NCBI GenBank assembly: GCA_001899805.1
Contig: MKWP01000001.1
Span: forward strand, 253,001-317,000
Source of the DNA: Lysobacterales bacterium 66-474
GTDB taxonomy: Bacteria; Pseudomonadota; Gammaproteobacteria; Xanthomonadales; Rhodanobacteraceae
DNA: 64,000 nucleotides
Reading direction: 5' to 3'
Shown here: positions 1 to 64,000 of the stretch, one piece after another
Position numbering within the stretch: position 1 is the first letter of the stretch
Layout: each line of letters begins with the position of its first letter
The notes under the pieces: generated by a model
What the model was told of the DNA's origin: nothing
The model's input: the letters and a program-made list of their open reading frames with translations, nothing else
Database searches by the model: none
Translations under genes and position numbers: made by a program

Positions 1-270
1 CTTCTCGTTTTCGCGTTTCGTCTCGGCATTGATCGCCACGCGATTCCCCTCCACGGAGACGTCGATGTCGTCCTTGTCCACGCCGGGGATTTCGGCGTCG
101 ATGTAATAGGCGTCGTCGTCCTCGCGGATGTCCACCCGCATGTCGGACGTGAATTCCGGTTGGCTCCACGGCGGGCCGAAGCCAAGATTGCGGAACAAGT
201 CATCGAATGCAGCGGTGGTCTCGAACCGTGCCGGGCTCCGGAACGGATTGAAGCGCGTGAGTGTCGTCAT
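1..270 (-). CDS. Hsp20/alpha-crystallin small heat shock protein (3' end outside window)
   Basis: The reverse strand encodes at least 90 residues, starting MTTLTRFNPFRS and running off the left edge. After an F/P-rich N-terminus comes the start of the alpha-crystallin domain, with the family pattern of acidic beta strands (DMRVDIRED, YYIDAEIPGV) followed by D-K-D-D-I-D-V and G-N-R-V-A-I. Small heat shock proteins are ATP-independent holdases that keep unfolding proteins soluble in the cytoplasm. The ATG at 270 has a GAGGAA ribosome site a few bases upstream. An FNR-type promoter lies 46-86 bases upstream, so induction at low oxygen is likely. The C-terminal I-x-I motif lies beyond the window. 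Confidence 0.93.
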   Translation of the reverse strand, partial: MTTLTRFNPFRSPARFETTAAFDDLFRNLGFGPPWSQPEFTSDMRVDIREDDDAYYIDAEIPGVDKDDIDVSVEGNRVAINAETKRENEK

Positions 271-315
271 GGTGGGTTCCTCGTCTTTTCAGCGTGCATC
301 TGGGCACGTACCGAA

Positions 316-356
316 ACGCTACGCGCCGCCCGCCGGATCATGTTGATGCACGTCAA
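316..356 (-). promoter_or_regulatory. FNR-type promoter for the Hsp20 gene
   Basis: The box at 343-356 reads TTGAT-GCAC-GTCAA in top-strand orientation. Read towards the Hsp20 gene, it is followed at class II spacing by TAGCGT (321 down to 316), which fits a -10 element. Predicted transcription start is near 309, about 39 bases before the ATG. The box could also serve the P-type ATPase on the other side, but no good -10 is seen there. Confidence 0.75.
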
Positions 357-435
357 TTCCAACTTGCCCGGCATGCCAACGTGATTGACGGGCATCAATT
401 CCCGCCCGCAGCGCCGCGGCAAGGTTGCGCTTGTC

Positions 436-3009
436 ATGAACGACGCATCCCCCACGGCCGTCGCATCCGATCCCGCGCTGGCCCCGCAAGCGCGCGTGTT
501 CGCCCTGCTGGGCAGCAGTGCGGCAGGCTTGACCGGATCCGAAGCCGCGCGCCGCCTCATCGAGCATGGGCCCAATGAAGCGCAATCGGACCTGCACTCC
601 AATCCGCTCGCTACACTGGTCGAACTGTTCGGCAACCCGCTGGTGCTGATGCTGCTGGTGGCGGCGACGGTGTCCGGGATCCTGGGTGACCGGATCGGCG
701 CGGGCATCATCGTGGCGATGGTGTTGTTGAGCGTGATGCTCAACTACCTGTTGAGTTATCGCTCGAAGCGCGCTGCCGAGAGGCTCCGCGAAGGCATCGC
801 GCCGACAGCAAGCGTGTGCCGCGACGACACCTGGCGCGATGTGCCGCGGCGTTCCCTGGTGCCCGGCGACCTGATCCGTCTGGCCGCAGGCGACCGCGTG
901 CCGGCCGACGCGCGGCTTCTGGAATCGCGCGGACTCCACGTCCAGCAATCCGCGCTGACGGGCGAATCCGCGCCCGTGGAAAAGGACGCTTGCGAGCAGC
1001 CCCAGGACCTGGCCGGCGCCGAAGCACGGCACCTCGTCTTCCTCGGCACCTCGGTGATCGCCGGTACCGCGACGGCCATCGTGCTGGCGACCGGCAAGGA
1101 CACCGCGTTCGGGGACGTCGCCGCGCGCCTCTCGGAACGCCCGCCGCCCACCGAGTTCGAACGCGGCCTGGCCGGATTCGCGCGATTGATCATGCGCACC
1201 GTGATCGGACTGGTATTGCTGGTCGTGCTGGCCGGCATCGCGCTCCACCGCCCTCTGCTCGAAACCCTGTTGTTCGCGTTGGCGCTCGCGGTCGGCCTCA
1301 CGCCGGAATTCATGCCGATGATCACCACCGTCACCCTCGCGCGCGGCGCGATGCGCATGGCGCGCCATCGCGTGGTCGTGAAACACCTCGCCGCGATCGA
1401 GGACTTCGGCAGCATGACCGTCCTGCTGAGCGACAAGACGGGCACCCTGACACGCAATGAAACCGACGTCTTCGCGAGCGTCGATCCCCAGGGCGATCCT
1501 TCGGTGCGCACAGCCGGCCTGGCCCACCTCAACAGCACGCTCCAGACCGGCATCCGCAGTCCGCTGGACGATGCGATCCTGCGCGGCTGCAGTCCCCAGC
1601 AGGACACCCCGCGCAAACTCGACGAAATCCCTTTCGACTTCGAGCGCCGCCGCGTGAGCGTGGTGGCGGAACGCGGAGGAGAAATCCTCCTCGTCACCAA
1701 GGGCGCGCCGGAGTTCGTGATCAGCCAGTGCACGCAATACCTGGCGGACGGCGCCGGCCGCACCCTGGACGTCGACGCACGCAGCAGGATCCGGCGCGTC
1801 TGTGACGCCTACGCAAGACAGGGCCTGCGCGCCCTCGCCATCGCCTGCCGCGGGATCGAACGCAAACCGCGCTATGCGCTTGCCGACGAAGCCGGCCTGA
1901 CCCTGGCCGGGTTCGTGTTGTTCGCCGATCCGGTGCTGCCCGACGTGGCGGATTCCCTGCGCGCGCTCGCACGGGACGGCGTATCCGTGAAGATCCTGTC
2001 GGGCGACAACGAGCTGGTCGCGCGGCATGTCTGCGGGCAGGTCGGGCTGGATGCGCGCGAAGTGGTCAGCGGCGCCGAAGTGGACAGGCTCGACCAGGAC
2101 GCCTTGGGTGTGGTCGCCGAACGCGTCAGCGTGTTCGCGCGCGTCAGCCCGGCGCAGAAACACCGCATCGTGCTGGCGTTGAAAGCGCGCCACGCGGTGG
2201 TGGGTTTCCTGGGCGACGGCATCAACGACGCGCCGTCACTGCATGCGGCCGACGTCGGGATCTCCGTCGTCAACGCCGTCGACGTGGCGCGCGACGCGGC
2301 GGACATCGTGCTGGGCGAGCGCGATCTGGGGGCGTTGCACGCCGGCGTCATCGAAGGCCGCAAGGCGTTCGCCAATGTCATGAAGTACCTGCTGATGGGC
2401 ACCAGCTCGAACTTCGGCAACATGTTCAGCATGGCCGCGGCGGCACTGTTCCTTCCGTTCCTGCCGATGTTGCCCACCCAGATCCTGCTCAACAATTTCC
2501 TGTACGACATGGCGCAGCTCACCATCCCGGGCGACAACGTGGACGCCGCGCAACTGGCTGCGCCGCGACGCTGGGACATCCGCATGATCCGCAACTTCAT
2601 GCTGGGCGTGGGGCCGATCAGCTCGCTGTACGACTTCCTGACGTTCTACGTGCTGCTGGCATGGCTGCACGCGGGCGAACCCGAATTCCACACCGGCTGG
2701 TTCGTGGAGTCGCTGGCCACGCAGACCCTGGTGCTGTTCGTGATCCGCACCACCGGTAATCCGCTGCGCAGCCGTCCGAGTGCGGCGCTGGTCGCCAGCG
2801 TGGCCATCGCCCTGACGATCGGCGTCTTGCTGCCGCTGACGCCGCTGGGCGCCGATTTCGGCTTCGTGCCGCTGCCGCCGCTGTTCTACGCGTTCCTGGC
2901 CGCCGCCACCGTGACTTACCTGCTGCTGGTGGAACTGGTGAAACGCCGGTTCATGCGTGCCGACGCCGCGCTCCCGACCGGCGTCGTGCGCAAGGCGTCG
3001 CTCGGCTGA
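436..3009 (+). CDS. Mg2+-importing-type P-type ATPase (P3B, MgtA/MgtB family)
   Basis: This 857-residue integral membrane ATPase has the phosphorylation motif DKTGTLT, the TGES actuator loop (LTGESAPVEK) and the hinge GDGINDAPSLH. The membrane motif LTPEFMPMI and the loop NNFLYDMAQLTIPGDNVD are characteristic of MgtA/MgtB magnesium importers. The family moves Mg2+ into the cytoplasm at the cost of ATP. The reading frame is open from a TTG at 385, but the ATG at 436 preceded by AAGG matches the usual N-terminus better. It lies divergent from Hsp20 across the shared FNR-type box. No MgtC gene or Mg-sensing leader was recognised. Substrate assignment is by family only. Confidence 0.88.
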   Translation: MNDASPTAVASDPALAPQARVFALLGSSAAGLTGSEAARRLIEHGPNEAQSDLHSNPLATLVELFGNPLVLMLLVAATVSGILGDRIGAGIIVAMVLLSVMLNYLLSYRSKRAAERLREGIAPTASVCRDDTWRDVPRRSLVPGDLIRLAAGDRVPADARLLESRGLHVQQSALTGESAPVEKDACEQPQDLAGAEARHLVFLGTSVIAGTATAIVLATGKDTAFGDVAARLSERPPPTEFERGLAGFARLIMRTVIGLVLLVVLAGIALHRPLLETLLFALALAVGLTPEFMPMITTVTLARGAMRMARHRVVVKHLAAIEDFGSMTVLLSDKTGTLTRNETDVFASVDPQGDPSVRTAGLAHLNSTLQTGIRSPLDDAILRGCSPQQDTPRKLDEIPFDFERRRVSVVAERGGEILLVTKGAPEFVISQCTQYLADGAGRTLDVDARSRIRRVCDAYARQGLRALAIACRGIERKPRYALADEAGLTLAGFVLFADPVLPDVADSLRALARDGVSVKILSGDNELVARHVCGQVGLDAREVVSGAEVDRLDQDALGVVAERVSVFARVSPAQKHRIVLALKARHAVVGFLGDGINDAPSLHAADVGISVVNAVDVARDAADIVLGERDLGALHAGVIEGRKAFANVMKYLLMGTSSNFGNMFSMAAAALFLPFLPMLPTQILLNNFLYDMAQLTIPGDNVDAAQLAAPRRWDIRMIRNFMLGVGPISSLYDFLTFYVLLAWLHAGEPEFHTGWFVESLATQTLVLFVIRTTGNPLRSRPSAALVASVAIALTIGVLLPLTPLGADFGFVPLPPLFYAFLAAATVTYLLLVELVKRRFMRADAALPTGVVRKASLG

Positions 3010-3025
3010 ACCGCCGCGCATCCCG

Positions 3026-3066
3026 GTGATCGACGTCAAATCCGCGCGTGGCGCGTTGCCTACGCT
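3026..3066 (+). promoter_or_regulatory. FNR-type promoter for a small membrane protein
   Basis: The box GTGAT-CGAC-GTCAA lies at 3026-3039 and TACGCT, a good -10, at 3061-3066. The spacing is the same as at the other boxes in this window. Predicted transcription start is near 3073, 32 bases before the ATG at 3105. Confidence 0.72.
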
Positions 3067-3104
3067 ATCGGCACAACCTCGAACGACAGCCGGAGGTCGA
3101 GTGC

Positions 3105-3242
3105 ATGCAAGCCATCCTGATCATGTTGCCGATACTCGCGTACGCGGCGATCGCGGGCGCGATGATGTTTTACGTCCTGTTCGTGCTGTTGCCGCGCATG
3201 CGCCGCGGCGAAAAACCCCGCGGGCCGCATGCAAGGCAGTGA
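3105..3242 (+). CDS. Small single-pass membrane protein, 45 aa
   Basis: The 45-residue product begins MQAILIMLPILAYAAIAG. It is one hydrophobic helix (about residues 3-28) followed by a basic tail (RMRRGEKPRG), which predicts a membrane anchor with the C-terminus in the cytoplasm. GGAGG precedes the ATG at a sensible distance, and the gene has its own FNR-type promoter at 3026-3066, which argues it is real. It sits between the P3B ATPase and a BON-domain gene. I do not recognise a family. A regulatory subunit of the adjacent pump, in the manner of small ATPase-modulating peptides, is one possibility, but this is only inference from position. Confidence 0.65.
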   Translation: MQAILIMLPILAYAAIAGAMMFYVLFVLLPRMRRGEKPRGPHARQ

Positions 3243-3334
3243 ACGGCGGCCTGCCGCCGCCGGCGCCCGGGGATCGGTACCGCACGCGGCGCGGGCCGGA
3301 CGTCCCGCGGCGCGGTTGATCGAAGCATGCGTTG

Positions 3335-3375
3335 TTGACGCGGATCAACAAGCCCGCCAGGGCATCGTGTGGAAT
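3335..3375 (+). promoter_or_regulatory. FNR-type promoter for the BON-domain gene
   Basis: The box TTGAC-GCGG-ATCAA occupies 3335-3348 and TGGAAT at 3370-3375 stands at the class II -10 position. Predicted start of transcription is about 3382, 25 bases before the ATG at 3407. Confidence 0.75.
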
Positions 3376-3406
3376 GGGTTTTCCGAACCCGGAGGGAGCA
3401 CTGGCA

Positions 3407-4057
3407 ATGAACGACAAAGAGCTGCGCCAGCTTGTCGTCGACGAGCTGGAATACGAGCCGAGCATCGACGCCGCGGATATCGGCGTCGCGGCCGAAAACG
3501 GCGTGGTCATCCTCAGCGGACACGTCGCGGATTACGTGCAGAAGATGGCGGCCGAACGCGCCGCGTGGCGCGTCAAGGGGGTCAAGGGCATCGCCCAGGA
3601 AATCGAGGTGCGGTTTCCCGGCGACAAGAAGTGGAACGATGACGAGATTGCGCAACGCGCCGTCAACATCCTCGCGTGGAATACCCTGGTTCCGAAGGAT
3701 GGTGTCCGCGTCAAGGTGTCCGATGGCTGGATCACCCTGTCCGGCAGCGTGAAATGGAATTACCAGCGCCAGGCGGCAGAGAATGAAGTCCGGAAATTGA
3801 ACGGCGTCAAGGGTGTCACGAACAGCATCACGTTGGCTTCGGTCGTCCAGGCCGGCGACCTGAAGCGGCGCATCCAGGACGCCTTGAAACGGCACGCCGA
3901 GGTCGAGGCCGATGCGGTGCGCGTGGACATCCAGGACGACGGCACGGTGCGCATCGAGGGGCGCGTCGACAACTGGAGCGAAATGCAGGCCGTGGAGCAC
4001 GCGGTCTGGTCGGCTCCCGGTGTCCAACGCGTCGATGACCACCTGACGTTCAGCTGA
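3407..4057 (+). CDS. Protein with three BON domains
   Basis: The product is 216 residues with three BON (OsmY-like) repeats. Each has a helix-rich start followed by the strand pattern V-x-V-x-x-G-x-V-x-L-x-G (for example NGVVILSGHVADY, GWITLSGSVKWNY, GTVRIEGRVDNW). BON domains bind membrane lipid or ligands and are common in osmotic and stress proteins. No signal peptide is visible, unlike OsmY, so it is probably cytoplasmic. The start at 3407 has GGAGGGAG upstream and lies just after the predicted FNR-type promoter; the longer open frame from 3332 would begin before that promoter's start point. A paralogue with the same layout lies at 42825-43478. Confidence 0.88.
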   Translation: MNDKELRQLVVDELEYEPSIDAADIGVAAENGVVILSGHVADYVQKMAAERAAWRVKGVKGIAQEIEVRFPGDKKWNDDEIAQRAVNILAWNTLVPKDGVRVKVSDGWITLSGSVKWNYQRQAAENEVRKLNGVKGVTNSITLASVVQAGDLKRRIQDALKRHAEVEADAVRVDIQDDGTVRIEGRVDNWSEMQAVEHAVWSAPGVQRVDDHLTFS

Positions 4058-4063
4058 AACACC

Positions 4064-4528
4064 ATGGCGGAGGTCTGGATCCTTGTCGCCGATCGTGCGC
4101 GGGCGCGCCTGTTCTCGCTGGGGCCCGGCGCCCCGCGCCTGATCGAAATCGGGGACTTCGTCAACCCGGGGGCGCGCATCCCCGGCCACGAGCTGGAGCA
4201 CGCGCCTCCGCCGCGCGTCCACGACCGTTTCGGAGCGGGCCGGCATGCGATCGAGGCGCACACCCCGCCGAGGGAAAAGGCCGCGTTGCAATTCGCCGCG
4301 ATGCTGGGGGCGCACCTGAAGCACGCCCACGACGAGCAGCGCTACCGTGACCTGGTGTTGATCGCACCTCCCCGGTTCCTCGGGGCGCTCAATGCGGCGC
4401 TCGGCGCGCGTCTCGGCGAGACGGTGCTGATGCGGGTTCCGAAGAACCTGACACGCAATCCCGCGAACGAGATTCGCGAGGCGCTGCCACGGAGGCTGTT
4501 CAAGCGCGGCGCAGTTGCAACCGGGTGA
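4064..4528 (+). CDS. Host-attachment-family protein (eRF1 domain 1-like fold)
   Basis: This 154-residue protein begins MAEVWILVADRARARLF, with the pattern WILVADRxRARLF that marks the family annotated as 'protein required for attachment to host cells'. The fold resembles the N-terminal part of archaeal release-factor/Pelota proteins. The later segment YRDLVLIAPPRFLGALNAAL is also typical. It follows the BON gene by only six bases and is probably cotranscribed from the FNR-type promoter at 3335. The attachment name comes from plant-associated bacteria and need not describe its role here. Proteins of this type often occur beside universal stress and BON genes. Confidence 0.75.
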   Translation: MAEVWILVADRARARLFSLGPGAPRLIEIGDFVNPGARIPGHELEHAPPPRVHDRFGAGRHAIEAHTPPREKAALQFAAMLGAHLKHAHDEQRYRDLVLIAPPRFLGALNAALGARLGETVLMRVPKNLTRNPANEIREALPRRLFKRGAVATG

Positions 4529-4633
4529 CAACGGGAATATTCGGCGCTGCGCCAGTGCGGGCCGTGACCATGGACAGTCCGCGCGGACGGACTTCCGATC
4601 ATGGACGGCACCATCCCGGAAAATCGGGAAAGG

Positions 4634-4674
4634 TTGATCACGATCAATTGTCCGGTCGGCCCATCGCGCATGCT
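4634..4674 (+). promoter_or_regulatory. FNR-type promoter for a universal stress protein gene
   Basis: A perfect palindromic box, TTGAT-CACG-ATCAA, lies at 4634-4647, with CATGCT at 4669-4674 as the -10. The GNAT promoter at 55726-55766 has the same hexamer at the same distance. Predicted start is about 4681. Confidence 0.82.
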
Positions 4675-4726
4675 CGCAAGCGTGCACGCTCGACGTGCAG
4701 AACCGTCATGCGATGGAGAGGTTCCC

Positions 4727-5155
4727 ATGAAGATCCTGCTGCCCGTTGATGGAAGCCCGAGCAGTTCCCGTGCAGTCCGTTACGTGATCCGGCACTGGGG
4801 AGGCAAGTCGGCGAAACGGCGCGTATCGTTGACCGTGCTGTACGTGGACCCGCCGCTGCCCAATCGGGTGGCGCGGGTTCTTCCCGCCGAAGTCCGTGCG
4901 AGCTACCACGAAGATCACGCCGAACTCGCTGTACGCCCGGCACGCCGCGCGTTGCGCAAGGCGGGCCTCAAGTTCGAGGAGCGGCATGCCGTCGGCGATC
5001 CGGCCATGTTCACCGTTGCGCTTGCCGCAAAGCAGCGGTGCGACCTGATCGCCATGGGCTCGCACGGGCGAGGCGCCCTCTTGAGCGCGGTGTTGGGCTC
5101 GGTGGTGATGAAGGTGCTGTCGCGATCGCGGGTGCCGGTGCTGGTGGTGCGCTGA
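4727..5155 (+). CDS. Universal stress protein (UspA family)
   Basis: The protein has 142 residues and starts MKILLPVDGSPSSSRAVRYV, the usual first strand and DGS loop of UspA proteins. The ATP-binding signature G-x2-G-x9-G-[ST] appears near the end as GSHGRGALLSAVLGSVVMKVL, so it should be an ATP-binding type. These cytoplasmic proteins are made during growth arrest and oxygen limitation. The ATG at 4727 has GGAGAGG upstream and follows a perfect FNR-type box. It is convergent with the P-type ATPase at 5157. It is one of three Usp-type genes in the island. Confidence 0.93.
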   Translation: MKILLPVDGSPSSSRAVRYVIRHWGGKSAKRRVSLTVLYVDPPLPNRVARVLPAEVRASYHEDHAELAVRPARRALRKAGLKFEERHAVGDPAMFTVALAAKQRCDLIAMGSHGRGALLSAVLGSVVMKVLSRSRVPVLVVR

Positions 5156-5156
5156 A

Positions 5157-7736
5157 TCACAGGCTGGCCGATGCAACGGCGCGCCGACGCAATCCGCGCG
5201 CGCCCATTTTCAGCAGGGCCAGCCATGCGCCCGACGCCAACACGATCGCACCAATGGCCGTCACTGTCTGCGGATCCGGCAAATCCAACCCCATCAACGC
5301 GCGCAGCGGCGGAATCCCGAGTACGGCCGCGAGCGAAATCGCGACACCCAGCAGCAACCATTTCAGCCACGGATTGCGGCGCTCGTGGCCGCGGAAGCCG
5401 AAGCTGCTTTCGGCCATGGCCAGCAGGAACAAGCCCACCAGCAATCCGGCGAACGCGGCCGTGCGCACCTGCACCGGGCTGCCCCCTTGCTCCAGCAGCA
5501 GCGTGCAACCCGCGGTCAGCAGCGCGGCCAGTCCGGCACCCTGGGATATCGCATACGCCAGCCGGCCGGGTGCAAACGGCGTGTGCGTGCGCGGCCGCGG
5601 CGGCCGCCGCATCAAGTCCGGACTTCCCGGTTCGACTTCGAACACCATCGAGCAGGCCGGGTCGATCAACAGTTCCAGCAGCACGATGTGGACGGGCGCG
5701 AGGATCACCGGCCAGTGCAGCAGCGCCGGCAACAACGCAAGCACGATGATCGGGACGTGCACCGCGAACACGAACGCGGTGGCCTTGCCGATGTTGTCGT
5801 AGATGCGCCGGCCCTGGCGGATGGCGCGCACGATGCTGGCGAAGCTGTCGTCCAGCAGTACCAGCGCGGCGGCTTCGCGTGCCACGTCGGTACCGCGCTC
5901 GCCCATCGCGACGCCGACATCGGCGGCCTTGAGGGCGGGCGCATCGTTGACCCCGTCGCCGGTCATCGCCACCACTTCGCCGGATTGCTGCAGCAGCCGC
6001 ACCAGCCGCAGCTTCTGTTCCGGACGCAAGCGCGCGCAGATGTCCACCTGTCGGAGTTGCCCGCTCAACGATGCGTCGTCAAGCCGCGCGATCTCGGCAC
6101 CGGTCAGCACATCCGCACGTTCCGACAACCCGATCTCGCGGGCGATCGCCTGCGCCGTGACCGGATGATCGCCGGTCAACATCAGCACGCGCACGCCGGC
6201 GCGCCTGCATTCCGCGATCGCGGCCGGCACCTCCGGGCGCGGCGGATCGCCGAACCCCAACAGCCCGACGAAGTCGAACGCGAAATCCTGTTGTCGTTCC
6301 GGCCACGTCGACCCGCTCCATTCGCCGCGTGCGACGCCCAGCACGCGCAGGCCGCGGGCCGCCAGCCCGGCGGCTTGCCGGAGGATCGCGGCCGCCGATT
6401 CTTCCGGCAGCCGGCACAACGCCACGATGGTTTCCGGCGCACCCTTTGTCGCAAGGCGATGGCCGGTTTCTTCCCGCACGGCGTAGGCGCGGGTGGTCGC
6501 CAGCGTCTCCGAGGAAAGCGCGTAGGCCCGCTGCAAGGTCCACCCGGGGTGCGTGCGCCGTGCCTCGTCGAGCCGGTCGCCGAGCGCAAGGATGGCCGTT
6601 TCCATCGGGTCGAACGGATCGGGCGGCGTCGCCAGCAGCGCGCATTCGACGAGGTCGCCCGCGATCCCGGGCAATGGCCCCACCGAGTCGGCCGGCGTGT
6701 TTTCCAGTGTGCCGTCGGCAGTCACCAGCGCGGTGATGCGCATGCGGTTCCGGGTCAGGGTGCCGGTCTTGTCGACGGCCAGCACGGTGATCGCACCGAG
6801 CGCCTCGACCGCCGGAACGCTTCGCGTCAGCACGCGATGCCGTGACAGCCGCCATGCGCCCATCGCGAGGAACACGGTCAGGATCACCGGTATCTCTTCC
6901 GGCAGGATCGCCATGCTGAGCGCAACGCTGGCGAGCAAGCTGTCGAGGAACGTTTGCCCGTTCCATAGCCAGTTGAGCAGGCAATAGCTGGTGGCCAGCA
7001 ACAGCGCGGCGATGCTCAAGACACGAATGAGTTTGCGGGAGGACCGTTGCAGGCCGGAAACCGGTTCACGGGCGGAGGCCAGCATGGCTCCGATTTCACC
7101 CACCTTCGTGGCCGCTCCGGTGGACGACACACGCGCAAGCCCGGCACCACGCGTCACCACGGTGCTGGCGTACACGCGATCGGTATCGGAACCAGCGCTG
7201 CGCGGCACGGCAATCGCCTCGCCGGTCAGCAATGACTCGTCGACCTCGAGTTCGCCCTCCAGCAGGATCGCGTCGGCCGCGATCCTGTCGCCCTCGTGCA
7301 GCGCCAGCAGGTCGCCGGGCACGACCTCGCGCCCGGGCACGCGCAGCTTCTGTCCGCCGCGGATCACCAGTGCGCGCGGCGCCGACAGGTCGCGCAGGGC
7401 CTCGAGTGCGCGCTGGGTCCTGCGTTCCTGGAATAGCGTCAAGCCGATGACGGCAAAAATCATTCCCAGCAGGAAGGCGGCCTCGGCACGATCGCCGAGC
7501 GCCAGGTACAGCGCACCCGCGACCAACAACATCAGGAACATCGGCTCGGCCAGCACCTTCAGCGCGATCCGGTGCAGCGGTTTGCGTTCGCCGCCCGGCA
7601 GCGCGTTCGGCCCGGAATCGGTCAGCCTGCGCTGCGCCTCCGCGTGACTGAGACCCCGGCGCCACGCATCAGGACCGTCCGGCTGTTCCGCCGACGGCAG
7701 CGACTCGTTGGACGCGATGGCCTCGCGACTTGGCAT
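5157..7736 (-). CDS. Cation-transporting P-type ATPase (P2-like)
   Basis: About 859 residues, with the full P-type layout: actuator LTGEAIAV, phosphorylation loop DKTGTLTRNRM, hinge GDGVNDAPALKAADVG, N-terminal cation_ATPase_N region and C-terminal helices. The membrane motif is PEEIPVILTV, near the PEGLP of calcium pumps but with two acidic residues, so the ion could be Ca2+, Mn2+ or H+; I leave it open. The frame opens at a GTG at 7754, but the ATG at 7736, preceded by AGGTGAAGG, looks better. It follows the DUF883 gene with a 40-base gap and may be cotranscribed from the FNR-type promoter upstream of that gene. Confidence 0.85.
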   Translation of the reverse strand: MPSREAIASNESLPSAEQPDGPDAWRRGLSHAEAQRRLTDSGPNALPGGERKPLHRIALKVLAEPMFLMLLVAGALYLALGDRAEAAFLLGMIFAVIGLTLFQERRTQRALEALRDLSAPRALVIRGGQKLRVPGREVVPGDLLALHEGDRIAADAILLEGELEVDESLLTGEAIAVPRSAGSDTDRVYASTVVTRGAGLARVSSTGAATKVGEIGAMLASAREPVSGLQRSSRKLIRVLSIAALLLATSYCLLNWLWNGQTFLDSLLASVALSMAILPEEIPVILTVFLAMGAWRLSRHRVLTRSVPAVEALGAITVLAVDKTGTLTRNRMRITALVTADGTLENTPADSVGPLPGIAGDLVECALLATPPDPFDPMETAILALGDRLDEARRTHPGWTLQRAYALSSETLATTRAYAVREETGHRLATKGAPETIVALCRLPEESAAAILRQAAGLAARGLRVLGVARGEWSGSTWPERQQDFAFDFVGLLGFGDPPRPEVPAAIAECRRAGVRVLMLTGDHPVTAQAIAREIGLSERADVLTGAEIARLDDASLSGQLRQVDICARLRPEQKLRLVRLLQQSGEVVAMTGDGVNDAPALKAADVGVAMGERGTDVAREAAALVLLDDSFASIVRAIRQGRRIYDNIGKATAFVFAVHVPIIVLALLPALLHWPVILAPVHIVLLELLIDPACSMVFEVEPGSPDLMRRPPRPRTHTPFAPGRLAYAISQGAGLAALLTAGCTLLLEQGGSPVQVRTAAFAGLLVGLFLLAMAESSFGFRGHERRNPWLKWLLLGVAISLAAVLGIPPLRALMGLDLPDPQTVTAIGAIVLASGAWLALLKMGARGLRRRAVASASL

Positions 7737-7776
7737 CGCCGCCTTCACCTGCACGAGTGCCTGTCGTCGATGACTG

Positions 7777-8097
7777 TCAGCGTCGGCGGATGAGCAGACC
7801 GACCAGCAAACCGAGCGCTGCGCCGACGCCTATCGACGCCCAGGGATGCCGTCGTACGAGGTGCCGCCCCCTGCTCGCCAGTTCACGCGCGTCCAGGGCG
7901 AAGTCATCCGCACGCCCGGACATCCTGGACTTGAGCACCCGCCTCTTCCTGCCAAGCGTATCGCGGGCCCGGCGCCACTTCGCGCCGGTTTCGTCGAGCG
8001 TGGTCCGCAGCAATGTTGCCGCAGCGTCCTTGACATGCTCGACGCTGTGCTTCAGGGACTCTTCGTTGCCCGCTGCGGGGGTGGCTTCGCCTTTCAT
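7777..8097 (-). CDS. DUF883 (ElaB/YqjD/ElaB-like) membrane-anchored ribosome-associated-type protein
   Basis: A 106-residue protein with a charged amphipathic helical region rich in Lys, Arg and Ala, then a C-terminal hydrophobic segment with glycines (ASIGVGAALGLLVGLLIRRR). This is the ElaB/YqjD/DUF883 layout. Family members in E. coli are tail-anchored in the inner membrane, and some bind ribosomes in stationary phase. The start at 8097 has AGGAGAG upstream; a longer frame from 8175 lacks this and would begin before the predicted promoter start. It is preceded by an FNR-type box and followed by the P-type ATPase. Confidence 0.85.
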   Translation of the reverse strand: MKGEATPAAGNEESLKHSVEHVKDAAATLLRTTLDETGAKWRRARDTLGRKRRVLKSRMSGRADDFALDARELASRGRHLVRRHPWASIGVGAALGLLVGLLIRRR

Positions 8098-8122
8098 GAT
8101 GGTCTCTCCTGATGACGATCCC

Positions 8123-8163
8123 ATCGTCGGACTGCCTGCTCCGGTGCAATTGACCTGCATCAA
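8123..8163 (-). promoter_or_regulatory. FNR-type promoter for the DUF883 gene
   Basis: The box TTGAC-CTGC-ATCAA at 8150-8163 stands upstream of GACGAT (8128 down to 8123), a moderate -10, at the usual spacing. Predicted start is near 8116, 19 bases before the ATG. Confidence 0.65.
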
Positions 8164-8247
8164 GCAAACCAGCATCCGTGCGCATGGCCGATTGTCTTGC
8201 CGCGCAGCATGCGTGCCATCGCCAATTGGGGCGTGGCTGACTGCTCG

Positions 8248-9456
8248 TCAGATCCGCGAAAACACCAGCGAGGCGTTGGTGCCGCCGAACCCGAAACTGT
8301 TGGACATCACCTTGGCCAGTCGTGCCGGCCGGCTTGCACGCACGATCGGGAAGCCCGCGGCGCGCGGGTCCAGTTGCGCGATGTTGGCAGAACCCGCCAC
8401 GAAGCCCTCCTTCAGCATCAGCAGGCTGTAGACCGCTTCGTGCACGCCGGCCGCACCCAGCGAATGCCCGGTCAGCGATTTGGTCGAAGACAATGGCGGC
8501 ACCGCGTCGCCGAACACTTCCCGTACGGCATCGAGTTCTGCGATATCACCGATCGGCGTGGCGGTACCGTGGGTGTTGAGGTAATCGACGGGACCATCCA
8601 CTGTCGCCAGCGCCATGCGCATGCTGCGCACCGCGCCGTCGCCGCCGGGCGCCACCATGTCGGCACCGTCCGAGGTGACGCCGTAGCCGACCAGTTCGGC
8701 GTGGATGTTCGCGCCACGCCGTTTCGCGTGCTCGTATTCCTCGAGCACCAGCATGCCGCCGCCGCCGGCGATCACGAAGCCGTCGCGGTTCGCGTCGTAG
8801 GGCCGCGACGCCGTGGCCGGCGCGTCATTGCGGCCGGTGGAGAGCGCACCCATCGCGTCGAACTGCGCGGCCATGCCCCAGTGCACTTCCTCGCCGCCAC
8901 CGGCAAACATCACGTCCTGGGTGCCGTTGCGGATCGCGTCGGCGGCCGCGCCGATGCAATGCGCAGAAGTCGCGCAGGCGGCCGAGATCGAATAACTCAA
9001 GCCGAGGATGCCGAACGCAGTGACCAGTGCCGCCGATACCGTCGAGCACATCGTGCGCGGCACCATGAAAGGCCCGACCTTGCGCAAGCCCTTGTCACGC
9101 AGCAGGTCGGCGGCCTCGATCTGCCAACGCGCCGAACCCCCGCCGGAACCCGCGATCACTCCGACGCGCGGATGGCGGATGTGTTCCAGCGTGAGGCCCG
9201 CATCTTCGATCGCCGAGCGCATGGCCACGCAGGCGTAGGCTGCCGCGTCACCCATGAAGCGCTTCAGCTTGCGATCGATCGCCGCATCGAGGTCGATGTC
9301 CGGCACGCCTGCGACCTGGCTGCGCAAGCCGTGCGCGGCGAACTCCGACATCGCGCGGATGCCGCTGGTGCCTTCGCGCAAGGCATTCGCGACCACCGCC
9401 TGCAGATTGCCGAGGCAGGACACGATGCCCATGCCGGTCACCATCACGCGGCGCAT
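8248..9456 (-). CDS. fabB: 3-oxoacyl-ACP synthase I (KAS I)
   Basis: The protein has 402 residues. It has the thiolase-fold condensing-enzyme motifs: active-site cysteine in [12 protein letters not shown], first histidine in [11 protein letters not shown], and second histidine after the lysine in [14 protein letters not shown]. The C-terminal [11 protein letters not shown] is also standard. FabB elongates acyl-ACP and, together with FabA, makes unsaturated fatty acids without oxygen. It lies directly after fabA: the fabA stop and the fabB ATG are one base apart. The order ubiM-fabA-fabB, with short gaps, indicates one operon. Confidence 0.93.
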
Positions 9457-9457
9457 C

Positions 9458-10048
9458 TCAGAATCCCTCGGTGGACTGGAACAGCCCCACGCGCAGATCG
9501 CCGGCCTCGTAGATCAGGCGGTCATCGACGAAGGTCCTGCCATCGGCGATCACCATGCGCAACCTGCCGCGCAACACGCGCCGTATGTCGATCTCGTAGC
9601 GCACCCGCCGTGCATGCGGCAACACTTGTCCGGCGAACCGGACCTGCCCCACGCCCAGCGCGCGGCCGCGCCCGGGTTCACCCAACCACGGCAGGAAGAA
9701 CCCGGTGAGTTGCCACATTGCGTCGAGGCCGAGGCAGCCCGGCATCACCGGATCGCTCGCGAAGTGGCAAGCAAAGAACCAGAGATCGGGCCGGATGTCG
9801 AGCTCGGCATGGATTTCGCCCTTGCCGTGCGCGCCGCCCGCGTCGGCGATGCGGGTGATGCGATCGAACATCAGCATCGGCGGACCCGGCAGGCGCGCGT
9901 TGCCCTCGCCGAACATCCGGCCGCTGGCGCAGGCCAGCAATTGCTCGCGATCGAACGCCTCCACCCGGATCACGGTGATCGCGGGCGGTGCGTCGTGGAG
10001 TACAACCGGCGTGCGGGTCGGTTCCCGCTCGATCATCCTGGCTTGCAT
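9458..10048 (-). CDS. fabA: 3-hydroxydecanoyl-ACP dehydratase/isomerase
   Basis: The protein has 196 residues. The hot-dog fold core carries [23 protein letters not shown], where the H and the downstream D are the FabA catalytic residues. PPMLMFDRI is the family N-terminal signature. FabA dehydrates and isomerises C10 intermediates, which starts the oxygen-independent unsaturated fatty acid branch. The N-terminus is some 25 residues longer than E. coli FabA. The ATG at 10048 follows AGGAAAA. A start further inside is possible but less well supported. It sits in an operon with ubiM upstream and fabB downstream. Confidence 0.92.
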
Positions 10049-10085
10049 GGGTTTTCCTGCAGTGTCGGGCGCGCCCGCATAGGGG

Positions 10086-11339
10086 TCAGGTGTGGAGATC
10101 GCGACGCCGCCATTGCGGACGCAGGATCTGGATGCCGAGGCGCACGTGGCGCAACAGGGACACCGGGCGCGGCGTTTCATCCAACAGACTCGCGGCGAGT
10201 GCGCGTCGCAACACCGGCAGCCTGCGTCCTGCGCCCAGGATCGCGCGGCGCAACGGCAACGCCGACACACGCCCATCGAAGAACAAACCGGCCACGGTCT
10301 GGGTGCCCGCGAACAACGGCGCAGCACTGATCCGGTGGCGGCGCTGGTAGCGGGCCAGCATGGCCGCGTCGCCTGGATCGTCGTGGCGTTCAAGCCCGTC
10401 GCCCGCCGCCTGCGCGAGGTGTTCGACGCTGGCAAGGCCGAGGTTGAAGCCGTGCGCGGTCACCGGATGCATCCCGACCGCGGCATCACCCGCCAACGCG
10501 AAACGCGCGGCCACGAACCGCCGCGCCCAGGTCGCCACCAGCGGATAGGCGTGGCGGGTGCTCGCCAACTCCACGTCGCCCAACCTGCCCTCGTAGCGTG
10601 CGACGATTTCCGCCGCGAACGCTTCGGGCGACAAGTCCAGCAAACGCCGCGCCTCGACCCCCGGCACGGTCAGCACCACCGAAGAGAGATGTTCATCGAG
10701 CGGCAACAATGCGCGCGTCTGGCCGTGCCCGAACCATTCCCATGCCGTGCCGTTGTTGCACATCGAATGGCGCATGCGGCACAACAGCATGCTCAGTCCG
10801 AAATCGTGCATGTGCACCGGGATGCCCCTGGCACGGCGGGTTTCCGAGAAGCGACTGTCGGCGGCCACCAGCAGCGACGCCTCCAGCACGCGGCCGTCGG
10901 CGAGTCGAACGCGTGCGGCACCGGCATCGGTTTCGACCGCCTCGACCGCAACGCCAGTGTGCACGCGGATGCGCGCATCGTCCGCCACCGCCTGCCACGC
11001 CGCCGTGCGGATGTGGTGGTTGGATACCAGCATCCCGAGCCGGTCGCGGCCGAACGCCGCGCCGTCCACTTCGAAACCGGGATCGGCGCCGTCCATCACG
11101 CGCGCGCGGCGCAACGGCGCGCGGGCATCGGCGGGGATGCGGTCCCACGCGCCGAGTTCGCGCAGCAGGCGCATCGAATGGTGCGTCAGCGCGATTTCGC
11201 GTCCGTCGAACGGTGGTGCCGCCAACGCCTCGCCCGACTGGCGATCGACGACATCGACCTCCATGCCCCGCGCCGCCAGCGCCAGTGACAGGCAAAGGCC
11301 CGCCGGCCCCGCACCGACAATCACGACATGGTTGTTCAT
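10086..11339 (-). CDS. ubiM: FAD-dependent ubiquinone-biosynthesis hydroxylase, UbiM-like
   Basis: A 417-residue flavoprotein monooxygenase of the UbiH/Coq6 family. The dinucleotide motif [20 protein letters not shown] opens the protein, [14 protein letters not shown] follows in the middle, and the second FAD motif is [23 protein letters not shown]. The features [20 protein letters not shown] and [14 protein letters not shown] match my recollection of UbiM, the hydroxylase for ring positions of ubiquinone, more closely than UbiH, UbiF or UbiI. It heads the operon ubiM-fabA-fabB and has an FNR-type promoter 45 bases upstream. The ATG at 11339 is the start because the promoter rules out the longer frame. 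Confidence 0.75.
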
Positions 11340-11390
11340 GCGACCTTCCCCGAACACCGTACGCAAGCGGCGGGACCGCGCGGTCGGTGG

Positions 11391-11431
11391 AGTATGTCGG
11401 GTGCAGCGGAACGCATCTTGACGCGCGTCAA
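11391..11431 (-). promoter_or_regulatory. FNR-type promoter for ubiM-fabA-fabB
   Basis: The box TTGAC-GCGC-GTCAA lies at 11418-11431 and CATACT, close to the TATAAT consensus, at 11396 down to 11391. Predicted start is near 11384, leaving a 45-base leader before ubiM. Confidence 0.8.
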
Positions 11432-11500
11432 AAGTGGATCCACGACTCCGCGCGGCTCGCGACATCCGCAGCCGACACCAGGACGTCGCGCCATCCAGTC

Positions 11501-11541
11501 TTGATGCAAATCAAGACCGTGCGCCACGATTGCGCTTGAAT
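11501..11541 (+). promoter_or_regulatory. FNR-type promoter for the hemerythrin gene
   Basis: A perfect half-site pair, TTGAT-GCAA-ATCAA, at 11501-11514, and TTGAAT at 11536-11541 in the -10 position. The leader to the ATG at 11683 would be about 135 bases, the longest of the set. No other start with a ribosome site was seen in that leader. Confidence 0.75.
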
Positions 11542-11682
11542 GCATGCAACCGCAGCGAGTCGAAATCCCGTCGTCGGCAAGAACGACATCCGGATGATCC
11601 TGCGTGTGCGGCATCGACACGGATCTCGAATACGTCGTCGTGAGAATTGGATCGTGCTTGTCGATTCCAGGAGGTTTTACCG

Positions 11683-12255
11683 ATGCGCCACGAACCCGCA
11701 ATCGCGATGTGCGCGATGGTATTCGGAGCCATCGCACTCGCTGCACCCCAATTCACGATCGCCCACCCGGCGGCAACGGAGACTGCCATGCAAACACACG
11801 CCATCCGGATACCCGAATCCGTGCAAGTCGAGCACCAGGAAATCCATTCGACGCTGGTGGAGGCAACCCGTGCTCCGGGGCAAGTCGGCGTGGCGGCCAT
11901 GGAACTGGCCGAGGTGCTGGACCCCCATTTCGCACGCGAAGAACAAATCGCGCTGCCGCCCTTGGGACTCCTCGCCCCCCTCGCGGCCGGGACGCGGTTG
12001 CCGAAAGCCGTCGTATCGGAAGCGTTGTCCATGACGGATTCGCTGCGCGCCGAGATGCCACGGATGCTCGAAGAGCACAAGGCGATCCATGCCGCGGTGG
12101 AAAAACTCCATCTAGCGGCGCAAGCAGCGCATGCGACGAAATACGAAAGGCTGGCCGAGCAATTGTCGTTGCACGCGCAGACCGAGGAACAGGTGCTGTA
12201 CCCGGCGGCGCTGCTTGTCGGCGATATCCTGCGGTCCCGATCGCAAGGCAACTAG
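11683..12255 (+). CDS. Exported hemerythrin-domain protein
   Basis: The product has 190 residues with a probable signal peptide (hydrophobic about residues 6-22, AMCAMVFGAIALAA) and then a hemerythrin HHE four-helix bundle. The metal-binding pattern is visible as VEHQEIH, PHFAREE, EEHKAIH and HAQTEEQVLYP, all with the expected His and Glu residues of a di-iron site. Such proteins bind O2 or NO, or serve as iron-based sensors. A strong AGGAGG stands eight bases before the ATG at 11683. Its position beyond an FNR-type box suggests a role under oxygen limitation, possibly nitrosative protection near the nitrate reductase. The signal peptide is unusual, since most family members are cytoplasmic. 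Confidence 0.85.
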   Translation: MRHEPAIAMCAMVFGAIALAAPQFTIAHPAATETAMQTHAIRIPESVQVEHQEIHSTLVEATRAPGQVGVAAMELAEVLDPHFAREEQIALPPLGLLAPLAAGTRLPKAVVSEALSMTDSLRAEMPRMLEEHKAIHAAVEKLHLAAQAAHATKYERLAEQLSLHAQTEEQVLYPAALLVGDILRSRSQGN

Positions 12256-12333
12256 ACGGCTACTTGCACAACCGTGCGTCCGGCCGCTGCCCGTGATCGG
12301 CGCAGCCATGGCGCTCGCGTGCAACGCACGCAG

Positions 12334-12834
12334 TCAATCGGTGTTGGTCCACTCGAACCGCGCGGCCAGCGGCTTGTTGCCTGTTCCGGTTTTCACGTGG
12401 ACCGTGATGCGATACAGACCGGGCGCCTGCATGTCGAACAGCCCGCTGTAATCGGGAACCCCGGCTGCCAGGCCCGGCAGCAGATTTTTCGCCTGCACTC
12501 CGCCACCCGGTCCACGGACCTCGGCGCGGACTTCGGCTCCCGTGACCGGGGTATCCCTGTCCGCATCGACGAGGCTCACGACCAGATGATGGTCCGCTCC
12601 CGGTTTGCCGTGGTCCGGGTGCGTGGCGCGCTCCTCGGGAAAACGTTCCGCCCAGGTGGCCGTCACGACACCGATGTTGATGCGCAGGCCGTCGATGGTC
12701 CGCTGTTGTTGCGCACGGGCGGCGGGGAGCGCCGCAACCAGCACGCCGAACAACACGGCAGCCAGCCACGGTTTTCGAACCAGCACGCGCGCGGGCGGCC
12801 GCTTGAATGGGTTGGAGAACATCGGCGCTGTCAT
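12334..12834 (-). CDS. Exported or membrane-anchored protein of unknown function
   Basis: The protein has 166 residues with a basic N-terminus, one hydrophobic segment (LAAVLFGVLVAALPAARA, about residues 24-41) and a beta-rich periplasmic part. The middle has DHHLVVSLVDADRDTPVTGAEVRAEVRGPGG and the end has GLYRITVHVKTGTG, an Ig-like layout that resembles FixH/YtkA-type domains. I do not recognise the family with certainty. The start at 12834 is chosen because the predicted promoter start is near 12875, so the longer frame from 12873 would have no leader. It is transcribed away from narK. Confidence 0.7.
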   Translation of the reverse strand: MTAPMFSNPFKRPPARVLVRKPWLAAVLFGVLVAALPAARAQQQRTIDGLRINIGVVTATWAERFPEERATHPDHGKPGADHHLVVSLVDADRDTPVTGAEVRAEVRGPGGGVQAKNLLPGLAAGVPDYSGLFDMQAPGLYRITVHVKTGTGNKPLAARFEWTNTD

Positions 12835-12881
12835 GGTGATGCGACCCCGTCCGGGAACGTGCCCCTTGGGCACGCTTCGAA

Positions 12882-12922
12882 ACGCTACGCCGTCCGCAGT
12901 CCTTCCCGTTGATGCACGTCAA
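12882..12922 (-). promoter_or_regulatory. FNR-type promoter for the exported protein gene
   Basis: The box TTGAT-GCAC-GTCAA at 12909-12922 and the hexamer TAGCGT (12887 down to 12882) are identical in both parts to the Hsp20 promoter. The shared GAAACGCTACG block on the top strand makes this the clearest near-duplicate promoter pair of the window. Confidence 0.78.
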
Positions 12923-13005
12923 GTCCGCAGCCTGCACGCGGGCAACGGACGATGCCCCGGATGCAGCATCCCGCTGCATCGCGCATCTTCGCCGATGCAC
13001 ATCGG

Positions 13006-13075
13006 TTGATCTCGATCAAAACGCAAAAATCACGGATACCCATGGCTGGCATCCGCAAGCCCATGTGACTATGCT
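13006..13075 (+). promoter_or_regulatory. FNR-type promoter for narK-narGHJI
   Basis: A perfect box, TTGAT-CTCG-ATCAA, lies at 13006-13019. The best -10 is TATGCT at 13070-13075, which puts the box centre near -70, a class I distance. A weaker CATGGC at 13041 would fit the class II spacing of the other promoters. Predicted start for the first option is near 13082. No NarL-type heptamers were picked out with confidence. Confidence 0.7.
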
Positions 13076-13157
13076 GATGCGGTTCGCACCGTTTGCGCGG
13101 CTCCACGGCCGCTGACGATGCGCACCCCGGCACGATCAACCCGGCGAGGTCGGAAGC

Positions 13158-14420
13158 ATGGGCAAGGCATGGCGAGTGTTGGGCGTCAGCACGTTTGCAT
13201 TCGTGGTGTGTTTTGCCGTGTGGATGATGTTCGGGGTCATCGGCATCCCGATCCGGCGCGAACTGGGGCTCAACGCCACCGAGTTCGGCCTGCTCACCGC
13301 GACCCCGGTCCTGAGCGGCGCGGCGCTGCGCCTGCCGCTGGGCATCTGGACCGACCGTTTCGGCGGGCGCATCGTGATGACGGTGCTGCTGCTGGCCTGC
13401 GCGGTGCCGGTCTGGCTGGTGTCGTACGCCAGCCAGTTGTGGCAATTCCTAGCGATCGGACTGGTCCTGGGCGCGGTGGGCGCGTCGTTCGCGGTGGGCA
13501 CGCCGTACGTCGCGCGGTTCTTCCCCGCCCACAAGCGCGGGCTCGCGATGGGCGTGTTCGGCGCCGGCACCAGCGGCGCCGCACTCAACCTGTTCGTCGC
13601 GCCGTGGATCGTCGACCACCACGGCTGGCAGATGGTGCCGCGCGTGTATGCGATCGCCCTGCTCGCCACCGCGTTGCTGTTCCGGCTGCTGTCGGCGCCC
13701 GATCCGGGCGTGGATCCCGCGCGCAAGTCGCCCGGCCTCGGCGCGCAACTGCGCGTGCTGCGCGATCCGCGCGTATGGAAATACTGCCAGTACTACTCGC
13801 TGACCTTCGGCGGTTTTGCGGCGCTGTCGTTGTGGATGCCGCAATATTTCGTCGGCGAATACGGCGTGGCGATCGCCGCCGCCGCCGCGCTGGCGGCCGC
13901 GTTCTCGCTGCCGGCCGGCGCGCTGCGCGCGCTGGGCGGCGCGCTGTCCGACCGCTTCGGCGCGCACGCGACGACGTGGTGGGTGTTGTGGCTGGCGTGG
14001 ATCGCATTGTTCCTGTTGTCGTATCCGCAGACCGAATTGATCGTGCACACGATCCGCGGCCCGGCGCCCTTCCACATCGGCCTGAACCTGTGGATGTTCG
14101 TGCCGCTGCTGTTCGCGCTGGGCGTGGCACTGGCCTTCGGCATGGCGTCCACCTTCAAGTACCTCGGTGACGACTTCTCCGACAACCTCGGAGTCGTCAC
14201 CGGCATCGTGGGCCTGGCCGGTGGCCTCGCCGGCTTCCTGCTGCCGATCCTGTGGGGTGCGCTGCTCGACTTGCTGGGCATCCGCTCCAGCGCATTCATG
14301 CTGTTGTACGGCATCGTCTGGGTGTCGCTGATCCTGATCTACCTCACCGAAGTCAGGCGCGTGGATTACCCCGGCAGCCACGACCTGCACGCGCCGCAAC
14401 CCGAAAAAGCTCCGAACTGA
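13158..14420 (+). CDS. narK: Nitrate/nitrite transporter, NarK-type MFS
   Basis: The protein has 420 residues in 12 predicted membrane helices. The MFS signature between helices 2 and 3 is LGIWTDRFGGRIV, and the symmetric one is GGALSDRFGAH. The nitrate-porter signature in helix 5 is visible as GVFGAGTSGAALNLF, and the second signature near GIVGLAGGLAGFLLP. It imports nitrate and may exchange it for nitrite. It is placed 12 bases before narG, so the two are probably cotranscribed from the FNR-type promoter upstream. With one domain it resembles NarK1 (proton symport) or NarK2 (antiport) forms; I cannot tell which. Confidence 0.92.
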   Translation: MGKAWRVLGVSTFAFVVCFAVWMMFGVIGIPIRRELGLNATEFGLLTATPVLSGAALRLPLGIWTDRFGGRIVMTVLLLACAVPVWLVSYASQLWQFLAIGLVLGAVGASFAVGTPYVARFFPAHKRGLAMGVFGAGTSGAALNLFVAPWIVDHHGWQMVPRVYAIALLATALLFRLLSAPDPGVDPARKSPGLGAQLRVLRDPRVWKYCQYYSLTFGGFAALSLWMPQYFVGEYGVAIAAAAALAAAFSLPAGALRALGGALSDRFGAHATTWWVLWLAWIALFLLSYPQTELIVHTIRGPAPFHIGLNLWMFVPLLFALGVALAFGMASTFKYLGDDFSDNLGVVTGIVGLAGGLAGFLLPILWGALLDLLGIRSSAFMLLYGIVWVSLILIYLTEVRRVDYPGSHDLHAPQPEKAPN

Positions 14421-14432
14421 AGGACCTTCGCC

Positions 14433-17400
14433 ATGGGCCAATTCCTCGAACGCCTCCGCTACTTCAAACGCCCGCGCGAACCGTTCTCGAACGGCTGGGG
14501 CGAAATGCGCACCGAAGCGCGCCAGTGGGAAGACGGCTACCGCAACCGCTGGTCGCACGACAAGATCGTGCGCTCGACCCACGGCGTGAACTGCACTGGC
14601 GGCTGCAGTTGGCGCATCCACGTCAAGCAGGGCGTGGTCACCTGGGAAACCCAGCAGACGGATTACCCGCGCACGCGCCCCGACATGCCCAACCACGAAC
14701 CGCGCGGCTGTTCGCGCGGCGCGTCGTATTCCTGGTACCTGTACAGCGCCAATCGGCTGAAGTATCCGATGGTGCGTGGACGGCTGTTGAAGCGCTGGCG
14801 CGAGGCGCGCAAGACGCTGCAGCCGGTCGAAGCGTGGACCGCGCTGATGAACGATCCGGCGGCGAAGGATTACAAGGCCACGCGCGGCCTCGGCGGTTTC
14901 GTGCGCGCGAAATGGGACGAGGTACTGGAAATCGTCGCCGCGGCCAACGTGTACACCGTCCGGCATCACGGCCCCGATCGCGTGGCCGGTTTCTCGCCGA
15001 TCCCGGCGATGTCGATGGTGTCGTTCGCGTCGGGTTCGCGTTATCTCAATTTGATCGGCGGCACATTGCTGTCGTTCTACGACTGGTATTGCGACCTGCC
15101 GCCGTCCAGCCCGCAGACCTGGGGCGAGCAGACCGACGTGCCGGAGTCCGCCGACTGGTACAACTCGGGCTACATCATCGCCTGGGGTTCGAACGTACCG
15201 CAGACACGCACGCCCGACGCGCATTTCTTCGTCGAGGCGCGCTACAACGGCACCCAAATCGTCGCGGTGACACCGGATTATTCCGAAGTCGCGAAGCTTT
15301 CGGACTTGTGGCTGCATCCCAAGCAGGGCACCGACGCCGCCGCGGCGATGGCGATGGGCCACGTGATCCTGAAGGAGTTTTTCCTGGACCGGCAGGTTCC
15401 CTACTTCCAGGACTATTGCCGCAAGTACACCGACCTGCCGCTACTGGTCACGTTGCGCCGCGACGGCGCGCGCTGGGTGCCCGATCGTTATCTGCGCGCC
15501 AGCGATTTCGAGGGCGCATTGGGCTCGCCCGGCAATGCCGACTGGAAAACCGTCGGCGTCGACAAGGATGGCCAGCCGGTGGTGCCGACGGGCTCGATCG
15601 GCTTCCGCTGGCCGGACAAGGACAGTCCCGACCACGGCAAGTGGAACCTCGAGGAAAAATCCGGCGCCGGGCGCGATACCGCATTGCAACTGACGCAACT
15701 GGACCGGCGCGACGATGTCGCCGACGTGGCGTTCCCCTACTTCGGCGGCGTCACCAATCCACACTTCACCGCCAATTCGCAAGGCGCCGACGGCTTGCTC
15801 ATCCGTCGCGTGCCGGTGCGCAAGCTCGCCACGAAACGCGGCGAAACGTTCGTCGCCACCGCGTTCGACCTGCTGTGCGCGCATTACGGGCTCGACCGCG
15901 GGCTCGGCGGCGAATGCGCGAAGAGTTACGACGACAACGTCGCGTACACGCCGGCGTGGCAGGAACCGATCACCGGCACGCCGGCCGCGAAGGTCATCGA
16001 AGTGGCACGCGGTTTCGCCCACAACGCCGAGAAGACCCGCGGCCGTTCGATGGTGATCATCGGCGCCGGCATGAACCACTGGTACCACCAGGACATGAAC
16101 TACCGCAGCATCATCAATTTCCTGATGCTGTGCGGCACGGTCGGCGTGTCCGGCGGCGGCTGGGCCCATTACGTCGGCCAGGAAAAACTGCGTCCGCAGA
16201 CGGGCTGGACGGCGCTGGCGTTCGCGCTGGACTGGGTGCGCCCGCCGCGGCACATGTGCGGCACTTCGTTCTTCTACGCGCATTCCGACCAATGGCGCTA
16301 CGAGAAACTGGAAACCGCGGAGCAACTCTCGCCGCTGGCGGACCCCGCGCGCTACGGCCGCACCCTGATCGACTGCAACGTGCGCGCCGAACGCATGGGC
16401 TGGATGCCATCGGCGCCACAGCTCGACCGCAATCCGCTGGACGTGGCGCGCGACGCAGCGGTCGCCGGCAAGGACGCCAGGGAATACGTCGCCGCGGCGC
16501 TGAAGTCGGGCGACATCAAGATGGCCTGCGAGGACCCGGACAATCCGGCGAATTTTCCGCGCAACCTGTTCATCTGGCGCTCCAACCTGTTCGGTTCGTC
16601 CGGCAAGGGCCACGAATATTTCCTCAAGCACTTCCTCGGCACGCGCTGCGGCCTGCAGGGCAAGGACCTCGGCGAAGACGGCGGCGTCAAGCCCGAGGAA
16701 GTCGCATGGCGTGATCCGGCGCCGGAAGGAAAACTCGACCTCGTGGTGACGCTGGACTTCCGCATGTCCACCTCGTGCCTGTATTCCGACGTGGTGCTGC
16801 CCACGGCATCGTGGTACGAGAAGAACGACCTCAACACCACCGACATGCACCCGTTCATCCACCCGCTGTCGGCGGCGGTGGACCCGGTGTTCGAATCGAA
16901 GAGCGACTGGGAAATCTTCAAGGCGGTGGCGAAGAAATTTTCCGAGCTTGCCGAAGGCGTGCTGGGCGTCGAAAAGGACGTGGTGCTGGTGCCGATCCTG
17001 CACGACACCCGCGGCGAGATCGCGCAGGCGTTCGAGGTGCGCGACTGGAAGAAGGGCGAGTGCGAACTGACTCCCGGCGTCACCGCGCCCAACATCGTCA
17101 CGGTCGAGCGCGACTATCCGGCCACGTACGCGCGCTACACCTCGCTGGGGCCGTTGATGGACAAGCTCGGCAACGGCGGCAAGGGCATCGCCTGGAACAC
17201 CGAGCACGAGGTCAAGGGACTCGCGGCGCTCAACTACACCGTGGCCGACGGTCCGGCCAAGGGCCGTCCGCGCATCTTCAGCGACATCGACGCCGCCGAA
17301 ACCATCATGTACCTGGCGCCGGAAACCAACGGCGAGGTGGCGGTGAAGGCGTGGGCGGCGCTGTCGAAGATCACCGGGCGCGACCACACCCACCTCGCGC

Positions 17401-18203
17401 GCGCCCGCGAGGACGAGAAGATCCGCTACCGCGACATCCAGGCGCAGCCGCGCAAGATCATCTCCTCGCCCACCTGGTCGGGCATCGAGAGCGAGCACGT
17501 CAGCTACAACGCCGGCTGGACCAACGTCAACGAACTGATCCCGTGGCGCACGCTCACCGGCCGCCAGCAGTTCTACCAGGACCACGCGTGGATGCGCGAC
17601 TTCGGCGAAGGTTTCGCGCTGTACCGTCCGCCCGTCGACATGCACGCGACCGCGCCGCTGCTCGGCAGGAAGGACAACGGCCATCCGGAAGTGGTGTTGA
17701 ACTTCATCACCCCGCACCAGAAGTGGGGCATCCACAGCACCTACACCGACAACCTGATCATGCTGACGCTCTCGCGCGGTGGCCCGATCGTGTGGATCTC
17801 GGAAGTGGATGCGAAGAAGGCCGGCCTCGTCGACAACGACTGGATCGAATGCTTCAACGCCAACGGCGCGCTGACCGCGCGCGCGGTGGTGAGCCAGCGG
17901 GTCAAGGAAGGGATGTGCCTGATGTACCACGCGCAGGAAAAGATCGTGAACGTTCCTGGCTCGCAGATCACCGGCCAGCGCGGCGGCATCCACAACTCGG
18001 TGACCCGCACGGTGGTCAAGCCCACCCACATGATCGGCGGCTACGCGCAGCTTTCCTACGGACTCAACTACTACGGCACCACCGGCGCCAACCGCGACTC
18101 GTTCGTGATCGTGCGCAAGCTGGCCAAGGTCGACTGGATGGACCGCGTGCAGCGCGCCGCGCGCGAACGGGAACTGGACACCAGGCTGGTGGAGGCACGC
18201 TGA
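14433..18203 (+). CDS. narG: Respiratory nitrate reductase alpha subunit
   Basis: The protein has 1256 residues, full length for NarG. The N-terminal FS0 iron-sulfur site shows the HGVNCTGGCSW pattern (His-x3-Cys-x3-Cys) with a later Cys in EPRGCSRGASY. The segment AWGSNVPQTRTPDAHF holds the molybdenum-ligating aspartate region. Molybdopterin-binding motifs continue to the C-terminus (VTRTVVKPTHMIGGYAQLSYG). NarG reduces nitrate to nitrite on the cytoplasmic side of the membrane. The ATG at 14433 follows GAAGGACC. The stop overlaps the narH start (TGATG). Confidence 0.97.
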   Translation: MGQFLERLRYFKRPREPFSNGWGEMRTEARQWEDGYRNRWSHDKIVRSTHGVNCTGGCSWRIHVKQGVVTWETQQTDYPRTRPDMPNHEPRGCSRGASYSWYLYSANRLKYPMVRGRLLKRWREARKTLQPVEAWTALMNDPAAKDYKATRGLGGFVRAKWDEVLEIVAAANVYTVRHHGPDRVAGFSPIPAMSMVSFASGSRYLNLIGGTLLSFYDWYCDLPPSSPQTWGEQTDVPESADWYNSGYIIAWGSNVPQTRTPDAHFFVEARYNGTQIVAVTPDYSEVAKLSDLWLHPKQGTDAAAAMAMGHVILKEFFLDRQVPYFQDYCRKYTDLPLLVTLRRDGARWVPDRYLRASDFEGALGSPGNADWKTVGVDKDGQPVVPTGSIGFRWPDKDSPDHGKWNLEEKSGAGRDTALQLTQLDRRDDVADVAFPYFGGVTNPHFTANSQGADGLLIRRVPVRKLATKRGETFVATAFDLLCAHYGLDRGLGGECAKSYDDNVAYTPAWQEPITGTPAAKVIEVARGFAHNAEKTRGRSMVIIGAGMNHWYHQDMNYRSIINFLMLCGTVGVSGGGWAHYVGQEKLRPQTGWTALAFALDWVRPPRHMCGTSFFYAHSDQWRYEKLETAEQLSPLADPARYGRTLIDCNVRAERMGWMPSAPQLDRNPLDVARDAAVAGKDAREYVAAALKSGDIKMACEDPDNPANFPRNLFIWRSNLFGSSGKGHEYFLKHFLGTRCGLQGKDLGEDGGVKPEEVAWRDPAPEGKLDLVVTLDFRMSTSCLYSDVVLPTASWYEKNDLNTTDMHPFIHPLSAAVDPVFESKSDWEIFKAVAKKFSELAEGVLGVEKDVVLVPILHDTRGEIAQAFEVRDWKKGECELTPGVTAPNIVTVERDYPATYARYTSLGPLMDKLGNGGKGIAWNTEHEVKGLAALNYTVADGPAKGRPRIFSDIDAAETIMYLAPETNGEVAVKAWAALSKITGRDHTHLARAREDEKIRYRDIQAQPRKIISSPTWSGIESEHVSYNAGWTNVNELIPWRTLTGRQQFYQDHAWMRDFGEGFALYRPPVDMHATAPLLGRKDNGHPEVVLNFITPHQKWGIHSTYTDNLIMLTLSRGGPIVWISEVDAKKAGLVDNDWIECFNANGALTARAVVSQRVKEGMCLMYHAQEKIVNVPGSQITGQRGGIHNSVTRTVVKPTHMIGGYAQLSYGLNYYGTTGANRDSFVIVRKLAKVDWMDRVQRAARERELDTRLVEAR

Positions 18204-19744
18204 TGAAGATACGCGCACAAATCGCGATGGTGCTGAACCTCGACAAGTGCATCGGCTGCCACACCTGTTCGGTCACCTGCAAGAACGTGTGGACCTCGCG
18301 CAAGGGCATGGAATACGCGTGGTTCAACAACGTCGAGACCAAGCCCGGCATCGGTTATCCCAAGGATTGGGAAAACCAGGAACGCTGGAAAGGCGGTTGG
18401 GAACGCAAGGCCAACGGCAAGCTCGTGCCCAAACAGGGTGGCCGCTGGGCGGTGCTCGCGAAGATCTTCGCCAACCCGCACCTGCCGGAGATCGACGACT
18501 ACTACGAGCCGTTCACCTTCGACTACGAAAACCTGCAGACCGCGCCTGAGCTCCCCACCGCGCCGGTGGCGCGGCCGATTTCGCTGGTCTCGGGCCGCAC
18601 CATGGACAAGGTCGAGTGGGGTCCGAACTGGGAGGAGATCCTCGGCGGCGAGTTCGACAAACGCAGCAAGGATTACAACTTCGAAGCCGTGCAGAAGGAC
18701 ATCTACGGCCAGTTCGAAAACACCTTCATGATGTACCTGCCGCGCCTGTGCGAGCACTGCCTCAACCCGACCTGCGTGGCGTCGTGCCCATCCGGTTCGA
18801 TCTACAAGCGCGAGGAAGACGGCATCGTCCTGATCGACCAGGACAAGTGCCGCGGCTGGCGGATGTGCGTGTCCGGCTGCCCGTACAAGAAGATCTATTA
18901 CAACTGGGTTTCGGGCAAGGCCGAGAAATGCACGTTCTGCTACCCGCGCATCGAGGTGGGCCTGCCGACGGTGTGCTCGGAAACCTGCGTCGGCCGCATC
19001 CGTTATCTCGGCGTGCTGCTGTACGACGCCGATCGCATCAGCGAGGCCGCCGGCACGGAAAACCCGCAGGACCTTTACGCGGCACAACTCGACGTGTTCC
19101 TCGATCCGTTCGATCCGGAAATCCAGCGCCAGGCACTGGCCGATGGCATTCCCGCCGCATGGATCGAGTCGGCACAGAAATCGCCCGCGTACAAGATGGC
19201 GGTGGATTGGAAGATCGCGTTTCCGCTGCACCCGGAATACCGCACGCTGCCGATGGTCTGGTACGTGCCGCCGCTGTCGCCGATCAGTGCGCACGCCAAT
19301 TCGGGCAACATCGACAACGCCGCGAACGGCCTGCCCGACGTCGGTTCGCTGCGCATCCCGGTGCGTTACCTCGCCAACCTTTTGACCGCCGGCAACGAGC
19401 CGCCGATCGTCGGCGCGCTGGAGCGCATGCTGGCGATGCGCGCGTGGTTCCGCGCGAAACAACTGGGCGAGACGCCCGATCCGGCGTTGCTGTCCAGCGT
19501 CGGCCTCGACGAAGCCACCGCCAACGACATGCACCGCTACCTCGCGATCGCCAACTACGAGGACCGTTTCGTGATCCCCACCGCGCACCGCGAGGAAGCC
19601 GAGAACGCCTACCAGTTGCGCGGCGGCTGCGGCTTCACCTTCGGCAACGGCTGCGACGGCATCGACGCCAAGGCCGGTCTGTTCGGCGGCAAGATGGGGC
19701 GTCGCAAGGTGATCCCGATCCGCGAACTGGACGACTCGCAGTAG
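18203..19744 (+). CDS. narH: Respiratory nitrate reductase beta subunit
   Basis: The protein has 513 residues carrying four iron-sulfur clusters that pass electrons from NarI to NarG. Cys motifs are clear: CIGCHTCSVTCKN at the start, CEHCLNPTCVASCPSGS in the middle, and CRGWRMCVSGCPYKK, where Trp replaces a Cys and makes the [3Fe-4S] site. The following CTFCYPRIEVGLPTVCSETC is also standard. The ATG overlaps the narG stop by one base, consistent with translational coupling. Unlike the rest of the operon, narH is followed by 258 bases of non-coding repeat before narJ. Confidence 0.97.
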   Translation: MKIRAQIAMVLNLDKCIGCHTCSVTCKNVWTSRKGMEYAWFNNVETKPGIGYPKDWENQERWKGGWERKANGKLVPKQGGRWAVLAKIFANPHLPEIDDYYEPFTFDYENLQTAPELPTAPVARPISLVSGRTMDKVEWGPNWEEILGGEFDKRSKDYNFEAVQKDIYGQFENTFMMYLPRLCEHCLNPTCVASCPSGSIYKREEDGIVLIDQDKCRGWRMCVSGCPYKKIYYNWVSGKAEKCTFCYPRIEVGLPTVCSETCVGRIRYLGVLLYDADRISEAAGTENPQDLYAAQLDVFLDPFDPEIQRQALADGIPAAWIESAQKSPAYKMAVDWKIAFPLHPEYRTLPMVWYVPPLSPISAHANSGNIDNAANGLPDVGSLRIPVRYLANLLTAGNEPPIVGALERMLAMRAWFRAKQLGETPDPALLSSVGLDEATANDMHRYLAIANYEDRFVIPTAHREEAENAYQLRGGCGFTFGNGCDGIDAKAGLFGGKMGRRKVIPIRELDDSQ

Positions 19745-19775
19745 CCCCTCATGCGCCACTGCGAAAAAACATCCT

Positions 19776-19967
19776 TCGTCATTCCGGGGCTGCCCGCGCA
19801 TTTTTGCGGGCAGAACCCGACTGCGTTTGCAGGATTGCAAACGCGAACGCCGCAGGCGGTACGTAGCACGAGCGCCATGGATGGCGCGAGTCAATCCAGC
19901 CCTTCGTTTCTGATAGACGAAAAAATGGATTCCGGGTTCCGCGCTTCGCGCGGCCCCGGAATGACGA
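19776..19967 (+). repeat. Palindromic intergenic repeat between narH and narJ
   Basis: A roughly 192-base element is bounded by the inverted repeat TCGTCATTCCGGGGC at 19776-19790 and its complement at 19953-19967. Inside lie further perfect stems: TGCCCGC/GCGGGCA around a T-run (19791-19812) and GCGTTTGC/GCAAACGC about 19823-19846. The layout suits a REP- or MITE-like dispersed repeat that folds as RNA. It has no coding potential. It splits an otherwise tightly packed operon. It could act as an RNA stability or attenuation element that changes the ratio of NarGH to NarJI, but this is inference. Confidence 0.75.
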
Positions 19968-20002
19968 CACAAGGTAGTTCAACACACCGGTCAGACTAGT
20001 CC

Positions 20003-20644
20003 ATGTCCAAAAGTCCCGCCATGCTGCTGCGTGCGCTGTCGGCGCTGCTCGCCTATCCCGATGCCGAGCTGCGCGCGGCGTTGCCGGAAATCGTCGAGGC
20101 GATCCGTGACGCGCGCGCAGTCAACACGACGATGCGCAAAGACCTGGTCGCGCTGGCGGACGAGATCGCGTCCAGCGACGCACTGGAGGCCGAGGGCCGC
20201 TACGTCGACCTGTTCGACCGCGGCCGGCGCACCTCGCTGAACCTGTTCGAGCACGTGCACGGCGACGGCCGCCAACGCGGTCCCGCAATGCTGGAACTGA
20301 AGCAGCGTTATCTCGACGCGGGCATGGAACCGGTTGCCGACGAATTGCCGGACCACCTGCCGTTGCTGCTGGAATACCTCTCCTGCCGCGACGCCGGCGA
20401 AGTGCGCGACACCATCGGCGAGATCGCGCACATCCTGCGCGTGCTCGGCAACACGCTGCTGCAGCGGCACAGCCGCTACGCCGCGGTGATGGCCGCGCTG
20501 CTCGCGCTCGGCGGTGAAAAAGGGCTCGATGCAGAGGCACCCGTGCCGCCGGCCGAAGACCTCGACCAGGCGTGGGAAGAAAAGCCCGCGTTCGCGCCGC
20601 CCGAACCCAATCCGGCCGTCACGCCTGAACAATCCGTCCCATGA
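20003..20644 (+). CDS. narJ: Nitrate reductase molybdenum cofactor assembly chaperone
   Basis: The protein has 213 residues, mostly helical, of the NarJ/TorD family. It binds apo-NarG and helps insert the molybdenum cofactor before membrane docking. Typical parts are LLRALSALLAYPDAELRAAL near the start, the acidic YVDLFDRGRRTSLNLFEHVHGD and the LPDHLPLLLEYLS segment. The tail is proline-rich. No good ribosome site stands before the ATG at 20003; the preceding bases belong to the repeat and its flank. That could lower translation relative to narGH. Confidence 0.94.
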   Translation: MSKSPAMLLRALSALLAYPDAELRAALPEIVEAIRDARAVNTTMRKDLVALADEIASSDALEAEGRYVDLFDRGRRTSLNLFEHVHGDGRQRGPAMLELKQRYLDAGMEPVADELPDHLPLLLEYLSCRDAGEVRDTIGEIAHILRVLGNTLLQRHSRYAAVMAALLALGGEKGLDAEAPVPPAEDLDQAWEEKPAFAPPEPNPAVTPEQSVP

Positions 20645-20663
20645 TTCGCACGGAGATGCCACG

Positions 20664-21371
20664 ATGACCCTGTCCGTACCCTTGAACTTCTTCCTGTTCG
20701 GCATCTATCCGTACATCTGCCTCGCGGTGCTGCTGCTCGGCAGCCTGGTCCGTTTCGACCGCGAACCGTATTCGTGGAAAAGCGATTCCTCGCAAACCCT
20801 GCAGAAGCGTGAGCTCAAGCTCGGTTCCAACCTGTTCCACTACGGCGTGCTGATCGTGATCCTGGGCCATTTCGTCGGTTTCCTGATGCCCGAACCGCTG
20901 GTGATGTGGCTGATGAGCCCGACCCAGCACCAGTTGCTCGCGATGGTGATCGGCGGCATCGCCGGCACGGTCGCGCTGATCGGCGCTTCGATCCTGATCC
21001 ACCGTCGCCTCGCCTACCGGCGCATCCGCGGCAACAGCCGCAAGTGGGACATCACCATCATCGTCATGCTGTGGTTGCAGCTCGCGCTGGGCGTCGCGAC
21101 CGTGCCGTTGTCGGCGCAGCACATGGATGGCGCGATGTTCGAACGGCTGGTCGCCTACGTGCAGGGCGTGCTGCTGTTCCGCCCGGGCAACGCGGCGTTG
21201 CTGCAGGGCACGCCGTGGGTGTACCAGCTGCACATCCTGCTCGGCTTCACGATCTTCCTGGTGTCGCCGTTCACGCGCATGGTGCACATCTGGAGCGGGG
21301 TCGGTTCCCTCGCCTACCTCGTGCGTCCCTACCAGTTGGTCCGCAAACGCGGCGGATCGGTGAACACATGA
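20664..21371 (+). CDS. narI: Respiratory nitrate reductase gamma subunit (cytochrome b)
   Basis: The protein has 235 residues with five predicted helices. It carries two haems b and oxidises quinol at the periplasmic side. The histidine ligands are seen in HYGVLIVILGHFVGFL and in the later HILLGFTIFLVSPFTRMVH. The ATG at 20664 is twenty bases after the narJ stop, with GGAG upstream. The stop overlaps the next ATG (ATGA), so the isomerase gene downstream is part of the operon. Confidence 0.95.
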   Translation: MTLSVPLNFFLFGIYPYICLAVLLLGSLVRFDREPYSWKSDSSQTLQKRELKLGSNLFHYGVLIVILGHFVGFLMPEPLVMWLMSPTQHQLLAMVIGGIAGTVALIGASILIHRRLAYRRIRGNSRKWDITIIVMLWLQLALGVATVPLSAQHMDGAMFERLVAYVQGVLLFRPGNAALLQGTPWVYQLHILLGFTIFLVSPFTRMVHIWSGVGSLAYLVRPYQLVRKRGGSVNT

Positions 21372-22084
21372 GCATCACCGTCAACGGCATCGCGGTCGAT
21401 CCCGCCGACTGGCCGACCCCGCAACTCGCCGCGGTGCACGAACTGCTGCGCCAGCGCGCCAACGAACTCGGCTTCGCCGCCGAGAACGCCGGTGACGCCG
21501 ACACCGAACGCGCAATCGAACGCACGCTGGCCGAGGAAGTGCGGGTGCCCGAACCGGCCGAGGAAGAATGCCGGCGCTGGTACGACGGCAACGCGAAGCG
21601 CTTCCGCAGCGGCGACCTGGTGTGCGCACGCCACATCCTGTTCCAGGTCACACCGGGCGCACCGGTCCCGGCGATCCGCGGACTCGCGGAAGCGATGCTG
21701 CACGAAATCCGGACCAATCCCGCGCTGTTCGGCGAACGCGCACGCGAACACTCCAACTGCCCCTCCGGCGCCAACGGCGGCAACCTCGGCCAACTGCAGC
21801 GCGGCGAAACCCTGCCGGAGTTCGACAAGGCGATCTTCGACGACGCCTCGATCGGGGTATTGCCCAAGCTCGTCACCACCCGGCATGGCTTCCACATCAT
21901 CTCGGTGGACCAGCGCATCGAGGGCAAGCAACTTCCGTTCGACCTCGTGCGCGACGACGTGGCCGCGGAACTGCGACGCCGCAGCGAGGCGCGCGCGCTG
22001 TCGCAGTACGTGCGCGTGCTGGCCGGCAATGCCGAGATCGAAGGCGTCGACCTGGACGCCGCCGCCTCGCCGCTGGTGCAGTAA
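21368..22084 (+). CDS. Peptidyl-prolyl cis-trans isomerase, parvulin (PpiC/NifM-like)
   Basis: The protein has 238 residues without a signal peptide, so it is cytoplasmic. A helical N-terminal part is followed by a parvulin domain: ARHILFQV, then CPSGANGGNLGQLQRGETLPEFDKAIF, then TRHGFHIISVD. It overlaps narI by four bases. A gene of the same type follows narI in Pseudomonas aeruginosa (PA3871), so a role in maturing nitrate reductase or its cofactor enzymes is likely, though not shown. The NifM comparison reflects similar layout rather than nitrogen fixation, since no nif gene is present. Confidence 0.9.
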   Translation: MSITVNGIAVDPADWPTPQLAAVHELLRQRANELGFAAENAGDADTERAIERTLAEEVRVPEPAEEECRRWYDGNAKRFRSGDLVCARHILFQVTPGAPVPAIRGLAEAMLHEIRTNPALFGERAREHSNCPSGANGGNLGQLQRGETLPEFDKAIFDDASIGVLPKLVTTRHGFHIISVDQRIEGKQLPFDLVRDDVAAELRRRSEARALSQYVRVLAGNAEIEGVDLDAAASPLVQ

Positions 22085-22126
22085 CCCGCGTGCGGTCGGC
22101 GACGCTGGCGCAAGGATAATGACGCC

Positions 22127-23218
22127 ATGAGCCAATCGGGTTCCGAGACCACCACGCCGGCAACGGGCGGCTTCATCGCGCACCTGCGCGCGTCGATCGA
22201 GACGATGTCGCCGGGTTACTTCAGCATGGTGATGGCGACCGGCATCCTGTCGATCGCCGCCCATCTGCTGGGCATCCCGCTCCTCGCGAAAGCGTTGTTC
22301 GCACTGAACGCCGTGTTGTTCGCAATCATCTGCGTGCTGGCGGTGGCGCGTGTCGCGTGGCACACGCGGCGCACGCTGGACGACCTGTTCGACCACTTGC
22401 AGGCGCCCGGATTCTTCACCTTCGTCGCGGCCTGCTCGATCCTCGGCAGCCAGACCCTGTTGATCGGCGGTGACGCACGCTTCGCGGCCGTGTTCGGCGT
22501 CGTGGCCTTGTTCGCGTGGGTGGGACTGACCTACACGATTTTCACCGTGCTGACGGTCAAGCAGCATAAACCGACACTCGATCACGGCATCAACGGCGGC
22601 TGGCTGCTGGCCGTCGTCGCGACGCAGTCGCTGGCGGTGCTCGCGGCGCAACTGGCGCCCGAAGTGCAGCAGCCGCTGCGGATGGAACTCAATTTCTTCG
22701 CGCTGTCGATGTGGCTGTGGGGCGGCATGCTGTACATCTGGATGATGTCGCTGATCTTCTACCGCTACACGTTCTTCCCGTTCTCGCCGGCGGACCTGTC
22801 GCCGCCGTACTGGATCAACATGGGCGCGATGGCGATCTCCACGCTGGCGGGATCGCTCTTGATCGAGAACACCCCGCACGCGCCGTTCCTCGGGTCGATG
22901 CTGCCGTTCCTGAAAGGCTTCACGGTGTTCTACTGGGCGACCGGAACGTGGTGGATCCCGATGCTGGCGGTGCTCGCGATCTGGCGCCACGGCGTCAAGC
23001 GCTTCCCGTTCACCTACGACCCGATGTACTGGGGCGCGGTGTTCCCGCTCGGCATGTACGCGGTGGCCACGCTGCGGATGATGCACGCGATGGAGCTGCC
23101 CTTCCTCGGCCTGTTGCCGCATTTCATGTTCGCGGTCGGCTGTGCGGCCTGGCTGGTCCTTTTCACCGGGCAGTTGCGTGCGCTCGGGCGCGACTGGCGG
23201 ACCTACGCGCGCAGTTGA
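22127..23218 (+). CDS. TDT-family transporter (SLAC1/TehA/Mae1-like)
   Basis: The 363-residue protein has ten predicted helices of the tellurite-resistance/dicarboxylate transporter family. The opening SPGYFSMVMATGILSIAAHLLG and the GTWWIPMLAVLAIWRHG segment are usual. Members move C4-dicarboxylates, sulfite or anions such as chloride and nitrate. Position directly after the nar operon (42 bases) raises anion or dicarboxylate transport during anaerobic growth, but the substrate cannot be read from sequence. The ATG at 22127 has AAGGA upstream. Confidence 0.8.
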   Translation: MSQSGSETTTPATGGFIAHLRASIETMSPGYFSMVMATGILSIAAHLLGIPLLAKALFALNAVLFAIICVLAVARVAWHTRRTLDDLFDHLQAPGFFTFVAACSILGSQTLLIGGDARFAAVFGVVALFAWVGLTYTIFTVLTVKQHKPTLDHGINGGWLLAVVATQSLAVLAAQLAPEVQQPLRMELNFFALSMWLWGGMLYIWMMSLIFYRYTFFPFSPADLSPPYWINMGAMAISTLAGSLLIENTPHAPFLGSMLPFLKGFTVFYWATGTWWIPMLAVLAIWRHGVKRFPFTYDPMYWGAVFPLGMYAVATLRMMHAMELPFLGLLPHFMFAVGCAAWLVLFTGQLRALGRDWRTYARS

Positions 23219-23243
23219 ATCGATACGCGGGTGGCGGCGCGTA

Positions 23244-23720
23244 TCAGGCCGCACCGCCCGAAGTCGCCGCGTGCACCTCGGCCCCTTGGCCGTCATGCAC
23301 ACGCACCGCAACCGGGATGCCGGCGCGCACGCTTTCGGTGACGATGCAGAAATCTTCGAACTGCGCCAAGGCGCGCTCGAAGTGCTGCAGATCGGCGGCC
23401 GTGTCGGCAAGCTGCACGTCCACCTCCATGCCCGCGATGCGCCAGCGCCCGCCCGCGTTGCGGGCCATCCGCGCACGCGCCCTGGCCTTGATCGGGCCGG
23501 GATTGTTGCGGAACTTGCGCAGCGCGAACAGCAGGCTCGCGGCCAGGCAGTTTGCGGTGGCCGCGAGCAACAGCCGCGCGGGATTGGGCCCGGCGTCGTG
23601 CCCCTGCGGTGGCGGCTCGTCGGTGGCGATGTCCTTCAGTTCGGTACCTTCGAAACGCACGCGAAACTCGAAATCCTCGACCTGTTCCAGGCTCACTTCG
23701 AAAGTCTGCTCTTCGCTCAT
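23244..23720 (-). CDS. OsmC/Ohr-family peroxiredoxin-like protein
   Basis: The 158-residue OsmC-fold protein keeps both family cysteines, in ATANCLAASLLFALRK and FEDFCIVTESVRAG. Such enzymes reduce organic hydroperoxides with thiols in the cytoplasm. The N-terminal segment FEVSLEQVEDFEFRVRFEG and the GPNPARLLL motif mark the OsmC branch rather than Ohr. It is convergent with the TDT transporter gene and lies 81 bases beyond the small gene at 23802. No FNR-type box precedes it directly, but the one at 24097 could drive both minus-strand genes. Confidence 0.85.
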   Translation of the reverse strand: MSEEQTFEVSLEQVEDFEFRVRFEGTELKDIATDEPPPQGHDAGPNPARLLLAATANCLAASLLFALRKFRNNPGPIKARARARMARNAGGRWRIAGMEVDVQLADTAADLQHFERALAQFEDFCIVTESVRAGIPVAVRVHDGQGAEVHAATSGGAA

Positions 23721-23801
23721 GTCACGCCTCCAACGCTCTGGTCCGGAATGGGTGGCGGCACGCGCAAGGCCGGCGATCCGGTGCCCGCTCGCGCTCGCGC
23801 C

Positions 23802-24041
23802 TCAACCGCCGCACGCGCCGCAACACACGGAGGGTACCTGCTCGAGTTGCCTCCAGTCGACCGGATAGCCGGCCCGCGTGAGCAACGCGAGCAACTCGGG
23901 AGAACCCAGCTCGACCGCGACCCGAAGGCGTGCGCCGCCCGGATCGATATCGGCCACCGCCATCGGATCGATCGCGACGAGCGCATCGTTGATCGCATCG
24001 AGATCCGGTTTCACCCCATGGGTCTTGATGTGGAATTCCAT
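23802..24041 (-). CDS. Small HMA-like protein with Cys-rich tail
   Basis: A 79-residue protein beginning MEFHIKTHGVKPDLDAINDAL. Predicted beta-alpha-beta-beta-alpha-beta order and the sequence of the first half resemble a heavy-metal-associated fold, but the loop CxxC is missing. Three cysteines sit at the end instead (VCCGACGG), which could bind a metal. The ATG at 24041 has GATGAGG upstream and an FNR-type promoter directly before it. I do not recognise a named family. Confidence 0.7.
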   Translation of the reverse strand: MEFHIKTHGVKPDLDAINDALVAIDPMAVADIDPGGARLRVAVELGSPELLALLTRAGYPVDWRQLEQVPSVCCGACGG

Positions 24042-24069
24042 GACGGCCTCATCCCGCGGACACGTCGGT

Positions 24070-24110
24070 ATTGTCGCCGTCGCCGCCCGGAATCGGTTGA
24101 TCATCGTCAA
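24070..24110 (-). promoter_or_regulatory. FNR-type promoter for the small Cys-tail protein
   Basis: The box TTGAT-CATC-GTCAA at 24097-24110 is followed at class II spacing by GACAAT (24075 down to 24070). Predicted start is near 24063, 22 bases before the ATG. It stands 57 bases from a second box that points the other way. Confidence 0.75.
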
Positions 24111-24167
24111 GTGCCCGGCGGACACCAGTCGCCGGTGGTCCCGGCAACCGGCGTGGATGCGCGCGTA

Positions 24168-24208
24168 TTGACGTCGATCAACAAGCGGCACCCGCGCAAC
24201 GCTACGGT
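24168..24208 (+). promoter_or_regulatory. FNR-type promoter for a GNAT acetyltransferase gene
   Basis: The box TTGAC-GTCG-ATCAA at 24168-24181 and TACGGT at 24203-24208. Predicted start is near 24215, 23 bases before the ATG at 24238. Confidence 0.75.
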
Positions 24209-24237
24209 TGGGGTCCCACTTGAGAACGGTGAACGTC

Positions 24238-24810
24238 ATGTCCCGACCAGGCGCGCGCCACGGTATCGAGCGGCCCTCGCGGACTGCCTCGACCCCCGAC
24301 TTGGGCTGGAGCCGGCGCCTGCGCGATGGCACGCTGGTTCGCATCCGGCCCATCGGCAAACAGGATGCCGAGTTGGAGCTGGAGTTCCTCAATCGCCTGT
24401 CGCCCGAGATGCGCAGCCTGCGTTTTCTCGGCCTGGTCCGGGAACCCGGCCCCGACGTGGCGCGCGGATTGACCGATCTCGACCCCCGGCGTGCGGCGGG
24501 TTTCATCGCCGTGGTTTCCGATGCAGGTCGTGACCAGCAGATCGGCGCCGCGCATTTTTTCGTCAGTCCGAAAGGCGACAGTTGCGATTGTTCGGTGACG
24601 GTGAGCGACGAGTGGCAAAAGCGCGGGGTCGGGTCATCGCTGATGCGAGTCTTGATCGAGGCGGCGCGGGAACGGGGCATCCGGCACCTGCGCGCCTTCG
24701 CCCCGGCGCATTCCGACGGCAGCCATCACCTTGCGGCACGCCTCGGCTTCAAGCGCCGCCTGGACCTGCACGACCCTGCCGTGGAGGCCTACCACCTCGA
24801 ACTGGCATAG
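24238..24810 (+). CDS. GNAT-family N-acetyltransferase
   Basis: The 190-residue protein is a single GNAT domain. Acetyl-CoA binding is visible as VSDEWQKRGVGSSLMRVLIEAARERG, the Q/R-x-x-G-x-G/A motif A. The first half has the block FLNRLSPEMRSLRFLGLV, shared with the GNAT at 55797 (FIRNLSPESRWMRFLGQI). Proteins of this layout are also fused to acetyl-CoA synthetase-like enzymes in protein-lysine acetylation, so protein acetylation is possible. The start at 24238 follows the FNR-type promoter; a longer frame from 24208 overlaps the -10. Confidence 0.85.
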   Translation: MSRPGARHGIERPSRTASTPDLGWSRRLRDGTLVRIRPIGKQDAELELEFLNRLSPEMRSLRFLGLVREPGPDVARGLTDLDPRRAAGFIAVVSDAGRDQQIGAAHFFVSPKGDSCDCSVTVSDEWQKRGVGSSLMRVLIEAARERGIRHLRAFAPAHSDGSHHLAARLGFKRRLDLHDPAVEAYHLELA

Positions 24811-24908
24811 CCCACGCCCAGGCAGCGGCGGGATCCGGCATCGAGGTATTGCGGACGATCGGTGGCCAGGCTGCACGCGCCGATCGTGTCCATTTTTTTT
24901 GCCCTGCG

Positions 24909-25385
24909 CTAACGCCGTCGCCAGCCAACCCAGACCGGAAAACCATTTGCATCGCGCAGCGTCAACACTTCGTTGCCCTTCCTGACCTGCGCAGCGACGA
25001 GCGCGGGTTTGCCGTCGAACGTGATGCGTGATCCCTCGACTTCGATCTCGTCCTTCGGCGCGATCTTCACCGCCTGGTTTTCGATGTACCAGGCCGGGCC
25101 GAGGTGCACCGAGATCGTTTCCCTGGCGGTCTTCACTGTCAACCGAACGCCGTAATGCGTCCCCTGCATCATCCCTCCCTGCATCATGCCCGCCGGCGCG
25201 ACCCTGTCGATCGACACCACCTCGCCGCGAACGGTTTCGACGGTCTTGACGTCGTACATACCCGTATACGCCATCCTCCCCATGCCACGACCCTGGGGTG
25301 AAGACGGTTGTTGTGCCATCGCACCGGCACCGCCGAACAGACCAAGCAGGGCTGCCGCGGCGACCATTGTCACGCGCTTTTTCAT
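24909..25385 (-). CDS. Periplasmic Met-rich, OB-like protein of unknown function
   Basis: The 158-residue product has a clear signal peptide (MKKRVTMVAAAALLGLFGGAGAMAQ, cleavage after AMA). The mature part starts with methionine-rich stretches (GMGRMAYTGM, AGMMQGGMMQG), which can bind copper, then has a compact beta-rich domain (ETVRGEVVSIDRV, VHLGPAWYIENQ, VRKGNEVLTLRDANG) like small OB-fold periplasmic proteins. I do not recognise a named family. GGAG precedes the ATG at 25385; the longer frame from 25469 would begin at the promoter. An FNR-type box is upstream. Confidence 0.75.
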   Translation of the reverse strand: MKKRVTMVAAAALLGLFGGAGAMAQQPSSPQGRGMGRMAYTGMYDVKTVETVRGEVVSIDRVAPAGMMQGGMMQGTHYGVRLTVKTARETISVHLGPAWYIENQAVKIAPKDEIEVEGSRITFDGKPALVAAQVRKGNEVLTLRDANGFPVWVGWRRR

Positions 25386-25463
25386 CGATTTCTCCTTCCG
25401 GGAAGACCCAGGAGGTTGCGCGGACGCAACCTCCGGACAAGGCCGATCACCTTGTCCGTCGAT

Positions 25464-25504
25464 ATTCAATCCCGATGCACACGCGCGGTGTTGACGAAGG
25501 TCAA
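25464..25504 (-). promoter_or_regulatory. FNR-type promoter for the Met-rich periplasmic protein
   Basis: The box TTGAC-GAAG-GTCAA at 25491-25504 has TTGAAT (25469 down to 25464) as -10, the same hexamer as at the hemerythrin promoter. Predicted start is near 25457, leaving a 72-base leader. Confidence 0.72.
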
Positions 25505-25698
25505 CGCGCCAGCCTGGACCACCCCGGTCCGACCGGTGCGCTTCAGCGACGGGTGCCCGCCGGGGTCACTCCACGGGAACGGCAAACCCGGGATCGTTGA
25601 ACTCGCGGGCATGGCGCGCGAGTTCACTGCGGATCCCGGTGACGGCGTCGGTCCCGGCGGGGTTGGTCTTCAGCGCAGCCGCGTGATGCCGGGCGCGA

Positions 25699-27042
25699 TC
25701 AAGCTGGCGCCAGCGTGACAGCCGGCAGGCGCAGCACGACGCGCGCGCCGCCGCGCGCGGAGCGTTCGATTGCAACGTCGCCGCCGTGCAGCACCGCGAT
25801 TGCCTTCACGATGGACAGGCCGAGGCCGCTCCCGAGGCTGCCCTCGCCCCGCAGGAACCGTTCGCCCGCACGCGAAGCCTGTGCGTCGGGAATGCCGGGA
25901 CCGTCATCTTCGACGCCGATTTCCACCTCGTCGCCACACCGGGTAACGGTAACGCCGACCTCGCCGTGCGGGCGGCCGTGCGCAATCGCGTTGTCCACCA
26001 GGTTGCCGAGCGCGATCGCCAGCAGGCCCTCGCTCGCCCGCACGGTCACCGCCGGGTCGGCCCGCAACGTCAGCACGATTGCGCGCGGCGCGGCGCGCTC
26101 GGCGGCGTTGGCCACCACCTCGCGCGCGAGCGCGGCGGCGTCCAGCGGCACGGCGTCGGGCAATTCGTCGAGCGATTCGACCCGCGCCAGGGTCAGCAAT
26201 TGCCCGACCAACCGTTCCATGCGGACCAGGCCATCGCCCGCGCGCTCGAGGTGGCCACGACGGGCGGCTTCGTCCGGCACCGCCGCGGCAAGGTCGAGTT
26301 CCATCTGCGCGACGGCCAGCGGATGCCGCAGTTCGTGCGCGGCATCGGCGGTGAAGCGCCGCTCGCGCGCAAGCGTGTTGTCGAGGTTGGTGACCAGCGC
26401 GTCCAGTGCCCGGGTGAGCTGAAGCAGCTCCGCCGGCACATCGTCGCGGGTCAGCGTGGGCGTCCTGGCAGGCTGCGCGGCGATGGCCCGCGACACCCGG
26501 CGCAGCGGGGCCAGCCCGCCGCGCAAGCCCAGCCAGATCGCCAGTGGCAGCAGCAACAGCAACGCCGCGAGTGGCACCAACAACGCGCCCACGTGCGCGG
26601 TCAGCAACTGCTCGCGGTCGTGCAGCGGCGCGGCGACCTGGATCCAGTAGCGGCGCGTCGCATCCCAACGCTGGTACACCCGCCAACTGGCACCGTCATG
26701 GCGCACGGTCTGGAAATGTGGCTCATCGCCACCGGCAGGCGCGGCGGGAAGGGTGGAAGCATCCAGCAACAGGCGCCCCGCGCGATCGCGCACCACGATT
26801 TCGGGGCGCTGGTCTTCCTGCTGGCGATGGGCGCCGGATTTCCCGGGCTTCGAAGTCCTGTCGGGCAGCACCACCACGATTGCCAGGACGCTGGCGGCGG
26901 TACGCTGCAGTTCGCGGTCGAACATCTCGCCGGTTTCGTGCGCGGTGCGTTGCGCTAGCCACACGCCAGCGACGATCCACAGGACGACCACCGGCAACCC
27001 GATCAGCCACAGCAGGCGACCGCGCAGGGAAGGTCGCTTCAC
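25699..27042 (-). CDS. Sensor histidine kinase (QseC/PmrB type)
   Basis: The 447-residue kinase has two membrane helices (about residues 9-27 and 148-170) around a periplasmic loop, then a HAMP-like linker. The phospho-accepting box is FTADAAHELRHPLAVAQMEL. The N box is GNLVDNAIAHG, with DDGPGIP and the GLGLSIVKAIA glycine box after it. The start is a GTG at 27042 that overlaps the response regulator stop (GTGA). It closes a PepSY-b561-regulator-kinase operon. The signal sensed is unknown. The PepSY protein gene is the first of the operon and could feed the periplasmic loop. Confidence 0.9.
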   Translation of the reverse strand: MKRPSLRGRLLWLIGLPVVVLWIVAGVWLAQRTAHETGEMFDRELQRTAASVLAIVVVLPDRTSKPGKSGAHRQQEDQRPEIVVRDRAGRLLLDASTLPAAPAGGDEPHFQTVRHDGASWRVYQRWDATRRYWIQVAAPLHDREQLLTAHVGALLVPLAALLLLLPLAIWLGLRGGLAPLRRVSRAIAAQPARTPTLTRDDVPAELLQLTRALDALVTNLDNTLARERRFTADAAHELRHPLAVAQMELDLAAAVPDEAARRGHLERAGDGLVRMERLVGQLLTLARVESLDELPDAVPLDAAALAREVVANAAERAAPRAIVLTLRADPAVTVRASEGLLAIALGNLVDNAIAHGRPHGEVGVTVTRCGDEVEIGVEDDGPGIPDAQASRAGERFLRGEGSLGSGLGLSIVKAIAVLHGGDVAIERSARGGARVVLRLPAVTLAPA

Positions 27043-27737
27043 GACGCCTGCCCCTGCATGCCGGCAGGCGGATACAGCGCATAGCCGATTCCGCGCAGCG
27101 TGCGTATCCATTCGGGTCCGAGCTTGCGACGCAGGTGGTGGATGTGTACTTCGACCGCGTTGCTCGCGACTTCCTCACCCCAGCCGTACAACGCTTCCTC
27201 CAGTTGTTCGCGTGAAAGCGCTCGACCCGGACGCGCCGCCAACGCTTCCAGCAGGGCGTACTCGCGCGCCGACAGCTCCAGCGGAATGCCGCCGAGTCGT
27301 GCACTGCGCGCGCCGGGATCGAGGATGAGCGCACCGACCTGCTGCAGCGGCTCGGGGTTGCCCGCGGCACGGCGCAGCAGCGCCCGCACCCGCGCGGCCA
27401 GTTCGTCGAGGTGGACCGGTTTCACGACGTAGTCGTCGGCGCCGCTGTCGAGGCCCTGCACGCGGTCGTCCAACGCATCGCGCGCGGTCAACAGCAGCAC
27501 CGGGGTGTGGTCGCCACGCCGGCGCAGGTCGCGAACGACTTCCACGCCGCTCATCCGCGGCAGGTTCCAGTCCAGCACGGCGGCTGCATAGCGCGTGTCG
27601 GTGAGCGCCTGCGCCGCGTGGCGGCCATCCTCGATCCAGTCCACCGCATGGCCGAGGTGGCGCAGGCCGTCGGCCAGGGCCTGGCCCAGCGCGCGGTCGT
27701 CTTCGGCCAGCAGGATTCGCATGCGCTCATGGTTCAT
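27039..27737 (-). CDS. OmpR-family response regulator
   Basis: The 232-residue regulator has a receiver domain with the acidic pair in LLAEDDRALG, the phospho-aspartate in AAVLDWNLPRMSG, and the lysine in DDYVVKPVHLDEL. The winged-helix DNA-binding domain ends EVHIHHLRRKLGPEWIRTLRGIGYAL. The ATG at 27737 overlaps the end of the cytochrome b561 gene by 11 bases; the ATG at 27722 is an alternative. It pairs with the kinase downstream. Confidence 0.92.
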   Translation of the reverse strand: MNHERMRILLAEDDRALGQALADGLRHLGHAVDWIEDGRHAAQALTDTRYAAAVLDWNLPRMSGVEVVRDLRRRGDHTPVLLLTARDALDDRVQGLDSGADDYVVKPVHLDELAARVRALLRRAAGNPEPLQQVGALILDPGARSARLGGIPLELSAREYALLEALAARPGRALSREQLEEALYGWGEEVASNAVEVHIHHLRRKLGPEWIRTLRGIGYALYPPAGMQGQAS

Positions 27738-28383
27738 GGCGGTTCGTCGCCGCGTCTTGATCTGCGACAACCGGAGCACGGCCGACGTGGGGCGGTCGTC
27801 CACTCGCGCCGTCTGCGGCCTCGACCGCACGCTTGCGCCCGTGCACCATCGCGGCGATGAGGTTCTCGCGGTAGTGAAGACTTTCGACCACAGCCGCCGC
27901 GACGTGCAGGCCGATCAATCCCAACAGGCTCCACGCCAGCACCGCGTGCAGGTCTTCCACCCACTCGACGCCCCAGAAGGCATCGAGGGTCTGCATCCAG
28001 CCGGTCACCCCGACCAGCACGACCGTGGCGAGCAGGCCCAGCATCATGATCCCGGCCGCGGGGTTGTGTCCGAGCCGGCGCCGCGAGGTTCCTGCCAATC
28101 GCTCGCGCAGGTACGCGCGGACCGCGCGCGGTCCGCGCACCCAATCCCGGAAACGCGCATGCGGAGATCCGACGAACCCCCATGCAACGCGGGTCGCGAC
28201 CAGCCCCAGCGCGAGGTAACCGAGCACGCGATGCGCAGTGTCGCCGTCCTCCACGAGGTAGGCACCAAAGATGCAAGCGGCCAGCGACCAGTGCAACAGG
28301 CGCACCAGCGGGTCCCACACCTTCACGGATGCGGGCGCGCGGCCGGCCTCCGTGCCGACCGCCGCGCGAAGCCTGGCGTTCAT
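27727..28383 (-). CDS. Cytochrome b561-family membrane protein
   Basis: The 218-residue protein has four predicted helices of the Ni/Fe-hydrogenase-type cytochrome b/b561 family. Haem-ligating histidines are likely those in LVRLLHWSLAACIFG, TAHRVLGYLALGLV, EDLHAVLAWSLLGLIGLHVAAA. A soluble, charged tail of about 40 residues follows. Such proteins pass electrons between quinol and periplasmic partners. It lies 11 bases after the PepSY gene and overlaps the response regulator gene, so the four genes are probably one transcript. Confidence 0.87.
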   Translation of the reverse strand: MNARLRAAVGTEAGRAPASVKVWDPLVRLLHWSLAACIFGAYLVEDGDTAHRVLGYLALGLVATRVAWGFVGSPHARFRDWVRGPRAVRAYLRERLAGTSRRRLGHNPAAGIMMLGLLATVVLVGVTGWMQTLDAFWGVEWVEDLHAVLAWSLLGLIGLHVAAAVVESLHYRENLIAAMVHGRKRAVEAADGASGRPPHVGRAPVVADQDAATNRHEP

Positions 28384-28394
28384 CGCGATTCCCT

Positions 28395-28667
28395 TCAATT
28401 GCTGCGTTGCTTGACGATGCGGCCGTCGGTCGGGTCGAAGTAGATCTCGACCTTGTTGCCGGCCTTGTCCTTGCCGTAGATTTCGTAGCAGGTGCCCGAC
28501 ACCAGGAACCGATCGATGGTGTAGCCCTGCTTGACGAGGCGGTCCTTCAGGTCCTGCTGCGGCATCCATTGGCTCTGCGGTGCCTTGGTGCAGGGCGGCG
28601 CGGCGAAGACGCCGGCCGAGAACAGCGCTGCCGCGCCGGCAAGTGCGAGGGTGGCGAGGGTTTTCAT
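28395..28667 (-). CDS. Exported PepSY-domain protein
   Basis: The 90-residue protein starts with a signal peptide (MKTLATLALAGAAALFSAGVFA) and continues with a single PepSY-like domain: LKDRLVKQGYTIDRFLV, then CYEIYGKDKAGNKVEIYFDPTDGRIVKQ. Two cysteines (PPCTKAP and GTCYEI) could form a disulfide. Genes of this kind often accompany cytochrome b561 and QseBC-type two-component systems, as here. The longer frame from 28712 lacks a ribosome site. Confidence 0.87.
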   Translation of the reverse strand: MKTLATLALAGAAALFSAGVFAAPPCTKAPQSQWMPQQDLKDRLVKQGYTIDRFLVSGTCYEIYGKDKAGNKVEIYFDPTDGRIVKQRSN

Positions 28668-28798
28668 GTTGCGTGACTCCGATGGCGTGGGCGGCTTGCC
28701 CACGGCACGCATTGCAGCGAAGTCGGCTTATGTGATCCTTAAACCACCGCGGTGGCGCATGGGGAAAATCGTGAGCCGATCACCGGCAACGCGCCCAA

Positions 28799-29044
28799 TC
28801 AGCCTTGCTGGTGGAAATGCTGCACGAAGCGCTTGCGAAAACTCCGATGGCACCCCATGCAACCTTGCTGCACCTTGGCAAAGGCACCAATGACCGCCTC
28901 ACCATCGCCTTGCGCGGCGGCCTCGCCCATGCTCACGGCGGCGGCGTGGACTTGACCGTCGAGCGACGCCTCGTGCGCCGGGGGCGGCGAGCCGCTGGGT
29001 CGATCAGCTTGGTCTTTGTCGTCACGCGATACGAGTGCCGGCAA
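28799..29044 (-). pseudogene. C-terminal fragment of a cytochrome c'-like protein
   Basis: About 80 residues remain, ending QQGCMGCHRSFRKRFVQHF. This is the C-terminal haem helix of cytochrome c' (CxxCH followed by a basic, aromatic helix). The four-helix bundle would need about 60 more residues and a signal peptide upstream. Instead the upstream sequence is the end of the PEGA/SHOCT-type gene. No ATG precedes it; the first start-like codon is a TTG at 29044. Without export the CxxCH would not receive haem, so it is most likely a decayed gene. It is the last reading frame of the haem-barrel operon. Confidence 0.6.
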
Positions 29045-29084
29045 GCTTGGCGGCGCAAACCATGTACAAATGGGCTTCCGACAA

Positions 29085-29639
29085 TCAGTCAGGCTGCTCC
29101 ACGTTGAGCTGGAGGATCCGGCGTCGCACCCGTTGTTCCTCGGCAGGACTGATCAGGCCTTCGTCGAGCAGCTCCTGCAACACCTGGAGCTGGCGCAGGC
29201 GCCGTTGCGGAACCGCGCTCGACGGTTCCAGTGGTGGTGGGGCGGCCAGCGCATGCGGTTCCGGCGCCGGCGCCGCGGTACGGGATTGAACCATGGCGGC
29301 ATCGCAGTCGAGGCGCAGCTGCAGGCCCTGTTTGATGTCGGTCTGGGTCACCCGGTGGCGCAACGGCTCGCATCCCGTGTGCCGCAGCACGACCATGCCG
29401 TACATGTCCTCGCGGGCATCCGGATAATCGTTGGGATAGATGTCGCGTTCGCTGACGATCAGCGGCGTGGTGCCGGCGCGGCCACCAATCAGTTCGACCT
29501 CGGCTGCCGAAGGCGTGGATGCAATCCGCAGCGAAACACCCCCCACCGACTGCGCCTCGGCATGGTTCGGGATCGCGAGCACCATTGCAAGTGCAGGCCC
29601 GGCTGCCCACGCCATTTTCGCGCGCGTGATCATGTGCAT
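29085..29639 (-). CDS. Exported protein with PEGA-like and SHOCT-like segments
   Basis: The 184-residue protein begins with a signal peptide (MHMITRAKMAWAAGPALAMVLAIPNHAEAQ). The first half has VSLRIASTPSAAEVELIGGRAGTTPL, similar to PEGA repeats of surface proteins. A proline-alanine linker follows. The end has LQVLQELLDEGLISPAEEQRVRRRIL, very like a SHOCT domain. The start overlaps no other gene but lies one base from the stop of the haem-barrel gene, so both are probably cotranslated. The family as a whole is not one I can name. Confidence 0.75.
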   Translation of the reverse strand: MHMITRAKMAWAAGPALAMVLAIPNHAEAQSVGGVSLRIASTPSAAEVELIGGRAGTTPLIVSERDIYPNDYPDAREDMYGMVVLRHTGCEPLRHRVTQTDIKQGLQLRLDCDAAMVQSRTAAPAPEPHALAAPPPLEPSSAVPQRRLRQLQVLQELLDEGLISPAEEQRVRRRILQLNVEQPD

Positions 29640-29640
29640 C

Positions 29641-30957
29641 TCAGAACGCGGTGTCGAAGCCGAACAGGATGTAGTTTTCCTTGTTCAGATGGCCAGTGAA
29701 GTACGGGCCGGTTGGCTTGGCCTTGCCGAGGAAATCGAAATTGACTTCGATGATTCCCTTGACGTTGCGCATGAAGTAATAGGACGACGTCAGGCTCAGG
29801 CTGTTCATGGCAATGCCTTCGTAGATGGTGTCGCTGTGCGCGAAGTCGCCGGCGCTGTCGTGGTTGTAGAGCGCCGAGAATGCCCAGCGCTCGTTGGGAA
29901 TCCAGTCCACGCCGGCAAACCCGCCGCGCCAGCGGTACGTGCGTGCCGGATCGGCGTCGAGGAACCCGTCCCACGTATTCCACAGGTACTGGGCGTACCA
30001 GTGGAGGTCGGTGCCGATTTGCCCCGAGGCATCGAGGCCGACGACGCGCTTGTCGGTGTTTCTCTGGCTGCTGGCGATGCCGGCGGGACCGGTTGCGCCA
30101 CGCTGCTTGCCGGAGGCCCCGAACAACCCCACCGCAACCGGCCCGATGTCGCTGCCGACCCGCCCGAACACGGTCTTGGAGCTGTCGTTGTCGAACATCT
30201 TGTCGGCGCGGCCGAAGCCGGGACTGTTGATGCTGAAATTCTGGTGGATGCCGTTGCCGTTGGTGAACCCGAGGTCCAGCGAGACCCGCCCGATCCCGCG
30301 ATCGAACAGCACGCCGCGGTCGTAGGTGATCCCGGCCATGCGATAGGCCATGAAATCCTGGAACGGCAGGCGCACCTCACGCGGGAACATCAGGTCGGAC
30401 AGCTGGAACTGGCCGAGCATCATGCCGATGCCGCTGCCGAAGATGTTGGCGTGGCGGAACCATGCATCCTCGACCACCGTCTCGCCGTTGCCCCCCTTTT
30501 CGGCAAGGATCGCGTAGAAGTAGTAGCTGATGTTCTCGCTCAGCGGCGAACTGGACAGGATCTTGATCAGGTAGGGCGACTGGAAATCCGTCGCCGCTTC
30601 CTGCCGGGCGCCGGTGATGGGATCGATCGCGCCGGCCTGCCGCGCCTGCACGTACGCCTGCGCGCGTACCGCGATCGGCACGTGATCCGGCAGCGCCAGG
30701 CGCGAATCGCCGAGTTGGTCGGCGGTTTCCTTCCAGTTCGGCATGCGCATGTTGCTGCTTGCGAAATGTTCGCCGAACTTGTTGAGGCGCGGGAATGCCG
30801 AATGGCAGGCCGCGCAGCTCAGGTCGTAGCGGCGCGCGAATTCGGGCATGGCCCAAGCCGGCGGTGCGGACAGCGCCAGCAGCAACACGGCGCCTCCCGC
30901 GAACGCTCCGGCACGGGCGATCGCCGAGAACATCCGGACAATGATTCGACTGGACAT
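29641..30957 (-). CDS. Outer-membrane beta-barrel protein with one N-terminal c-type haem motif
   Basis: The protein has 438 residues. A long signal peptide (hydrophobic about 15-35, cut near AWA) is followed by RRYDLSCAACHSAFPRLNKFG, which holds a CxxCH haem-binding site. The rest is strand-rich with aromatic residues at strand ends (SYYFYAILAEKG, LHWYAQYLWNTWDG, SYYFMRNVKG) and ends in GFDTAF with a terminal Phe, as barrel proteins do. A monohaem-barrel fusion suggests electron transfer at the outer membrane. The ATG at 30957 has GGGGAGGCGAAGG upstream and an FNR-type promoter. It heads a short operon with the gene at 29085. Confidence 0.8.
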   Translation of the reverse strand: MSSRIIVRMFSAIARAGAFAGGAVLLLALSAPPAWAMPEFARRYDLSCAACHSAFPRLNKFGEHFASSNMRMPNWKETADQLGDSRLALPDHVPIAVRAQAYVQARQAGAIDPITGARQEAATDFQSPYLIKILSSSPLSENISYYFYAILAEKGGNGETVVEDAWFRHANIFGSGIGMMLGQFQLSDLMFPREVRLPFQDFMAYRMAGITYDRGVLFDRGIGRVSLDLGFTNGNGIHQNFSINSPGFGRADKMFDNDSSKTVFGRVGSDIGPVAVGLFGASGKQRGATGPAGIASSQRNTDKRVVGLDASGQIGTDLHWYAQYLWNTWDGFLDADPARTYRWRGGFAGVDWIPNERWAFSALYNHDSAGDFAHSDTIYEGIAMNSLSLTSSYYFMRNVKGIIEVNFDFLGKAKPTGPYFTGHLNKENYILFGFDTAF

Positions 30958-31040
30958 GCCTTCGCCTCCCCACCATCCGCGATCACATGCGGCCCGCCCG
31001 GCGGCGCATGACTGCTCCCGGCGGAATCCTTGTATGGATT

Positions 31041-31081
31041 GGTGTAATGGCGTTCGGGCGAGGCAACTTGATCCTCGTCAA
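31041..31081 (-). promoter_or_regulatory. FNR-type promoter for the haem-barrel operon
   Basis: The box TTGAT-CCTC-GTCAA is at 31068-31081. At class II spacing stands TACACC (31046 down to 31041), a weak -10. Predicted start is near 31034, 77 bases before the ATG. Confidence 0.65.
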
Positions 31082-31128
31082 CAAAACCGGCGAAACGCGG
31101 ACGGGTCCGCTGCCGCAGCGTGCCGTTC

Positions 31129-34100
31129 TCAGGCCGGCCGTGCTCGGTTGCCGCGCGTCAGCCACGCGTAGTACAGCAGCGGGATCACCAGCAGGGTCAG
31201 CACCGTGGACACGAGGATGCCGAAGATCAACGACACCGCGAGCCCCTGGAAAATCGGATCGTCGAGGATGAAGAAGCCGCCGATCATCGCCGCCAGCGCG
31301 GTCAGCGCGATCGGCTTGGCGCGCACCGCGGCGGCTTCGATCACGGCGTCGGCGAGCGCACGGCCTTTCGCCAGTTCCAGGTCGATGAAATCGATCAGCA
31401 GGATCGAATTACGCACGATGATCCCGGCCAGCGCGATCATCCCGATCATCGACGTCGCCGTGAACTGCGCCCCCAGCAACGCGTGTCCGGGCATCACGCC
31501 GATCACCGTGAGCGGGATCGGCGCCATGATGATCAGCGGCACCATGTAACGCTTGAAGTGGCCGACCACCAGCAGGTAGATCAACACCAGCCCGGCCGCA
31601 TAGGCGATGCCCATGTCGCGAAAGGTCTCGTAGGTGATCTGCCACTCGCCGTCCCATTTCACCGCGTAGCCGGCCGGGTCCACCGGCTGGCGGACGAAGT
31701 TCTGGGACAGGTGGTAACCGTCCACCGTCCCGCGGCGGAGCTTCGACACCATCGCGAACATGCCATACAACGGGCTGTCGGTGCGGCCCGCGTCGTCGCC
31801 CGTCACGTAGGTGTAGGGCAGCAGGTCCTTGTGGTAGATCGCCTTCTCCCAATCCGCCTGGTGCATGGTCACCACGGCCGACAACGGCACCAGCGCGCCG
31901 TCGCGCGCACGCACGCGCAACGACAGCAATTGATCGAGCGAGGCCTGGTCGCCCGCCGGCAGGCGCAGCCGCACCGGCACCGGATAACGCGCGCGGCCGT
32001 CCATCAGGTACGTGGCGTCATCGCCGGAAAGCGCGACGCGCAAAGTCTCGGCGATGCCGGCCTGGCTCAACCCGAGGCGTGCGGCGCGCGCGCGATCGAC
32101 CACCGCCACCGCGCGCGGCGAATCGGCCTCGACGCTGCTGTCGATGTCGACGATGTCCGGATCGGAACGGAAATCCTTTTCCAGTCCGAACGCAAGCTTG
32201 CGCAGGGTTGAATAATCCGGACCATAGATCTCGGCCACGATCGGCGCCAGCACCGGCGGCCCCGGCGGCACTTCGACCACCTTGACCGACGCGCCGTAGC
32301 GATCGCCGATCTTCGCCAGCATCGGCCGCACCGCCAGCGCGATCTCGTGGCTCTGGCGCTTGCGATCCTTCTTGTCGACGAGGTTCACCTGCAGGTCGCC
32401 GTCGATCGGCCCCGAGCGCAGGTAGTACTGGCGCACCAGCCCGTTGAAGGTAATCGGTGCAGCGGTGCCCGCATAACCCTGGTAGTTCATCACCTCGGGC
32501 ACGCGATCCAGCGCGTGCGCCAATCCGGTCAGCAACTGGTTGGTGGTCTGCAGCGTGCTGCCTTCGGGCATGTCCACCACCACCTGGAATTCCGACTTGT
32601 TGTCGAACGGCAGCATCTTCAGTACCACCGCCTTGACCACCACCAGGCCGACCGCGGCCAACACCAGCACGCCCATCGACGTGAACAGCAGGCGCCGCCG
32701 TCGCGGCGCGTGTCCTCCGCCGAGGAACGGCGTCATCAACCGCCTGAACAGGCGCAACAGGCGCGTTTCGCGCGGGCCGTCTTCATGTTCCGCCGGCGAT
32801 GCGTGGCGATGCACCAGTTTCAACGCCAGCCACGGCGTCACCACCAGCGCGACCGCCAGCGACAGCAGCATGCCGGCCGACGCGTTGATCGGGATCGGCC
32901 GCATGTACGGACCCATCAATCCCGTCACGAACGCCATCGGCAACAGCGCCGCGATCACGGTGAAGGTGGCGAGGATGGTCGGGCCGCCGACTTCGCTCAC
33001 GGCTTCCGGAATCGCTTCGCGCAGCTTGCGTCCGCCCAGCGCCATGTGCCGATGGATGTTCTCCACCACCACGATCGCGTCATCGACTAGGATGCCGATC
33101 GAGAAAATCAGCGCGAACAGCGAGACGCGGTTGATGGTGAAGCCCATCGCCCACGACGCGAACAGTGTCAGCATCAGCGTGATGACCACCGCGCTGCCCA
33201 CGACGATGGCCTCGCGCCAGCCGAGCGTCAGCAACACCAGCAGCACCACCGAAAGCGTGGCGAACAACAGCTTGTGCATCAGCAGGTCGGCCTTGGCGGT
33301 CGAGGTTTCGCCGTAATCGCGGGTCACCACCACGTGCACGCCGGCCGGGATCACCACGCCCTCCAACGCATGGAGGCGATGCCGGATCGCCTGCGTGATG
33401 TCGGCGGCATTTGTGCCCGAAAGTTTGGTGACGGCCATCGTCACCGCCGGCGCCACGCCGGTCGCGGGGCCGCCCCTGCCGGGCGGCGTACCGAACCAGA
33501 CGTATCGGTCAGGAAGATCGGCCCCGCCCCGGATCGTGGCGACGTCGGACAGGAATACCGGCTGGCCGCCCTTCAGGCCGATCACCAGCTGCGATATTTC
33601 ATCCGCGCCGGCGAGGAACGTACCGGCCGTCACCGGGACGTCGCGATCCTCCGCGACGCGATCGCCAGCCTGGGTCACCACGTTGGCCGCCTGCAACGAC
33701 TGCGCGAGGTCATCGACCGCCATGCCGTAGGCCGCGAGTTTCGTCGGATCGACCTGCACCACCACCGCGCGGTCGGACGCACCCAGCGTGTACACGTCGC
33801 GGGTGCCGGGGATGTGCTTGAGGTCGGTTTCCAGCGTGTGCGCGACCTCGGCGAGATCGGTCGGCCCGCGCGAGGGATCGTCGGTCCACAGCGTCAACGC
33901 CAGCACCGGCACGTCGTCGATGCCCATCGCGCGCACCATCGGCTGGCCGACGCCGAGGGTCGGCGGCCACAGGTCGCGGTTCTGGAAGACCTGGTTGTAC
34001 AGGCGCACCAGCGCGGTCTGGCGCGGCACGCCGACCTTGAATTCGACCGTCAGCAGCGCCACGCCGGGGCGGCTCACCGAATACACGTGCTTGATGCCGT

Positions 34101-34347
34101 CGATGCCGGCCAGCTTTTGTTCCAACGGCGAGGCCACCAGGTTCTCGACGTCGTGCACGTCCGCGCCCGGGAACGGCACGACCACGTTGGCCATGGTCAC
34201 GTCGATCTGCGGCTCTTCCTCGCGCGGCGTGATCAGCAGCGCGGTGAATCCGATCAGCAGCGCCGCCAACGCCAGGATCGGCGTCAGCGGATGGTCCTGG
34301 AACACGCGCGCGACGCGTCCCGCGAAACCCAGCCGCGATGCGTTCAC
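31129..34347 (-). CDS. RND efflux transporter, AcrB-like permease
   Basis: The protein has 1072 residues with the RND layout: one N-terminal helix, a large periplasmic loop, helices 2-6, a second loop, helices 8-12. The proton-relay pair is in FSIGILVDDAIVVVENIHRH in helix 4, and the first loop has the usual FPGADVHDVENLVASPLEQKL. It overlaps the adaptor gene by four bases (ATGA). No outer-membrane channel gene is present. It ends the six-gene operon that starts with sqr. Substrate is unknown; toxic sulfur or redox compounds are suggested by context only. Confidence 0.9.
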   Translation of the reverse strand: MNASRLGFAGRVARVFQDHPLTPILALAALLIGFTALLITPREEEPQIDVTMANVVVPFPGADVHDVENLVASPLEQKLAGIDGIKHVYSVSRPGVALLTVEFKVGVPRQTALVRLYNQVFQNRDLWPPTLGVGQPMVRAMGIDDVPVLALTLWTDDPSRGPTDLAEVAHTLETDLKHIPGTRDVYTLGASDRAVVVQVDPTKLAAYGMAVDDLAQSLQAANVVTQAGDRVAEDRDVPVTAGTFLAGADEISQLVIGLKGGQPVFLSDVATIRGGADLPDRYVWFGTPPGRGGPATGVAPAVTMAVTKLSGTNAADITQAIRHRLHALEGVVIPAGVHVVVTRDYGETSTAKADLLMHKLLFATLSVVLLVLLTLGWREAIVVGSAVVITLMLTLFASWAMGFTINRVSLFALIFSIGILVDDAIVVVENIHRHMALGGRKLREAIPEAVSEVGGPTILATFTVIAALLPMAFVTGLMGPYMRPIPINASAGMLLSLAVALVVTPWLALKLVHRHASPAEHEDGPRETRLLRLFRRLMTPFLGGGHAPRRRRLLFTSMGVLVLAAVGLVVVKAVVLKMLPFDNKSEFQVVVDMPEGSTLQTTNQLLTGLAHALDRVPEVMNYQGYAGTAAPITFNGLVRQYYLRSGPIDGDLQVNLVDKKDRKRQSHEIALAVRPMLAKIGDRYGASVKVVEVPPGPPVLAPIVAEIYGPDYSTLRKLAFGLEKDFRSDPDIVDIDSSVEADSPRAVAVVDRARAARLGLSQAGIAETLRVALSGDDATYLMDGRARYPVPVRLRLPAGDQASLDQLLSLRVRARDGALVPLSAVVTMHQADWEKAIYHKDLLPYTYVTGDDAGRTDSPLYGMFAMVSKLRRGTVDGYHLSQNFVRQPVDPAGYAVKWDGEWQITYETFRDMGIAYAAGLVLIYLLVVGHFKRYMVPLIIMAPIPLTVIGVMPGHALLGAQFTATSMIGMIALAGIIVRNSILLIDFIDLELAKGRALADAVIEAAAVRAKPIALTALAAMIGGFFILDDPIFQGLAVSLIFGILVSTVLTLLVIPLLYYAWLTRGNRARPA

Positions 34348-35438
34348 GGCGACGCGGTCCCGTCGTGCCGCTTCACCAGATACAGCGCGGCGGCCTCGGG
34401 ATCGCGCGCGACGCGGTCGCCCGGTGCAAGCCCGGCCAGCACCTCCACCTTGTCGCCGAAGCGATGCCCCAGCCGCAACTGGCGCAGGCCCACGGAATGG
34501 TCGGCGCCGACCACGTACACGGCGCTCAGTTCGCCACGCCGGACCAGCGCGGGGACCGGCACCAGCAAACGCGTCGCCGCGCCGACCTCGAACGCCACCT
34601 TGACCGTCATGCCGGGGTACAAGCCGCTGCCGCCGGCCGGCAACTCGACCCGCACCCGCAAGGAGTGCGTCGAAGGGTCGGCGTAGGGAAACACGATGAC
34701 CCTGGCGGCCTGCAATCGCCTGCCGTCATCCAGCACCACGCTCGCACGCTGCGAAGCACGGATCGCATCGACGGCACCTTGCGGCACCACCACGTCCACG
34801 CGCAAGGCATCCAGCGCTGCCAGCGCGATCAGGGACTGCGGCGTCGGCGGTCCGGACTGCACCGCCTCGCCCACGTGCACGAACCGCCGCGTGACAACGC
34901 CGTCGAACGGCGCCCGCACCACGGTGTAATCGGCCTGCTGGCCCGCCGAGCGCAGGTTCGCCTCGGCCGCGGCCAGCGCCGCGCGCGCGGCGTCGCGGCG
35001 GGCGGTCGCGGCGTCCAGTTGGGCGCGCGCCATCAAGCCACGCTGGACGATTTCATCGACGCGTTTCCAGTTGGCTTCGGCGTCGCGGACTTCGGCGCGC
35101 GCCGACGCCACCACGGCCTGCGCGCCACGCCTGCCGGACTGTTGCTCGACATCGCTGAAACGCACCAGCACGTCGCCTTTCGCGACGTGGTCGCCGACAT
35201 CGAAAGGCAACGCGAGCACGCGCGCATTGGTTTGCGCGGCGATCGTGGTTTCGTCCACCGCCTCGACCACGCCATCCCAAACCTGCTCGCGCGCGGCCTG
35301 CACCGGAGCCACCACGAGTGTCGCGATCGGCGGCGGCTGCGGCGGCGACTCGTGCCTGGAGGTGCCGCAGGCGGCGAGCCATGCGGACATCAGGAGCAGC
35401 GCGCCCGAACGCGCGAGGGACGCGCCGCGCGCTTGCAT
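34344..35438 (-). CDS. RND efflux periplasmic adaptor lipoprotein
   Basis: The 364-residue protein has a lipoprotein signal (MSAWLAACGTS, lipobox LAAC). It shows the adaptor order: first half of the lipoyl domain (EAVDETTIAAQTNARVLALPFDVGDHVAKGD), an alpha-helical hairpin, second lipoyl half (VRAPFDGVVTRRFVHVGEAV), beta-barrel and membrane-proximal domain. It links the RND pump to an outer-membrane channel. The ATG overlaps the DUF302 stop by one base, and the end overlaps the pump gene. Confidence 0.92.
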   Translation of the reverse strand: MQARGASLARSGALLLMSAWLAACGTSRHESPPQPPPIATLVVAPVQAAREQVWDGVVEAVDETTIAAQTNARVLALPFDVGDHVAKGDVLVRFSDVEQQSGRRGAQAVVASARAEVRDAEANWKRVDEIVQRGLMARAQLDAATARRDAARAALAAAEANLRSAGQQADYTVVRAPFDGVVTRRFVHVGEAVQSGPPTPQSLIALAALDALRVDVVVPQGAVDAIRASQRASVVLDDGRRLQAARVIVFPYADPSTHSLRVRVELPAGGSGLYPGMTVKVAFEVGAATRLLVPVPALVRRGELSAVYVVGADHSVGLRQLRLGHRFGDKVEVLAGLAPGDRVARDPEAAALYLVKRHDGTASP

Positions 35439-35860
35439 TACTTCGCCTCGTCGATCATGCGCCGGGTGGACTCGCCGACGCCGCGCGCGATCGCATCGAG
35501 TGCGGGGTCATCCGAAAGCACGCCGAGCATCCGCTCCGGTTCGATCATGCCGATGCGGGTTTCGCCAGCTTCGGTGTACACCGAAATGCGGCACGGCAGG
35601 ACCATGTTGAGGCGCAGGTCCGAGCCGATGACCTTGGCGGCCTGGCGCGGATTGCACACCTCGAACACCTTGCATTCGCCCTCGAACGGCTGGCCCTTGC
35701 TGCGCAGCGTCGCGCCGATGTCGTGCACGTGCAGCACGCCGAATTGGTGGCGCCTGACCGCGGCATCGAGGTCGGTCACGGCCTGGTCGAACGGCTTGCC
35801 GGACTTCACGGTGTAGTACATGTCGGTTGCGGGTTGCACGTTACGCTCCTGCCGGGTCAT
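35438..35860 (-). CDS. DUF302-family protein
   Basis: The 140-residue protein is a DUF302 domain. It has YYTVKSGKPFDQAVTDLDAAVRR near the start, FEVCNPRQAAKVIGSDLRLNMVLPCRISVY in the middle and ends with a helical tail. Cysteines occur at GECKVFEVC and LPCRISV. DUF302 proteins are common next to sulfur and redox genes, and some have been found to take part in sulfide or thiol handling. The ATG at 35860 overlaps the preceding stop (ATGA). Confidence 0.85.
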   Translation of the reverse strand: MTRQERNVQPATDMYYTVKSGKPFDQAVTDLDAAVRRHQFGVLHVHDIGATLRSKGQPFEGECKVFEVCNPRQAAKVIGSDLRLNMVLPCRISVYTEAGETRIGMIEPERMLGVLSDDPALDAIARGVGESTRRMIDEAK

Positions 35861-36063
35861 TTCGGGAATGCACTGCCCGGCTGCAGGCCGAGCTTCTTGA
35901 GGATGCGCGCCAGCGGGCAGAACCCGGTGAACGAAGCCTGCAGCAGGTTCACGCCGACGAACAGCGCCAGCAACAGCCACAACGGCGAGAAGTAGTGCGC
36001 CAGGCCCAGGCTGATGATCACCATGCTGCCGGCGAAACGCATCACCATGCGATCGATGTTCAT
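35857..36063 (-). CDS. DUF2892 (YgaP C-terminal-like) inner-membrane protein
   Basis: The 68-residue protein has two hydrophobic helices with the pattern MNIDRMVMRFAGSMVIIS, then LWLLLALFVGVNLLQASFTGFCPLARILKKLG. The FTGFCPLA motif marks the DUF2892 family, the membrane tail of the rhodanese YgaP. Here it stands alone without a rhodanese. It overlaps the DUF302 start by four bases, and its ATG is one base after the stop of the cytochrome b561 gene. Confidence 0.88.
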   Translation of the reverse strand: MNIDRMVMRFAGSMVIISLGLAHYFSPLWLLLALFVGVNLLQASFTGFCPLARILKKLGLQPGSAFPK

Positions 36064-36064
36064 G

Positions 36065-36658
36065 TCATTGCCTCCGTGGAGTCAGGGGTTGCGGCTGCGC
36101 GCCGGCGCGCCGTCCGCGCGCGCGCCACGGCAACATGCGCGAGAGGGTGTCATCGCCCATGAAGTAGTGGTGGAACAACGCCGCCGCCGCGTGCAGTCCG
36201 ATCAGGTAGTAGCCGATCGTGCCGATGGTTTCGTGGATTTCCTCGAAGTTCTCCGCCAGCGCCTCGTTCGGTGCGATCAACGCCGGCAGGTGCAGGCCGA
36301 AGAACGGAACGGGTTCGCCGTCCGCGCCCAACGCGAGCCAGCCGAGCAGCGGCATCGCGATCATGAATGCGTACAGCGCCACGTACATCGCCTTCGCCAG
36401 CCAGAGCATCCAGGCGGCCGGCGCCGGGGTGATGGGCGGGGCGCGGAACACCAGGCGCAACACCAACCGCACCGCGACCATGCCGAGCACCGTCAGGCCC
36501 AGCATGAAGTGCCAGGTCTCCATCGCCTCGTGCGCAGCGGTGCCTTTCGGGAAGATCCCGCGCAACTCGATCAGCGCATACACCGCGACCAGCAGCGCCA
36601 GCGTCAGCCAATGCGCGCCGATCGACAATGCGTGGTAGCGATTTTTGGAACGGGTCAT
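36065..36658 (-). CDS. Cytochrome b561-family protein
   Basis: The 197-residue protein has four helices with likely haem ligands in YHALSIGAHWLTLALLV, ETWHFMLGLTVLGMV, and EIHETIGTIGYYLIGLHAAAALFHHYF. It belongs to the bacterial CybB-like cytochrome b561 family, which passes electrons from quinol. It is the second gene of the sqr operon, 44 bases downstream. Its role there could be to reoxidise or shuttle quinol electrons produced by SQR. Confidence 0.9.
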   Translation of the reverse strand: MTRSKNRYHALSIGAHWLTLALLVAVYALIELRGIFPKGTAAHEAMETWHFMLGLTVLGMVAVRLVLRLVFRAPPITPAPAAWMLWLAKAMYVALYAFMIAMPLLGWLALGADGEPVPFFGLHLPALIAPNEALAENFEEIHETIGTIGYYLIGLHAAAALFHHYFMGDDTLSRMLPWRARGRRAGAQPQPLTPRRQ

Positions 36659-36702
36659 GGTTGCTCCATTGCGTGCGTGGAAGACGCGGCCGCGCGGGTC
36701 GG

Positions 36703-37989
36703 TCAGGCAACCTTCTTTTCGGGCTTCAGCCGGCTGATGCCGAAGGCCTTGAGGATGTATTTCTCGTAAGCCGGATCGGCCTTGCCCTTGCGCATCTTGC
36801 GCAGGAAGTATTTCTCGTAGGCCACCTTGGCCAGGTGCACCCACTTGCCGGTCATGGTCTTGGTCACGTTGCGCGGCGGGATCTGCGGCAGCGCCACGAA
36901 GGCGAAACCGCTGTCGCCCATGTCGGCCAGGCACAGCGCGTTCCAGGTCGCGGTGGCCTTGGCGGGCTTGCCGGCCAGTTCGTCGCGCAGGTTCTCGCCG
37001 ATGGCCTCGACCATCGATTCGATCATCAATCCGGTCTTGGGCACGCCGGTCGGCACCGGCGTCGCCTCCAGCGGCGGGATCGCCACGCATACGCCGGCCG
37101 CGAAGATCTCGGGATATTTCGTGTTGCGCTGGTGTTCGTCGATGAAGACGAACCCGCCGGGATTCACCAACCCCTCGACGCCCTGCACCGCCTCGACGCC
37201 GGCGAAGCCCGGGATCAGCATCGAATACGCGAACGGCAGCTCGTGCGTCCGCGCAACCTTGCCGTCGCGATCGAGTTCTTCCAGGTGCACCTTGCCGTCC
37301 TCGACCGAGGTCACGCGACTGTTGGTGATCCACTTGATGTGGCGTTGCCGCAGTTCCGACTCCAGGATGCCTTCGGAATCGCCGATGCCGCCGAGTCCCA
37401 TGTGGCCGATGTAGGGTTCGGACGTGATGAACGTCATCGGCACGCGGTCGCGCAGCTTGCGCCGGCGCAGGTCGGTATCCAGGATCATCGCGAATTCGTA
37501 GGCGGGTCCGAAGCAGCTCGCGCCCTGCACCGCGCCCACCACGATCGGGCCGGGATGGTCCAGGAACTTCTGGTAGGCCTGCCACGCCGTTTCCGCGTGC
37601 GGGCCGGTGCAGATCGACTGGGTGAAACCGTCCGGGCCGCTGCCCGGCACGCGTTCGAAGGCCAGCCGCGGTCCGGTGGTGATCACCAGGTAGTCGTAGT
37701 CGATGCTGTTGCCGTCGACGAGATCGACGCGCCTGGCCTCGGGCACCACCTTTTTTGCCGCGACCGGCACGAAGCGGATGTCGTGGTCTTCGAGCGGGCG
37801 GGTGACGTCCAGCCGGATGTCGCCGGGCTTGCGCCAGCCCGCCGCCACCCACGGATTGGAGGGCGTGAAGTTGAACATCGGCCCTTCGCCGATCACCGTA
37901 ATCGAATGCTGCTTGCCCAGCAGCGAGCGGATTCCATAGGCGGCGCTCATGCCGCCCAATCCCGCACCCAGTATCACGATGGAAGCCAT
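36703..37989 (-). CDS. sqr: Sulfide:quinone oxidoreductase, type I
   Basis: The 428-residue flavoprotein starts with an FAD-binding motif (IVILGAGLGGMSAAYGI). It matches, as recalled, the well-studied Acidithiobacillus ferrooxidans enzyme over its length: PSNPWVAAGW, SICTGPHAE, GASCFGPAYEFAMI, TFITSEPYIGHMGLGG, TWNALCLADMGD. The three catalytic cysteines have equivalents at residue 127, residue 159 and near 355. The enzyme oxidises sulfide to polysulfide and reduces quinone on the periplasmic face. It heads a six-gene operon and is divergent from an ArsR-type regulator. Confidence 0.93.
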   Translation of the reverse strand: MASIVILGAGLGGMSAAYGIRSLLGKQHSITVIGEGPMFNFTPSNPWVAAGWRKPGDIRLDVTRPLEDHDIRFVPVAAKKVVPEARRVDLVDGNSIDYDYLVITTGPRLAFERVPGSGPDGFTQSICTGPHAETAWQAYQKFLDHPGPIVVGAVQGASCFGPAYEFAMILDTDLRRRKLRDRVPMTFITSEPYIGHMGLGGIGDSEGILESELRQRHIKWITNSRVTSVEDGKVHLEELDRDGKVARTHELPFAYSMLIPGFAGVEAVQGVEGLVNPGGFVFIDEHQRNTKYPEIFAAGVCVAIPPLEATPVPTGVPKTGLMIESMVEAIGENLRDELAGKPAKATATWNALCLADMGDSGFAFVALPQIPPRNVTKTMTGKWVHLAKVAYEKYFLRKMRKGKADPAYEKYILKAFGISRLKPEKKVA

Positions 37990-38065
37990 GATCGATCCTC
38001 CGCGTTGTCCGGCATGCGACGCGCCCGATTGCCCAGCCGCACCGGCTTTCATGAATATTAGTTTT

Positions 38066-38104
38066 ATCTAATTTAGATGAAGGTTAATTAGCAAACGGTA
38101 TAAT
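38066..38104 (+). promoter_or_regulatory. Palindromic operator and -10 between sqr and the ArsR regulator
   Basis: A perfect AT-rich inverted repeat, ATCTAA-T-TTAGAT, lies at 38066-38078 in the divergent region, and TATAAT at 38099-38104 serves the regulator. AT-rich palindromes are the usual target of BigR/SqrR-type repressors. Binding here would cover both divergent promoters. Confidence 0.72.
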
Positions 38105-38141
38105 GTCAACCGTTTCCCGAGAACGGAAGGCGTGCCAGACC

Positions 38142-38489
38142 ATGAACCGCAAGGCCAACTTCGATCCCGACGCGATGCAGGCCAACGCGGACGACGCCGC
38201 GCGCCTGCTGAGGGTGCTGGCCAACGAACAGCGCTTGCGCATCCTGTGCCTGCTCGTGGTCGGCGAACTCACCGTCGGCCAGATCAACGACCGGTTGCCC
38301 GAACTCAGCCAATCGGCGTTGTCCCAGCACCTCGCCAGGCTGCGCGACGAAAACATGGTGTCCACCCGGCGCGAGGCGCAAAGCGTGTGGTATTCGCTGC
38401 CCGAAGGCCCGGCGCAGGCGATCATCGCCACCCTGCACGGCATCTATTGCGCGCCGCGAAAATCCGTGCGGCGCGCGTCGCGCGGGTGA
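38142..38489 (+). CDS. ArsR-family repressor, SqrR/BigR-like persulfide sensor
   Basis: The 115-residue winged-helix regulator has the ArsR core ANEQRLRILCLLVVGELTVGQIND and LSQSALSQHLARLRDENMVSTRR. Cysteines are present at position 36 (helix 2) and position 103 (YCAPRK, helix 5), 67 residues apart, nearly the same as the redox pair of BigR and SqrR (66 apart). Those regulators sense reactive sulfur through a disulfide or tetrasulfide link. The start at 38142 lies 38 bases past the TATAAT; a start at 38103 would be inside the -10. Confidence 0.85.
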   Translation: MNRKANFDPDAMQANADDAARLLRVLANEQRLRILCLLVVGELTVGQINDRLPELSQSALSQHLARLRDENMVSTRREAQSVWYSLPEGPAQAIIATLHGIYCAPRKSVRRASRG

Positions 38490-38626
38490 CGGACTGGCGC
38501 CAGCCACGTGTCCGGCAACGGAACGCTCGATTGGGCGACCTGCAATCATGCTTGCGACGACCTGCTGCGTCCGCACGCGGTATCCGGACGGCATTGTGAT
38601 TTCACCGCGGGTATCGCGGGTGCAGG

Positions 38627-38640
38627 TTGATCCCCATCAA
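38627..38640. promoter_or_regulatory. FNR-type box without an obvious target
   Basis: The sequence TTGAT-CCCC-ATCAA is a perfect box. It lies in a 186-base gap between the 3' ends of two convergent genes, and no -10 fits at the usual distance on either strand. It may be a remnant, serve an unseen short RNA, or be chance. Confidence 0.4.
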
Positions 38641-38675
38641 CTCGAACGGACTTCGCCGCTTCGCGACGCGTCGGG

Positions 38676-39077
38676 CTACACCCAGCCGCGCAGCCTTGCG
38701 GCCAGGTAGGGAGCGATGGCCGTGATCAGGAGCACCACGGGCCAGAGGTTGCCTTGCTTGAACAGGTACGCCTCGAACAGCAGATGCATCGGCTTGTGTT
38801 GAAGCAAGCCAAGTACCAGGTCGAAGGCCAGGGTCAGGACGAACCAGCCCAGCCCGATCGCGATCCACTGCGACGCCCGCCGCGCGCCCAGCCAGGGCAC
38901 GCTGCCGAAGGCAACCAGCAACACCAGCAACGCCAGGATCACGCCGCTGAGGGTCAGGCCCTGCACCTTGCCCAGCCGCGGGATCAGCACGAGTTCGCGC
39001 AGCGCTGCGTTGGAGAAGGCCAATCCCAGGATGAGCATCCAGACGGCCAACGCCCTCAAGGCAAGCCACACCGTCAC
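38676..39077 (-). CDS. Small multi-pass membrane protein
   Basis: The 133-residue protein has four predicted helices. It starts at a GTG (VTVWLALRALAVWMLILG) with AGGAGAAG upstream and ends with AITAIAPYLAARLRGWV-like sequence. Ten bases separate it from hemN, so it is likely the second gene of the hemN transcript. I do not recognise the family. Charged loops (RELVLIPRLGKVQG, FDLVLGLLQHKPMH) have no obvious cofactor pattern. Confidence 0.7.
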   Translation of the reverse strand: MTVWLALRALAVWMLILGLAFSNAALRELVLIPRLGKVQGLTLSGVILALLVLLVAFGSVPWLGARRASQWIAIGLGWFVLTLAFDLVLGLLQHKPMHLLFEAYLFKQGNLWPVVLLITAIAPYLAARLRGWV

Positions 39078-39087
39078 GGACTTCTCC

Positions 39088-40491
39088 TCACACGCTTCGC
39101 GCGTAGCGCGGCTGCAGCGGTTGCGTTTCGCGCGACAGATACGCATCGAAACACATCGCCACGTTCCGGAGCAAAAGCCGGCCGCGCGAAGTGACGCGCA
39201 GCGTTTCCGGATCCAGTTCCACCAGCCCGTCGGTTTCGAGTTGCCGCAGGCGTTCCAGTTCCTCCGCGAAACAAGCGGCGAACACGATCCCGTGGCGCTC
39301 GCCGAACGCGTGCATGTCCAGCACGCCGTGGCACATCAATTCGTTGATCGCGGCGCGCCGGACCACGTCGTCGGCATCGAGCGCGATGCCGCGCGCCACT
39401 GGCAGGCGGCCATTGTCCAGCGCCAGGTAATAGCCGGGCAGGTCGCGCGCGTTCTGGCTGTAGCTGTCGCCGATGCGGCCGATCGCGCTCATGCCCAACC
39501 CGACGATGTCGCAGTCGCCCTGCGTGGAGTAGCCCTGGAAATTCCGCTGCAGCGTGCCCTGCCTTTGCGCCCGCACCAGTTCATCATCGGGACGCGCGAA
39601 GTGGTCCATGCCGATGTACACGTAGCCCGCACCGCAAAGCTTTTCCACCGCAAGCCCGAACAGGCGCAGCCGCATGGCGGCATCCGGCAAGTCGGCGGCG
39701 TCGATCTGCCGCTGCGCCTTGAACAGGCGCGGCAGGTGCGCGTAGCCGTACACGGCCACGCGATCCGGCGCGAGGCCGAGCACCTGATCAAGCGTCTGGC
39801 CAAACCCGGCCAGGGTCTGCCGGGGCAGGCCATAGATCAAGTCGAGGTTGACCGAATCGAAATCGGCCGCACGCGCGGCCTCGAGCACCTCGAAGGTCTG
39901 CGCCACCGTCTGCACGCGATTGACCGCCGCCTGCACGACGGGATCGAAATCCTGCACGCCGATCGAAATGCGGTTGAAGCCCAGTGCGCCGAGCTCGCAC
40001 ACGTAATCGAAATCGGCGAAGCGCGGATCCACCTCGATGCCTGCCTCGACCCCGCCGCGATCCTTCGCGAACCGGAAATGCTCTCCCAGTTCGCGCATCA
40101 GATCGCCGAGGCGCGGGATGTCCAGGAAGTTCGGCGTGCCGCCGCCGAAGTGCAGTTGCCGCACGGTGCGCCCGGCATCGAACAACGGCGCCGTCATCGC
40201 GATTTCGCGCTGCAGGTATTCGAGGTACTGGTCGGCCCTGCGCACGTCGCGCGTGATCACGCGCGTGCAGCCGCAATAGAAGCACGGGCTCCAGCAGAAA
40301 GGCATGTGCACGTACAGCGACAGCGGCGCACCGGTCTCGTTCGAAGCCACGGCGGCCTCGCGCAGTTGCGCTTCGCCGAATCCGGCATGGAACTGCGGCG
40401 CGGTCGGATAACTGGTGTAGCGCGGCGCCGGCACGTCGTAGCGCGCCATCAGCGAGGGATCGAATTCGACGGACCCGGGGATCGTGTGCAT
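39088..40491 (-). CDS. hemN: Oxygen-independent coproporphyrinogen III oxidase
   Basis: The 467-residue radical-SAM enzyme has the cluster motif in PFCWSPCFYCGCTRV (C-x3-C-x2-C plus the extra Cys), the GGGTPNFLD motif and the HFARPDDEL block. It decarboxylates coproporphyrinogen III without oxygen, so that haem can be made anaerobically. The N-terminus aligns with E. coli HemN from the first residues, which supports the ATG at 40491. That ATG falls at the predicted start of the FNR-type promoter, so the transcript may lack a leader. Confidence 0.95.
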   Translation of the reverse strand: MHTIPGSVEFDPSLMARYDVPAPRYTSYPTAPQFHAGFGEAQLREAAVASNETGAPLSLYVHMPFCWSPCFYCGCTRVITRDVRRADQYLEYLQREIAMTAPLFDAGRTVRQLHFGGGTPNFLDIPRLGDLMRELGEHFRFAKDRGGVEAGIEVDPRFADFDYVCELGALGFNRISIGVQDFDPVVQAAVNRVQTVAQTFEVLEAARAADFDSVNLDLIYGLPRQTLAGFGQTLDQVLGLAPDRVAVYGYAHLPRLFKAQRQIDAADLPDAAMRLRLFGLAVEKLCGAGYVYIGMDHFARPDDELVRAQRQGTLQRNFQGYSTQGDCDIVGLGMSAIGRIGDSYSQNARDLPGYYLALDNGRLPVARGIALDADDVVRRAAINELMCHGVLDMHAFGERHGIVFAACFAEELERLRQLETDGLVELDPETLRVTSRGRLLLRNVAMCFDAYLSRETQPLQPRYARSV

Positions 40492-40497
40492 GCCGCC

Positions 40498-40538
40498 AGT
40501 CTGCGCGTCGACGGGCCCGGGGCCTTGACCAGAATCAA
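40498..40538 (-). promoter_or_regulatory. FNR-type promoter for hemN
   Basis: The box TTGAC-CAGA-ATCAA is at 40525-40538 and CAGACT at 40503 down to 40498. Predicted start is near 40491, the A of the hemN ATG. Confidence 0.75.
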
Positions 40539-40569
40539 CCCGGCCGCGGGAAGCCTCCCGGGAGTACCG

Positions 40570-40695
40570 TCAGTCGTCGCTGGCGACCGCCGCCCAGTCG
40601 CGTTCGTCGTCCGCGTGCACTTCCAGCCACATCGCGTTGAGGATGCCGAAGCAACACGCGAGGCCCACGCCGAGCAACCATACGAAGTACCACAT
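40570..40695 (-). CDS. cydX: CydX-type small subunit of a cytochrome bd-like complex
   Basis: A 41-residue membrane peptide, MWYFVWLLGVGLACCFGILN followed by AMWLEVHADDERDW. This matches the CydX consensus (W-Y-F-x-W-x-L-G-x-G-x-A-x-x-F-G-I-L-N-A-x-W). CydX stabilises cytochrome bd oxidase. A GGGAGG ribosome site stands before the ATG. It is 31 bases downstream of the CydA-like gene. No cydB gene is found beside it. Confidence 0.9.
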   Translation of the reverse strand: MWYFVWLLGVGLACCFGILNAMWLEVHADDERDWAAVASDD

Positions 40696-40726
40696 CGCGC
40701 AACCTCCCGTTCCGATCGCTGACGGT

Positions 40727-42274
40727 TCAATATCTTCCGGCCTTGCCCGAATCCACCGGCCAGAATTTCAATCCTTCGGGGCCGCGGCGGACAAGCCGCA
40801 CCAGCAGGATCGCGCCTGCCACAAGGAGTCCCGTGATGGTGAGACACGCCACGGTGCCGATGATCATGTCCGCGCGGCTGGTGTGGATCTGCGTCACCGG
40901 CAACACGCCGTCGATGATCCATGGACCGCGTCCGGCTTCGCTCACGATCCAGCCCAGCGCCCCTGCGATCCACGGCACCGGCAAGCTCCATGCCGCCACG
41001 CGCAGGAACCAGCGTCTGTCCAGCCTGCGCTTCGACGCCAGCCAGAACGCGCAGCCGAACAGCACGATGGCATACACGCCGAGCAACGCCATGCCGCGGA
41101 AGGTCCAGAACAGCAGCGGCACGTCCGGGATCGTGTCCCGCGCGGCGGCGGCCATCAGCGCGTCGCTTGCATGCGCGGGATGCGCGGTGTGCCGCAGCAG
41201 CAGCAATCCATAGCCGAGATTGGACGTGTCTTCGAGGTCGAAGACGAGGTCGCCCGCGCCACCCGGATTGGCCCACGGCGTGTCCATCACGGTGAATGCC
41301 GCGACACCGTCGTGGATGCGCGCCATGTTCACCGCCTCGAGTTCATCGAGGCCAGGGACCGCCTTCCTCCACGAATGGGTGGCACCCAGCCCCAGCGCCC
41401 ACGGCACGTCCACCGCCGCGCGGGTGATGCGCTGGCGACTGTCCGGGATCCCGAAAATCGTGAAGGGCGCCGGCGCGGCCTGCGTATGCCACTCGGCGGC
41501 GATCGCGGCGATCTGCATCTGCTGGCCGGACGACTCGGCATAGCCGCGGTGGTCGCCGAGCAGCGCCAGCGAGAGCGCGGCGGCCAATCCGAAGCTTGCC
41601 GCCACGGTCAACGACCGGCGCGCGATCTGCATGTTGCGGCGACGCAGCAGATACCACGCCGAAATCGAAAGCACCAGGGTTGCCGCGGTGAGATAGCACG
41701 CGCCGATCAGGTGCACGAACCTCGACTGCGCGGCGGAGTTCAGCAGCACCGCCGGCACGTCGTAGATCCAGACTTGCAGGCTGCCTGCATCGAGGTCCAC
41801 GCCCGCCGGGTTGTCCAGCAAACCGAATCCGATCGCGACCTTCAGCACCACGAACCCGAACAACGGCACCCACAGCCAGGTGACCAGCAGGTGTTGCACC
41901 CTGCCGAGGCTCCACCAATCGCGGAACCAGTTCCAGACCAGCAATCCGAAGGCGAGCGCGAACGGCGCGAACAACACGATCAACCACGGGCCGGGCATGC
42001 CGTGGATGTGCCTGGTGAATCGGCCCGGATCCGCGGCGTACAGGATCGCCAGCACGATCGAACCGATTGCCCACATCAGCAGGACGACCCCGAACAGCCT
42101 GCCCCAGAAGCGGGCGATCTGTTTCCAGATTTCCCGCCCGGTCATCACGTACACGCTCTCGACGATCGCGATGATCGGCGGCAATCCCGCCGCCAACGGC
42201 AGCAGGGTCGCGCAGTACAAGGCCACGAGGTGCGGCCACAGTGCTGAAACCTGGAATCCGGACGGCGGGATCAT
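40727..42274 (-). CDS. Divergent CydA-like cytochrome bd subunit I without CydB partner
   Basis: The 515-residue protein is colinear with E. coli CydA. Haem b558 residues are kept (His188 in QSRFVHLIG; the Met in FWTFRGMALLG with its Arg), the Q-loop EWHTQAAPAPFTIFGIPD is kept, and the Glu in GWIVSEAGRGPW is kept. But His19 of E. coli, in the AMYHF motif, is Cys21 (ALYCATLL); Glu99 becomes Leu101 and Glu107 becomes Phe109, and the GxxxEFQFG block is lost. It lies between a universal stress protein gene and cydX. Function as an oxygen reductase is therefore doubtful. Quinol-linked haem b558 electron transfer is plausible. Confidence 0.82.
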   Translation of the reverse strand: MIPPSGFQVSALWPHLVALYCATLLPLAAGLPPIIAIVESVYVMTGREIWKQIARFWGRLFGVVLLMWAIGSIVLAILYAADPGRFTRHIHGMPGPWLIVLFAPFALAFGLLVWNWFRDWWSLGRVQHLLVTWLWVPLFGFVVLKVAIGFGLLDNPAGVDLDAGSLQVWIYDVPAVLLNSAAQSRFVHLIGACYLTAATLVLSISAWYLLRRRNMQIARRSLTVAASFGLAAALSLALLGDHRGYAESSGQQMQIAAIAAEWHTQAAPAPFTIFGIPDSRQRITRAAVDVPWALGLGATHSWRKAVPGLDELEAVNMARIHDGVAAFTVMDTPWANPGGAGDLVFDLEDTSNLGYGLLLLRHTAHPAHASDALMAAAARDTIPDVPLLFWTFRGMALLGVYAIVLFGCAFWLASKRRLDRRWFLRVAAWSLPVPWIAGALGWIVSEAGRGPWIIDGVLPVTQIHTSRADMIIGTVACLTITGLLVAGAILLVRLVRRGPEGLKFWPVDSGKAGRY

Positions 42275-42318
42275 CGCGATGACTCAAGCCTGTCGGCTGT
42301 CGTGTGCATGGGCCACCA

Positions 42319-42756
42319 TCAGCGCACCACCAGCACGCAAATGCCGGTGTGGTTCAAGACTTGCTGCGTCTGGCTGCCCAACACCAGCCTTGCAATGCCG
42401 CGCCGGCCATGCGACGCCATCACGATCAAGTCGCAACGGGCTCGTTGCGCCGCCGTCACGATCGCTTCGTGGGGGTGCTCGCTTCGTTTCACGAACGTGT
42501 CGCACGGGACCCCCGCGAGCTCGGCTTCACGCTGCAATGGCGCGAACAACTTGTCCGCGTGCGCCTGCGCAAGAACCCGCAGTTCCGCGGGCGGCGGCTC
42601 CAGCAATTCCTCGACGATGCCGGCGCGATTGAATTCCATCATCGCGTGAAACCCCGTCACCCGGGCTCCGATTTTCCGCGCGAGGGCGACGCCCACTTCG
42701 ATCGCGCGGCGCGAACCCGGGTCGTCGTCGATCGGAATCAGGATATGGGTAAACAT
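42319..42756 (-). CDS. Universal stress protein (UspA family)
   Basis: The 145-residue protein starts MFTHILIPIDDDPGSRRAIE and has the ATP-binding signature ASHGRRGIARLVLGSQTQQVL. It lies second in the BON-Usp-cydA-like-cydX series on the minus strand, 68 bases after the BON gene and 44 before the CydA-like gene. The single-domain layout is like the Usp at 4727 but the two differ widely in sequence. Confidence 0.93.
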   Translation of the reverse strand: MFTHILIPIDDDPGSRRAIEVGVALARKIGARVTGFHAMMEFNRAGIVEELLEPPPAELRVLAQAHADKLFAPLQREAELAGVPCDTFVKRSEHPHEAIVTAAQRARCDLIVMASHGRRGIARLVLGSQTQQVLNHTGICVLVVR

Positions 42757-42824
42757 GCCCGGCGACTCCCTGGGCCGCGCGCCCTCCCTGGTGCGCGGCC
42801 CGAACACGTTGAACCGATCGCGAC

Positions 42825-43478
42825 TCAGGCCGCGATCGTGGTCTGGTCCACCACGTTGCGAACCCCGGGGGCGCGCCACGCGGCCAGGCGCGCCGCTTTC
42901 CGCTCGCTCGAGGAATCCAGTTGCCCGCAAAGGGTCACGGTGCCGCCATTCACCAGCACCGCAATGTCCCTGGCGCGCCGGAAGGATCGCCTGCGCAGCG
43001 CCGCTTCGATCTGGCGCGTGACGTCGCGAGGTTCGACCCCCGGCTTGATTTCAATCAGGTTGACCAGGCCCGTGATGCCCACGAGGTTGCGCATGGCGGA
43101 TTCCGCGGCGCGGCTCTGGTACTCCCACTCCACGCCGCCGGACAACACCACCCACCCGTGATTGACCGCCACCTTCACCTTTCGCGGCGGGATCGACGCG
43201 TTCCACGCCAGCACGTTGCGCGCAGCCCTGGCGATGTCGTCGTCCGATCGCCTGTCGATGCCCGGCAACTCGACATCGAGGTCGGCAATCACGCCGTCCA
43301 CGCCATCCACACGCCACGCGGCGGCTTGCGCGTGGCACTTCTGCGCGTAGCTGCCCACCAGGCCGGAGAGTGTCACGAGGCCGGCGTGCGCCTCCACGTC
43401 GATCCGGCTCGCGTCAACGGACGGATCCCAGTCCAATTCCGCCGCCACGTCACGCTGAAGTTCCCGATCGGTTTTCAT
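42825..43478 (-). CDS. Protein with three BON domains
   Basis: The 217-residue product has the same three-repeat design as the protein at 3407. The start MKTDRELQRDVAAELDWDPSVDA matches MNDKELRQLVVDELEYEPSIDA, and the second repeat has WVVLSGGVEWEYQ against WITLSGSVKWNYQ. There is no signal peptide. AGGAGAG stands before the ATG. An FNR-type promoter lies just upstream, and the gene may be the first of a transcript through Usp, the CydA-like gene and cydX. Confidence 0.88.
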   Translation of the reverse strand: MKTDRELQRDVAAELDWDPSVDASRIDVEAHAGLVTLSGLVGSYAQKCHAQAAAWRVDGVDGVIADLDVELPGIDRRSDDDIARAARNVLAWNASIPPRKVKVAVNHGWVVLSGGVEWEYQSRAAESAMRNLVGITGLVNLIEIKPGVEPRDVTRQIEAALRRRSFRRARDIAVLVNGGTVTLCGQLDSSSERKAARLAAWRAPGVRNVVDQTTIAA

Positions 43479-43501
43479 CCGCACTCTCCTCGCATGGGTC
43501 A

Positions 43502-43542
43502 ACTATCGATTTTCGGCGCGGCCACGATGTGATTCAGGTCAA
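43502..43542 (-). promoter_or_regulatory. FNR-type promoter for BON-usp-cydA-like-cydX
   Basis: The box GTGAT-TCAG-GTCAA at 43529-43542 and GATAGT (43507 down to 43502), which agrees with TATAAT at four positions. Predicted start is about 43495, only 17 bases before the ATG, with the ribosome site inside that leader. Confidence 0.72.
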
Positions 43543-43587
43543 CTCGATCGGAATGCACCGCATCAAACGAAGCCGCGTGCATGTCCC

Positions 43588-43977
43588 CTACGAGCCACGC
43601 GGAATTTCGCGCCCGGCCTTGTCCCGTTCGTGCAAACGCTGGCAGTGGATGCAACGTTTGGCCGTGGGGTACGCCAACAGGCGTTCGTAGGCAATCGCTT
43701 CGCCGCAGTCCGTGCAGATGCCGTAGACGCCTGCCGACAGGCGCTCGCGCGCGGCGAGGATGTCGCGGATGTCCGCGACGTCCTGCTTGATCACCGCATC
43801 GTCCGACGCGAGGGTGGACTCGGTCAGCGCCGCATCGACCCAGTCGGCCGACACGCCTTCATCCAGCTGCTCCCGCGCCCGCTGCGTGACCGTGGCGATC
43901 TCCTTCCTCTCGCGTTCGTAACGCTCGTCCATCAGCTTCGACAGATGCGTGATTTGTGCTTGCGTCAAGGTGGCCAT
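43588..43977 (-). CDS. DksA/TraR-family C4 zinc-finger protein
   Basis: The 129-residue protein has an N-terminal helical part (LTQAQITHLSKLMDERYERER) and the zinc finger CTDCGEAIAYERLLAYPTAKRCIHC, written as C-x2-C-x17-C-x2-C. DksA-like proteins enter the RNA polymerase secondary channel and change transcription with ppGpp. The coiled coil seems shorter than in DksA itself and the family DxxDxA tip is only partly kept (DAALTEST), so full DksA activity is uncertain. It starts 10 bases after the tandem Usp gene and is likely cotranscribed with it. Confidence 0.88.
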   Translation of the reverse strand: MATLTQAQITHLSKLMDERYERERKEIATVTQRAREQLDEGVSADWVDAALTESTLASDDAVIKQDVADIRDILAARERLSAGVYGICTDCGEAIAYERLLAYPTAKRCIHCQRLHERDKAGREIPRGS

Positions 43978-43987
43978 TGGATGTCTC

Positions 43988-44938
43988 CTACCCGTGTGGA
44001 TGGTCCCCGTTGTGTTCCAGCTCGGTTCGCAGGCGCTCGGCGAAACCATCCGGCTTGAGCACCAGCACGTCGCAATCGAGTCGCTCCAGCAGGTCCTCGG
44101 CCACGCTGCCGACCGAAATCCGTTGCAGGAAATTGCGCTGGATCGAACCCATCACGACCACGTCGATCCGGTTCTCGGCCGCGAACCCCGCGATCGCCCA
44201 ACCGGGAATGCCGTCCAGCAGGTGCAGGCGTTCCGCGGGAATGCCGAACTCCTTGCCGAGCCGTTGCAGTGCGTCGCGATGCAGGGCGCGGAATTGCTCG
44301 ATCAGCCCCAGATCCGGCATCAGGCCGAACTCCGGGCCGGCGAACGGCGGGATGTATTCGAAGGCGTGCACGACATCCAGTTCCGCCCCGCACTGCATCG
44401 CGAGACGGTTGGCGGCATTGAGCACGCGCGCCGTGAGTTCGCGCGGACGGTCGTGTTCGTCCAGCGGATCCACGGCGGCGAGGATGCGCCTGGGCAACCC
44501 ATGCGTGCCGCTGCGCACCAGCATCAGTGGCGCCGGACACTGGCGCAGCAGGTCGAGGTCCTCCGGCGTGAACAGCACGCGCTTCAACGAGGCTTCCCTC
44601 TGCACGTCCTTGATCACCATTTGCGGTTGCCCGGCCAGCACCGCCGACAACATCCGGGCCATGACCGGATGGTCCCAGAACAGATGGGTGTCCACCGCCA
44701 GTCCGTCACGCCGCAGCGGTTCGGCCAGCGATTCCAGCTTTTCGCGCCGACCGCGCAGATAGGCATCCAGATCGAACCCGCGCGACGCGGCGTGCGCCAG
44801 CGTCCGGTCGAATTCGAACAACGCCAGCAACAAGCGGTCGCCGCTCTTGCGAGCCAGCGCCGCGGCGCGCACCACGCCGGGCGTCAGCGTCAACGCCTTG
44901 TCCACGATCACCATGCAGGCCGGGCCTGGTTCGGGCAT
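43988..44938 (-). CDS. Tandem universal stress protein (UspE-like)
   Basis: The 316-residue protein has two Usp domains. The first (about residues 8-150) begins PACMVIVDKALTLTPG and seems to lack the ATP signature; the second (about 160-310) begins RRILAAVDPLDEHDRPRELTA and contains VVMGSIQRNFLQRISVGSVAEDLLE. Tandem UspE-type proteins support survival at low oxygen. The ATG at 44938 has GGAG eight bases upstream; the ATG at 44944 would be too near it. Confidence 0.87.
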   Translation of the reverse strand: MPEPGPACMVIVDKALTLTPGVVRAAALARKSGDRLLLALFEFDRTLAHAASRGFDLDAYLRGRREKLESLAEPLRRDGLAVDTHLFWDHPVMARMLSAVLAGQPQMVIKDVQREASLKRVLFTPEDLDLLRQCPAPLMLVRSGTHGLPRRILAAVDPLDEHDRPRELTARVLNAANRLAMQCGAELDVVHAFEYIPPFAGPEFGLMPDLGLIEQFRALHRDALQRLGKEFGIPAERLHLLDGIPGWAIAGFAAENRIDVVVMGSIQRNFLQRISVGSVAEDLLERLDCDVLVLKPDGFAERLRTELEHNGDHPHG

Positions 44939-44981
44939 CGACATGACTCCGCTTGCCGGACGCGGATGCGTCGTTATCGCC

Positions 44982-45022
44982 AGACTGAAGGCGCCGCAAG
45001 CGGCGATGGTGACGTGGATCAA
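44982..45022 (-). promoter_or_regulatory. FNR-type promoter for the tandem Usp and DksA-like genes
   Basis: The box GTGAC-GTGG-ATCAA at 45009-45022 has CAGTCT (44987 down to 44982) at the -10 place. One half-site is weak and so is the -10. Predicted start is near 44975. Confidence 0.6.
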
Positions 45023-45135
45023 GCCACGCACACTTTGGCGGTATCGAAAGCGGCATCGCCGGACAGACGCCCATGCCGCCTTGACGGCGGTCTTGATATA
45101 TTCGCAGCCTGCTCAGCGCATCGTGTGCAGGCATC

Positions 45136-45852
45136 ATGCGTAACCCTACGCACCTGCTGGTCGTGGACGACGATATCGGCATTCTGGATCTGCTTCGCCG
45201 CTATTTCGCCGGCCAGGGATTCGAAGTCAGCACCGCATCGAACGGCGCCGAGATGCGCAGCGTGCTCGGGCGCACGGGCATTGACCTGGTGCTGCTCGAC
45301 CTGGGCCTGCCGGGCGAGGATGGCTTCGAACTGACGCGCCAACTCCGCAAAAGCTGGAACGGCGCACTCATCATCATCACCGGTCGCGGCGATTCGGTGG
45401 ATCGCGTGGTCGGGCTGGAGCTCGGCGCGGACGACTATGTCACCAAGCCGTTCGAATTGCGCGAGTTGCTCGCGCGCATTCGCAGCGTGCTGAGGCGCAG
45501 CGCCTCGTCTTCGGCTGAAGCCTCTGACGGCGCGGCATTCCATTTCGCGGGCTTTAGCCTCGATCCGGCGTCACGCACGCTTCGCAGCGACAACGGCGAT
45601 TCGATCGCGCTCACCACCGGCGAATACGAACTGTTGCACATATTGGTCGGACACCCCAACCGCGTGCTGTCGCGCGACGAATTGATGGAGCACATCCACG
45701 GCCGCAGCGCCGGTCCATTCGATCGCGCCATCGACGTGCAGATTGCGCGGCTTCGCCGCAAGATCGAGTCCGATCCGGCCAATCCCGAACTGATCAAGTC
45801 CGTGCGTGGCGCGGGATACCTGTTTGCCGCGCGTGTCCAGACGGAGCGGTGA
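45136..45852 (+). CDS. OmpR-family response regulator
   Basis: The 238-residue protein has the receiver acidic pair in LLVVDDDIGIL, phospho-aspartate in LVLLDLGLPGEDG, and lysine in DDYVTKPFELREL. A winged-helix C-terminal domain ends IDVQIARLRRKIESDPANPELIKSVRGAGYLF. It is the first of two genes; the kinase follows after the TGAATG junction. Related pairs regulate respiration or stress in denitrifiers, but the target genes here are unknown. Confidence 0.94.
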   Translation: MRNPTHLLVVDDDIGILDLLRRYFAGQGFEVSTASNGAEMRSVLGRTGIDLVLLDLGLPGEDGFELTRQLRKSWNGALIIITGRGDSVDRVVGLELGADDYVTKPFELRELLARIRSVLRRSASSSAEASDGAAFHFAGFSLDPASRTLRSDNGDSIALTTGEYELLHILVGHPNRVLSRDELMEHIHGRSAGPFDRAIDVQIARLRRKIESDPANPELIKSVRGAGYLFAARVQTER

Positions 45853-47904
45853 ATGAGCCCGCCGGACATCCCCGCCGCCAGTTTCGCCATGCTGGGCATG
45901 TGGTTCGACATCGCTCCCGACGCGATGATCGCGGTGGACCGGGAAGGCAGCATCGTGCTCGCCAACGCGCAGGCCGAACGCATGTTCGGCTACGGGCAAG
46001 GCGCCCTGCAGGGCCTGGCGCTGGAAGCGCTGGTGCCGGAACCACTGCGCCATGCGCACCGGACGCATCGCAACGGCTACATGGCCCACCCACGCGTTCG
46101 CCCGATGGGGATCGGCTACGAATTGATGGGGATGAAGCACGACGGCCAGGCGTTCCCCCTCGAAATCGGCCTGAGCTCGATCGCCACCGAAAAGGGCGCC
46201 ATCGCGATCGCTTCGGTGCGCGACATCTCCGAAACGCGGCGCGTGCGCCAGGCGCTCGAACGCGCCCAGCGTGACGGCTACCTCGCGTTGATCAGCCGGT
46301 TGGCGCTGGAATCTCCCGATTACGAACTCGCGATCCGGCGGATCCTCGAGTTGACGGCGACCGCGCTGGAATTGCCCGCCGCGGCCATCCTTGCAACCGA
46401 CTGGCGCCAGCGCACGTTCCGCATCCGCGCTTCCACCGGGCTTTCCGAGCCAACCGCCCGGACGCTCACCTCCATCTTCGCCAACGCCGATTCCATCCGC
46501 GGCACCCTCGACACACGCGAACACGCCGTGATCACGTCCGAAATATTGCGGGATGGACCTTCCGAGGCCATCCGCGCGGATCTTTCCAGGGCGGGATTCC
46601 ACGACATCGCCCTGGTTCCGCTTTTCGTGCGGCAGGAGACGCTGGGGTTCCTGCTTGCGCTGGCCGCCGCGCCCGGGAGTTTCGACGAGGGAAAGATCAA
46701 TTTCCTGCAGTCGATCGCCGGCCTGCTGACTTCGGCGGTGCAGCGCAGCCGCACCGAGGAGCAGCTGGCACACGCGCAAAGGCTGGACGCGGTCGGCCAA
46801 CTTACCGGCGGCGTCGCGCACGACTTCAACAACCTGCTGACCGTGGTCTCCGGCAATCTGCAACTGCTGGAAGCCGAACTGTCCGACCGGCCGGACTTGC
46901 AGGAAATCATCGACAGCGCACTGCGCGCCGTGGACAGGGGCTCGGGCCTCACCCGCAGGCTGCTCACCTTCGCGCGCCGGCAACCGCTGCGTCCACGCGC
47001 GGTCGTGCCCCAGCCCCTGATGCAGGAATTGGGCTCCATGCTCAGGCGCACCTTGGGCGAAACGATCCTGGTGCAGGTCGACTGCGCCGCCGAGGTGCCC
47101 GACCTGTATGCCGATCCCAACGAATTGGATACGGCGCTGGTCAACCTTGCGTTGAACGCACGCGATGCCATGCCGCGTGGCGGGCGTCTCGACATCGGCG
47201 CGCGCGAAATCACCTTGGACAACCCCGACAACCCATGGAAGTTGCCGCCCGGCCGTTACGTGGCCATTGCCGTGGGCGACACCGGCACGGGCATGCCGCC
47301 CGACGTGCAGGCGCACGCGTTCGAGCCGTTTTTCACCACCAAGGAATCCGGCAAGGGCAGCGGGTTGGGTCTCAGCATGGTCTACGGGTTCGCCGCCCAG
47401 TCCGGCGGGAGCGTCTCGATCGACAGCCGGCTCGGTTACGGAACACGCGTGGAGCTCATCCTGCCCGCGGCGGCCTCGACCATCCCGAAGGTCGACGAGG
47501 CGCGCGCCGGACACGCCGGGGAAACGAAAACGCACGCAACGATACTGGTGGTCGAAGACGAAACCGAAGTCCGCACGGTCGCGTCCAGGTTCCTCAGTGC
47601 GGTCGGTTACCGCGTCATCGCCGCGGCCAGTGCGCGCGAAGCCCTGGACCTGCTCATCGCGAGCCCCGACGTGGACCTGCTTTTCTCGGACGTGGTGCTG
47701 GGCAGCGGCATGGACGGGGTCGAACTGGCGCACGAAGCGCGCCGCATCCGGCCGGAGCTCGCGATACTGCTCGCCTCCGGCTATCAGGGCGCGGGCGACA
47801 GACCGCGCAACGAAGGCCCGATCGAAGCTTTCGAATTGTTGCGCAAACCGTACCGGCGCGAACAACTCACCAGTGCAATCCGGCGCCTGCTCGACAACGC
47901 CTGA
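45853..47904 (+). CDS. Hybrid sensor kinase with PAS, GAF and receiver domains
   Basis: The 683-residue soluble protein has no membrane helix. Order: PAS (about 15-130, DAMIAVDREGSIVLANAQAERMFGY), GAF-like region (about 160-295), dimerisation box with GGVAHDFNNLLTVVSGNLQLLE, the ATPase domain with NLALNARDAMPRGG and GKGSGLGLSMVYGFAAQSGG, and a C-terminal receiver (LFSDVVLGSGMDGVE). The PAS and GAF domains could bind haem or flavin and sense oxygen or redox, but no ligand residue is certain. It partners the regulator at 45136. Confidence 0.93.
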   Translation: MSPPDIPAASFAMLGMWFDIAPDAMIAVDREGSIVLANAQAERMFGYGQGALQGLALEALVPEPLRHAHRTHRNGYMAHPRVRPMGIGYELMGMKHDGQAFPLEIGLSSIATEKGAIAIASVRDISETRRVRQALERAQRDGYLALISRLALESPDYELAIRRILELTATALELPAAAILATDWRQRTFRIRASTGLSEPTARTLTSIFANADSIRGTLDTREHAVITSEILRDGPSEAIRADLSRAGFHDIALVPLFVRQETLGFLLALAAAPGSFDEGKINFLQSIAGLLTSAVQRSRTEEQLAHAQRLDAVGQLTGGVAHDFNNLLTVVSGNLQLLEAELSDRPDLQEIIDSALRAVDRGSGLTRRLLTFARRQPLRPRAVVPQPLMQELGSMLRRTLGETILVQVDCAAEVPDLYADPNELDTALVNLALNARDAMPRGGRLDIGAREITLDNPDNPWKLPPGRYVAIAVGDTGTGMPPDVQAHAFEPFFTTKESGKGSGLGLSMVYGFAAQSGGSVSIDSRLGYGTRVELILPAAASTIPKVDEARAGHAGETKTHATILVVEDETEVRTVASRFLSAVGYRVIAAASAREALDLLIASPDVDLLFSDVVLGSGMDGVELAHEARRIRPELAILLASGYQGAGDRPRNEGPIEAFELLRKPYRREQLTSAIRRLLDNA

Positions 47905-47910
47905 CCCTCG

Positions 47911-48633
47911 TCATTGGATCGTGCGGGGCGTGCCGGCGCAGGCGCTCAGCTTCGGGATGTCCAGCAGTTTCACTTCACGCCGCAGCACCGAAATGTATTC
48001 GAGCTGTTCGAGGTGCGACAGCGCCCGGCTCACGGTCTCGTGCTTCAGTGCGAGGAAACTCGCGATGTCGGCGCGACCCATGCGCAGGATGAAGTGGCGG
48101 GCGCTGAACCCCAGGCGCGCGAGGCGCGATGCAAGGTCGAGCAGGAACGCCGCCACGCGCTGTTCGGCGGGCAGGGTACCGATGGTCAGCATCCAGGACC
48201 GGTCGCGGCGGATTTCCTCGGCCAGCGCCGAAGACAACCGTATTTGCAGTTCGGGGACCTGCAGGCACGCGTTCAGCACCGGCGGGTAAGGCAGTTCCCA
48301 TATCTGCGAATCCTCCAGCGCGACGGCATCGCAGGTGTGGACCGCCAGGCCGATGGATTCGACGCCCAGCAGGTCGCCGCGCATCCGGAAACCGGTCACC
48401 TGCTCGCGGCCGTCCTCCGACAACTCGCAGGTCTTCAGGAACCCGGCGTGTACCAGGTACAGGGCGTGGAAGGGCTGCCCGTTGCGATACAGGTACTGGC
48501 CGGCGGCGACCTTCCTGCGCGTCACCACCATGTGCCGCTGCAATTCCTCGATGTCGAGCTCGGGCGGTTGTTCGAGCGCCGTCTGTTGCGGATTCGACAT
48601 TTCGAGCGTGGACGGTGCGAGCGGCGTATCCAT
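47911..48633 (-). CDS. CRP/FNR-family transcription regulator lacking the FNR cluster cysteines
   Basis: The 240-residue protein has a cyclic-nucleotide-fold sensor domain (AGQYLYRNGQPFHALYLVHAGFLKTCELSEDGREQVTGF, cf. FNR) and a C-terminal helix-turn-helix with the recognition helix HETVSRALSHLE. E-x-x-S-R is the same reading head that FNR uses on TTGAT. The first 35 residues hold no cysteine, so the FNR [4Fe-4S] cluster cannot form; only Cys in LVHAGFLKTC, HTCDAVAL, NACLQ and LSACAG are present. DNR-like haem or another redox signal is possible. The gene is convergent with the hybrid kinase, and its start at 48633 has GGAG upstream. Confidence 0.88.
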   Translation of the reverse strand: MDTPLAPSTLEMSNPQQTALEQPPELDIEELQRHMVVTRRKVAAGQYLYRNGQPFHALYLVHAGFLKTCELSEDGREQVTGFRMRGDLLGVESIGLAVHTCDAVALEDSQIWELPYPPVLNACLQVPELQIRLSSALAEEIRRDRSWMLTIGTLPAEQRVAAFLLDLASRLARLGFSARHFILRMGRADIASFLALKHETVSRALSHLEQLEYISVLRREVKLLDIPKLSACAGTPRTIQ

Positions 48634-48754
48634 GGCGGGGCTCCGGTCGTGATTGTGTTCACCGCCAAGATGCGACGCGATCGTCACCACCGGATGTCCG
48701 CCCGGCAACGGCGTGTAACGGTGTGTAACAGCGAGCCCTCGACCACGCACGGAA

Positions 48755-48795
48755 TTGACGAGGATCAGATTTCCACCATGGCCAGTACGGATAGT
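48755..48795 (+). promoter_or_regulatory. FNR-type promoter for the RNR-like gene
   Basis: The box TTGAC-GAGG-ATCAG at 48755-48768 has GATAGT at 48790-48795, the hexamer seen at the BON promoter. Predicted start near 48802 shifts the likely start codon of the gene to 48823. The direct repeat GTGTAACG/GTGTGTAACA at 48712-48730 lies beside it and may belong to the regulator's own promoter. Confidence 0.68.
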
Positions 48796-48822
48796 GGGGA
48801 CGACCCACGGCGCCCGGCTGCA

Positions 48823-49899
48823 ATGACCGACCTGCTCAGACCCTCCCCATTCATCGACCTTGCCGCCGTCGAGGCCTGGGATGCCTGGTTCCGGTGGCGC
48901 GAGCAAGCCGATTTGCGCGATTTTTCCATCGAGGACACCTGGCGGCGCGTGGCAACCGCGCTGGCGTCGGTCGAGGCAGGCGGCGAGATCGCGACGTGGC
49001 GGATGCGATTCACGGATGCGTTTGCAGCCTGGCGGTTGTTGCCCGACGAATGCCTGCTCGCGGACGCCGGCACCGGCCGCACCGAGTGTCGCAACGGAAC
49101 GCTGCACGCCTCCGTGAATGCGGCGGCTTTCGTGTCCGCGGGCCAGGCCGCGGGCGCAACGATCGATCTCGTTGCCCTGGGCGATTGCGCGGCACTGGCG
49201 GTGCGCGCGCTGGACAACGCCGCGCTGCTGGCAGGGATCGCCTCGCCGTGTCTGCGCATCGGCATGCTGGGCGTCGCCGACGCCTTGGCGCTGCTGGACC
49301 TGCGCTATGACAGCGAACCGGGACGCGCGCAGGCGGCCGCCATGGCGAAAGCGCTCGCCGAGGGATGCCTGCGCGGCAACATCGCGCTCGCGGCCGAGCG
49401 TGGAGTTTGCGGGTGCGGGGCGGGTGCTTCGCTTGCACGTGCAGGGCGGCGCGTGTTGCCGGAGGAACTCCTGCGCGATGCCGCCCGCCGCGGCGTGCGC
49501 CACGCGCAACTCACCGCCATCACCTCGCAGCCACGCCTTGCGTTGCTGGCCAACAACGTGGCGGATGCCGTCGATCCGCTGTGGGGCATGGACCACGCAC
49601 ACGTGATCGCTGCCTCGGATGGGCATCGCACCTTGCGCTCGTCCGGATATGCGCTGAACATCCTGCACGCGTGGGGCCGCGAACCCGGCGCTGCCCCCAC
49701 GCCGGCGCGTCCGTCGTGGATGGCGCAGATCGCGATGCGCGCCGCCCTCCAGCCATGGATGGACGAGCCCATCGACTACCCGTTGCTGGCGACGGATCCC
49801 CTGGATGATTCGCAACGGCTCGAAGCGCGAAAACTCGCCGCGACCTACGGATTGGGAGAGCCGGCCTGGCGGGACGAGGTCGCGCCGCAGCCGCTGTGA
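48823..49899 (+). CDS. Ribonucleotide-reductase-like protein without catalytic core
   Basis: The 358-residue protein resembles parts of class II/I large ribonucleotide reductase subunits: an N-terminal AEAW-like helix (DTWRRVATALASVE), then CLRIGMLGVADALALLDLRYDSEPGRA and RRGVRHAQLTAITSQPRLALLANNVADAVDPLWG, which recall the RNR barrel segments. It is less than half the usual length. I see no N-x-C-x-E catalytic motif and no paired C-terminal cysteines, so reduction of ribonucleotides is unlikely. It has an FNR-type promoter. The ATG at 48823 is used since the predicted transcript starts after the ATG at 48778. It is convergent with the phosphoketolase gene. Confidence 0.6.
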   Translation: MTDLLRPSPFIDLAAVEAWDAWFRWREQADLRDFSIEDTWRRVATALASVEAGGEIATWRMRFTDAFAAWRLLPDECLLADAGTGRTECRNGTLHASVNAAAFVSAGQAAGATIDLVALGDCAALAVRALDNAALLAGIASPCLRIGMLGVADALALLDLRYDSEPGRAQAAAMAKALAEGCLRGNIALAAERGVCGCGAGASLARAGRRVLPEELLRDAARRGVRHAQLTAITSQPRLALLANNVADAVDPLWGMDHAHVIAASDGHRTLRSSGYALNILHAWGREPGAAPTPARPSWMAQIAMRAALQPWMDEPIDYPLLATDPLDDSQRLEARKLAATYGLGEPAWRDEVAPQPL

Positions 49900-49912
49900 T
49901 CGACCCGCGTGC

Positions 49913-52315
49913 TCAACGGAGCACGCCGGCATCCGTCGATGACCACGACCACTCGCGCACTTCGGGCAGGTCCACGCCTTCCGCGCGGATGTAGTGCCAG
50001 TGCTCGGCGAGCTTGTCCTCGAGCTTCTGCTTGAGGTGGATCGTCCTCGCAGCCAGTCCCGGCACGCGCCCGATCACGTCCAGCACCAGGTGGAAGCGAT
50101 CGAGGTCGTTCAGGACCGTCATGTCGAAGGGCGTGGTGATCGTGCCCTCCTCCTTGTAGCCGTGCACGTGGAAATTCCCGTGGTTGCGGCGCCGGTAGGT
50201 CAGGCGGTGGATGAGGGTCGGATAGCCGTGGTACGCGAAGATCACGGGTCGATCCAGCGTGAACAGGCGATCGAAGTCGTCGTCGCCGAGGCCGTGCGGA
50301 TGCACGCTGTCCGGTTGCAGTTTCATCAGGTCCACCACGTTGACCACGCGCAGCTTCAGGTCCGGCAGGTAGTGGCGAAGGATCGAAACGGCGGCCAGCG
50401 TTTCCAGCGTCGGCACGTCGCCCGCGCAGGCCATGACCACATCCGGTTCGCCGTTCCGGTCGCTGCCGGCCCACGGCCAGACCCCGATGCCGCGCGCGCA
50501 ATGCGCGGCCGCGGCGTCGATGTCCAGCCACTGCGGCGCGGGATGCTTGCCCGCGACCACGACGTTGACGTAATGCCGGCTGCGCAGGCAATGGTCCATC
50601 ACCGACAACAGGCAGTTGGCGTCCGGCGGCAGGTACACGCGCACGATTTCCGCCTTCTTGTTGACCACGTGGTCGATGAACCCGGGGTCCTGGTGGGTGA
50701 AACCGTTGTGGTCCTGCCGCCACACGTGCGAGGCCAGCAGGTAGTTGAGCGAAGCGATGGGGCGCCGCCACGGCAGTTCCGCGGTCATCTTCAGCCACTT
50801 GGCGTGCTGGTTGAACATCGAATCCACGATGTGCACGAACGCTTCGTAGCAGTTGAACAAGCCGTGGCGGCCGGTCAACAGATAACCCTCCAGCCAGCCC
50901 TGGCATTGATGTTCACTCAACATTTCCAGCACGCGTCCGTCGCGGCCCAGGAACTCGTCAGTCGCGCGGATCGGCAGCTGCCACTGGCGGCAGGTCACGT
51001 CGAACACCGCCTCCAGGCCGTTCGAGACGGTTTCATCGGGACCGAAGATCCGGAAATTGCGCTGGTCGTGGTTGGCACGCAGCACTTCGCGAAGGAACCG
51101 GCCGAACACATGCGTGTCGCCGACGCCGGCGACGCCCGGCGCGGGCACTGCCACGGCATGCGCACGGAAATCCGGCATCCGCAGATCGCGCAGCAGCAGG
51201 CCGCCGTTCGCATGCGGGTTCGCGCTCATGCGCCGCGCGCCGGGCGGCGCCAGCGCGCGCCACTCGGCGCGCAGGCTTCCCCTCGCGTTGAACAATTCGT
51301 CCGGCCGGTAGCTCCGCAACCAGTCTTCCAGTTGCGCGAGATGTTGCGGCGGCGAGGACGCCGATACCTGCAGCGGCACCTGGTGCGCGCGGAAGGTGCC
51401 CTCCACCGGCTTGCCGTCGACGATCTTCGGACCCGTCCAGCCCTTCGGCGATTCGAGCACGATCATCGGCCACGACGGCCGCGTGGACAGCCGCCCCCGG
51501 CGCGCGCTGCGCCGGATGCGCAGGATGTCGGCCACCACCGTGTCCAGCACTTCCGCCATCTGGCGGTGCATCGAAACGGGCTGGCTGCCGCTGACGAAGT
51601 ACGGTTTCCAGCCGCAGCCGCGCAGGAATTGCGTGAGTTCGCGCGACGTGATCCGGGCCGGCACGGCGGGATTGGCGATCTTGTACCCGTTCAAATGCAG
51701 GATCGGCAGCACCGCGCCGTCGTGCGCCGGATCGAGGAACTTGTTGGAATGCCAGGACGTGGCCAGCGGGCCGGTTTCGGCCTCGCCGTCGCCGACCACG
51801 CAGGCGGCGATCAGGTCCGGATTGTCAAGCACGGCGCCGAACCCGTGGCTCAGCGAATAGCCGAGTTCGCCGCCTTCGTGGATGGAGCCCGGGCATTCGG
51901 GCGTGGCGTGGCTGCCAATGCCGCCCGGAAACGAGAATTGCTTGAACAGCCGTTGCAGGCCGGCTTCGTCACCACCGATCTCCGGATACACCTCGCTGTA
52001 GGTCCCCTCCAGGTACGCATTGGCGACCACCGCCGGCCCGCCGTGGCCCGGACCGGAGATGTAGATCATGTCGAGATCGTGCTGCAGGATCGCGCGGTTG
52101 AGGTGGGCGTAAATGAAGTTCTGCCCGGGCGTGGTGCCCCAGTGCCCCACCAGCGTGCGCTTGACGTGTTCCAGCTTCAGCGGCTCGCGCAGCAGCGGAT
52201 TGGCGCGGAGATAAATCTGGCCGACCGAAAGGTAGTTTGCCGCACGCCACCATGCATCGACGCCATGCAGGATCGGGGGATCATCCGTCTCGCGGCCGGC
52301 ATCGGTTTTCATCAT
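49913..52315 (-). CDS. xfp: Phosphoketolase (xylulose/fructose 6-phosphate)
   Basis: The 800-residue thiamin-diphosphate enzyme has [37 protein letters not shown] and [12 protein letters not shown] at the start, then [21 protein letters not shown] (thiamin-binding GDGE), and [11 protein letters not shown] later. It splits xylulose 5-phosphate or fructose 6-phosphate with phosphate to acetyl phosphate. The adhP-like gene stops 57 bases upstream on the same strand, so they may be cotranscribed. The acetyl phosphate made would feed acetate kinase, encoded nearby. Confidence 0.95.
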
Positions 52316-52371
52316 TCGTTTCTCATGAGCGAACAACCATGGCTTGCGCTCGCGCACCGGCTGGCCGTGCA

Positions 52372-53412
52372 TTACTGCCCATCCAGTTTCAGCACGACGC
52401 GCCCCGTCACGCGGCCTGCCTTCAGCTCGGCGAACACGCTGTCGACATCCTCGAGTGCCGCTGTTTGCGTATGGGCACGCACCTTGCCCGCCGCGGCAAA
52501 CGCGATCGCCTCGGCCAGGTCCTGGCGCGTGCCGACGATCGATCCCCGCACGGTGATCCGCTTCAACACGACCTCGAAAATCGGCGTCTCGAAGGTCCCC
52601 GGCGGCAATCCGACCAGGCTGACGGTGCCCCTGCGCCGCGCCATCTGCAACGCCTGTCCGAAAGCCGGGCGCGACACCGCCGTGACCAGCACGCCATGCG
52701 CGCCACCGCCGGTCGCATCGATCACGCGTTGTGCGGCGTTGTCCAGGCTCGCGTTCACCACGATTTCGGCGCCATCCGTTCGCGCCAGCGCCAGCTTGTC
52801 CTCGGCCACGTCGAGCGCCACCACGCGCAGCCCCATCGCGGTCGCGTACTGCACCGCGAGATGCCCGAGCCCGCCGATGCCGGAAATCGCGATCCACTGG
52901 CCCGGGCGCGCCCCGGTTTCCTTGATTCCCTTGTACGTGGTCACGCCTGCGCACAGGATCGGCGCCATGGCCACCGGATCGGAATGTTCCGGCAGCCGCG
53001 CCACGTACGCGGCATTTCCGAGTGCGTATTCGGCCATGCATCCGTTCACGCTGTAGCCGCTGTTGTGCTGGGCTTCGCAAAGGGTTTCCCATCCGGTGAT
53101 GCAGTATTCGCAATGGCCGCAGGCATCGTGCAGCCAGGCGATGCCGACCAGATCGCCCTCTTCCAGGTGCGAGACCCCCGCGCCGAGCGCGGCGACCCGG
53201 CCCACGCCTTCATGGCCGGGGATGAACGGCACGGCGGGCCTGACCGGCCAGTCGCCGTCGGCGGCGTGCAGGTCGGTATGGCACACGCCCGATGCGGCAA
53301 TGCGCACCAGCACTTTGCCGGGACCAGGCCTTGGGACCGGCCATTCCTCGATCGACAATGGCCGTCCGAAGTCACGCACAACCGCGGCGCGCATGGTCTG
53401 CGGAATCGTCAT
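52372..53412 (-). CDS. adhP: Zinc-dependent alcohol dehydrogenase (AdhP type)
   Basis: The 346-residue MDR-family enzyme binds catalytic zinc by [12 protein letters not shown] (Cys), GHEGVG (His-Glu) and the later Cys in [13 protein letters not shown]. The structural zinc site is [18 protein letters not shown] binding is by [14 protein letters not shown]. It reduces acetaldehyde to ethanol or runs the reverse. AGGA precedes the ATG at 53412. Its promoter is an FNR-type box shared with the divergent pta gene. Confidence 0.93.
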
Positions 53413-53450
53413 GGCGAATGTCCTGCGCACGCCCGAGCGGGCACGGCCCC

Positions 53451-53518
53451 ATGTCAGCACGCACGCGCCGGCCCCTTGTGATCCCGATCAAGATCACCAC
53501 ACATGGAGCATGCACGAT
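53451..53518. promoter_or_regulatory. Bidirectional FNR-type promoter for adhP-xfp and pta-ackA
   Basis: The box GTGAT-CCCG-ATCAA is at 53478-53491. On the minus strand TGACAT (53456 down to 53451) and on the plus strand CACGAT (53513-53518) stand at the same class II distance. Predicted starts are near 53444 and 53525. The plus -10 is the weaker one. Confidence 0.7.
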
Positions 53519-53545
53519 GTCCGCATCCCAACGAGGACCGCCGCC

Positions 53546-54493
53546 TTGCCAGCCGACGCAAGCGTAGAAAACCGCCCGTCACCCTTCGAAGCCCTGCTGA
53601 CAGCCGCCGAGGTGCTCGAACCGATTCCGGTCGCCGTCGTGCATCCCTGCGATGCGCCGTCGCTGCAGGCGGCGCTGGAAGCCGCCCGTTCGGGATTGAT
53701 CCGGCCGGTCATGGTGGGACCACGGGCAAAGATCCTGCGCGCGGCGGAATCGGCAGGACTGGATATCGGCGATTGCCGCATCGAAGACACGGCGCACAGC
53801 CACGCCGCGGCCGCCCGCGCCGTCGGGCTCGCACGCACTGGTGAAGTCGCCGCCCTGATGAAGGGCGCGTTGCACACCGACGAACTGATGGCCGAGGTGG
53901 TCGACCACGAACACGGCCTGCGCACCGAGCGGCGCGTCAGCCACGTGTTTGCACTGGACGTTCCGCGCTACCCGAAGCTGCTGTTGCTGACCGACGGTGC
54001 GCTCAACATCACGCCCGACTTGCTGGACAAGCGCGACATCGTCCAGAACGCCATCGACTTCGCGCACGCGATCGGCATCGCCATGCCGCAGGTGGCGATC
54101 CTGTCGGCGGTGGAAACCGTGAACCCGCGCATCGTCTCGACCATCGACGCCGCGGCATTGTGCAAGATGCGGGATCGCGGCCAGATCAGCGGCGGCGCAT
54201 TGGAGGGGCCGCTGGCCTTCGACAACGCGGTGTCGGTCGCGGCGGCCTCGATCAAGGGCATCGAATCGCCGGTCGCCGGGAACGCCGACATCCTGGTGGT
54301 GCCGGACCTGATGACCGGCAACATGCTGGCCAAGCAGATGATCTACCTGGCCGGCGCCGCCTCGGCGGGCATCGTGCTGGGTGCGCGCGTTCCGATCGCG
54401 TTGACCAGCCGTGCGGATACGGTGCGCGCGCGGGTGATGTCCTGCGCGCTGGCGCGGCTGTTCGCGAACCGGGCCGCGCTCGCGCCGTCATGA
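53546..54493 (+). CDS. pta: Phosphate acetyl/butyryltransferase
   Basis: About 315 residues of the PTA_PTB family: short, without the DRTGG and N-terminal domains of long Pta. Markers are VAVVHPCDAPSLQAALEAA, TDGALNITPDLLDKRDIVQNAI, ALEGPLAFDNAVSVAAA, and NADILVVPDLMTGNMLAKQMIYL. It interconverts acetyl phosphate and acetyl-CoA. The open frame starts at an ATG at 53510, but the promoter predicts a start near 53525 and AGGA precedes a TTG at 53546, which I prefer; it is not certain. The stop overlaps ackA (ATGA). Confidence 0.88.
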   Translation: MPADASVENRPSPFEALLTAAEVLEPIPVAVVHPCDAPSLQAALEAARSGLIRPVMVGPRAKILRAAESAGLDIGDCRIEDTAHSHAAAARAVGLARTGEVAALMKGALHTDELMAEVVDHEHGLRTERRVSHVFALDVPRYPKLLLLTDGALNITPDLLDKRDIVQNAIDFAHAIGIAMPQVAILSAVETVNPRIVSTIDAAALCKMRDRGQISGGALEGPLAFDNAVSVAAASIKGIESPVAGNADILVVPDLMTGNMLAKQMIYLAGAASAGIVLGARVPIALTSRADTVRARVMSCALARLFANRAALAPS

Positions 54494-55665
54494 ACGCCGC
54501 CATCCTGTCGCTCAACATCGGTTCGTCCAGCATCAAGTTGGCATTGTTCGATGCCGTCACGCTCGAACCGATCCTGCGCGGCAACGTCACGGATGTGGGA
54601 CGCGACGCGCGTGCCTCCTTCACGTCGCACGGGCAAACCACCGTCTCGGAACGACCCGCTGCCGCGGACATCGGCGAGGCGGTCCGCTGGCTGCTGGCCG
54701 AGGTGCGCGAGCGGCATCCGGAGATGCGCCTTGCCGCGGTGGGTCATCGCGTCGTGCACGGCGGCACGCGTTTCGACAAACCGGTTCGCGTCGATGCGGA
54801 AGTCCTGGCCGAACTCGAAGCGCTGGCGGTGCTCGCGCCCGCGCACCAGCCGGCCGAGATCGCGCTGATCAGAAACTTGCAGGAACTGTTGCCGGATGTA
54901 CCGCAGATCGCCTGCTTCGATACCGCGTTCCATCGTACGCAACCGAAGCTGTCGCAATGGTTCGCGCTGCCGCGCGCATTGAGTGAATCGGGCATCGTGC
55001 GCATCGGATTCCACGGCCTGTCGTACGAATACATCGCCAGTGTGTTGCCGCAAATCGCTGTCCCGCATCCATACGGAAAAACCGTTGTCGCGCATCTTGG
55101 CCACGGCGCCAGCGTGTGCGCAATGCGCAACCTGCGCAGCGTTTCCACGTCCATGGGTTTCACCCCGCTGGACGGCCTGATGATGGGCACGCGTTGTGGC
55201 ACGATCGATCCAGGCGTGCTGCTGCACCTGCAGCAGCAACGCGGCATGAGCGCGCAGGATGTGGCGGACCTCCTGGGCAACCGCTCCGGCTTGCTGGGCG
55301 TGTCCGGGATCAGCGACGACGTGCGCGTACTCGAAGCCAGCGGAGATCCCCGCGCGCGCGAAGCGCTGGAGATGTTCGCCGAACGCGCCGCGACCGCGAT
55401 CGCGGCCCAGTGCGTGGCGCTGGAGGGCCTGGACGCGCTGGTGTTCACCGGCGGGATCGGCGAACACGCCGAAAACACGCGCAAGCGCATCGGCGAACGC
55501 CTGCGTTGGCTCGGCATCGTGCTCGACGACGCACGCAATGCGAGCGACGCAACCCGCATCAGCAGCGACGCTGCCCGGGTCCAGGTGTTCGTGATCCCGA
55601 CCGACGAGGAGACGGTGATCGCGCGGGCTGCCGCGAGGCTGCTCGGGTCGCCATCGGAACGTTGA
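54490..55665 (+). CDS. ackA: Acetate kinase
   Basis: The 391-residue kinase has the ASKHA signature LSLNIGSSSIKLALFD, GHRVVHGGTRF, the second signature GFHGLSYEYIA, VVAHLGHGASVCA, and MMGTRCGTIDPG before the C-terminal FTGGIGEHAENTR. It makes ATP and acetate from acetyl phosphate, which gives the phosphoketolase path its energy yield. It overlaps pta by four bases. Confidence 0.95.
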   Translation: MNAAILSLNIGSSSIKLALFDAVTLEPILRGNVTDVGRDARASFTSHGQTTVSERPAAADIGEAVRWLLAEVRERHPEMRLAAVGHRVVHGGTRFDKPVRVDAEVLAELEALAVLAPAHQPAEIALIRNLQELLPDVPQIACFDTAFHRTQPKLSQWFALPRALSESGIVRIGFHGLSYEYIASVLPQIAVPHPYGKTVVAHLGHGASVCAMRNLRSVSTSMGFTPLDGLMMGTRCGTIDPGVLLHLQQQRGMSAQDVADLLGNRSGLLGVSGISDDVRVLEASGDPRAREALEMFAERAATAIAAQCVALEGLDALVFTGGIGEHAENTRKRIGERLRWLGIVLDDARNASDATRISSDAARVQVFVIPTDEETVIARAAARLLGSPSER

Positions 55666-55725
55666 CCGAGCCACGGCCTTGGCCGGATCGTCCATTTCCC
55701 CTGTTCGCGGAAACCGTCGCCCGAG

Positions 55726-55766
55726 TTGATCCTGGTCACAACCGGGTCGCCCCGGCGATCCATGCT
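55726..55766 (+). promoter_or_regulatory. FNR-type promoter for the second GNAT gene
   Basis: The box TTGAT-CCTG-GTCAC at 55726-55739 and CATGCT at 55761-55766, identical to the Usp promoter -10. Predicted start is near 55773, 24 bases before the ATG. Confidence 0.72.
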
Positions 55767-55796
55767 TGATCCACGAGCAGAAGCGAGGTTCCAGCC

Positions 55797-56402
55797 ATGT
55801 CTACATCCAGGAACACGGTTCCCGATCGCGGCGCCCGCGCCGCCAACTTCAACCCGAACACGGATGTCACGACGTTGGCGGCCCCGGCCGACGTGCCGGA
55901 ATCGGTCGTGACGTTGCTGGACGGCAGCGAGGTGACGATCCGGGTGTTGCGCAAGGAAGACGCGGGGCTCGAGCGCGAGTTCATCCGCAACCTGAGTCCG
56001 GAATCACGCTGGATGCGTTTCCTCGGCCAGATCAGCGAACCCGGCGATGCGCTGATCCGCAAACTGACGGAACTCGATTACCGGCGCGACATGGCGTTCA
56101 TCGCACTGCCGCGGCAAGGCGGGGTCGAGCGCGCGATCGGCGTCAGCCGTTACAGCCTCGCCCCCGACGGCCAGTCGTGCGAGTGCGCGGTCACCGTGGC
56201 CGACGCATGGCAAGGCAAGGGGCTGGGAACGGTATTGATGCGCGACCTCATCGATGTCGCTCGCCGGCGCGGCATCCGTTCCATGTTCTCCATCGACGCC
56301 AACGAAAACGAACGCATGCGCGAGCTGGCCCGCGACCTCGGCTTCAAGCGCGAACGCGATCCGGGCGACGCGACCCGGGTGATCCATCGGCTGATGCTGT
56401 GA
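55797..56402 (+). CDS. GNAT-family N-acetyltransferase
   Basis: The 201-residue protein has a GNAT domain after about 35 disordered residues. The motif VADAWQGKGLGTVLMRDLIDVARRRG binds acetyl-CoA. FIRNLSPESRWMRFLGQIS and SRYSLAPDGQSCECAVTV are close to those of the GNAT at 24238, so the two are paralogues, both behind FNR-type boxes. GAGG stands before the ATG. The gene marks the right end of the island. Confidence 0.88.
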   Translation: MSTSRNTVPDRGARAANFNPNTDVTTLAAPADVPESVVTLLDGSEVTIRVLRKEDAGLEREFIRNLSPESRWMRFLGQISEPGDALIRKLTELDYRRDMAFIALPRQGGVERAIGVSRYSLAPDGQSCECAVTVADAWQGKGLGTVLMRDLIDVARRRGIRSMFSIDANENERMRELARDLGFKRERDPGDATRVIHRLML

Positions 56403-56499
56403 GTCGCGGATCGGATGGTGTCCCGAAGCCCGCGAGCCGCTCACGCGGGCTCGATCGCGGGATGCGCCGCACGCCGCGCAACCGTCACCGACTGCAGGT

Positions 56500-56736
56500 G
56501 GCACTTTCACCCCAGGGGACCTGCGTCGCACCGTGGAAACCCGGATGGCCGATGCGGGCGTGTCGATGGAAGCACGCGCGCGGTTGCCATCGCACCGGCT
56601 CAGCCGGGTGCAGGACCGGCACTACCACATGCATGAATGCCTCGACGAAATGCGCGCCCCGCTTGAAACCTTGCACCGGTTGCCAACCGGCACCGGCGCG
56701 AGCATCGTGCCGATTACGCGCAAACGCACGCGCTGA
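56500..56736 (+). pseudogene. C-terminal remnant of a tyrosine recombinase (phage-type integrase)
   Basis: In one frame the sequence reads GGTFTPGDLRRTVETRMADAG and continues SMEARARLPSHRLSRVQDRHYHMHE. These are the LRRT box and the H-x-x-...-Y end of tyrosine recombinases, with a Tyr in RHYHMH. The usual His of HDLRRT is Gly here, and no start codon or N-terminal domains exist upstream. It lies between the island's last gene and a tRNA gene, the usual place for an integrase. Confidence 0.55.
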
Positions 56737-56750
56737 CCCACCCTTGCGTT

Positions 56751-56771
56751 CTGTATAGCGCAGCTATACAG
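56751..56771 (+). promoter_or_regulatory. Perfect palindrome upstream of higBA (probable antitoxin operator)
   Basis: CTGTATAGC-GCA-GCTATACAG is a perfect 9-3-9 inverted repeat. It overlaps -10-like TATACA and ends ten bases before the toxin frame. HigA antitoxins bind this sort of site to repress their own operon. Confidence 0.75.
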
Positions 56772-56781
56772 TTCTCGCAGG

Positions 56782-57057
56782 ATCCGATCGTTCCGGCACA
56801 AAGGCATCGCAACCTTTTTTCGCACCGGAAAGACTTCGGGCATCCAGGCGAAGCACGCCGCGCGCCTACGCTTGCAATTGGCCACGCTCAACCGTGCCAG
56901 CGGCCCGCGTGACATGGCCGCCCCCGCATGGAAGCTGCACCCACTGCATGGAAAGCTCGCCGAACATTGGGCGGTCTGGGTCAGCGGGAACTGGCGGCTG
57001 ACCTTCACCTTCAAGGATGGAGACGCGGTACTTGTGGACTATCAGGACTATCACTAG
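56782..57057 (+). CDS. higB: HigB/RelE-type toxin, start codon absent
   Basis: The frame encodes about 91 residues that match HigB from end to end: IRSFRHKGIATFFRTGKTSG at the start, then LQLATLNRASGPRDMAAPAW, KLHPLHGKLAEHWAVWVSGN, WRLTFTFKDGDAVLVDYQDYH. HigB toxins cut mRNA at the ribosome. Before the first Ile, where HigB has its initiating ATG, the codon is AGG. The nearest in-frame start is a TTG at 56872, which would remove a third of the protein. So the toxin is either lost by a point change or starts at an unusual codon. The antitoxin gene follows ten bases later. Confidence 0.65.
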   Translation: MRSFRHKGIATFFRTGKTSGIQAKHAARLRLQLATLNRASGPRDMAAPAWKLHPLHGKLAEHWAVWVSGNWRLTFTFKDGDAVLVDYQDYH

Positions 57058-57066
57058 GGCAGCACC

Positions 57067-57354
57067 ATGACCATCATGCACAACCCCCCGCACCCCGGCG
57101 AAGTGCTGCGCGAGTGGCTGACCGACATCACCGTGACCGAAGCGGCGAAGCGGCTGGGTGTGACCCGCGTAGCGTTGTCTCGTGTGCTGAACGGCTCCGC
57201 TGCTGTCAGCGCGGATATGGACCTGCGACTATCCAAGGCGCTCGGCACGACTCCGGGCCTCTGGTACGGGATGCAGGCTGACTTCGACTTGTGGCAGGCG
57301 CAACGCAGGTTCCGCGCCAAGGTGCGCCCGATCGGCGAACACGCGCACGCATGA
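57067..57354 (+). CDS. higA: HigA-type antitoxin
   Basis: The 95-residue protein is an XRE/HigA antitoxin. It begins MTIMHNPPHPGEVLREWL, with the family HPGE..L motif, and has the helix-turn-helix VTEAAKRLGVTRVALSRVLNG followed by SADMDLRLSKALGTTPGLW. It binds and neutralises HigB and represses the operon, probably at 56751-56771. It is intact even though the toxin lacks a normal start. Confidence 0.9.
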   Translation: MTIMHNPPHPGEVLREWLTDITVTEAAKRLGVTRVALSRVLNGSAAVSADMDLRLSKALGTTPGLWYGMQADFDLWQAQRRFRAKVRPIGEHAHA

Positions 57355-57499
57355 CGCGCAAGCGTTTCCCGAGCGTCTTCGATGTCGTCGCAGATACCCC
57401 CGCAAGCGGACGAAATCCGCACAAATGAAGACTGCGTGGGTCCTGGCGACGCGCTTTGGCAGAAAGCCGGAAGCGCCAGACGCGCGAATTATTGATTTG

Positions 57500-57576
57500 A
57501 ATGGTGGGCCGTGATGGGATCGAACCATCGACCAATGGATTAAAAGTCCACTGCTCTACCGCTGAGCTAACGGCCC
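57500..57576 (-). tRNA. tRNA-Lys (anticodon TTT)
   Basis: The reverse strand reads GGGCCGTTAGCTCAGC at the 5' end and has an anticodon stem-loop of TGGACTTTTAATCCA, with TTT as anticodon, a T-loop GGTTCGATCCC, and an acceptor stem that closes with ACGGCCC, then A and an encoded CCA. The cloverleaf pairs throughout. It lies between the toxin-antitoxin pair and the hairpin repeats. Confidence 0.95.
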
Positions 57577-57610
57577 CGCTTTTATCAAATAACGCATCGC
57601 GCGCAGCGCG

Positions 57611-57760
57611 ATTATCACTCCCCCTCTCCCACCGGGAGAGGGCAAGGGGTGAGGGCTGCGCTGCGAAAACACCCAGCGAAGCCTCGCCCCGATCACTCCC
57701 CCTCTCCCGCTTGCGGGAGAGGCGGCCTTCGGCCGAGCGCGTAGCGCTGGGGTGAGGGCC
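57611..57760. repeat. Two copies of a hairpin-forming intergenic repeat
   Basis: Two units share ATCACTCCCCCTCTCCC and GGGGTGAGGGC ends: 57611-57656 and about 57691-57760. Hairpins are CCCTCTCCC-ACC-GGGAGAGGG (57622-57642) and CCTCTCCCGC-TT-GCGGGAGAGG (57701-57722), then GGCC-TTC-GGCC (57724-57734). They lie in the 270-base gap downstream of queC and upstream of tRNA-Lys. They look like dispersed repeats and could end queC transcription. Confidence 0.75.
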
Positions 57761-57845
57761 ACTTCGCGAAACCTTCACAACGAAGCTGCACCCGACCATT
57801 CCCCTCACGGACAAGCAAGCCGGTCATTCTAACCGCACAAGCGCA

Positions 57846-58544
57846 TCAGGCGTAGTGCGTCGGATCGGCGACGCCGGCACCGGCGAACCCGCGTGCGCGC
57901 AACACGCAGGCGTCGCAATGCCCGCAGGCGCGGCCATCGGCATCGGCCTGGTAACACGACACGGTCGCCGAGAAATCCACGCCAAGGCGCACGCCCTCGC
58001 GCACGATGTCGGCCTTGCTCATGCGGATGAGGGGTGCGTGCACGCGCAGCGTTTGTCCTTCCACGCCCGCCTTGGTCGCAACATTGGCGAGCCGCTCGAA
58101 CGCTTCGATGAAAGCCGGACGGCAATCGGGATACCCCGAGTAATCGACCGCGTTGACACCGCAAAACAGATCGCTTGAACCGAGCGCCTCGGCCCAGCCC
58201 AGTGCGATGGACAGCATGATGGTGTTGCGCGCCGGCACGTAGGTGACCGGGATTTCGTCCTCGCCGTGCGCATCGACGTGCTCGGGCACGGCGATGTCGG
58301 CGGTGAGCGCCGAACCGCCGATGCTGCGCAGGTCGACCGAAACGGTCTTGTGCTCGACCGCGCCCAGCGTCGCGGCGACGCGCGCGGCGGCAGCCAGTTC
58401 GGATGCATGCCGCTGGCCATACGCGACGGACAAGGCGTGGCACGCGAACCCTTGTGCGCGCGCGATCGCCAGCGTGACGGCCGAATCCATGCCGCCCGAA
58501 ACCAGCACCACGGCCTTGCGGGGTGCGGAACGCGCGCCGGTCAT
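57846..58544 (-). CDS. queC: 7-cyano-7-deazaguanine synthase
   Basis: The 232-residue enzyme has the ATP-pyrophosphatase loop [16 protein letters not shown] and the zinc motif [14 protein letters not shown] after CYQ. It converts CDG to preQ0, on the route to queuosine in tRNA. The ATG at 58544 overlaps the cpoB stop. queC is the last gene of the tol-pal cluster here, as in many gammaproteobacteria. Confidence 0.95.
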
Positions 58545-59323
58545 TTCGCGCCGGAGGGCGCGGGGAGGTCCTGCATCCGGTCGCGCGCGCGTTTTTCCAG
58601 CGAGGTGCCGGGGTGCGCCTTGACGACGGCCTGCAGCGTGGCGCGCGCGGCGGCGTAGTCCTTGAGCGCGATCTGGCAATCGGCGATGCGCAGTTGCGTT
58701 TCCGCGGCCCTGGGGTTGTCCGGATACTTCCGCAGCAAGGTCTGGAACGCGGCCAGCGCCGGCTGGTAGTTCTGGGTGATCTGGTACGAGCTGCCCAGCC
58801 AGTAGTACGCGTTCGACACCAACGGGCTGTCGGGATGCTTGTCGATGAAGGCGCGGAATCCGCGCGCCGAATCGACGTAATTGCCGCTGCGCAGCGACTT
58901 GAAGGCCGCATCGAACTCGGCCTGCGCGGCCGCCTTGTCGGCGGCGGACGCAGGGGTAGCTGCCGGCGCCGAAGCCGGCGCGGTCGGTGCGGCCGCCGGC
59001 GTCGCGGGCGCCGAAGAACCCGCCTGCGCGGGTTGCGCATGTTCCAGCTTGCCGATCCGCGAATCGAGGTCGACGTACTGGTCCTTGCCGGTCTGCTGGA
59101 GTTGTTGGAGCTGGTGCTGCAGGACCTCGATCTGGCCCTGCATCTGCTGCATCTGGTCGCGCATCGCCTGGATCTGGTTGACCAGCGCGAGGCTGTTGGA
59201 CGGCGGCGCCGCGACAGACGAGTCCGCATCCTGCGCCCGCGCCGGTGAACTGCCGGCCCCAGCAACGATCATGGCCGCCGAAGCGGCCATGATCATCGCG
59301 AGCTTGCGCGGCTTGCGCCGCAT
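58541..59323 (-). CDS. cpoB: Cell division coordinator CpoB (YbgF)
   Basis: The 260-residue periplasmic protein has a signal peptide (to ARAQ), then a coiled coil ([22 protein letters not shown]), an Ala-Pro-rich linker and TPR repeats ([41 protein letters not shown]). It couples outer-membrane constriction and peptidoglycan synthesis through Tol-Pal and PBP1B. A GTG at 59341 is a possible earlier start. Confidence 0.92.
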
Positions 59324-59346
59324 GCAGTCGGGTTTCGCCACGCCGA

Positions 59347-59856
59347 TCACTCGGTGGTGTAGACGATGTTGTCGCGGCGGTTCTGGTGCCAGCAACCTTC
59401 GTTGTGCTCGCGACACACCGGACGCTCTTCACCGTAGCTGACGACCTTGATCTGGCTGGACGAGGCACCGGCCGCTTCCAGCGCGCTGGCCAAGGCGTTG
59501 CCGCGGCGCTCGCCGAGGCCGAGGTTGTATTCGCGGGTGCCGCGCTCGTCGGTGTTGCCTTCGATCGTCATGCGCGCCATCGGACGGTCACGCAGGTACT
59601 TGGCGTGGCAGGCGACGATGTTGTCGAACTCGCCCCTGATGTCGCTCTTGTCGAAATCGAAGTAGATCACGCGGGTGCGCAGGCAGGCATTCGACTGCAG
59701 GTCGGCCGGCGTGAACACGCCTTCGGTCTGGGCCGGCGCGGTCGCGGTGGGGGCCTCGGGCGGCGGCGGCGCCGCCTTGATTTCCTGCTTCTTGGCGCAT
59801 GCCGCTGCGGCAAGACAGAACAATGCAACTACGGAGACGCGAACGGTTGCGTTCAT
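59347..59856 (-). CDS. pal: Peptidoglycan-associated lipoprotein
   Basis: The 169-residue lipoprotein has a lipobox near residue 20 (LAAAACAKK) and an OmpA-like peptidoglycan-binding domain ([12 protein letters not shown], then [26 protein letters not shown]). It has extra cysteines ([22 protein letters not shown]), two of which are probably paired. It links the outer membrane to peptidoglycan within the Tol-Pal system. Confidence 0.95.
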
Positions 59857-59942
59857 GGCGAATCCATCCTTTTTTCTTGAATAAGTGAGTGGTGGGTGGG
59901 TACAACGTTGAAAATTAAAGCACTGGTCCGATCAAAACGGCG

Positions 59943-61256
59943 TCAAGGACTGCGGTACGGTCCCCAGGCAGGTTCACGCACGTCACCATCGCTCAACACC
60001 AGCCGCTGGCGTACCCGCCCGTCGGCCGAAACAGCGTACAGGACGCCGCGGGGGCCTTCGTTGGCTGCGTAGAGGAGCATGCTGGCGTTGGGAGCCCAGC
60101 TTGGCGCGTCGTCCAGATTGCCCGGGGAAACGAACGTCTCCTGACCACCAAGAGAGCGGTCCATCACTGCAATACGATACACGTTTCCGTTGCCTTGCAC
60201 CATCGCGATCTTCTTGCCGTCGTAGCTGATCGACGCGTTGGCGTTGTACTGGCCCTGGAAGGTGATGCGCTGCGGAGTCCCGCCGGAGGCCGGAATTTCA
60301 TACAGTTGCGGCTTGCCGGAACGGTCCGAGGTGAAGATGATGTTGGCACCGTCCGGCGTCCAGCGCGGCTCCGTGTCGATCGCCAGGTTGTGGGTGAGCC
60401 GCGTCAGCGCGCCGGTGGCGAGGTCCATCACGTAGATCTCGGGATTGCCCTGGAAAGACAGGCTCACCGCCAGCCGCTTGCCGTCCGGCGAGAAGCGCGG
60501 CGCGCCATTGATGCCGGCGCGCGCCGACACCACCCGGCGCGCGCCGGTGGCGATGTTCTGGATGTAGATCGCGGAGTTGCCGCTTTCGAACGACACGTAG
60601 GCCAGCTCCTGGCCGTTCGGCGACCAGCCCGGCGACAACAACGCTTCGTGCGAACGCACCACGGTCTGCGGGTTGTAGCCGTCGGAATCGGCGATCACCA
60701 GCGAGTACTGCGCGTCGTTGCCGAGGCCCACCATGGTCACGTAGGCGATGCGGGTGTCGAACGCGCCGCGCACGCCGATGATCTTCTGGTAGATCTGGTC
60801 GGCGATCTGGTGCGCCACCCTGCGCAGGTCGCTGCCTTGCCCGCTGATCGACAGGCCCAGCAACTGTTGTTGCTTGGCGACGTCCCACAACTCGAAGTCG
60901 GCTTTCAACACGCCGCCGCTGTACGTGGTACGACCGACCACGATGTATTGCTGCTTCAACTGCTGCCAGGTCGCGAACTTGATCTGCGAACCCGTGGTCG
61001 GCGATTCCACGATTTCGCTGGTCGGCAGCGTGCGGAACTTGCCGCAGCGATCCAGATCCATGCTGACGATCTGCGCGATGTCGACCGGCGACGCGGGACC
61101 GGAGCCCTCCTGGCCGAACGGCACCACGGTGATCGGGATCGCCGACGGCACGCCGTTGACGATCTGGACGGTCAGGCCCTGCGCGCCGGCCTGCGTCGCG
61201 AACAACGCAGCGAGCAGGACCAGGGCCAAGGCAAACGGGAATTTGGGCATTCGCAT
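59943..61256 (-). CDS. tolB: Tol-Pal system beta-propeller protein TolB
   Basis: The 437-residue periplasmic protein has a signal peptide (MRMPKFPFALALVLLAALFAT) and a six-bladed propeller with repeats such as SPGWSPNGQELAYVSFESG, APRFSPDGKRLAVSLSFQG and EPRWTPDGANIIFTSDRSG. It interacts with Pal and TolA. AAAGGTG precedes the ATG at 61256; an ATG at 61274, overlapping tolA, is the alternative. Confidence 0.95.
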   Translation of the reverse strand: MRMPKFPFALALVLLAALFATQAGAQGLTVQIVNGVPSAIPITVVPFGQEGSGPASPVDIAQIVSMDLDRCGKFRTLPTSEIVESPTTGSQIKFATWQQLKQQYIVVGRTTYSGGVLKADFELWDVAKQQQLLGLSISGQGSDLRRVAHQIADQIYQKIIGVRGAFDTRIAYVTMVGLGNDAQYSLVIADSDGYNPQTVVRSHEALLSPGWSPNGQELAYVSFESGNSAIYIQNIATGARRVVSARAGINGAPRFSPDGKRLAVSLSFQGNPEIYVMDLATGALTRLTHNLAIDTEPRWTPDGANIIFTSDRSGKPQLYEIPASGGTPQRITFQGQYNANASISYDGKKIAMVQGNGNVYRIAVMDRSLGGQETFVSPGNLDDAPSWAPNASMLLYAANEGPRGVLYAVSADGRVRQRLVLSDGDVREPAWGPYRSP

Positions 61257-61270
61257 GATTCGAGCACCTT

Positions 61271-62197
61271 TCATTGCGAGGAAGTCACGGTGAAATTGAA
61301 GATGATGTCGCGGCTGAACTGTTTTTCAAACCCCTTGTAAGGCAGCGGCGACGAGCTCAGCACGGCCGCTTCCACCGAGTGCCGGGCCACATCGGTGAAA
61401 GGGCAACTCGGCAGCACCTTGGCGGAAATCACCTGACCGCCCGGTATCTGCACGATTTCCACCGGACACACCACGCCCGCCGGGATGTTGTCCGGCCGCA
61501 ACCAGTTTTGCGTGATCGCGTTCTGCAATGCCGCGACATAAGCGTTGTTGGAAGTGCCCGCCTGCCCGGTCATCGCCTGCTTGGCGATCGGCACATTTTC
61601 GGCGTTCTGGCTTTCGCTGGCCTTGCGCAGGTCGGCCAGTTGCTGCGCCTTCTGCGTTTCCAGGTTGATCTTGCGCTGCTGGGCCTGGCTTTGCGCCTTG
61701 ACCTTGGCCAATTCCTTGAGGATGCGCTCGGCCTCCTGCTGCCTGGTCAGTTCGGCCATGCGCTGCTTCTGTTGCTCTTCCTGCGCCTTTTGCTGCTGCT
61801 CGGCCTTCTGCTCGGCGATCTCGGCGATTTTTTCCTGGTCCCTCAGCGCAGGCTGCTGCACCGGCGTCGGCAGCACCCGCACCGGCGCGGGTGGCGGCGG
61901 CTTGGGCTTGGGCTCGGCCTTTTCCTCGTGTTTCGGGGACGCCTTCTGCGCGTGTTTCGACGCGGGTGGCGGCGGCGCGCCGACCGGACCGACCAGCGTG
62001 GCCTCGATCACCGGACCCTGCAACAGCTCCATGTGCGTGCAGGTGACCGGGCGCATCGCCTCGGGCAGGTGCAGCGCGTTGGCGACGGCCTCCCAGCGGG
62101 TGCAGTTGAGCATCGCCAGCGCGAGGAACGCGACGATCCCGAGGTGCAGCAACGCGGAATAGGCGACCGCGCGCGGGGTGGCGTCAGCGCTTTCCAT
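61271..62197 (-). CDS. tolA: Cell-envelope protein TolA
   Basis: The 308-residue protein has one N-terminal membrane helix (YSALLHLGIVAFLALAML), a long charged alpha-helical stretch rich in Glu, Gln, Lys and Ala (about 85-205), and a globular C-terminal domain ending in FSRDIIFNFTVTSSQ. It spans the periplasm between TolQR and Pal. The short Pro-rich segment PKPPPPAPVRVLP precedes the helix. Confidence 0.93.
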   Translation of the reverse strand: MESADATPRAVAYSALLHLGIVAFLALAMLNCTRWEAVANALHLPEAMRPVTCTHMELLQGPVIEATLVGPVGAPPPPASKHAQKASPKHEEKAEPKPKPPPPAPVRVLPTPVQQPALRDQEKIAEIAEQKAEQQQKAQEEQQKQRMAELTRQQEAERILKELAKVKAQSQAQQRKINLETQKAQQLADLRKASESQNAENVPIAKQAMTGQAGTSNNAYVAALQNAITQNWLRPDNIPAGVVCPVEIVQIPGGQVISAKVLPSCPFTDVARHSVEAAVLSSSPLPYKGFEKQFSRDIIFNFTVTSSQ

Positions 62198-62642
62198 GGC
62201 TCGCGGGAACCACCGTGGCCTCGGGCTGGCTCATCAATCCGACCTTGGCGACGCCCGCCTGTTGCAGCAGGCCCAGCACCTGGTTGACGCGCCCGTAATC
62301 GACGCGCTTGTCGCCGCCCAGCATCACCGAAACCTTCGGGTCCTGTTTGACGAACGCGGACACGTCATTCACCAGCTTCTCGTCGTCGACCTGTTCGCGC
62401 GCGCTCTTGCCGAGGGTCAGGAACACGTTGCCCTGCTGGTCCACCGTCACCAGCACCGGCTGTTTTTCATCCTGTAGCGCCTTCGCCGCCGACTGCGGCA
62501 ACTGGATGTCGGCGCCGAGGTTCAACATCGGCGCGGTCACCATGAAGATGATCAGCAGCACCAGCATCACGTCGATGTACGGCACGATGTTGATTTCCGC
62601 CATCCTGCGGCGGCGGCGTTGATTGCGATGTTGCAAGGCCAT
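62184..62642 (-). CDS. tolR: Tol-Pal system proton-channel subunit TolR
   Basis: The 152-residue protein has one membrane helix with the family aspartate (IVPYIDVMLVLLIIFMVTAPM) and a periplasmic ExbD-like domain. With TolQ it uses the proton gradient to energise TolA. It overlaps tolA by 14 bases. The ATG at 62642 is preceded by a modest site; the longer frame from 62723 would start inside tolQ. Confidence 0.95.
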   Translation of the reverse strand: MALQHRNQRRRRRMAEINIVPYIDVMLVLLIIFMVTAPMLNLGADIQLPQSAAKALQDEKQPVLVTVDQQGNVFLTLGKSAREQVDDEKLVNDVSAFVKQDPKVSVMLGGDKRVDYGRVNQVLGLLQQAGVAKVGLMSQPEATVVPASHGKR

Positions 62643-62664
62643 GGCGGTTCGCTCCCCGGACCTG

Positions 62665-63390
62665 TCAGCGTGCCGGCGCCTTCGCGCGCTCGGGCGCGGG
62701 CGCCGCGGGCTGGTCGTCGGCATGCATCTGGCGCTGCAGCACCGATGAGAACTCTTCCTGGAAGGTGTCGTAGCGGATGGTGATGCGTTCCAGCCGGGTC
62801 GAGTAACGGTTGTACGCCCACACCGCCGGAATCGCGGCGAACAGGCCCATCGCGGTCGCGACCAGCGCTTCGGAAATGCCCGGCGCCACCGTGGCGATGG
62901 TGGCCTGTTTCAAGGTGCCGAGGCCCTGGAACGCGATCATGATGCCCCACACCGTGCCGAACAGGCCGACGTAGGTGCTGATCGAACCGACGTTGGCGAG
63001 GTATTCGAGGTTGCGCTCCAGTTTCTCGATCTCGCGGGTGCCGGCCACGCGCATCGCGCGCTCGGCGGCCTCCAGTACCGCGCGGCGGTCCTCGCTGTCG
63101 CGCTGGCGCTGGCGCACGAATTCGCGGAAACCCGACTCGAACACCGCCGCGAGCCCGCCCGCGTCGCCGCCGCGGTGGCTGACCTCGCGGAACAACGCGG
63201 CCAGGTCGACGCCCGACCAGAAGCGTTCCTCGAAGTCGTCGGCATCGCGGGTGGCGGCATCCAGCATCGCCTTCTTGCGGAAGATGATCACCCACGACGT
63301 GAACGAGAAGATCACGAGTATCAGCAATACCAGCTTGACCGGCAGGCTGGCATGGATGACCAGGTCGAGGATGTTGATGGAACCGTTCAT
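62665..63390 (-). CDS. tolQ: Tol-Pal system proton-channel subunit TolQ
   Basis: The 241-residue protein has three helices of the MotA/TolQ/ExbB family, with VGLFGTVWGIMIAFQGLG and the GISEALVATAMGLFAAIPAVWAYN block. It forms the membrane proton channel with TolR. It overlaps ybgC by four bases. Confidence 0.95.
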   Translation of the reverse strand: MNGSINILDLVIHASLPVKLVLLILVIFSFTSWVIIFRKKAMLDAATRDADDFEERFWSGVDLAALFREVSHRGGDAGGLAAVFESGFREFVRQRQRDSEDRRAVLEAAERAMRVAGTREIEKLERNLEYLANVGSISTYVGLFGTVWGIMIAFQGLGTLKQATIATVAPGISEALVATAMGLFAAIPAVWAYNRYSTRLERITIRYDTFQEEFSSVLQRQMHADDQPAAPAPERAKAPAR

Positions 63391-63827
63391 GCGTGTGTGT
63401 TTCCTTCGATCAACGCTGAAATGTCTGGCGGAATCCTGACCGGCACGAACTCGCGCGCATCCACGCAGGCGATGCGCACCCTGGCGCGTGCCAGCGTAAC
63501 GCCGTCGGCCGCGCGCAGCACTTCCTGTGCGAACTCGATGCTGGCCGAACGCAGGCGCGTCACGCGCAAGGTGGCGTCCAGTTCGTCGTCGAGCCTGGCC
63601 GGTTTGTCGAACGCGATGTCGATTTCGCGCACCACGAACACCACGCCCTGCGATTCGCGCAACGCCTGTTGTCCCATGCCGTGCGCGCGCATCCATTCGG
63701 TGCGCGCGCGTTCCAGAAACCTGAGGTAGCCCGCGTGGTAGACCACGCCGCCGGCATCGGTATCTTCCCAATAAACCCGTGTCCGCCACCTGAATGCCGG
63801 TTGCGCGTGCTCGACCACACCAACCAT
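63387..63827 (-). CDS. ybgC: Acyl-CoA thioesterase YbgC
   Basis: The 146-residue hot-dog thioesterase has RVYWEDTDAGGVVYHAGYLRFLERARTEW, the family D-T-D/V-Y-H active-site pattern. It hydrolyses short acyl-CoA and is the usual first gene of the tol-pal operon. It is five bases downstream of ruvB. Confidence 0.94.
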   Translation of the reverse strand: MVGVVEHAQPAFRWRTRVYWEDTDAGGVVYHAGYLRFLERARTEWMRAHGMGQQALRESQGVVFVVREIDIAFDKPARLDDELDATLRVTRLRSASIEFAQEVLRAADGVTLARARVRIACVDAREFVPVRIPPDISALIEGNTHA

Positions 63828-63831
63828 CGGA

Positions 63832-64000
63832 CTATGACCTCTCGTCTTCGAACAGGTTCAGTGCGGGTTCGCTGCCGCGTGGCGGTTTCAGGCCGAAATG
63901 CCGCCATGCCCTGGACGTGGCGATGCGTCCGCGCGCGGTGCGCGCCAGCAGGCCCTGCTGGATCAGGTAGGGTTCCAGCACGTCCTCGATGGTGTCGCGG
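63832..64000 (-). CDS. ruvB: Holliday junction helicase RuvB (C-terminal part only)
   Basis: The last 55 codons are present, reading [27 protein letters not shown] and ending EDERS. This is the winged-helix end of RuvB (PYLIQQGxLxRTxRGR). The rest lies beyond the right edge. ruvB upstream of ybgC-tolQ is the common gammaproteobacterial order. Confidence 0.93.

Follow-up and report, generated by a model that had tools for sequence, protein, structure and literature searches.

CydA is regarded as one subunit of an oxygen reductase, acting together with CydB, and the locus described here raises the question of what a CydA-like protein might do when it is encoded with CydX, without CydB and without the residues of the usual oxygen site. 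The locus lies in a 64,000-nt stretch of DNA, the whole of which is referred to here as the window. An earlier note on the window had placed a CydA-like and CydX pair at 40570-42274, with a Usp gene and hemN as neighbours. The coordinates proved right, with both genes on the minus strand, and both neighbours were confirmed by family matches. The features around the pair are given below.

39088..40491, minus strand: hemN, oxygen-independent coproporphyrinogen III oxidase (family match)
40525..40538, no strand assigned: FNR/Anr-like box with 1 mismatch, between cydX and hemN
40570..40695, minus strand: cydX, 41 aa (TIGR02106 match)
40727..42274, minus strand: CydA-like gene, 515 aa (ORF translation, PF01654 match and alignment to E. 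coli CydA)
42319..42756, minus strand: usp, with the start taken at the internal ATG at 42756 (MFTHILIPIDDD...); the longest frame runs from 42930
42825..43502, minus strand: BON-domain protein with three BON stretches (family match)
43045..43058, no strand assigned: FNR/Anr-like box with 1 mismatch, within the BON gene, ∼780 bp before the CydA-like gene

The CydA-like protein matched PF01654 at 261.2 bits (cut-off, 26.2) and aligned with E. coli CydA (the 6rko_A sequence) over residues 9 to 503 at 327.7 bits; its best NCBIfam model gave 337.7 bits, far under the cut-off of 968 for that model. The CydX of the window scored 60.1 bits against TIGR02106, above the curated cut-off of 31.6. It has the same N terminus, MWYF, as E. 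coli CydX, which was also its best relative of solved structure. The genes are closely spaced, with usp upstream and ending 44 nt before the start of the CydA-like gene, and with 31 nt between the stop of the CydA-like gene and cydX. Judged from sequence, as is the function discussed below, the pair appears to be a variant of the cytochrome bd family.

The same CydA-like and CydX pair was searched for in other genomes, as the earlier note had proposed. With a profile of six copies from the genus, the CydA-like gene was found in 9 of 233 genomes of the family at 755 to 1,070 bits, every other match scoring ≤479, and cydX was present in the eight loci that are intact. Six of the nine carriers belong to the genus of the window, where carriage is patchy (6/16 genomes, including the window's own), and three to a second genus, Rhodanobacter. 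In a sample of 369 genomes from the class, the window's own genome alone matched at E ≤1e-150; the 21 genomes listed from this sample included two family members, the window's own and G029. A wider contig search gave 80 loci among the matches listed, one of which was the variant (L044) and 79 of which were canonical at ten checked positions; more distant members may fall outside this list. A CydB match accompanied 76 of these 79 listed canonical loci, and the other three had none in the DNA around the locus.

For the tree and the site counts, 43 canonical CydA rows were used (38 of the 79 listed loci, E. coli CydA and four copies from the genus), and more remote CydA from the genus and family, at ∼24 to 32% identity, were left out. 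The eight intact variant copies formed one clade with a support of 100/100, on a stem that greatly exceeds the clade's internal branches in length; two of the variant rows failed the composition test. The tree had no outgroup and was midpoint rooted for drawing only, and it therefore does not show the canonical group of origin. The long Q-loop, the presence of CydX and the best matches together suggest that the source was probably a long-Q-loop CydA, of the class termed qOR1 in the scheme quoted by PMC13189123, and hence that the variant probably does not lie outside the CydA lineage. The earlier proposal of a new member of the bd superfamily is thus borne out as to a distinct clade on a long stem and probably not as to a place outside the CydA lineage.

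The absence of cydB beside the pair, which the earlier note had observed for the window, extended to the whole genome. A PF02322 (CydB) search of the window's own assembly, which is 99.96% complete (3.73 Mb, 16 contigs), returned no match, and a PF01654 profile search returned a single one, the CydA-like gene itself; a second cydAB elsewhere, for which a search had been advised, was therefore not found as either subunit. Both searches gave matches in 10 of 14 control genomes. Eight of the nine carrier genomes were without CydB above the cut-off: five of the six in the genus (G006 among the five) and the three of the second genus, none of which gave any CydB match. The carriers G014 and G252 are assembled in one and two contigs, respectively, and several others are drafts, so that single absences of CydB are weaker there. 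The ninth carrier, G004, possesses a canonical cydAB pair at another place in the genome; the CydB of this pair, encoded in an operon with a canonical CydA of its own, might in principle serve the variant CydA as well.

To follow the residues of the oxygen site, the eight intact variant copies were aligned with the 43 canonical rows, and positions are given in E. coli numbering. In the bd-II structure, His19 is the haem d ligand and Glu445 the haem b595 ligand (PMC8585947). His19, Glu99 and Glu107 were present in 43/43 canonical rows and in 0/8 variants, and Glu74 and Glu257 were likewise lost in all eight. The variants carry Cys (five copies), Ala (two) or Gly (one) in the His19 column. The window has Cys21 there, on which two alignments agree, as the earlier note had read it. 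Because this column lacked His in all eight intact copies, a sequencing or assembly error at Cys21 was ruled out. For Glu99 and Glu107, which the note had given as Leu and Phe, the loss itself stands, with no Glu at either column in the slower alignment of the eight copies, but the exact residues depend on the alignment (Leu and Phe in one, Val and Ala in another), and the exact TM3 columns are therefore uncertain. The GxxxEFQFG block is gone in the alignment to E. coli CydA, as described.

Other parts of the haem environment were retained. All eight variants keep the haem b558 ligands His186 and Met393 (H188 and M395 in the window) and the haem b595 ligand Glu445 (E446 in the window), in agreement with the earlier reading that the b558 ligands and the Glu of the GWxxxE motif are kept, and also Arg391, Trp441 and Arg448. 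The accompanying description of the protein as being without the high-spin-haem residues was too strong in view of Glu445, but it holds for the haem d ligand His19 and for the acidic oxygen-site residues. With these lost in 8/8 copies, the usual O2 site very probably cannot form, as had been supposed. The alternative that the active-site His and Glu had moved to nearby positions found no displaced Glu: among the invariant Glu of the eight variants in residues 1 to 180, only E39, which is canonical too, and E48, which is Glu in 19/43 canonical rows, were seen. One new His, H91 (window 42002-42004; Gly89 in E. coli), is invariant in 8/8 variants in the loop before TM3, and it could be a candidate new ligand or metal site. 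This loop falls in residues 83 to 98, one of five segments with pLDDT below 50 in a structure model of the CydA-like protein (mean pLDDT, 73.6). The best structural matches of the model were CydA chains, with 7ose_A on top at a TMq of 0.86; as 30 of the 32 alignment rows behind the model were canonical CydA, the CydA-like fold match is partly built in and confirms little.

The losses were not evenly spread. Of 164 near-invariant canonical sites, 77 were kept in all eight variants, 65 were lost in all and 22 were mixed. Sites kept in all eight amounted to 9/56 at residues 51 to 160 versus 49/66 at residues 183 to 455, with a Fisher p of 7e-11 that is descriptive, since the region bounds were picked after the regional counts had been seen. 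Four divergent canonical CydA from the same genus served as a control. Scored on sites near-invariant among the remaining 39 canonical rows, they kept 51/59 and 58/75 in the two regions; they have diverged less than the variants have, with a mean identity to the others of 51% versus 39%. Thirty of the 65 lost sites were fixed to one new residue in 8/8 variants, including Gly66 to Trp, Gly112 to Trp and Gly89 to His. We read this as a rebuilding of the oxygen-site half (TM1 to TM4), with the haem b558 and Q-loop half kept, and not as plain decay; the two new Trp residues may fill the space of haem d.

The Q-loop aligned to E. coli CydA without a gap in the full-length alignment, and 16/20 of its near-invariant sites were kept. 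In canonical CydA, the quinol pocket includes Asp239, Tyr243 and Arg298, while Lys252 and Glu257 stabilise the Q-loop; Glu257 helps to hold the loop, and its mutation lowers activity (PMC13189123). Asp239 and Tyr243 are kept in 8/8 variants. Arg298 is replaced by His in 8/8, a residue found there also in 5/43 canonical rows. Lys252 has become Gln in the window and Arg in the other seven variants, and Glu257 has become Ala in all eight. The claim that the protein keeps its Q-loop is accordingly sound for the length of the loop and for most of its near-invariant sites but not for Lys252 and Glu257, and the fixed changes at these two residues could mean that quinol turnover is weak or absent.

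The surroundings of the gene were compared across the carriers. Usp lies directly before the CydA-like gene in 9/9 carrier loci, and cydX directly after it in the eight intact loci; near canonical cydA, a Usp match was seen in 1/79 listed loci, some of which are on short contigs. The BON protein stands beside Usp also in L034, L035 and L036/L138 (one genome) and was not called there in L033, L037, L135, L136 or L137. Similarly, hemN follows cydX in L033 and L035, and in L037 a fragment of it does so at the contig edge; it was not called after cydX in the remaining carrier loci. A response regulator and a sensor kinase were also found around the CydA-like gene.

FNR/Anr-like boxes were frequent, with 38 in the 64,000-nt window at ≤2 mismatches versus 8.7 expected and a maximum of 15 in 100 shuffles. 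This enrichment makes the region look like one large low-oxygen island. A 1-mismatch box ∼780 bp before the CydA-like gene recurs in L035, L135 and L136, and L034 has a perfect box 1,264 bp before it; L033, L037 and L138 had no box of 0 or 1 mismatch near these upstream places (∼780 or 1,264 bp). A box of 1 or 2 mismatches between cydX and hemN, or at an equal distance, was present in the window, L033, L035, L037 and L138. No FNR-like box of 0 or 1 mismatch was found at one position common to all carriers. Control of the operon by FNR/Anr is thus suggested by its motifs. Elsewhere in the window, positions 47911-55665 encode a regulator of the CRP/FNR family, a phosphoketolase and a phosphotransacetylase-type protein, with acetate kinase and alcohol dehydrogenase recognised by eye, and were taken as a fermentative energy set adjoining Usp genes. 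Positions 14433-22100 hold a nitrate reductase region with NarG, a NarH embedded in a longer frame, a frame resembling NarJ and a preceding MFS transporter, all but NarG called by eye.

Taken at its broadest, the explanation that we consider probable is that CydA-CydX is a non-oxidase, quinol-binding haem-b558 module, formerly half of a long-Q-loop cytochrome bd, set in an FNR/Anr-type hypoxia island. An ancestral long-Q-loop cytochrome bd would have lost both CydB and the haem d site at which oxygen is reduced, leaving the quinol and haem-b558 half together with CydX. When oxygen falls, an FNR/Anr regulator would turn the operon on. CydA-CydX would then bind quinol under the Q-loop, so that b558 became reduced, along with a second haem if Glu445 holds one, and the electrons would not be passed to O2.

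As to what follows, the pair may report the state of the quinol pool, with Usp as its cytoplasmic partner, instead of acting as a high-flux enzyme; we put the chance of this somewhat below even. It is preferred because of the fixed loss of residues for quinol turnover and because Usp is the only neighbour besides cydX in all intact carriers. Against a sensor, the retention of Trp441, Glu445 and Arg448 is what a redox chain would require and fits a redox enzyme better; moreover, the one line that would tie Usp to the variant CydA is gene order. A further step, that the pair constitutes a new functional class of the bd superfamily in which a CydB-free, non-oxidase CydA-CydX senses the quinol pool via b558 and signals with the adjacent Usp in low oxygen, is put forward only tentatively and is less likely than the reporter role itself.

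Within the same broad reading, a finer alternative is that CydA-CydX is an electron relay that oxidises quinol and delivers the electrons to some acceptor protein by way of b558 and possibly also of a b595-type haem at Glu445. This is possible but on balance doubtful. It would account for the retention in 8/8 variants of the b558 ligands, Asp239, Tyr243, Arg391, Trp441, Glu445 and Arg448, and narG is found inside the window and a COX1-family frame of NO-reductase size near the gene in G004 and G014. However, no gene for an acceptor regularly accompanies the pair, Usp alone being adjacent in 9/9 loci, and Glu257, the mutation of which lowers activity (PMC13189123), is Ala throughout. Nor is narG shared among the genus carriers: it was complete in 3/6, partial in one and absent in two, and it was complete in 2/10 non-carriers (5/16 in total). 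Nitrate respiration as a link to the variant CydA was therefore unsupported, narG not being common to all genus carriers.

A second enzymatic alternative, which we regard as unlikely, is that a b595-type haem at Glu445, exposed by the loss of haem d, binds or reduces a small molecule such as H2O2 or NO with quinol as the donor. The b595 ligand is kept in 8/8 variants, and E. coli cytochrome bd has quinol peroxidase activity (PMC4899803). COX1-family frames of ∼785 aa, which by their length we guess to be quinol NO reductases, occur upstream of the CydA-like gene in L034 and L035, the matches ending 1.4 kb from the gene in G014 and 3.0 kb from it in G004. On the other hand, the pocket may be filled by the Trp residues at Gly66 and Gly112, and COX1-family frames of 767 to 800 aa were found also in 4/10 non-carriers of the genus and, in the window's own genome, on another contig. 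Since frames of that size occur in non-carriers, NO reductase was rejected as a link to the variant CydA.

It is less likely still that the pair is a decaying cydABX relic that folds but has no role. The long stem of the clade and its patchy presence (6/16 in the genus) would suit such a relic, as would the one broken copy among nine: in G248 (L137), the gene at 9394-10887, on the opposite strand, has two in-frame stops, and a six-frame scan of 20 kb for a MWYF-type start revealed no CydX, although a diverged CydX would be missed by it. In G248 the CydA-like gene and cydX thus seem to have been lost together; eight other species carry intact copies. Against decay, dN/dS in the intact copies, obtained by a simple counting method on pairs that are not independent, was well below 1, at 0.16 to 0.34 in 27/28 pairs; the last pair, whose members are almost identical, gave 0.06. 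Where hemN had been measured as well, in three species pairs, the values for the CydA-like gene were 0.26, 0.21 and 0.23 versus 0.29, 0.23 and 0.25 for hemN. Canonical CydA gave 0.15 to 0.29 in the same genus (6 pairs) and 0.06 to 0.34 in a named set (21 pairs), and CydX gave 0.03 to 0.10 in the three pairs that could be computed out of six from four loci. The CydA-like gene is thus under purifying selection, with a dN/dS like that of hemN. The 30 newly fixed residues, the 77/164 canonical sites unchanged in all eight copies and the conserved gene order and spacing also speak against a relic. Finally, an ordinary cytochrome bd with its CydB elsewhere or too diverged to detect is very improbable, as the sub-threshold PF02322 match in G006 (21.2 bits over 89 positions, against a cut-off of 35.6) and the CydB of G004, which has its own CydA, are outweighed by the lack of CydB above the cut-off in 8/9 carriers, two of them in one or two contigs, and by the loss of the haem d ligand and acidic oxygen-site residues in 8/8 copies.

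The module favoured here resembles cytochrome bd-I (CydA-CydB-CydX, qOR1) in CydA sequence, long Q-loop, b558 ligands and a CydX starting with MWYF but differs in having Usp directly upstream and in being without CydB, His19, Glu74, Glu99, Glu107, Lys252 and Glu257. Archaeal CydAA' is likewise a bd-type complex without CydB, but there CydA retains its catalytic residues and has a paralogue of itself as partner, whereas the only CydA found in the window's genome is without them and, as the single PF01654 match, has no paralogue to pair with. PMC4325964 reports that, a few orphans aside, cydX was neither gained nor lost independently of cydAB; as in these orphans, cydX here lies outside a cydAB operon, but it stays with an altered cydA and no cydB. 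Low-oxygen gene sets of Burkholderia cenocepacia (the lxa locus and Anr) share Usp genes, low-oxygen activation and an Anr-type box (PMC9104464); the setting alone is similar, the CydA there being an ordinary bd subunit with CydB. In the titles and abstract openings of the open-access literature searched, no description of a CydB-less CydA with these losses was found. If the broad reading is true, the quinol, b558 and CydX half of CydA has a use of its own, remaining under selection while the oxygen half is rebuilt, and the protein would offer a natural separation of function, with which parts of CydA could be assigned to quinol binding and CydX contact or to oxygen chemistry and CydB contact.

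Some further genes in the window were recorded. At 36703-38489, an SQR-like flavoprotein and an ArsR-type regulator lie side by side; they match type III sulfide quinone reductase and BigR, respectively, below the cut-offs. An SQR-like flavoprotein is also found near the variant in L033, L034 and L035, and ∼5 kb from canonical cydAB in L041. A short frame with a CxxCH motif at 28799-29044 is perhaps a piece of cytochrome c'.
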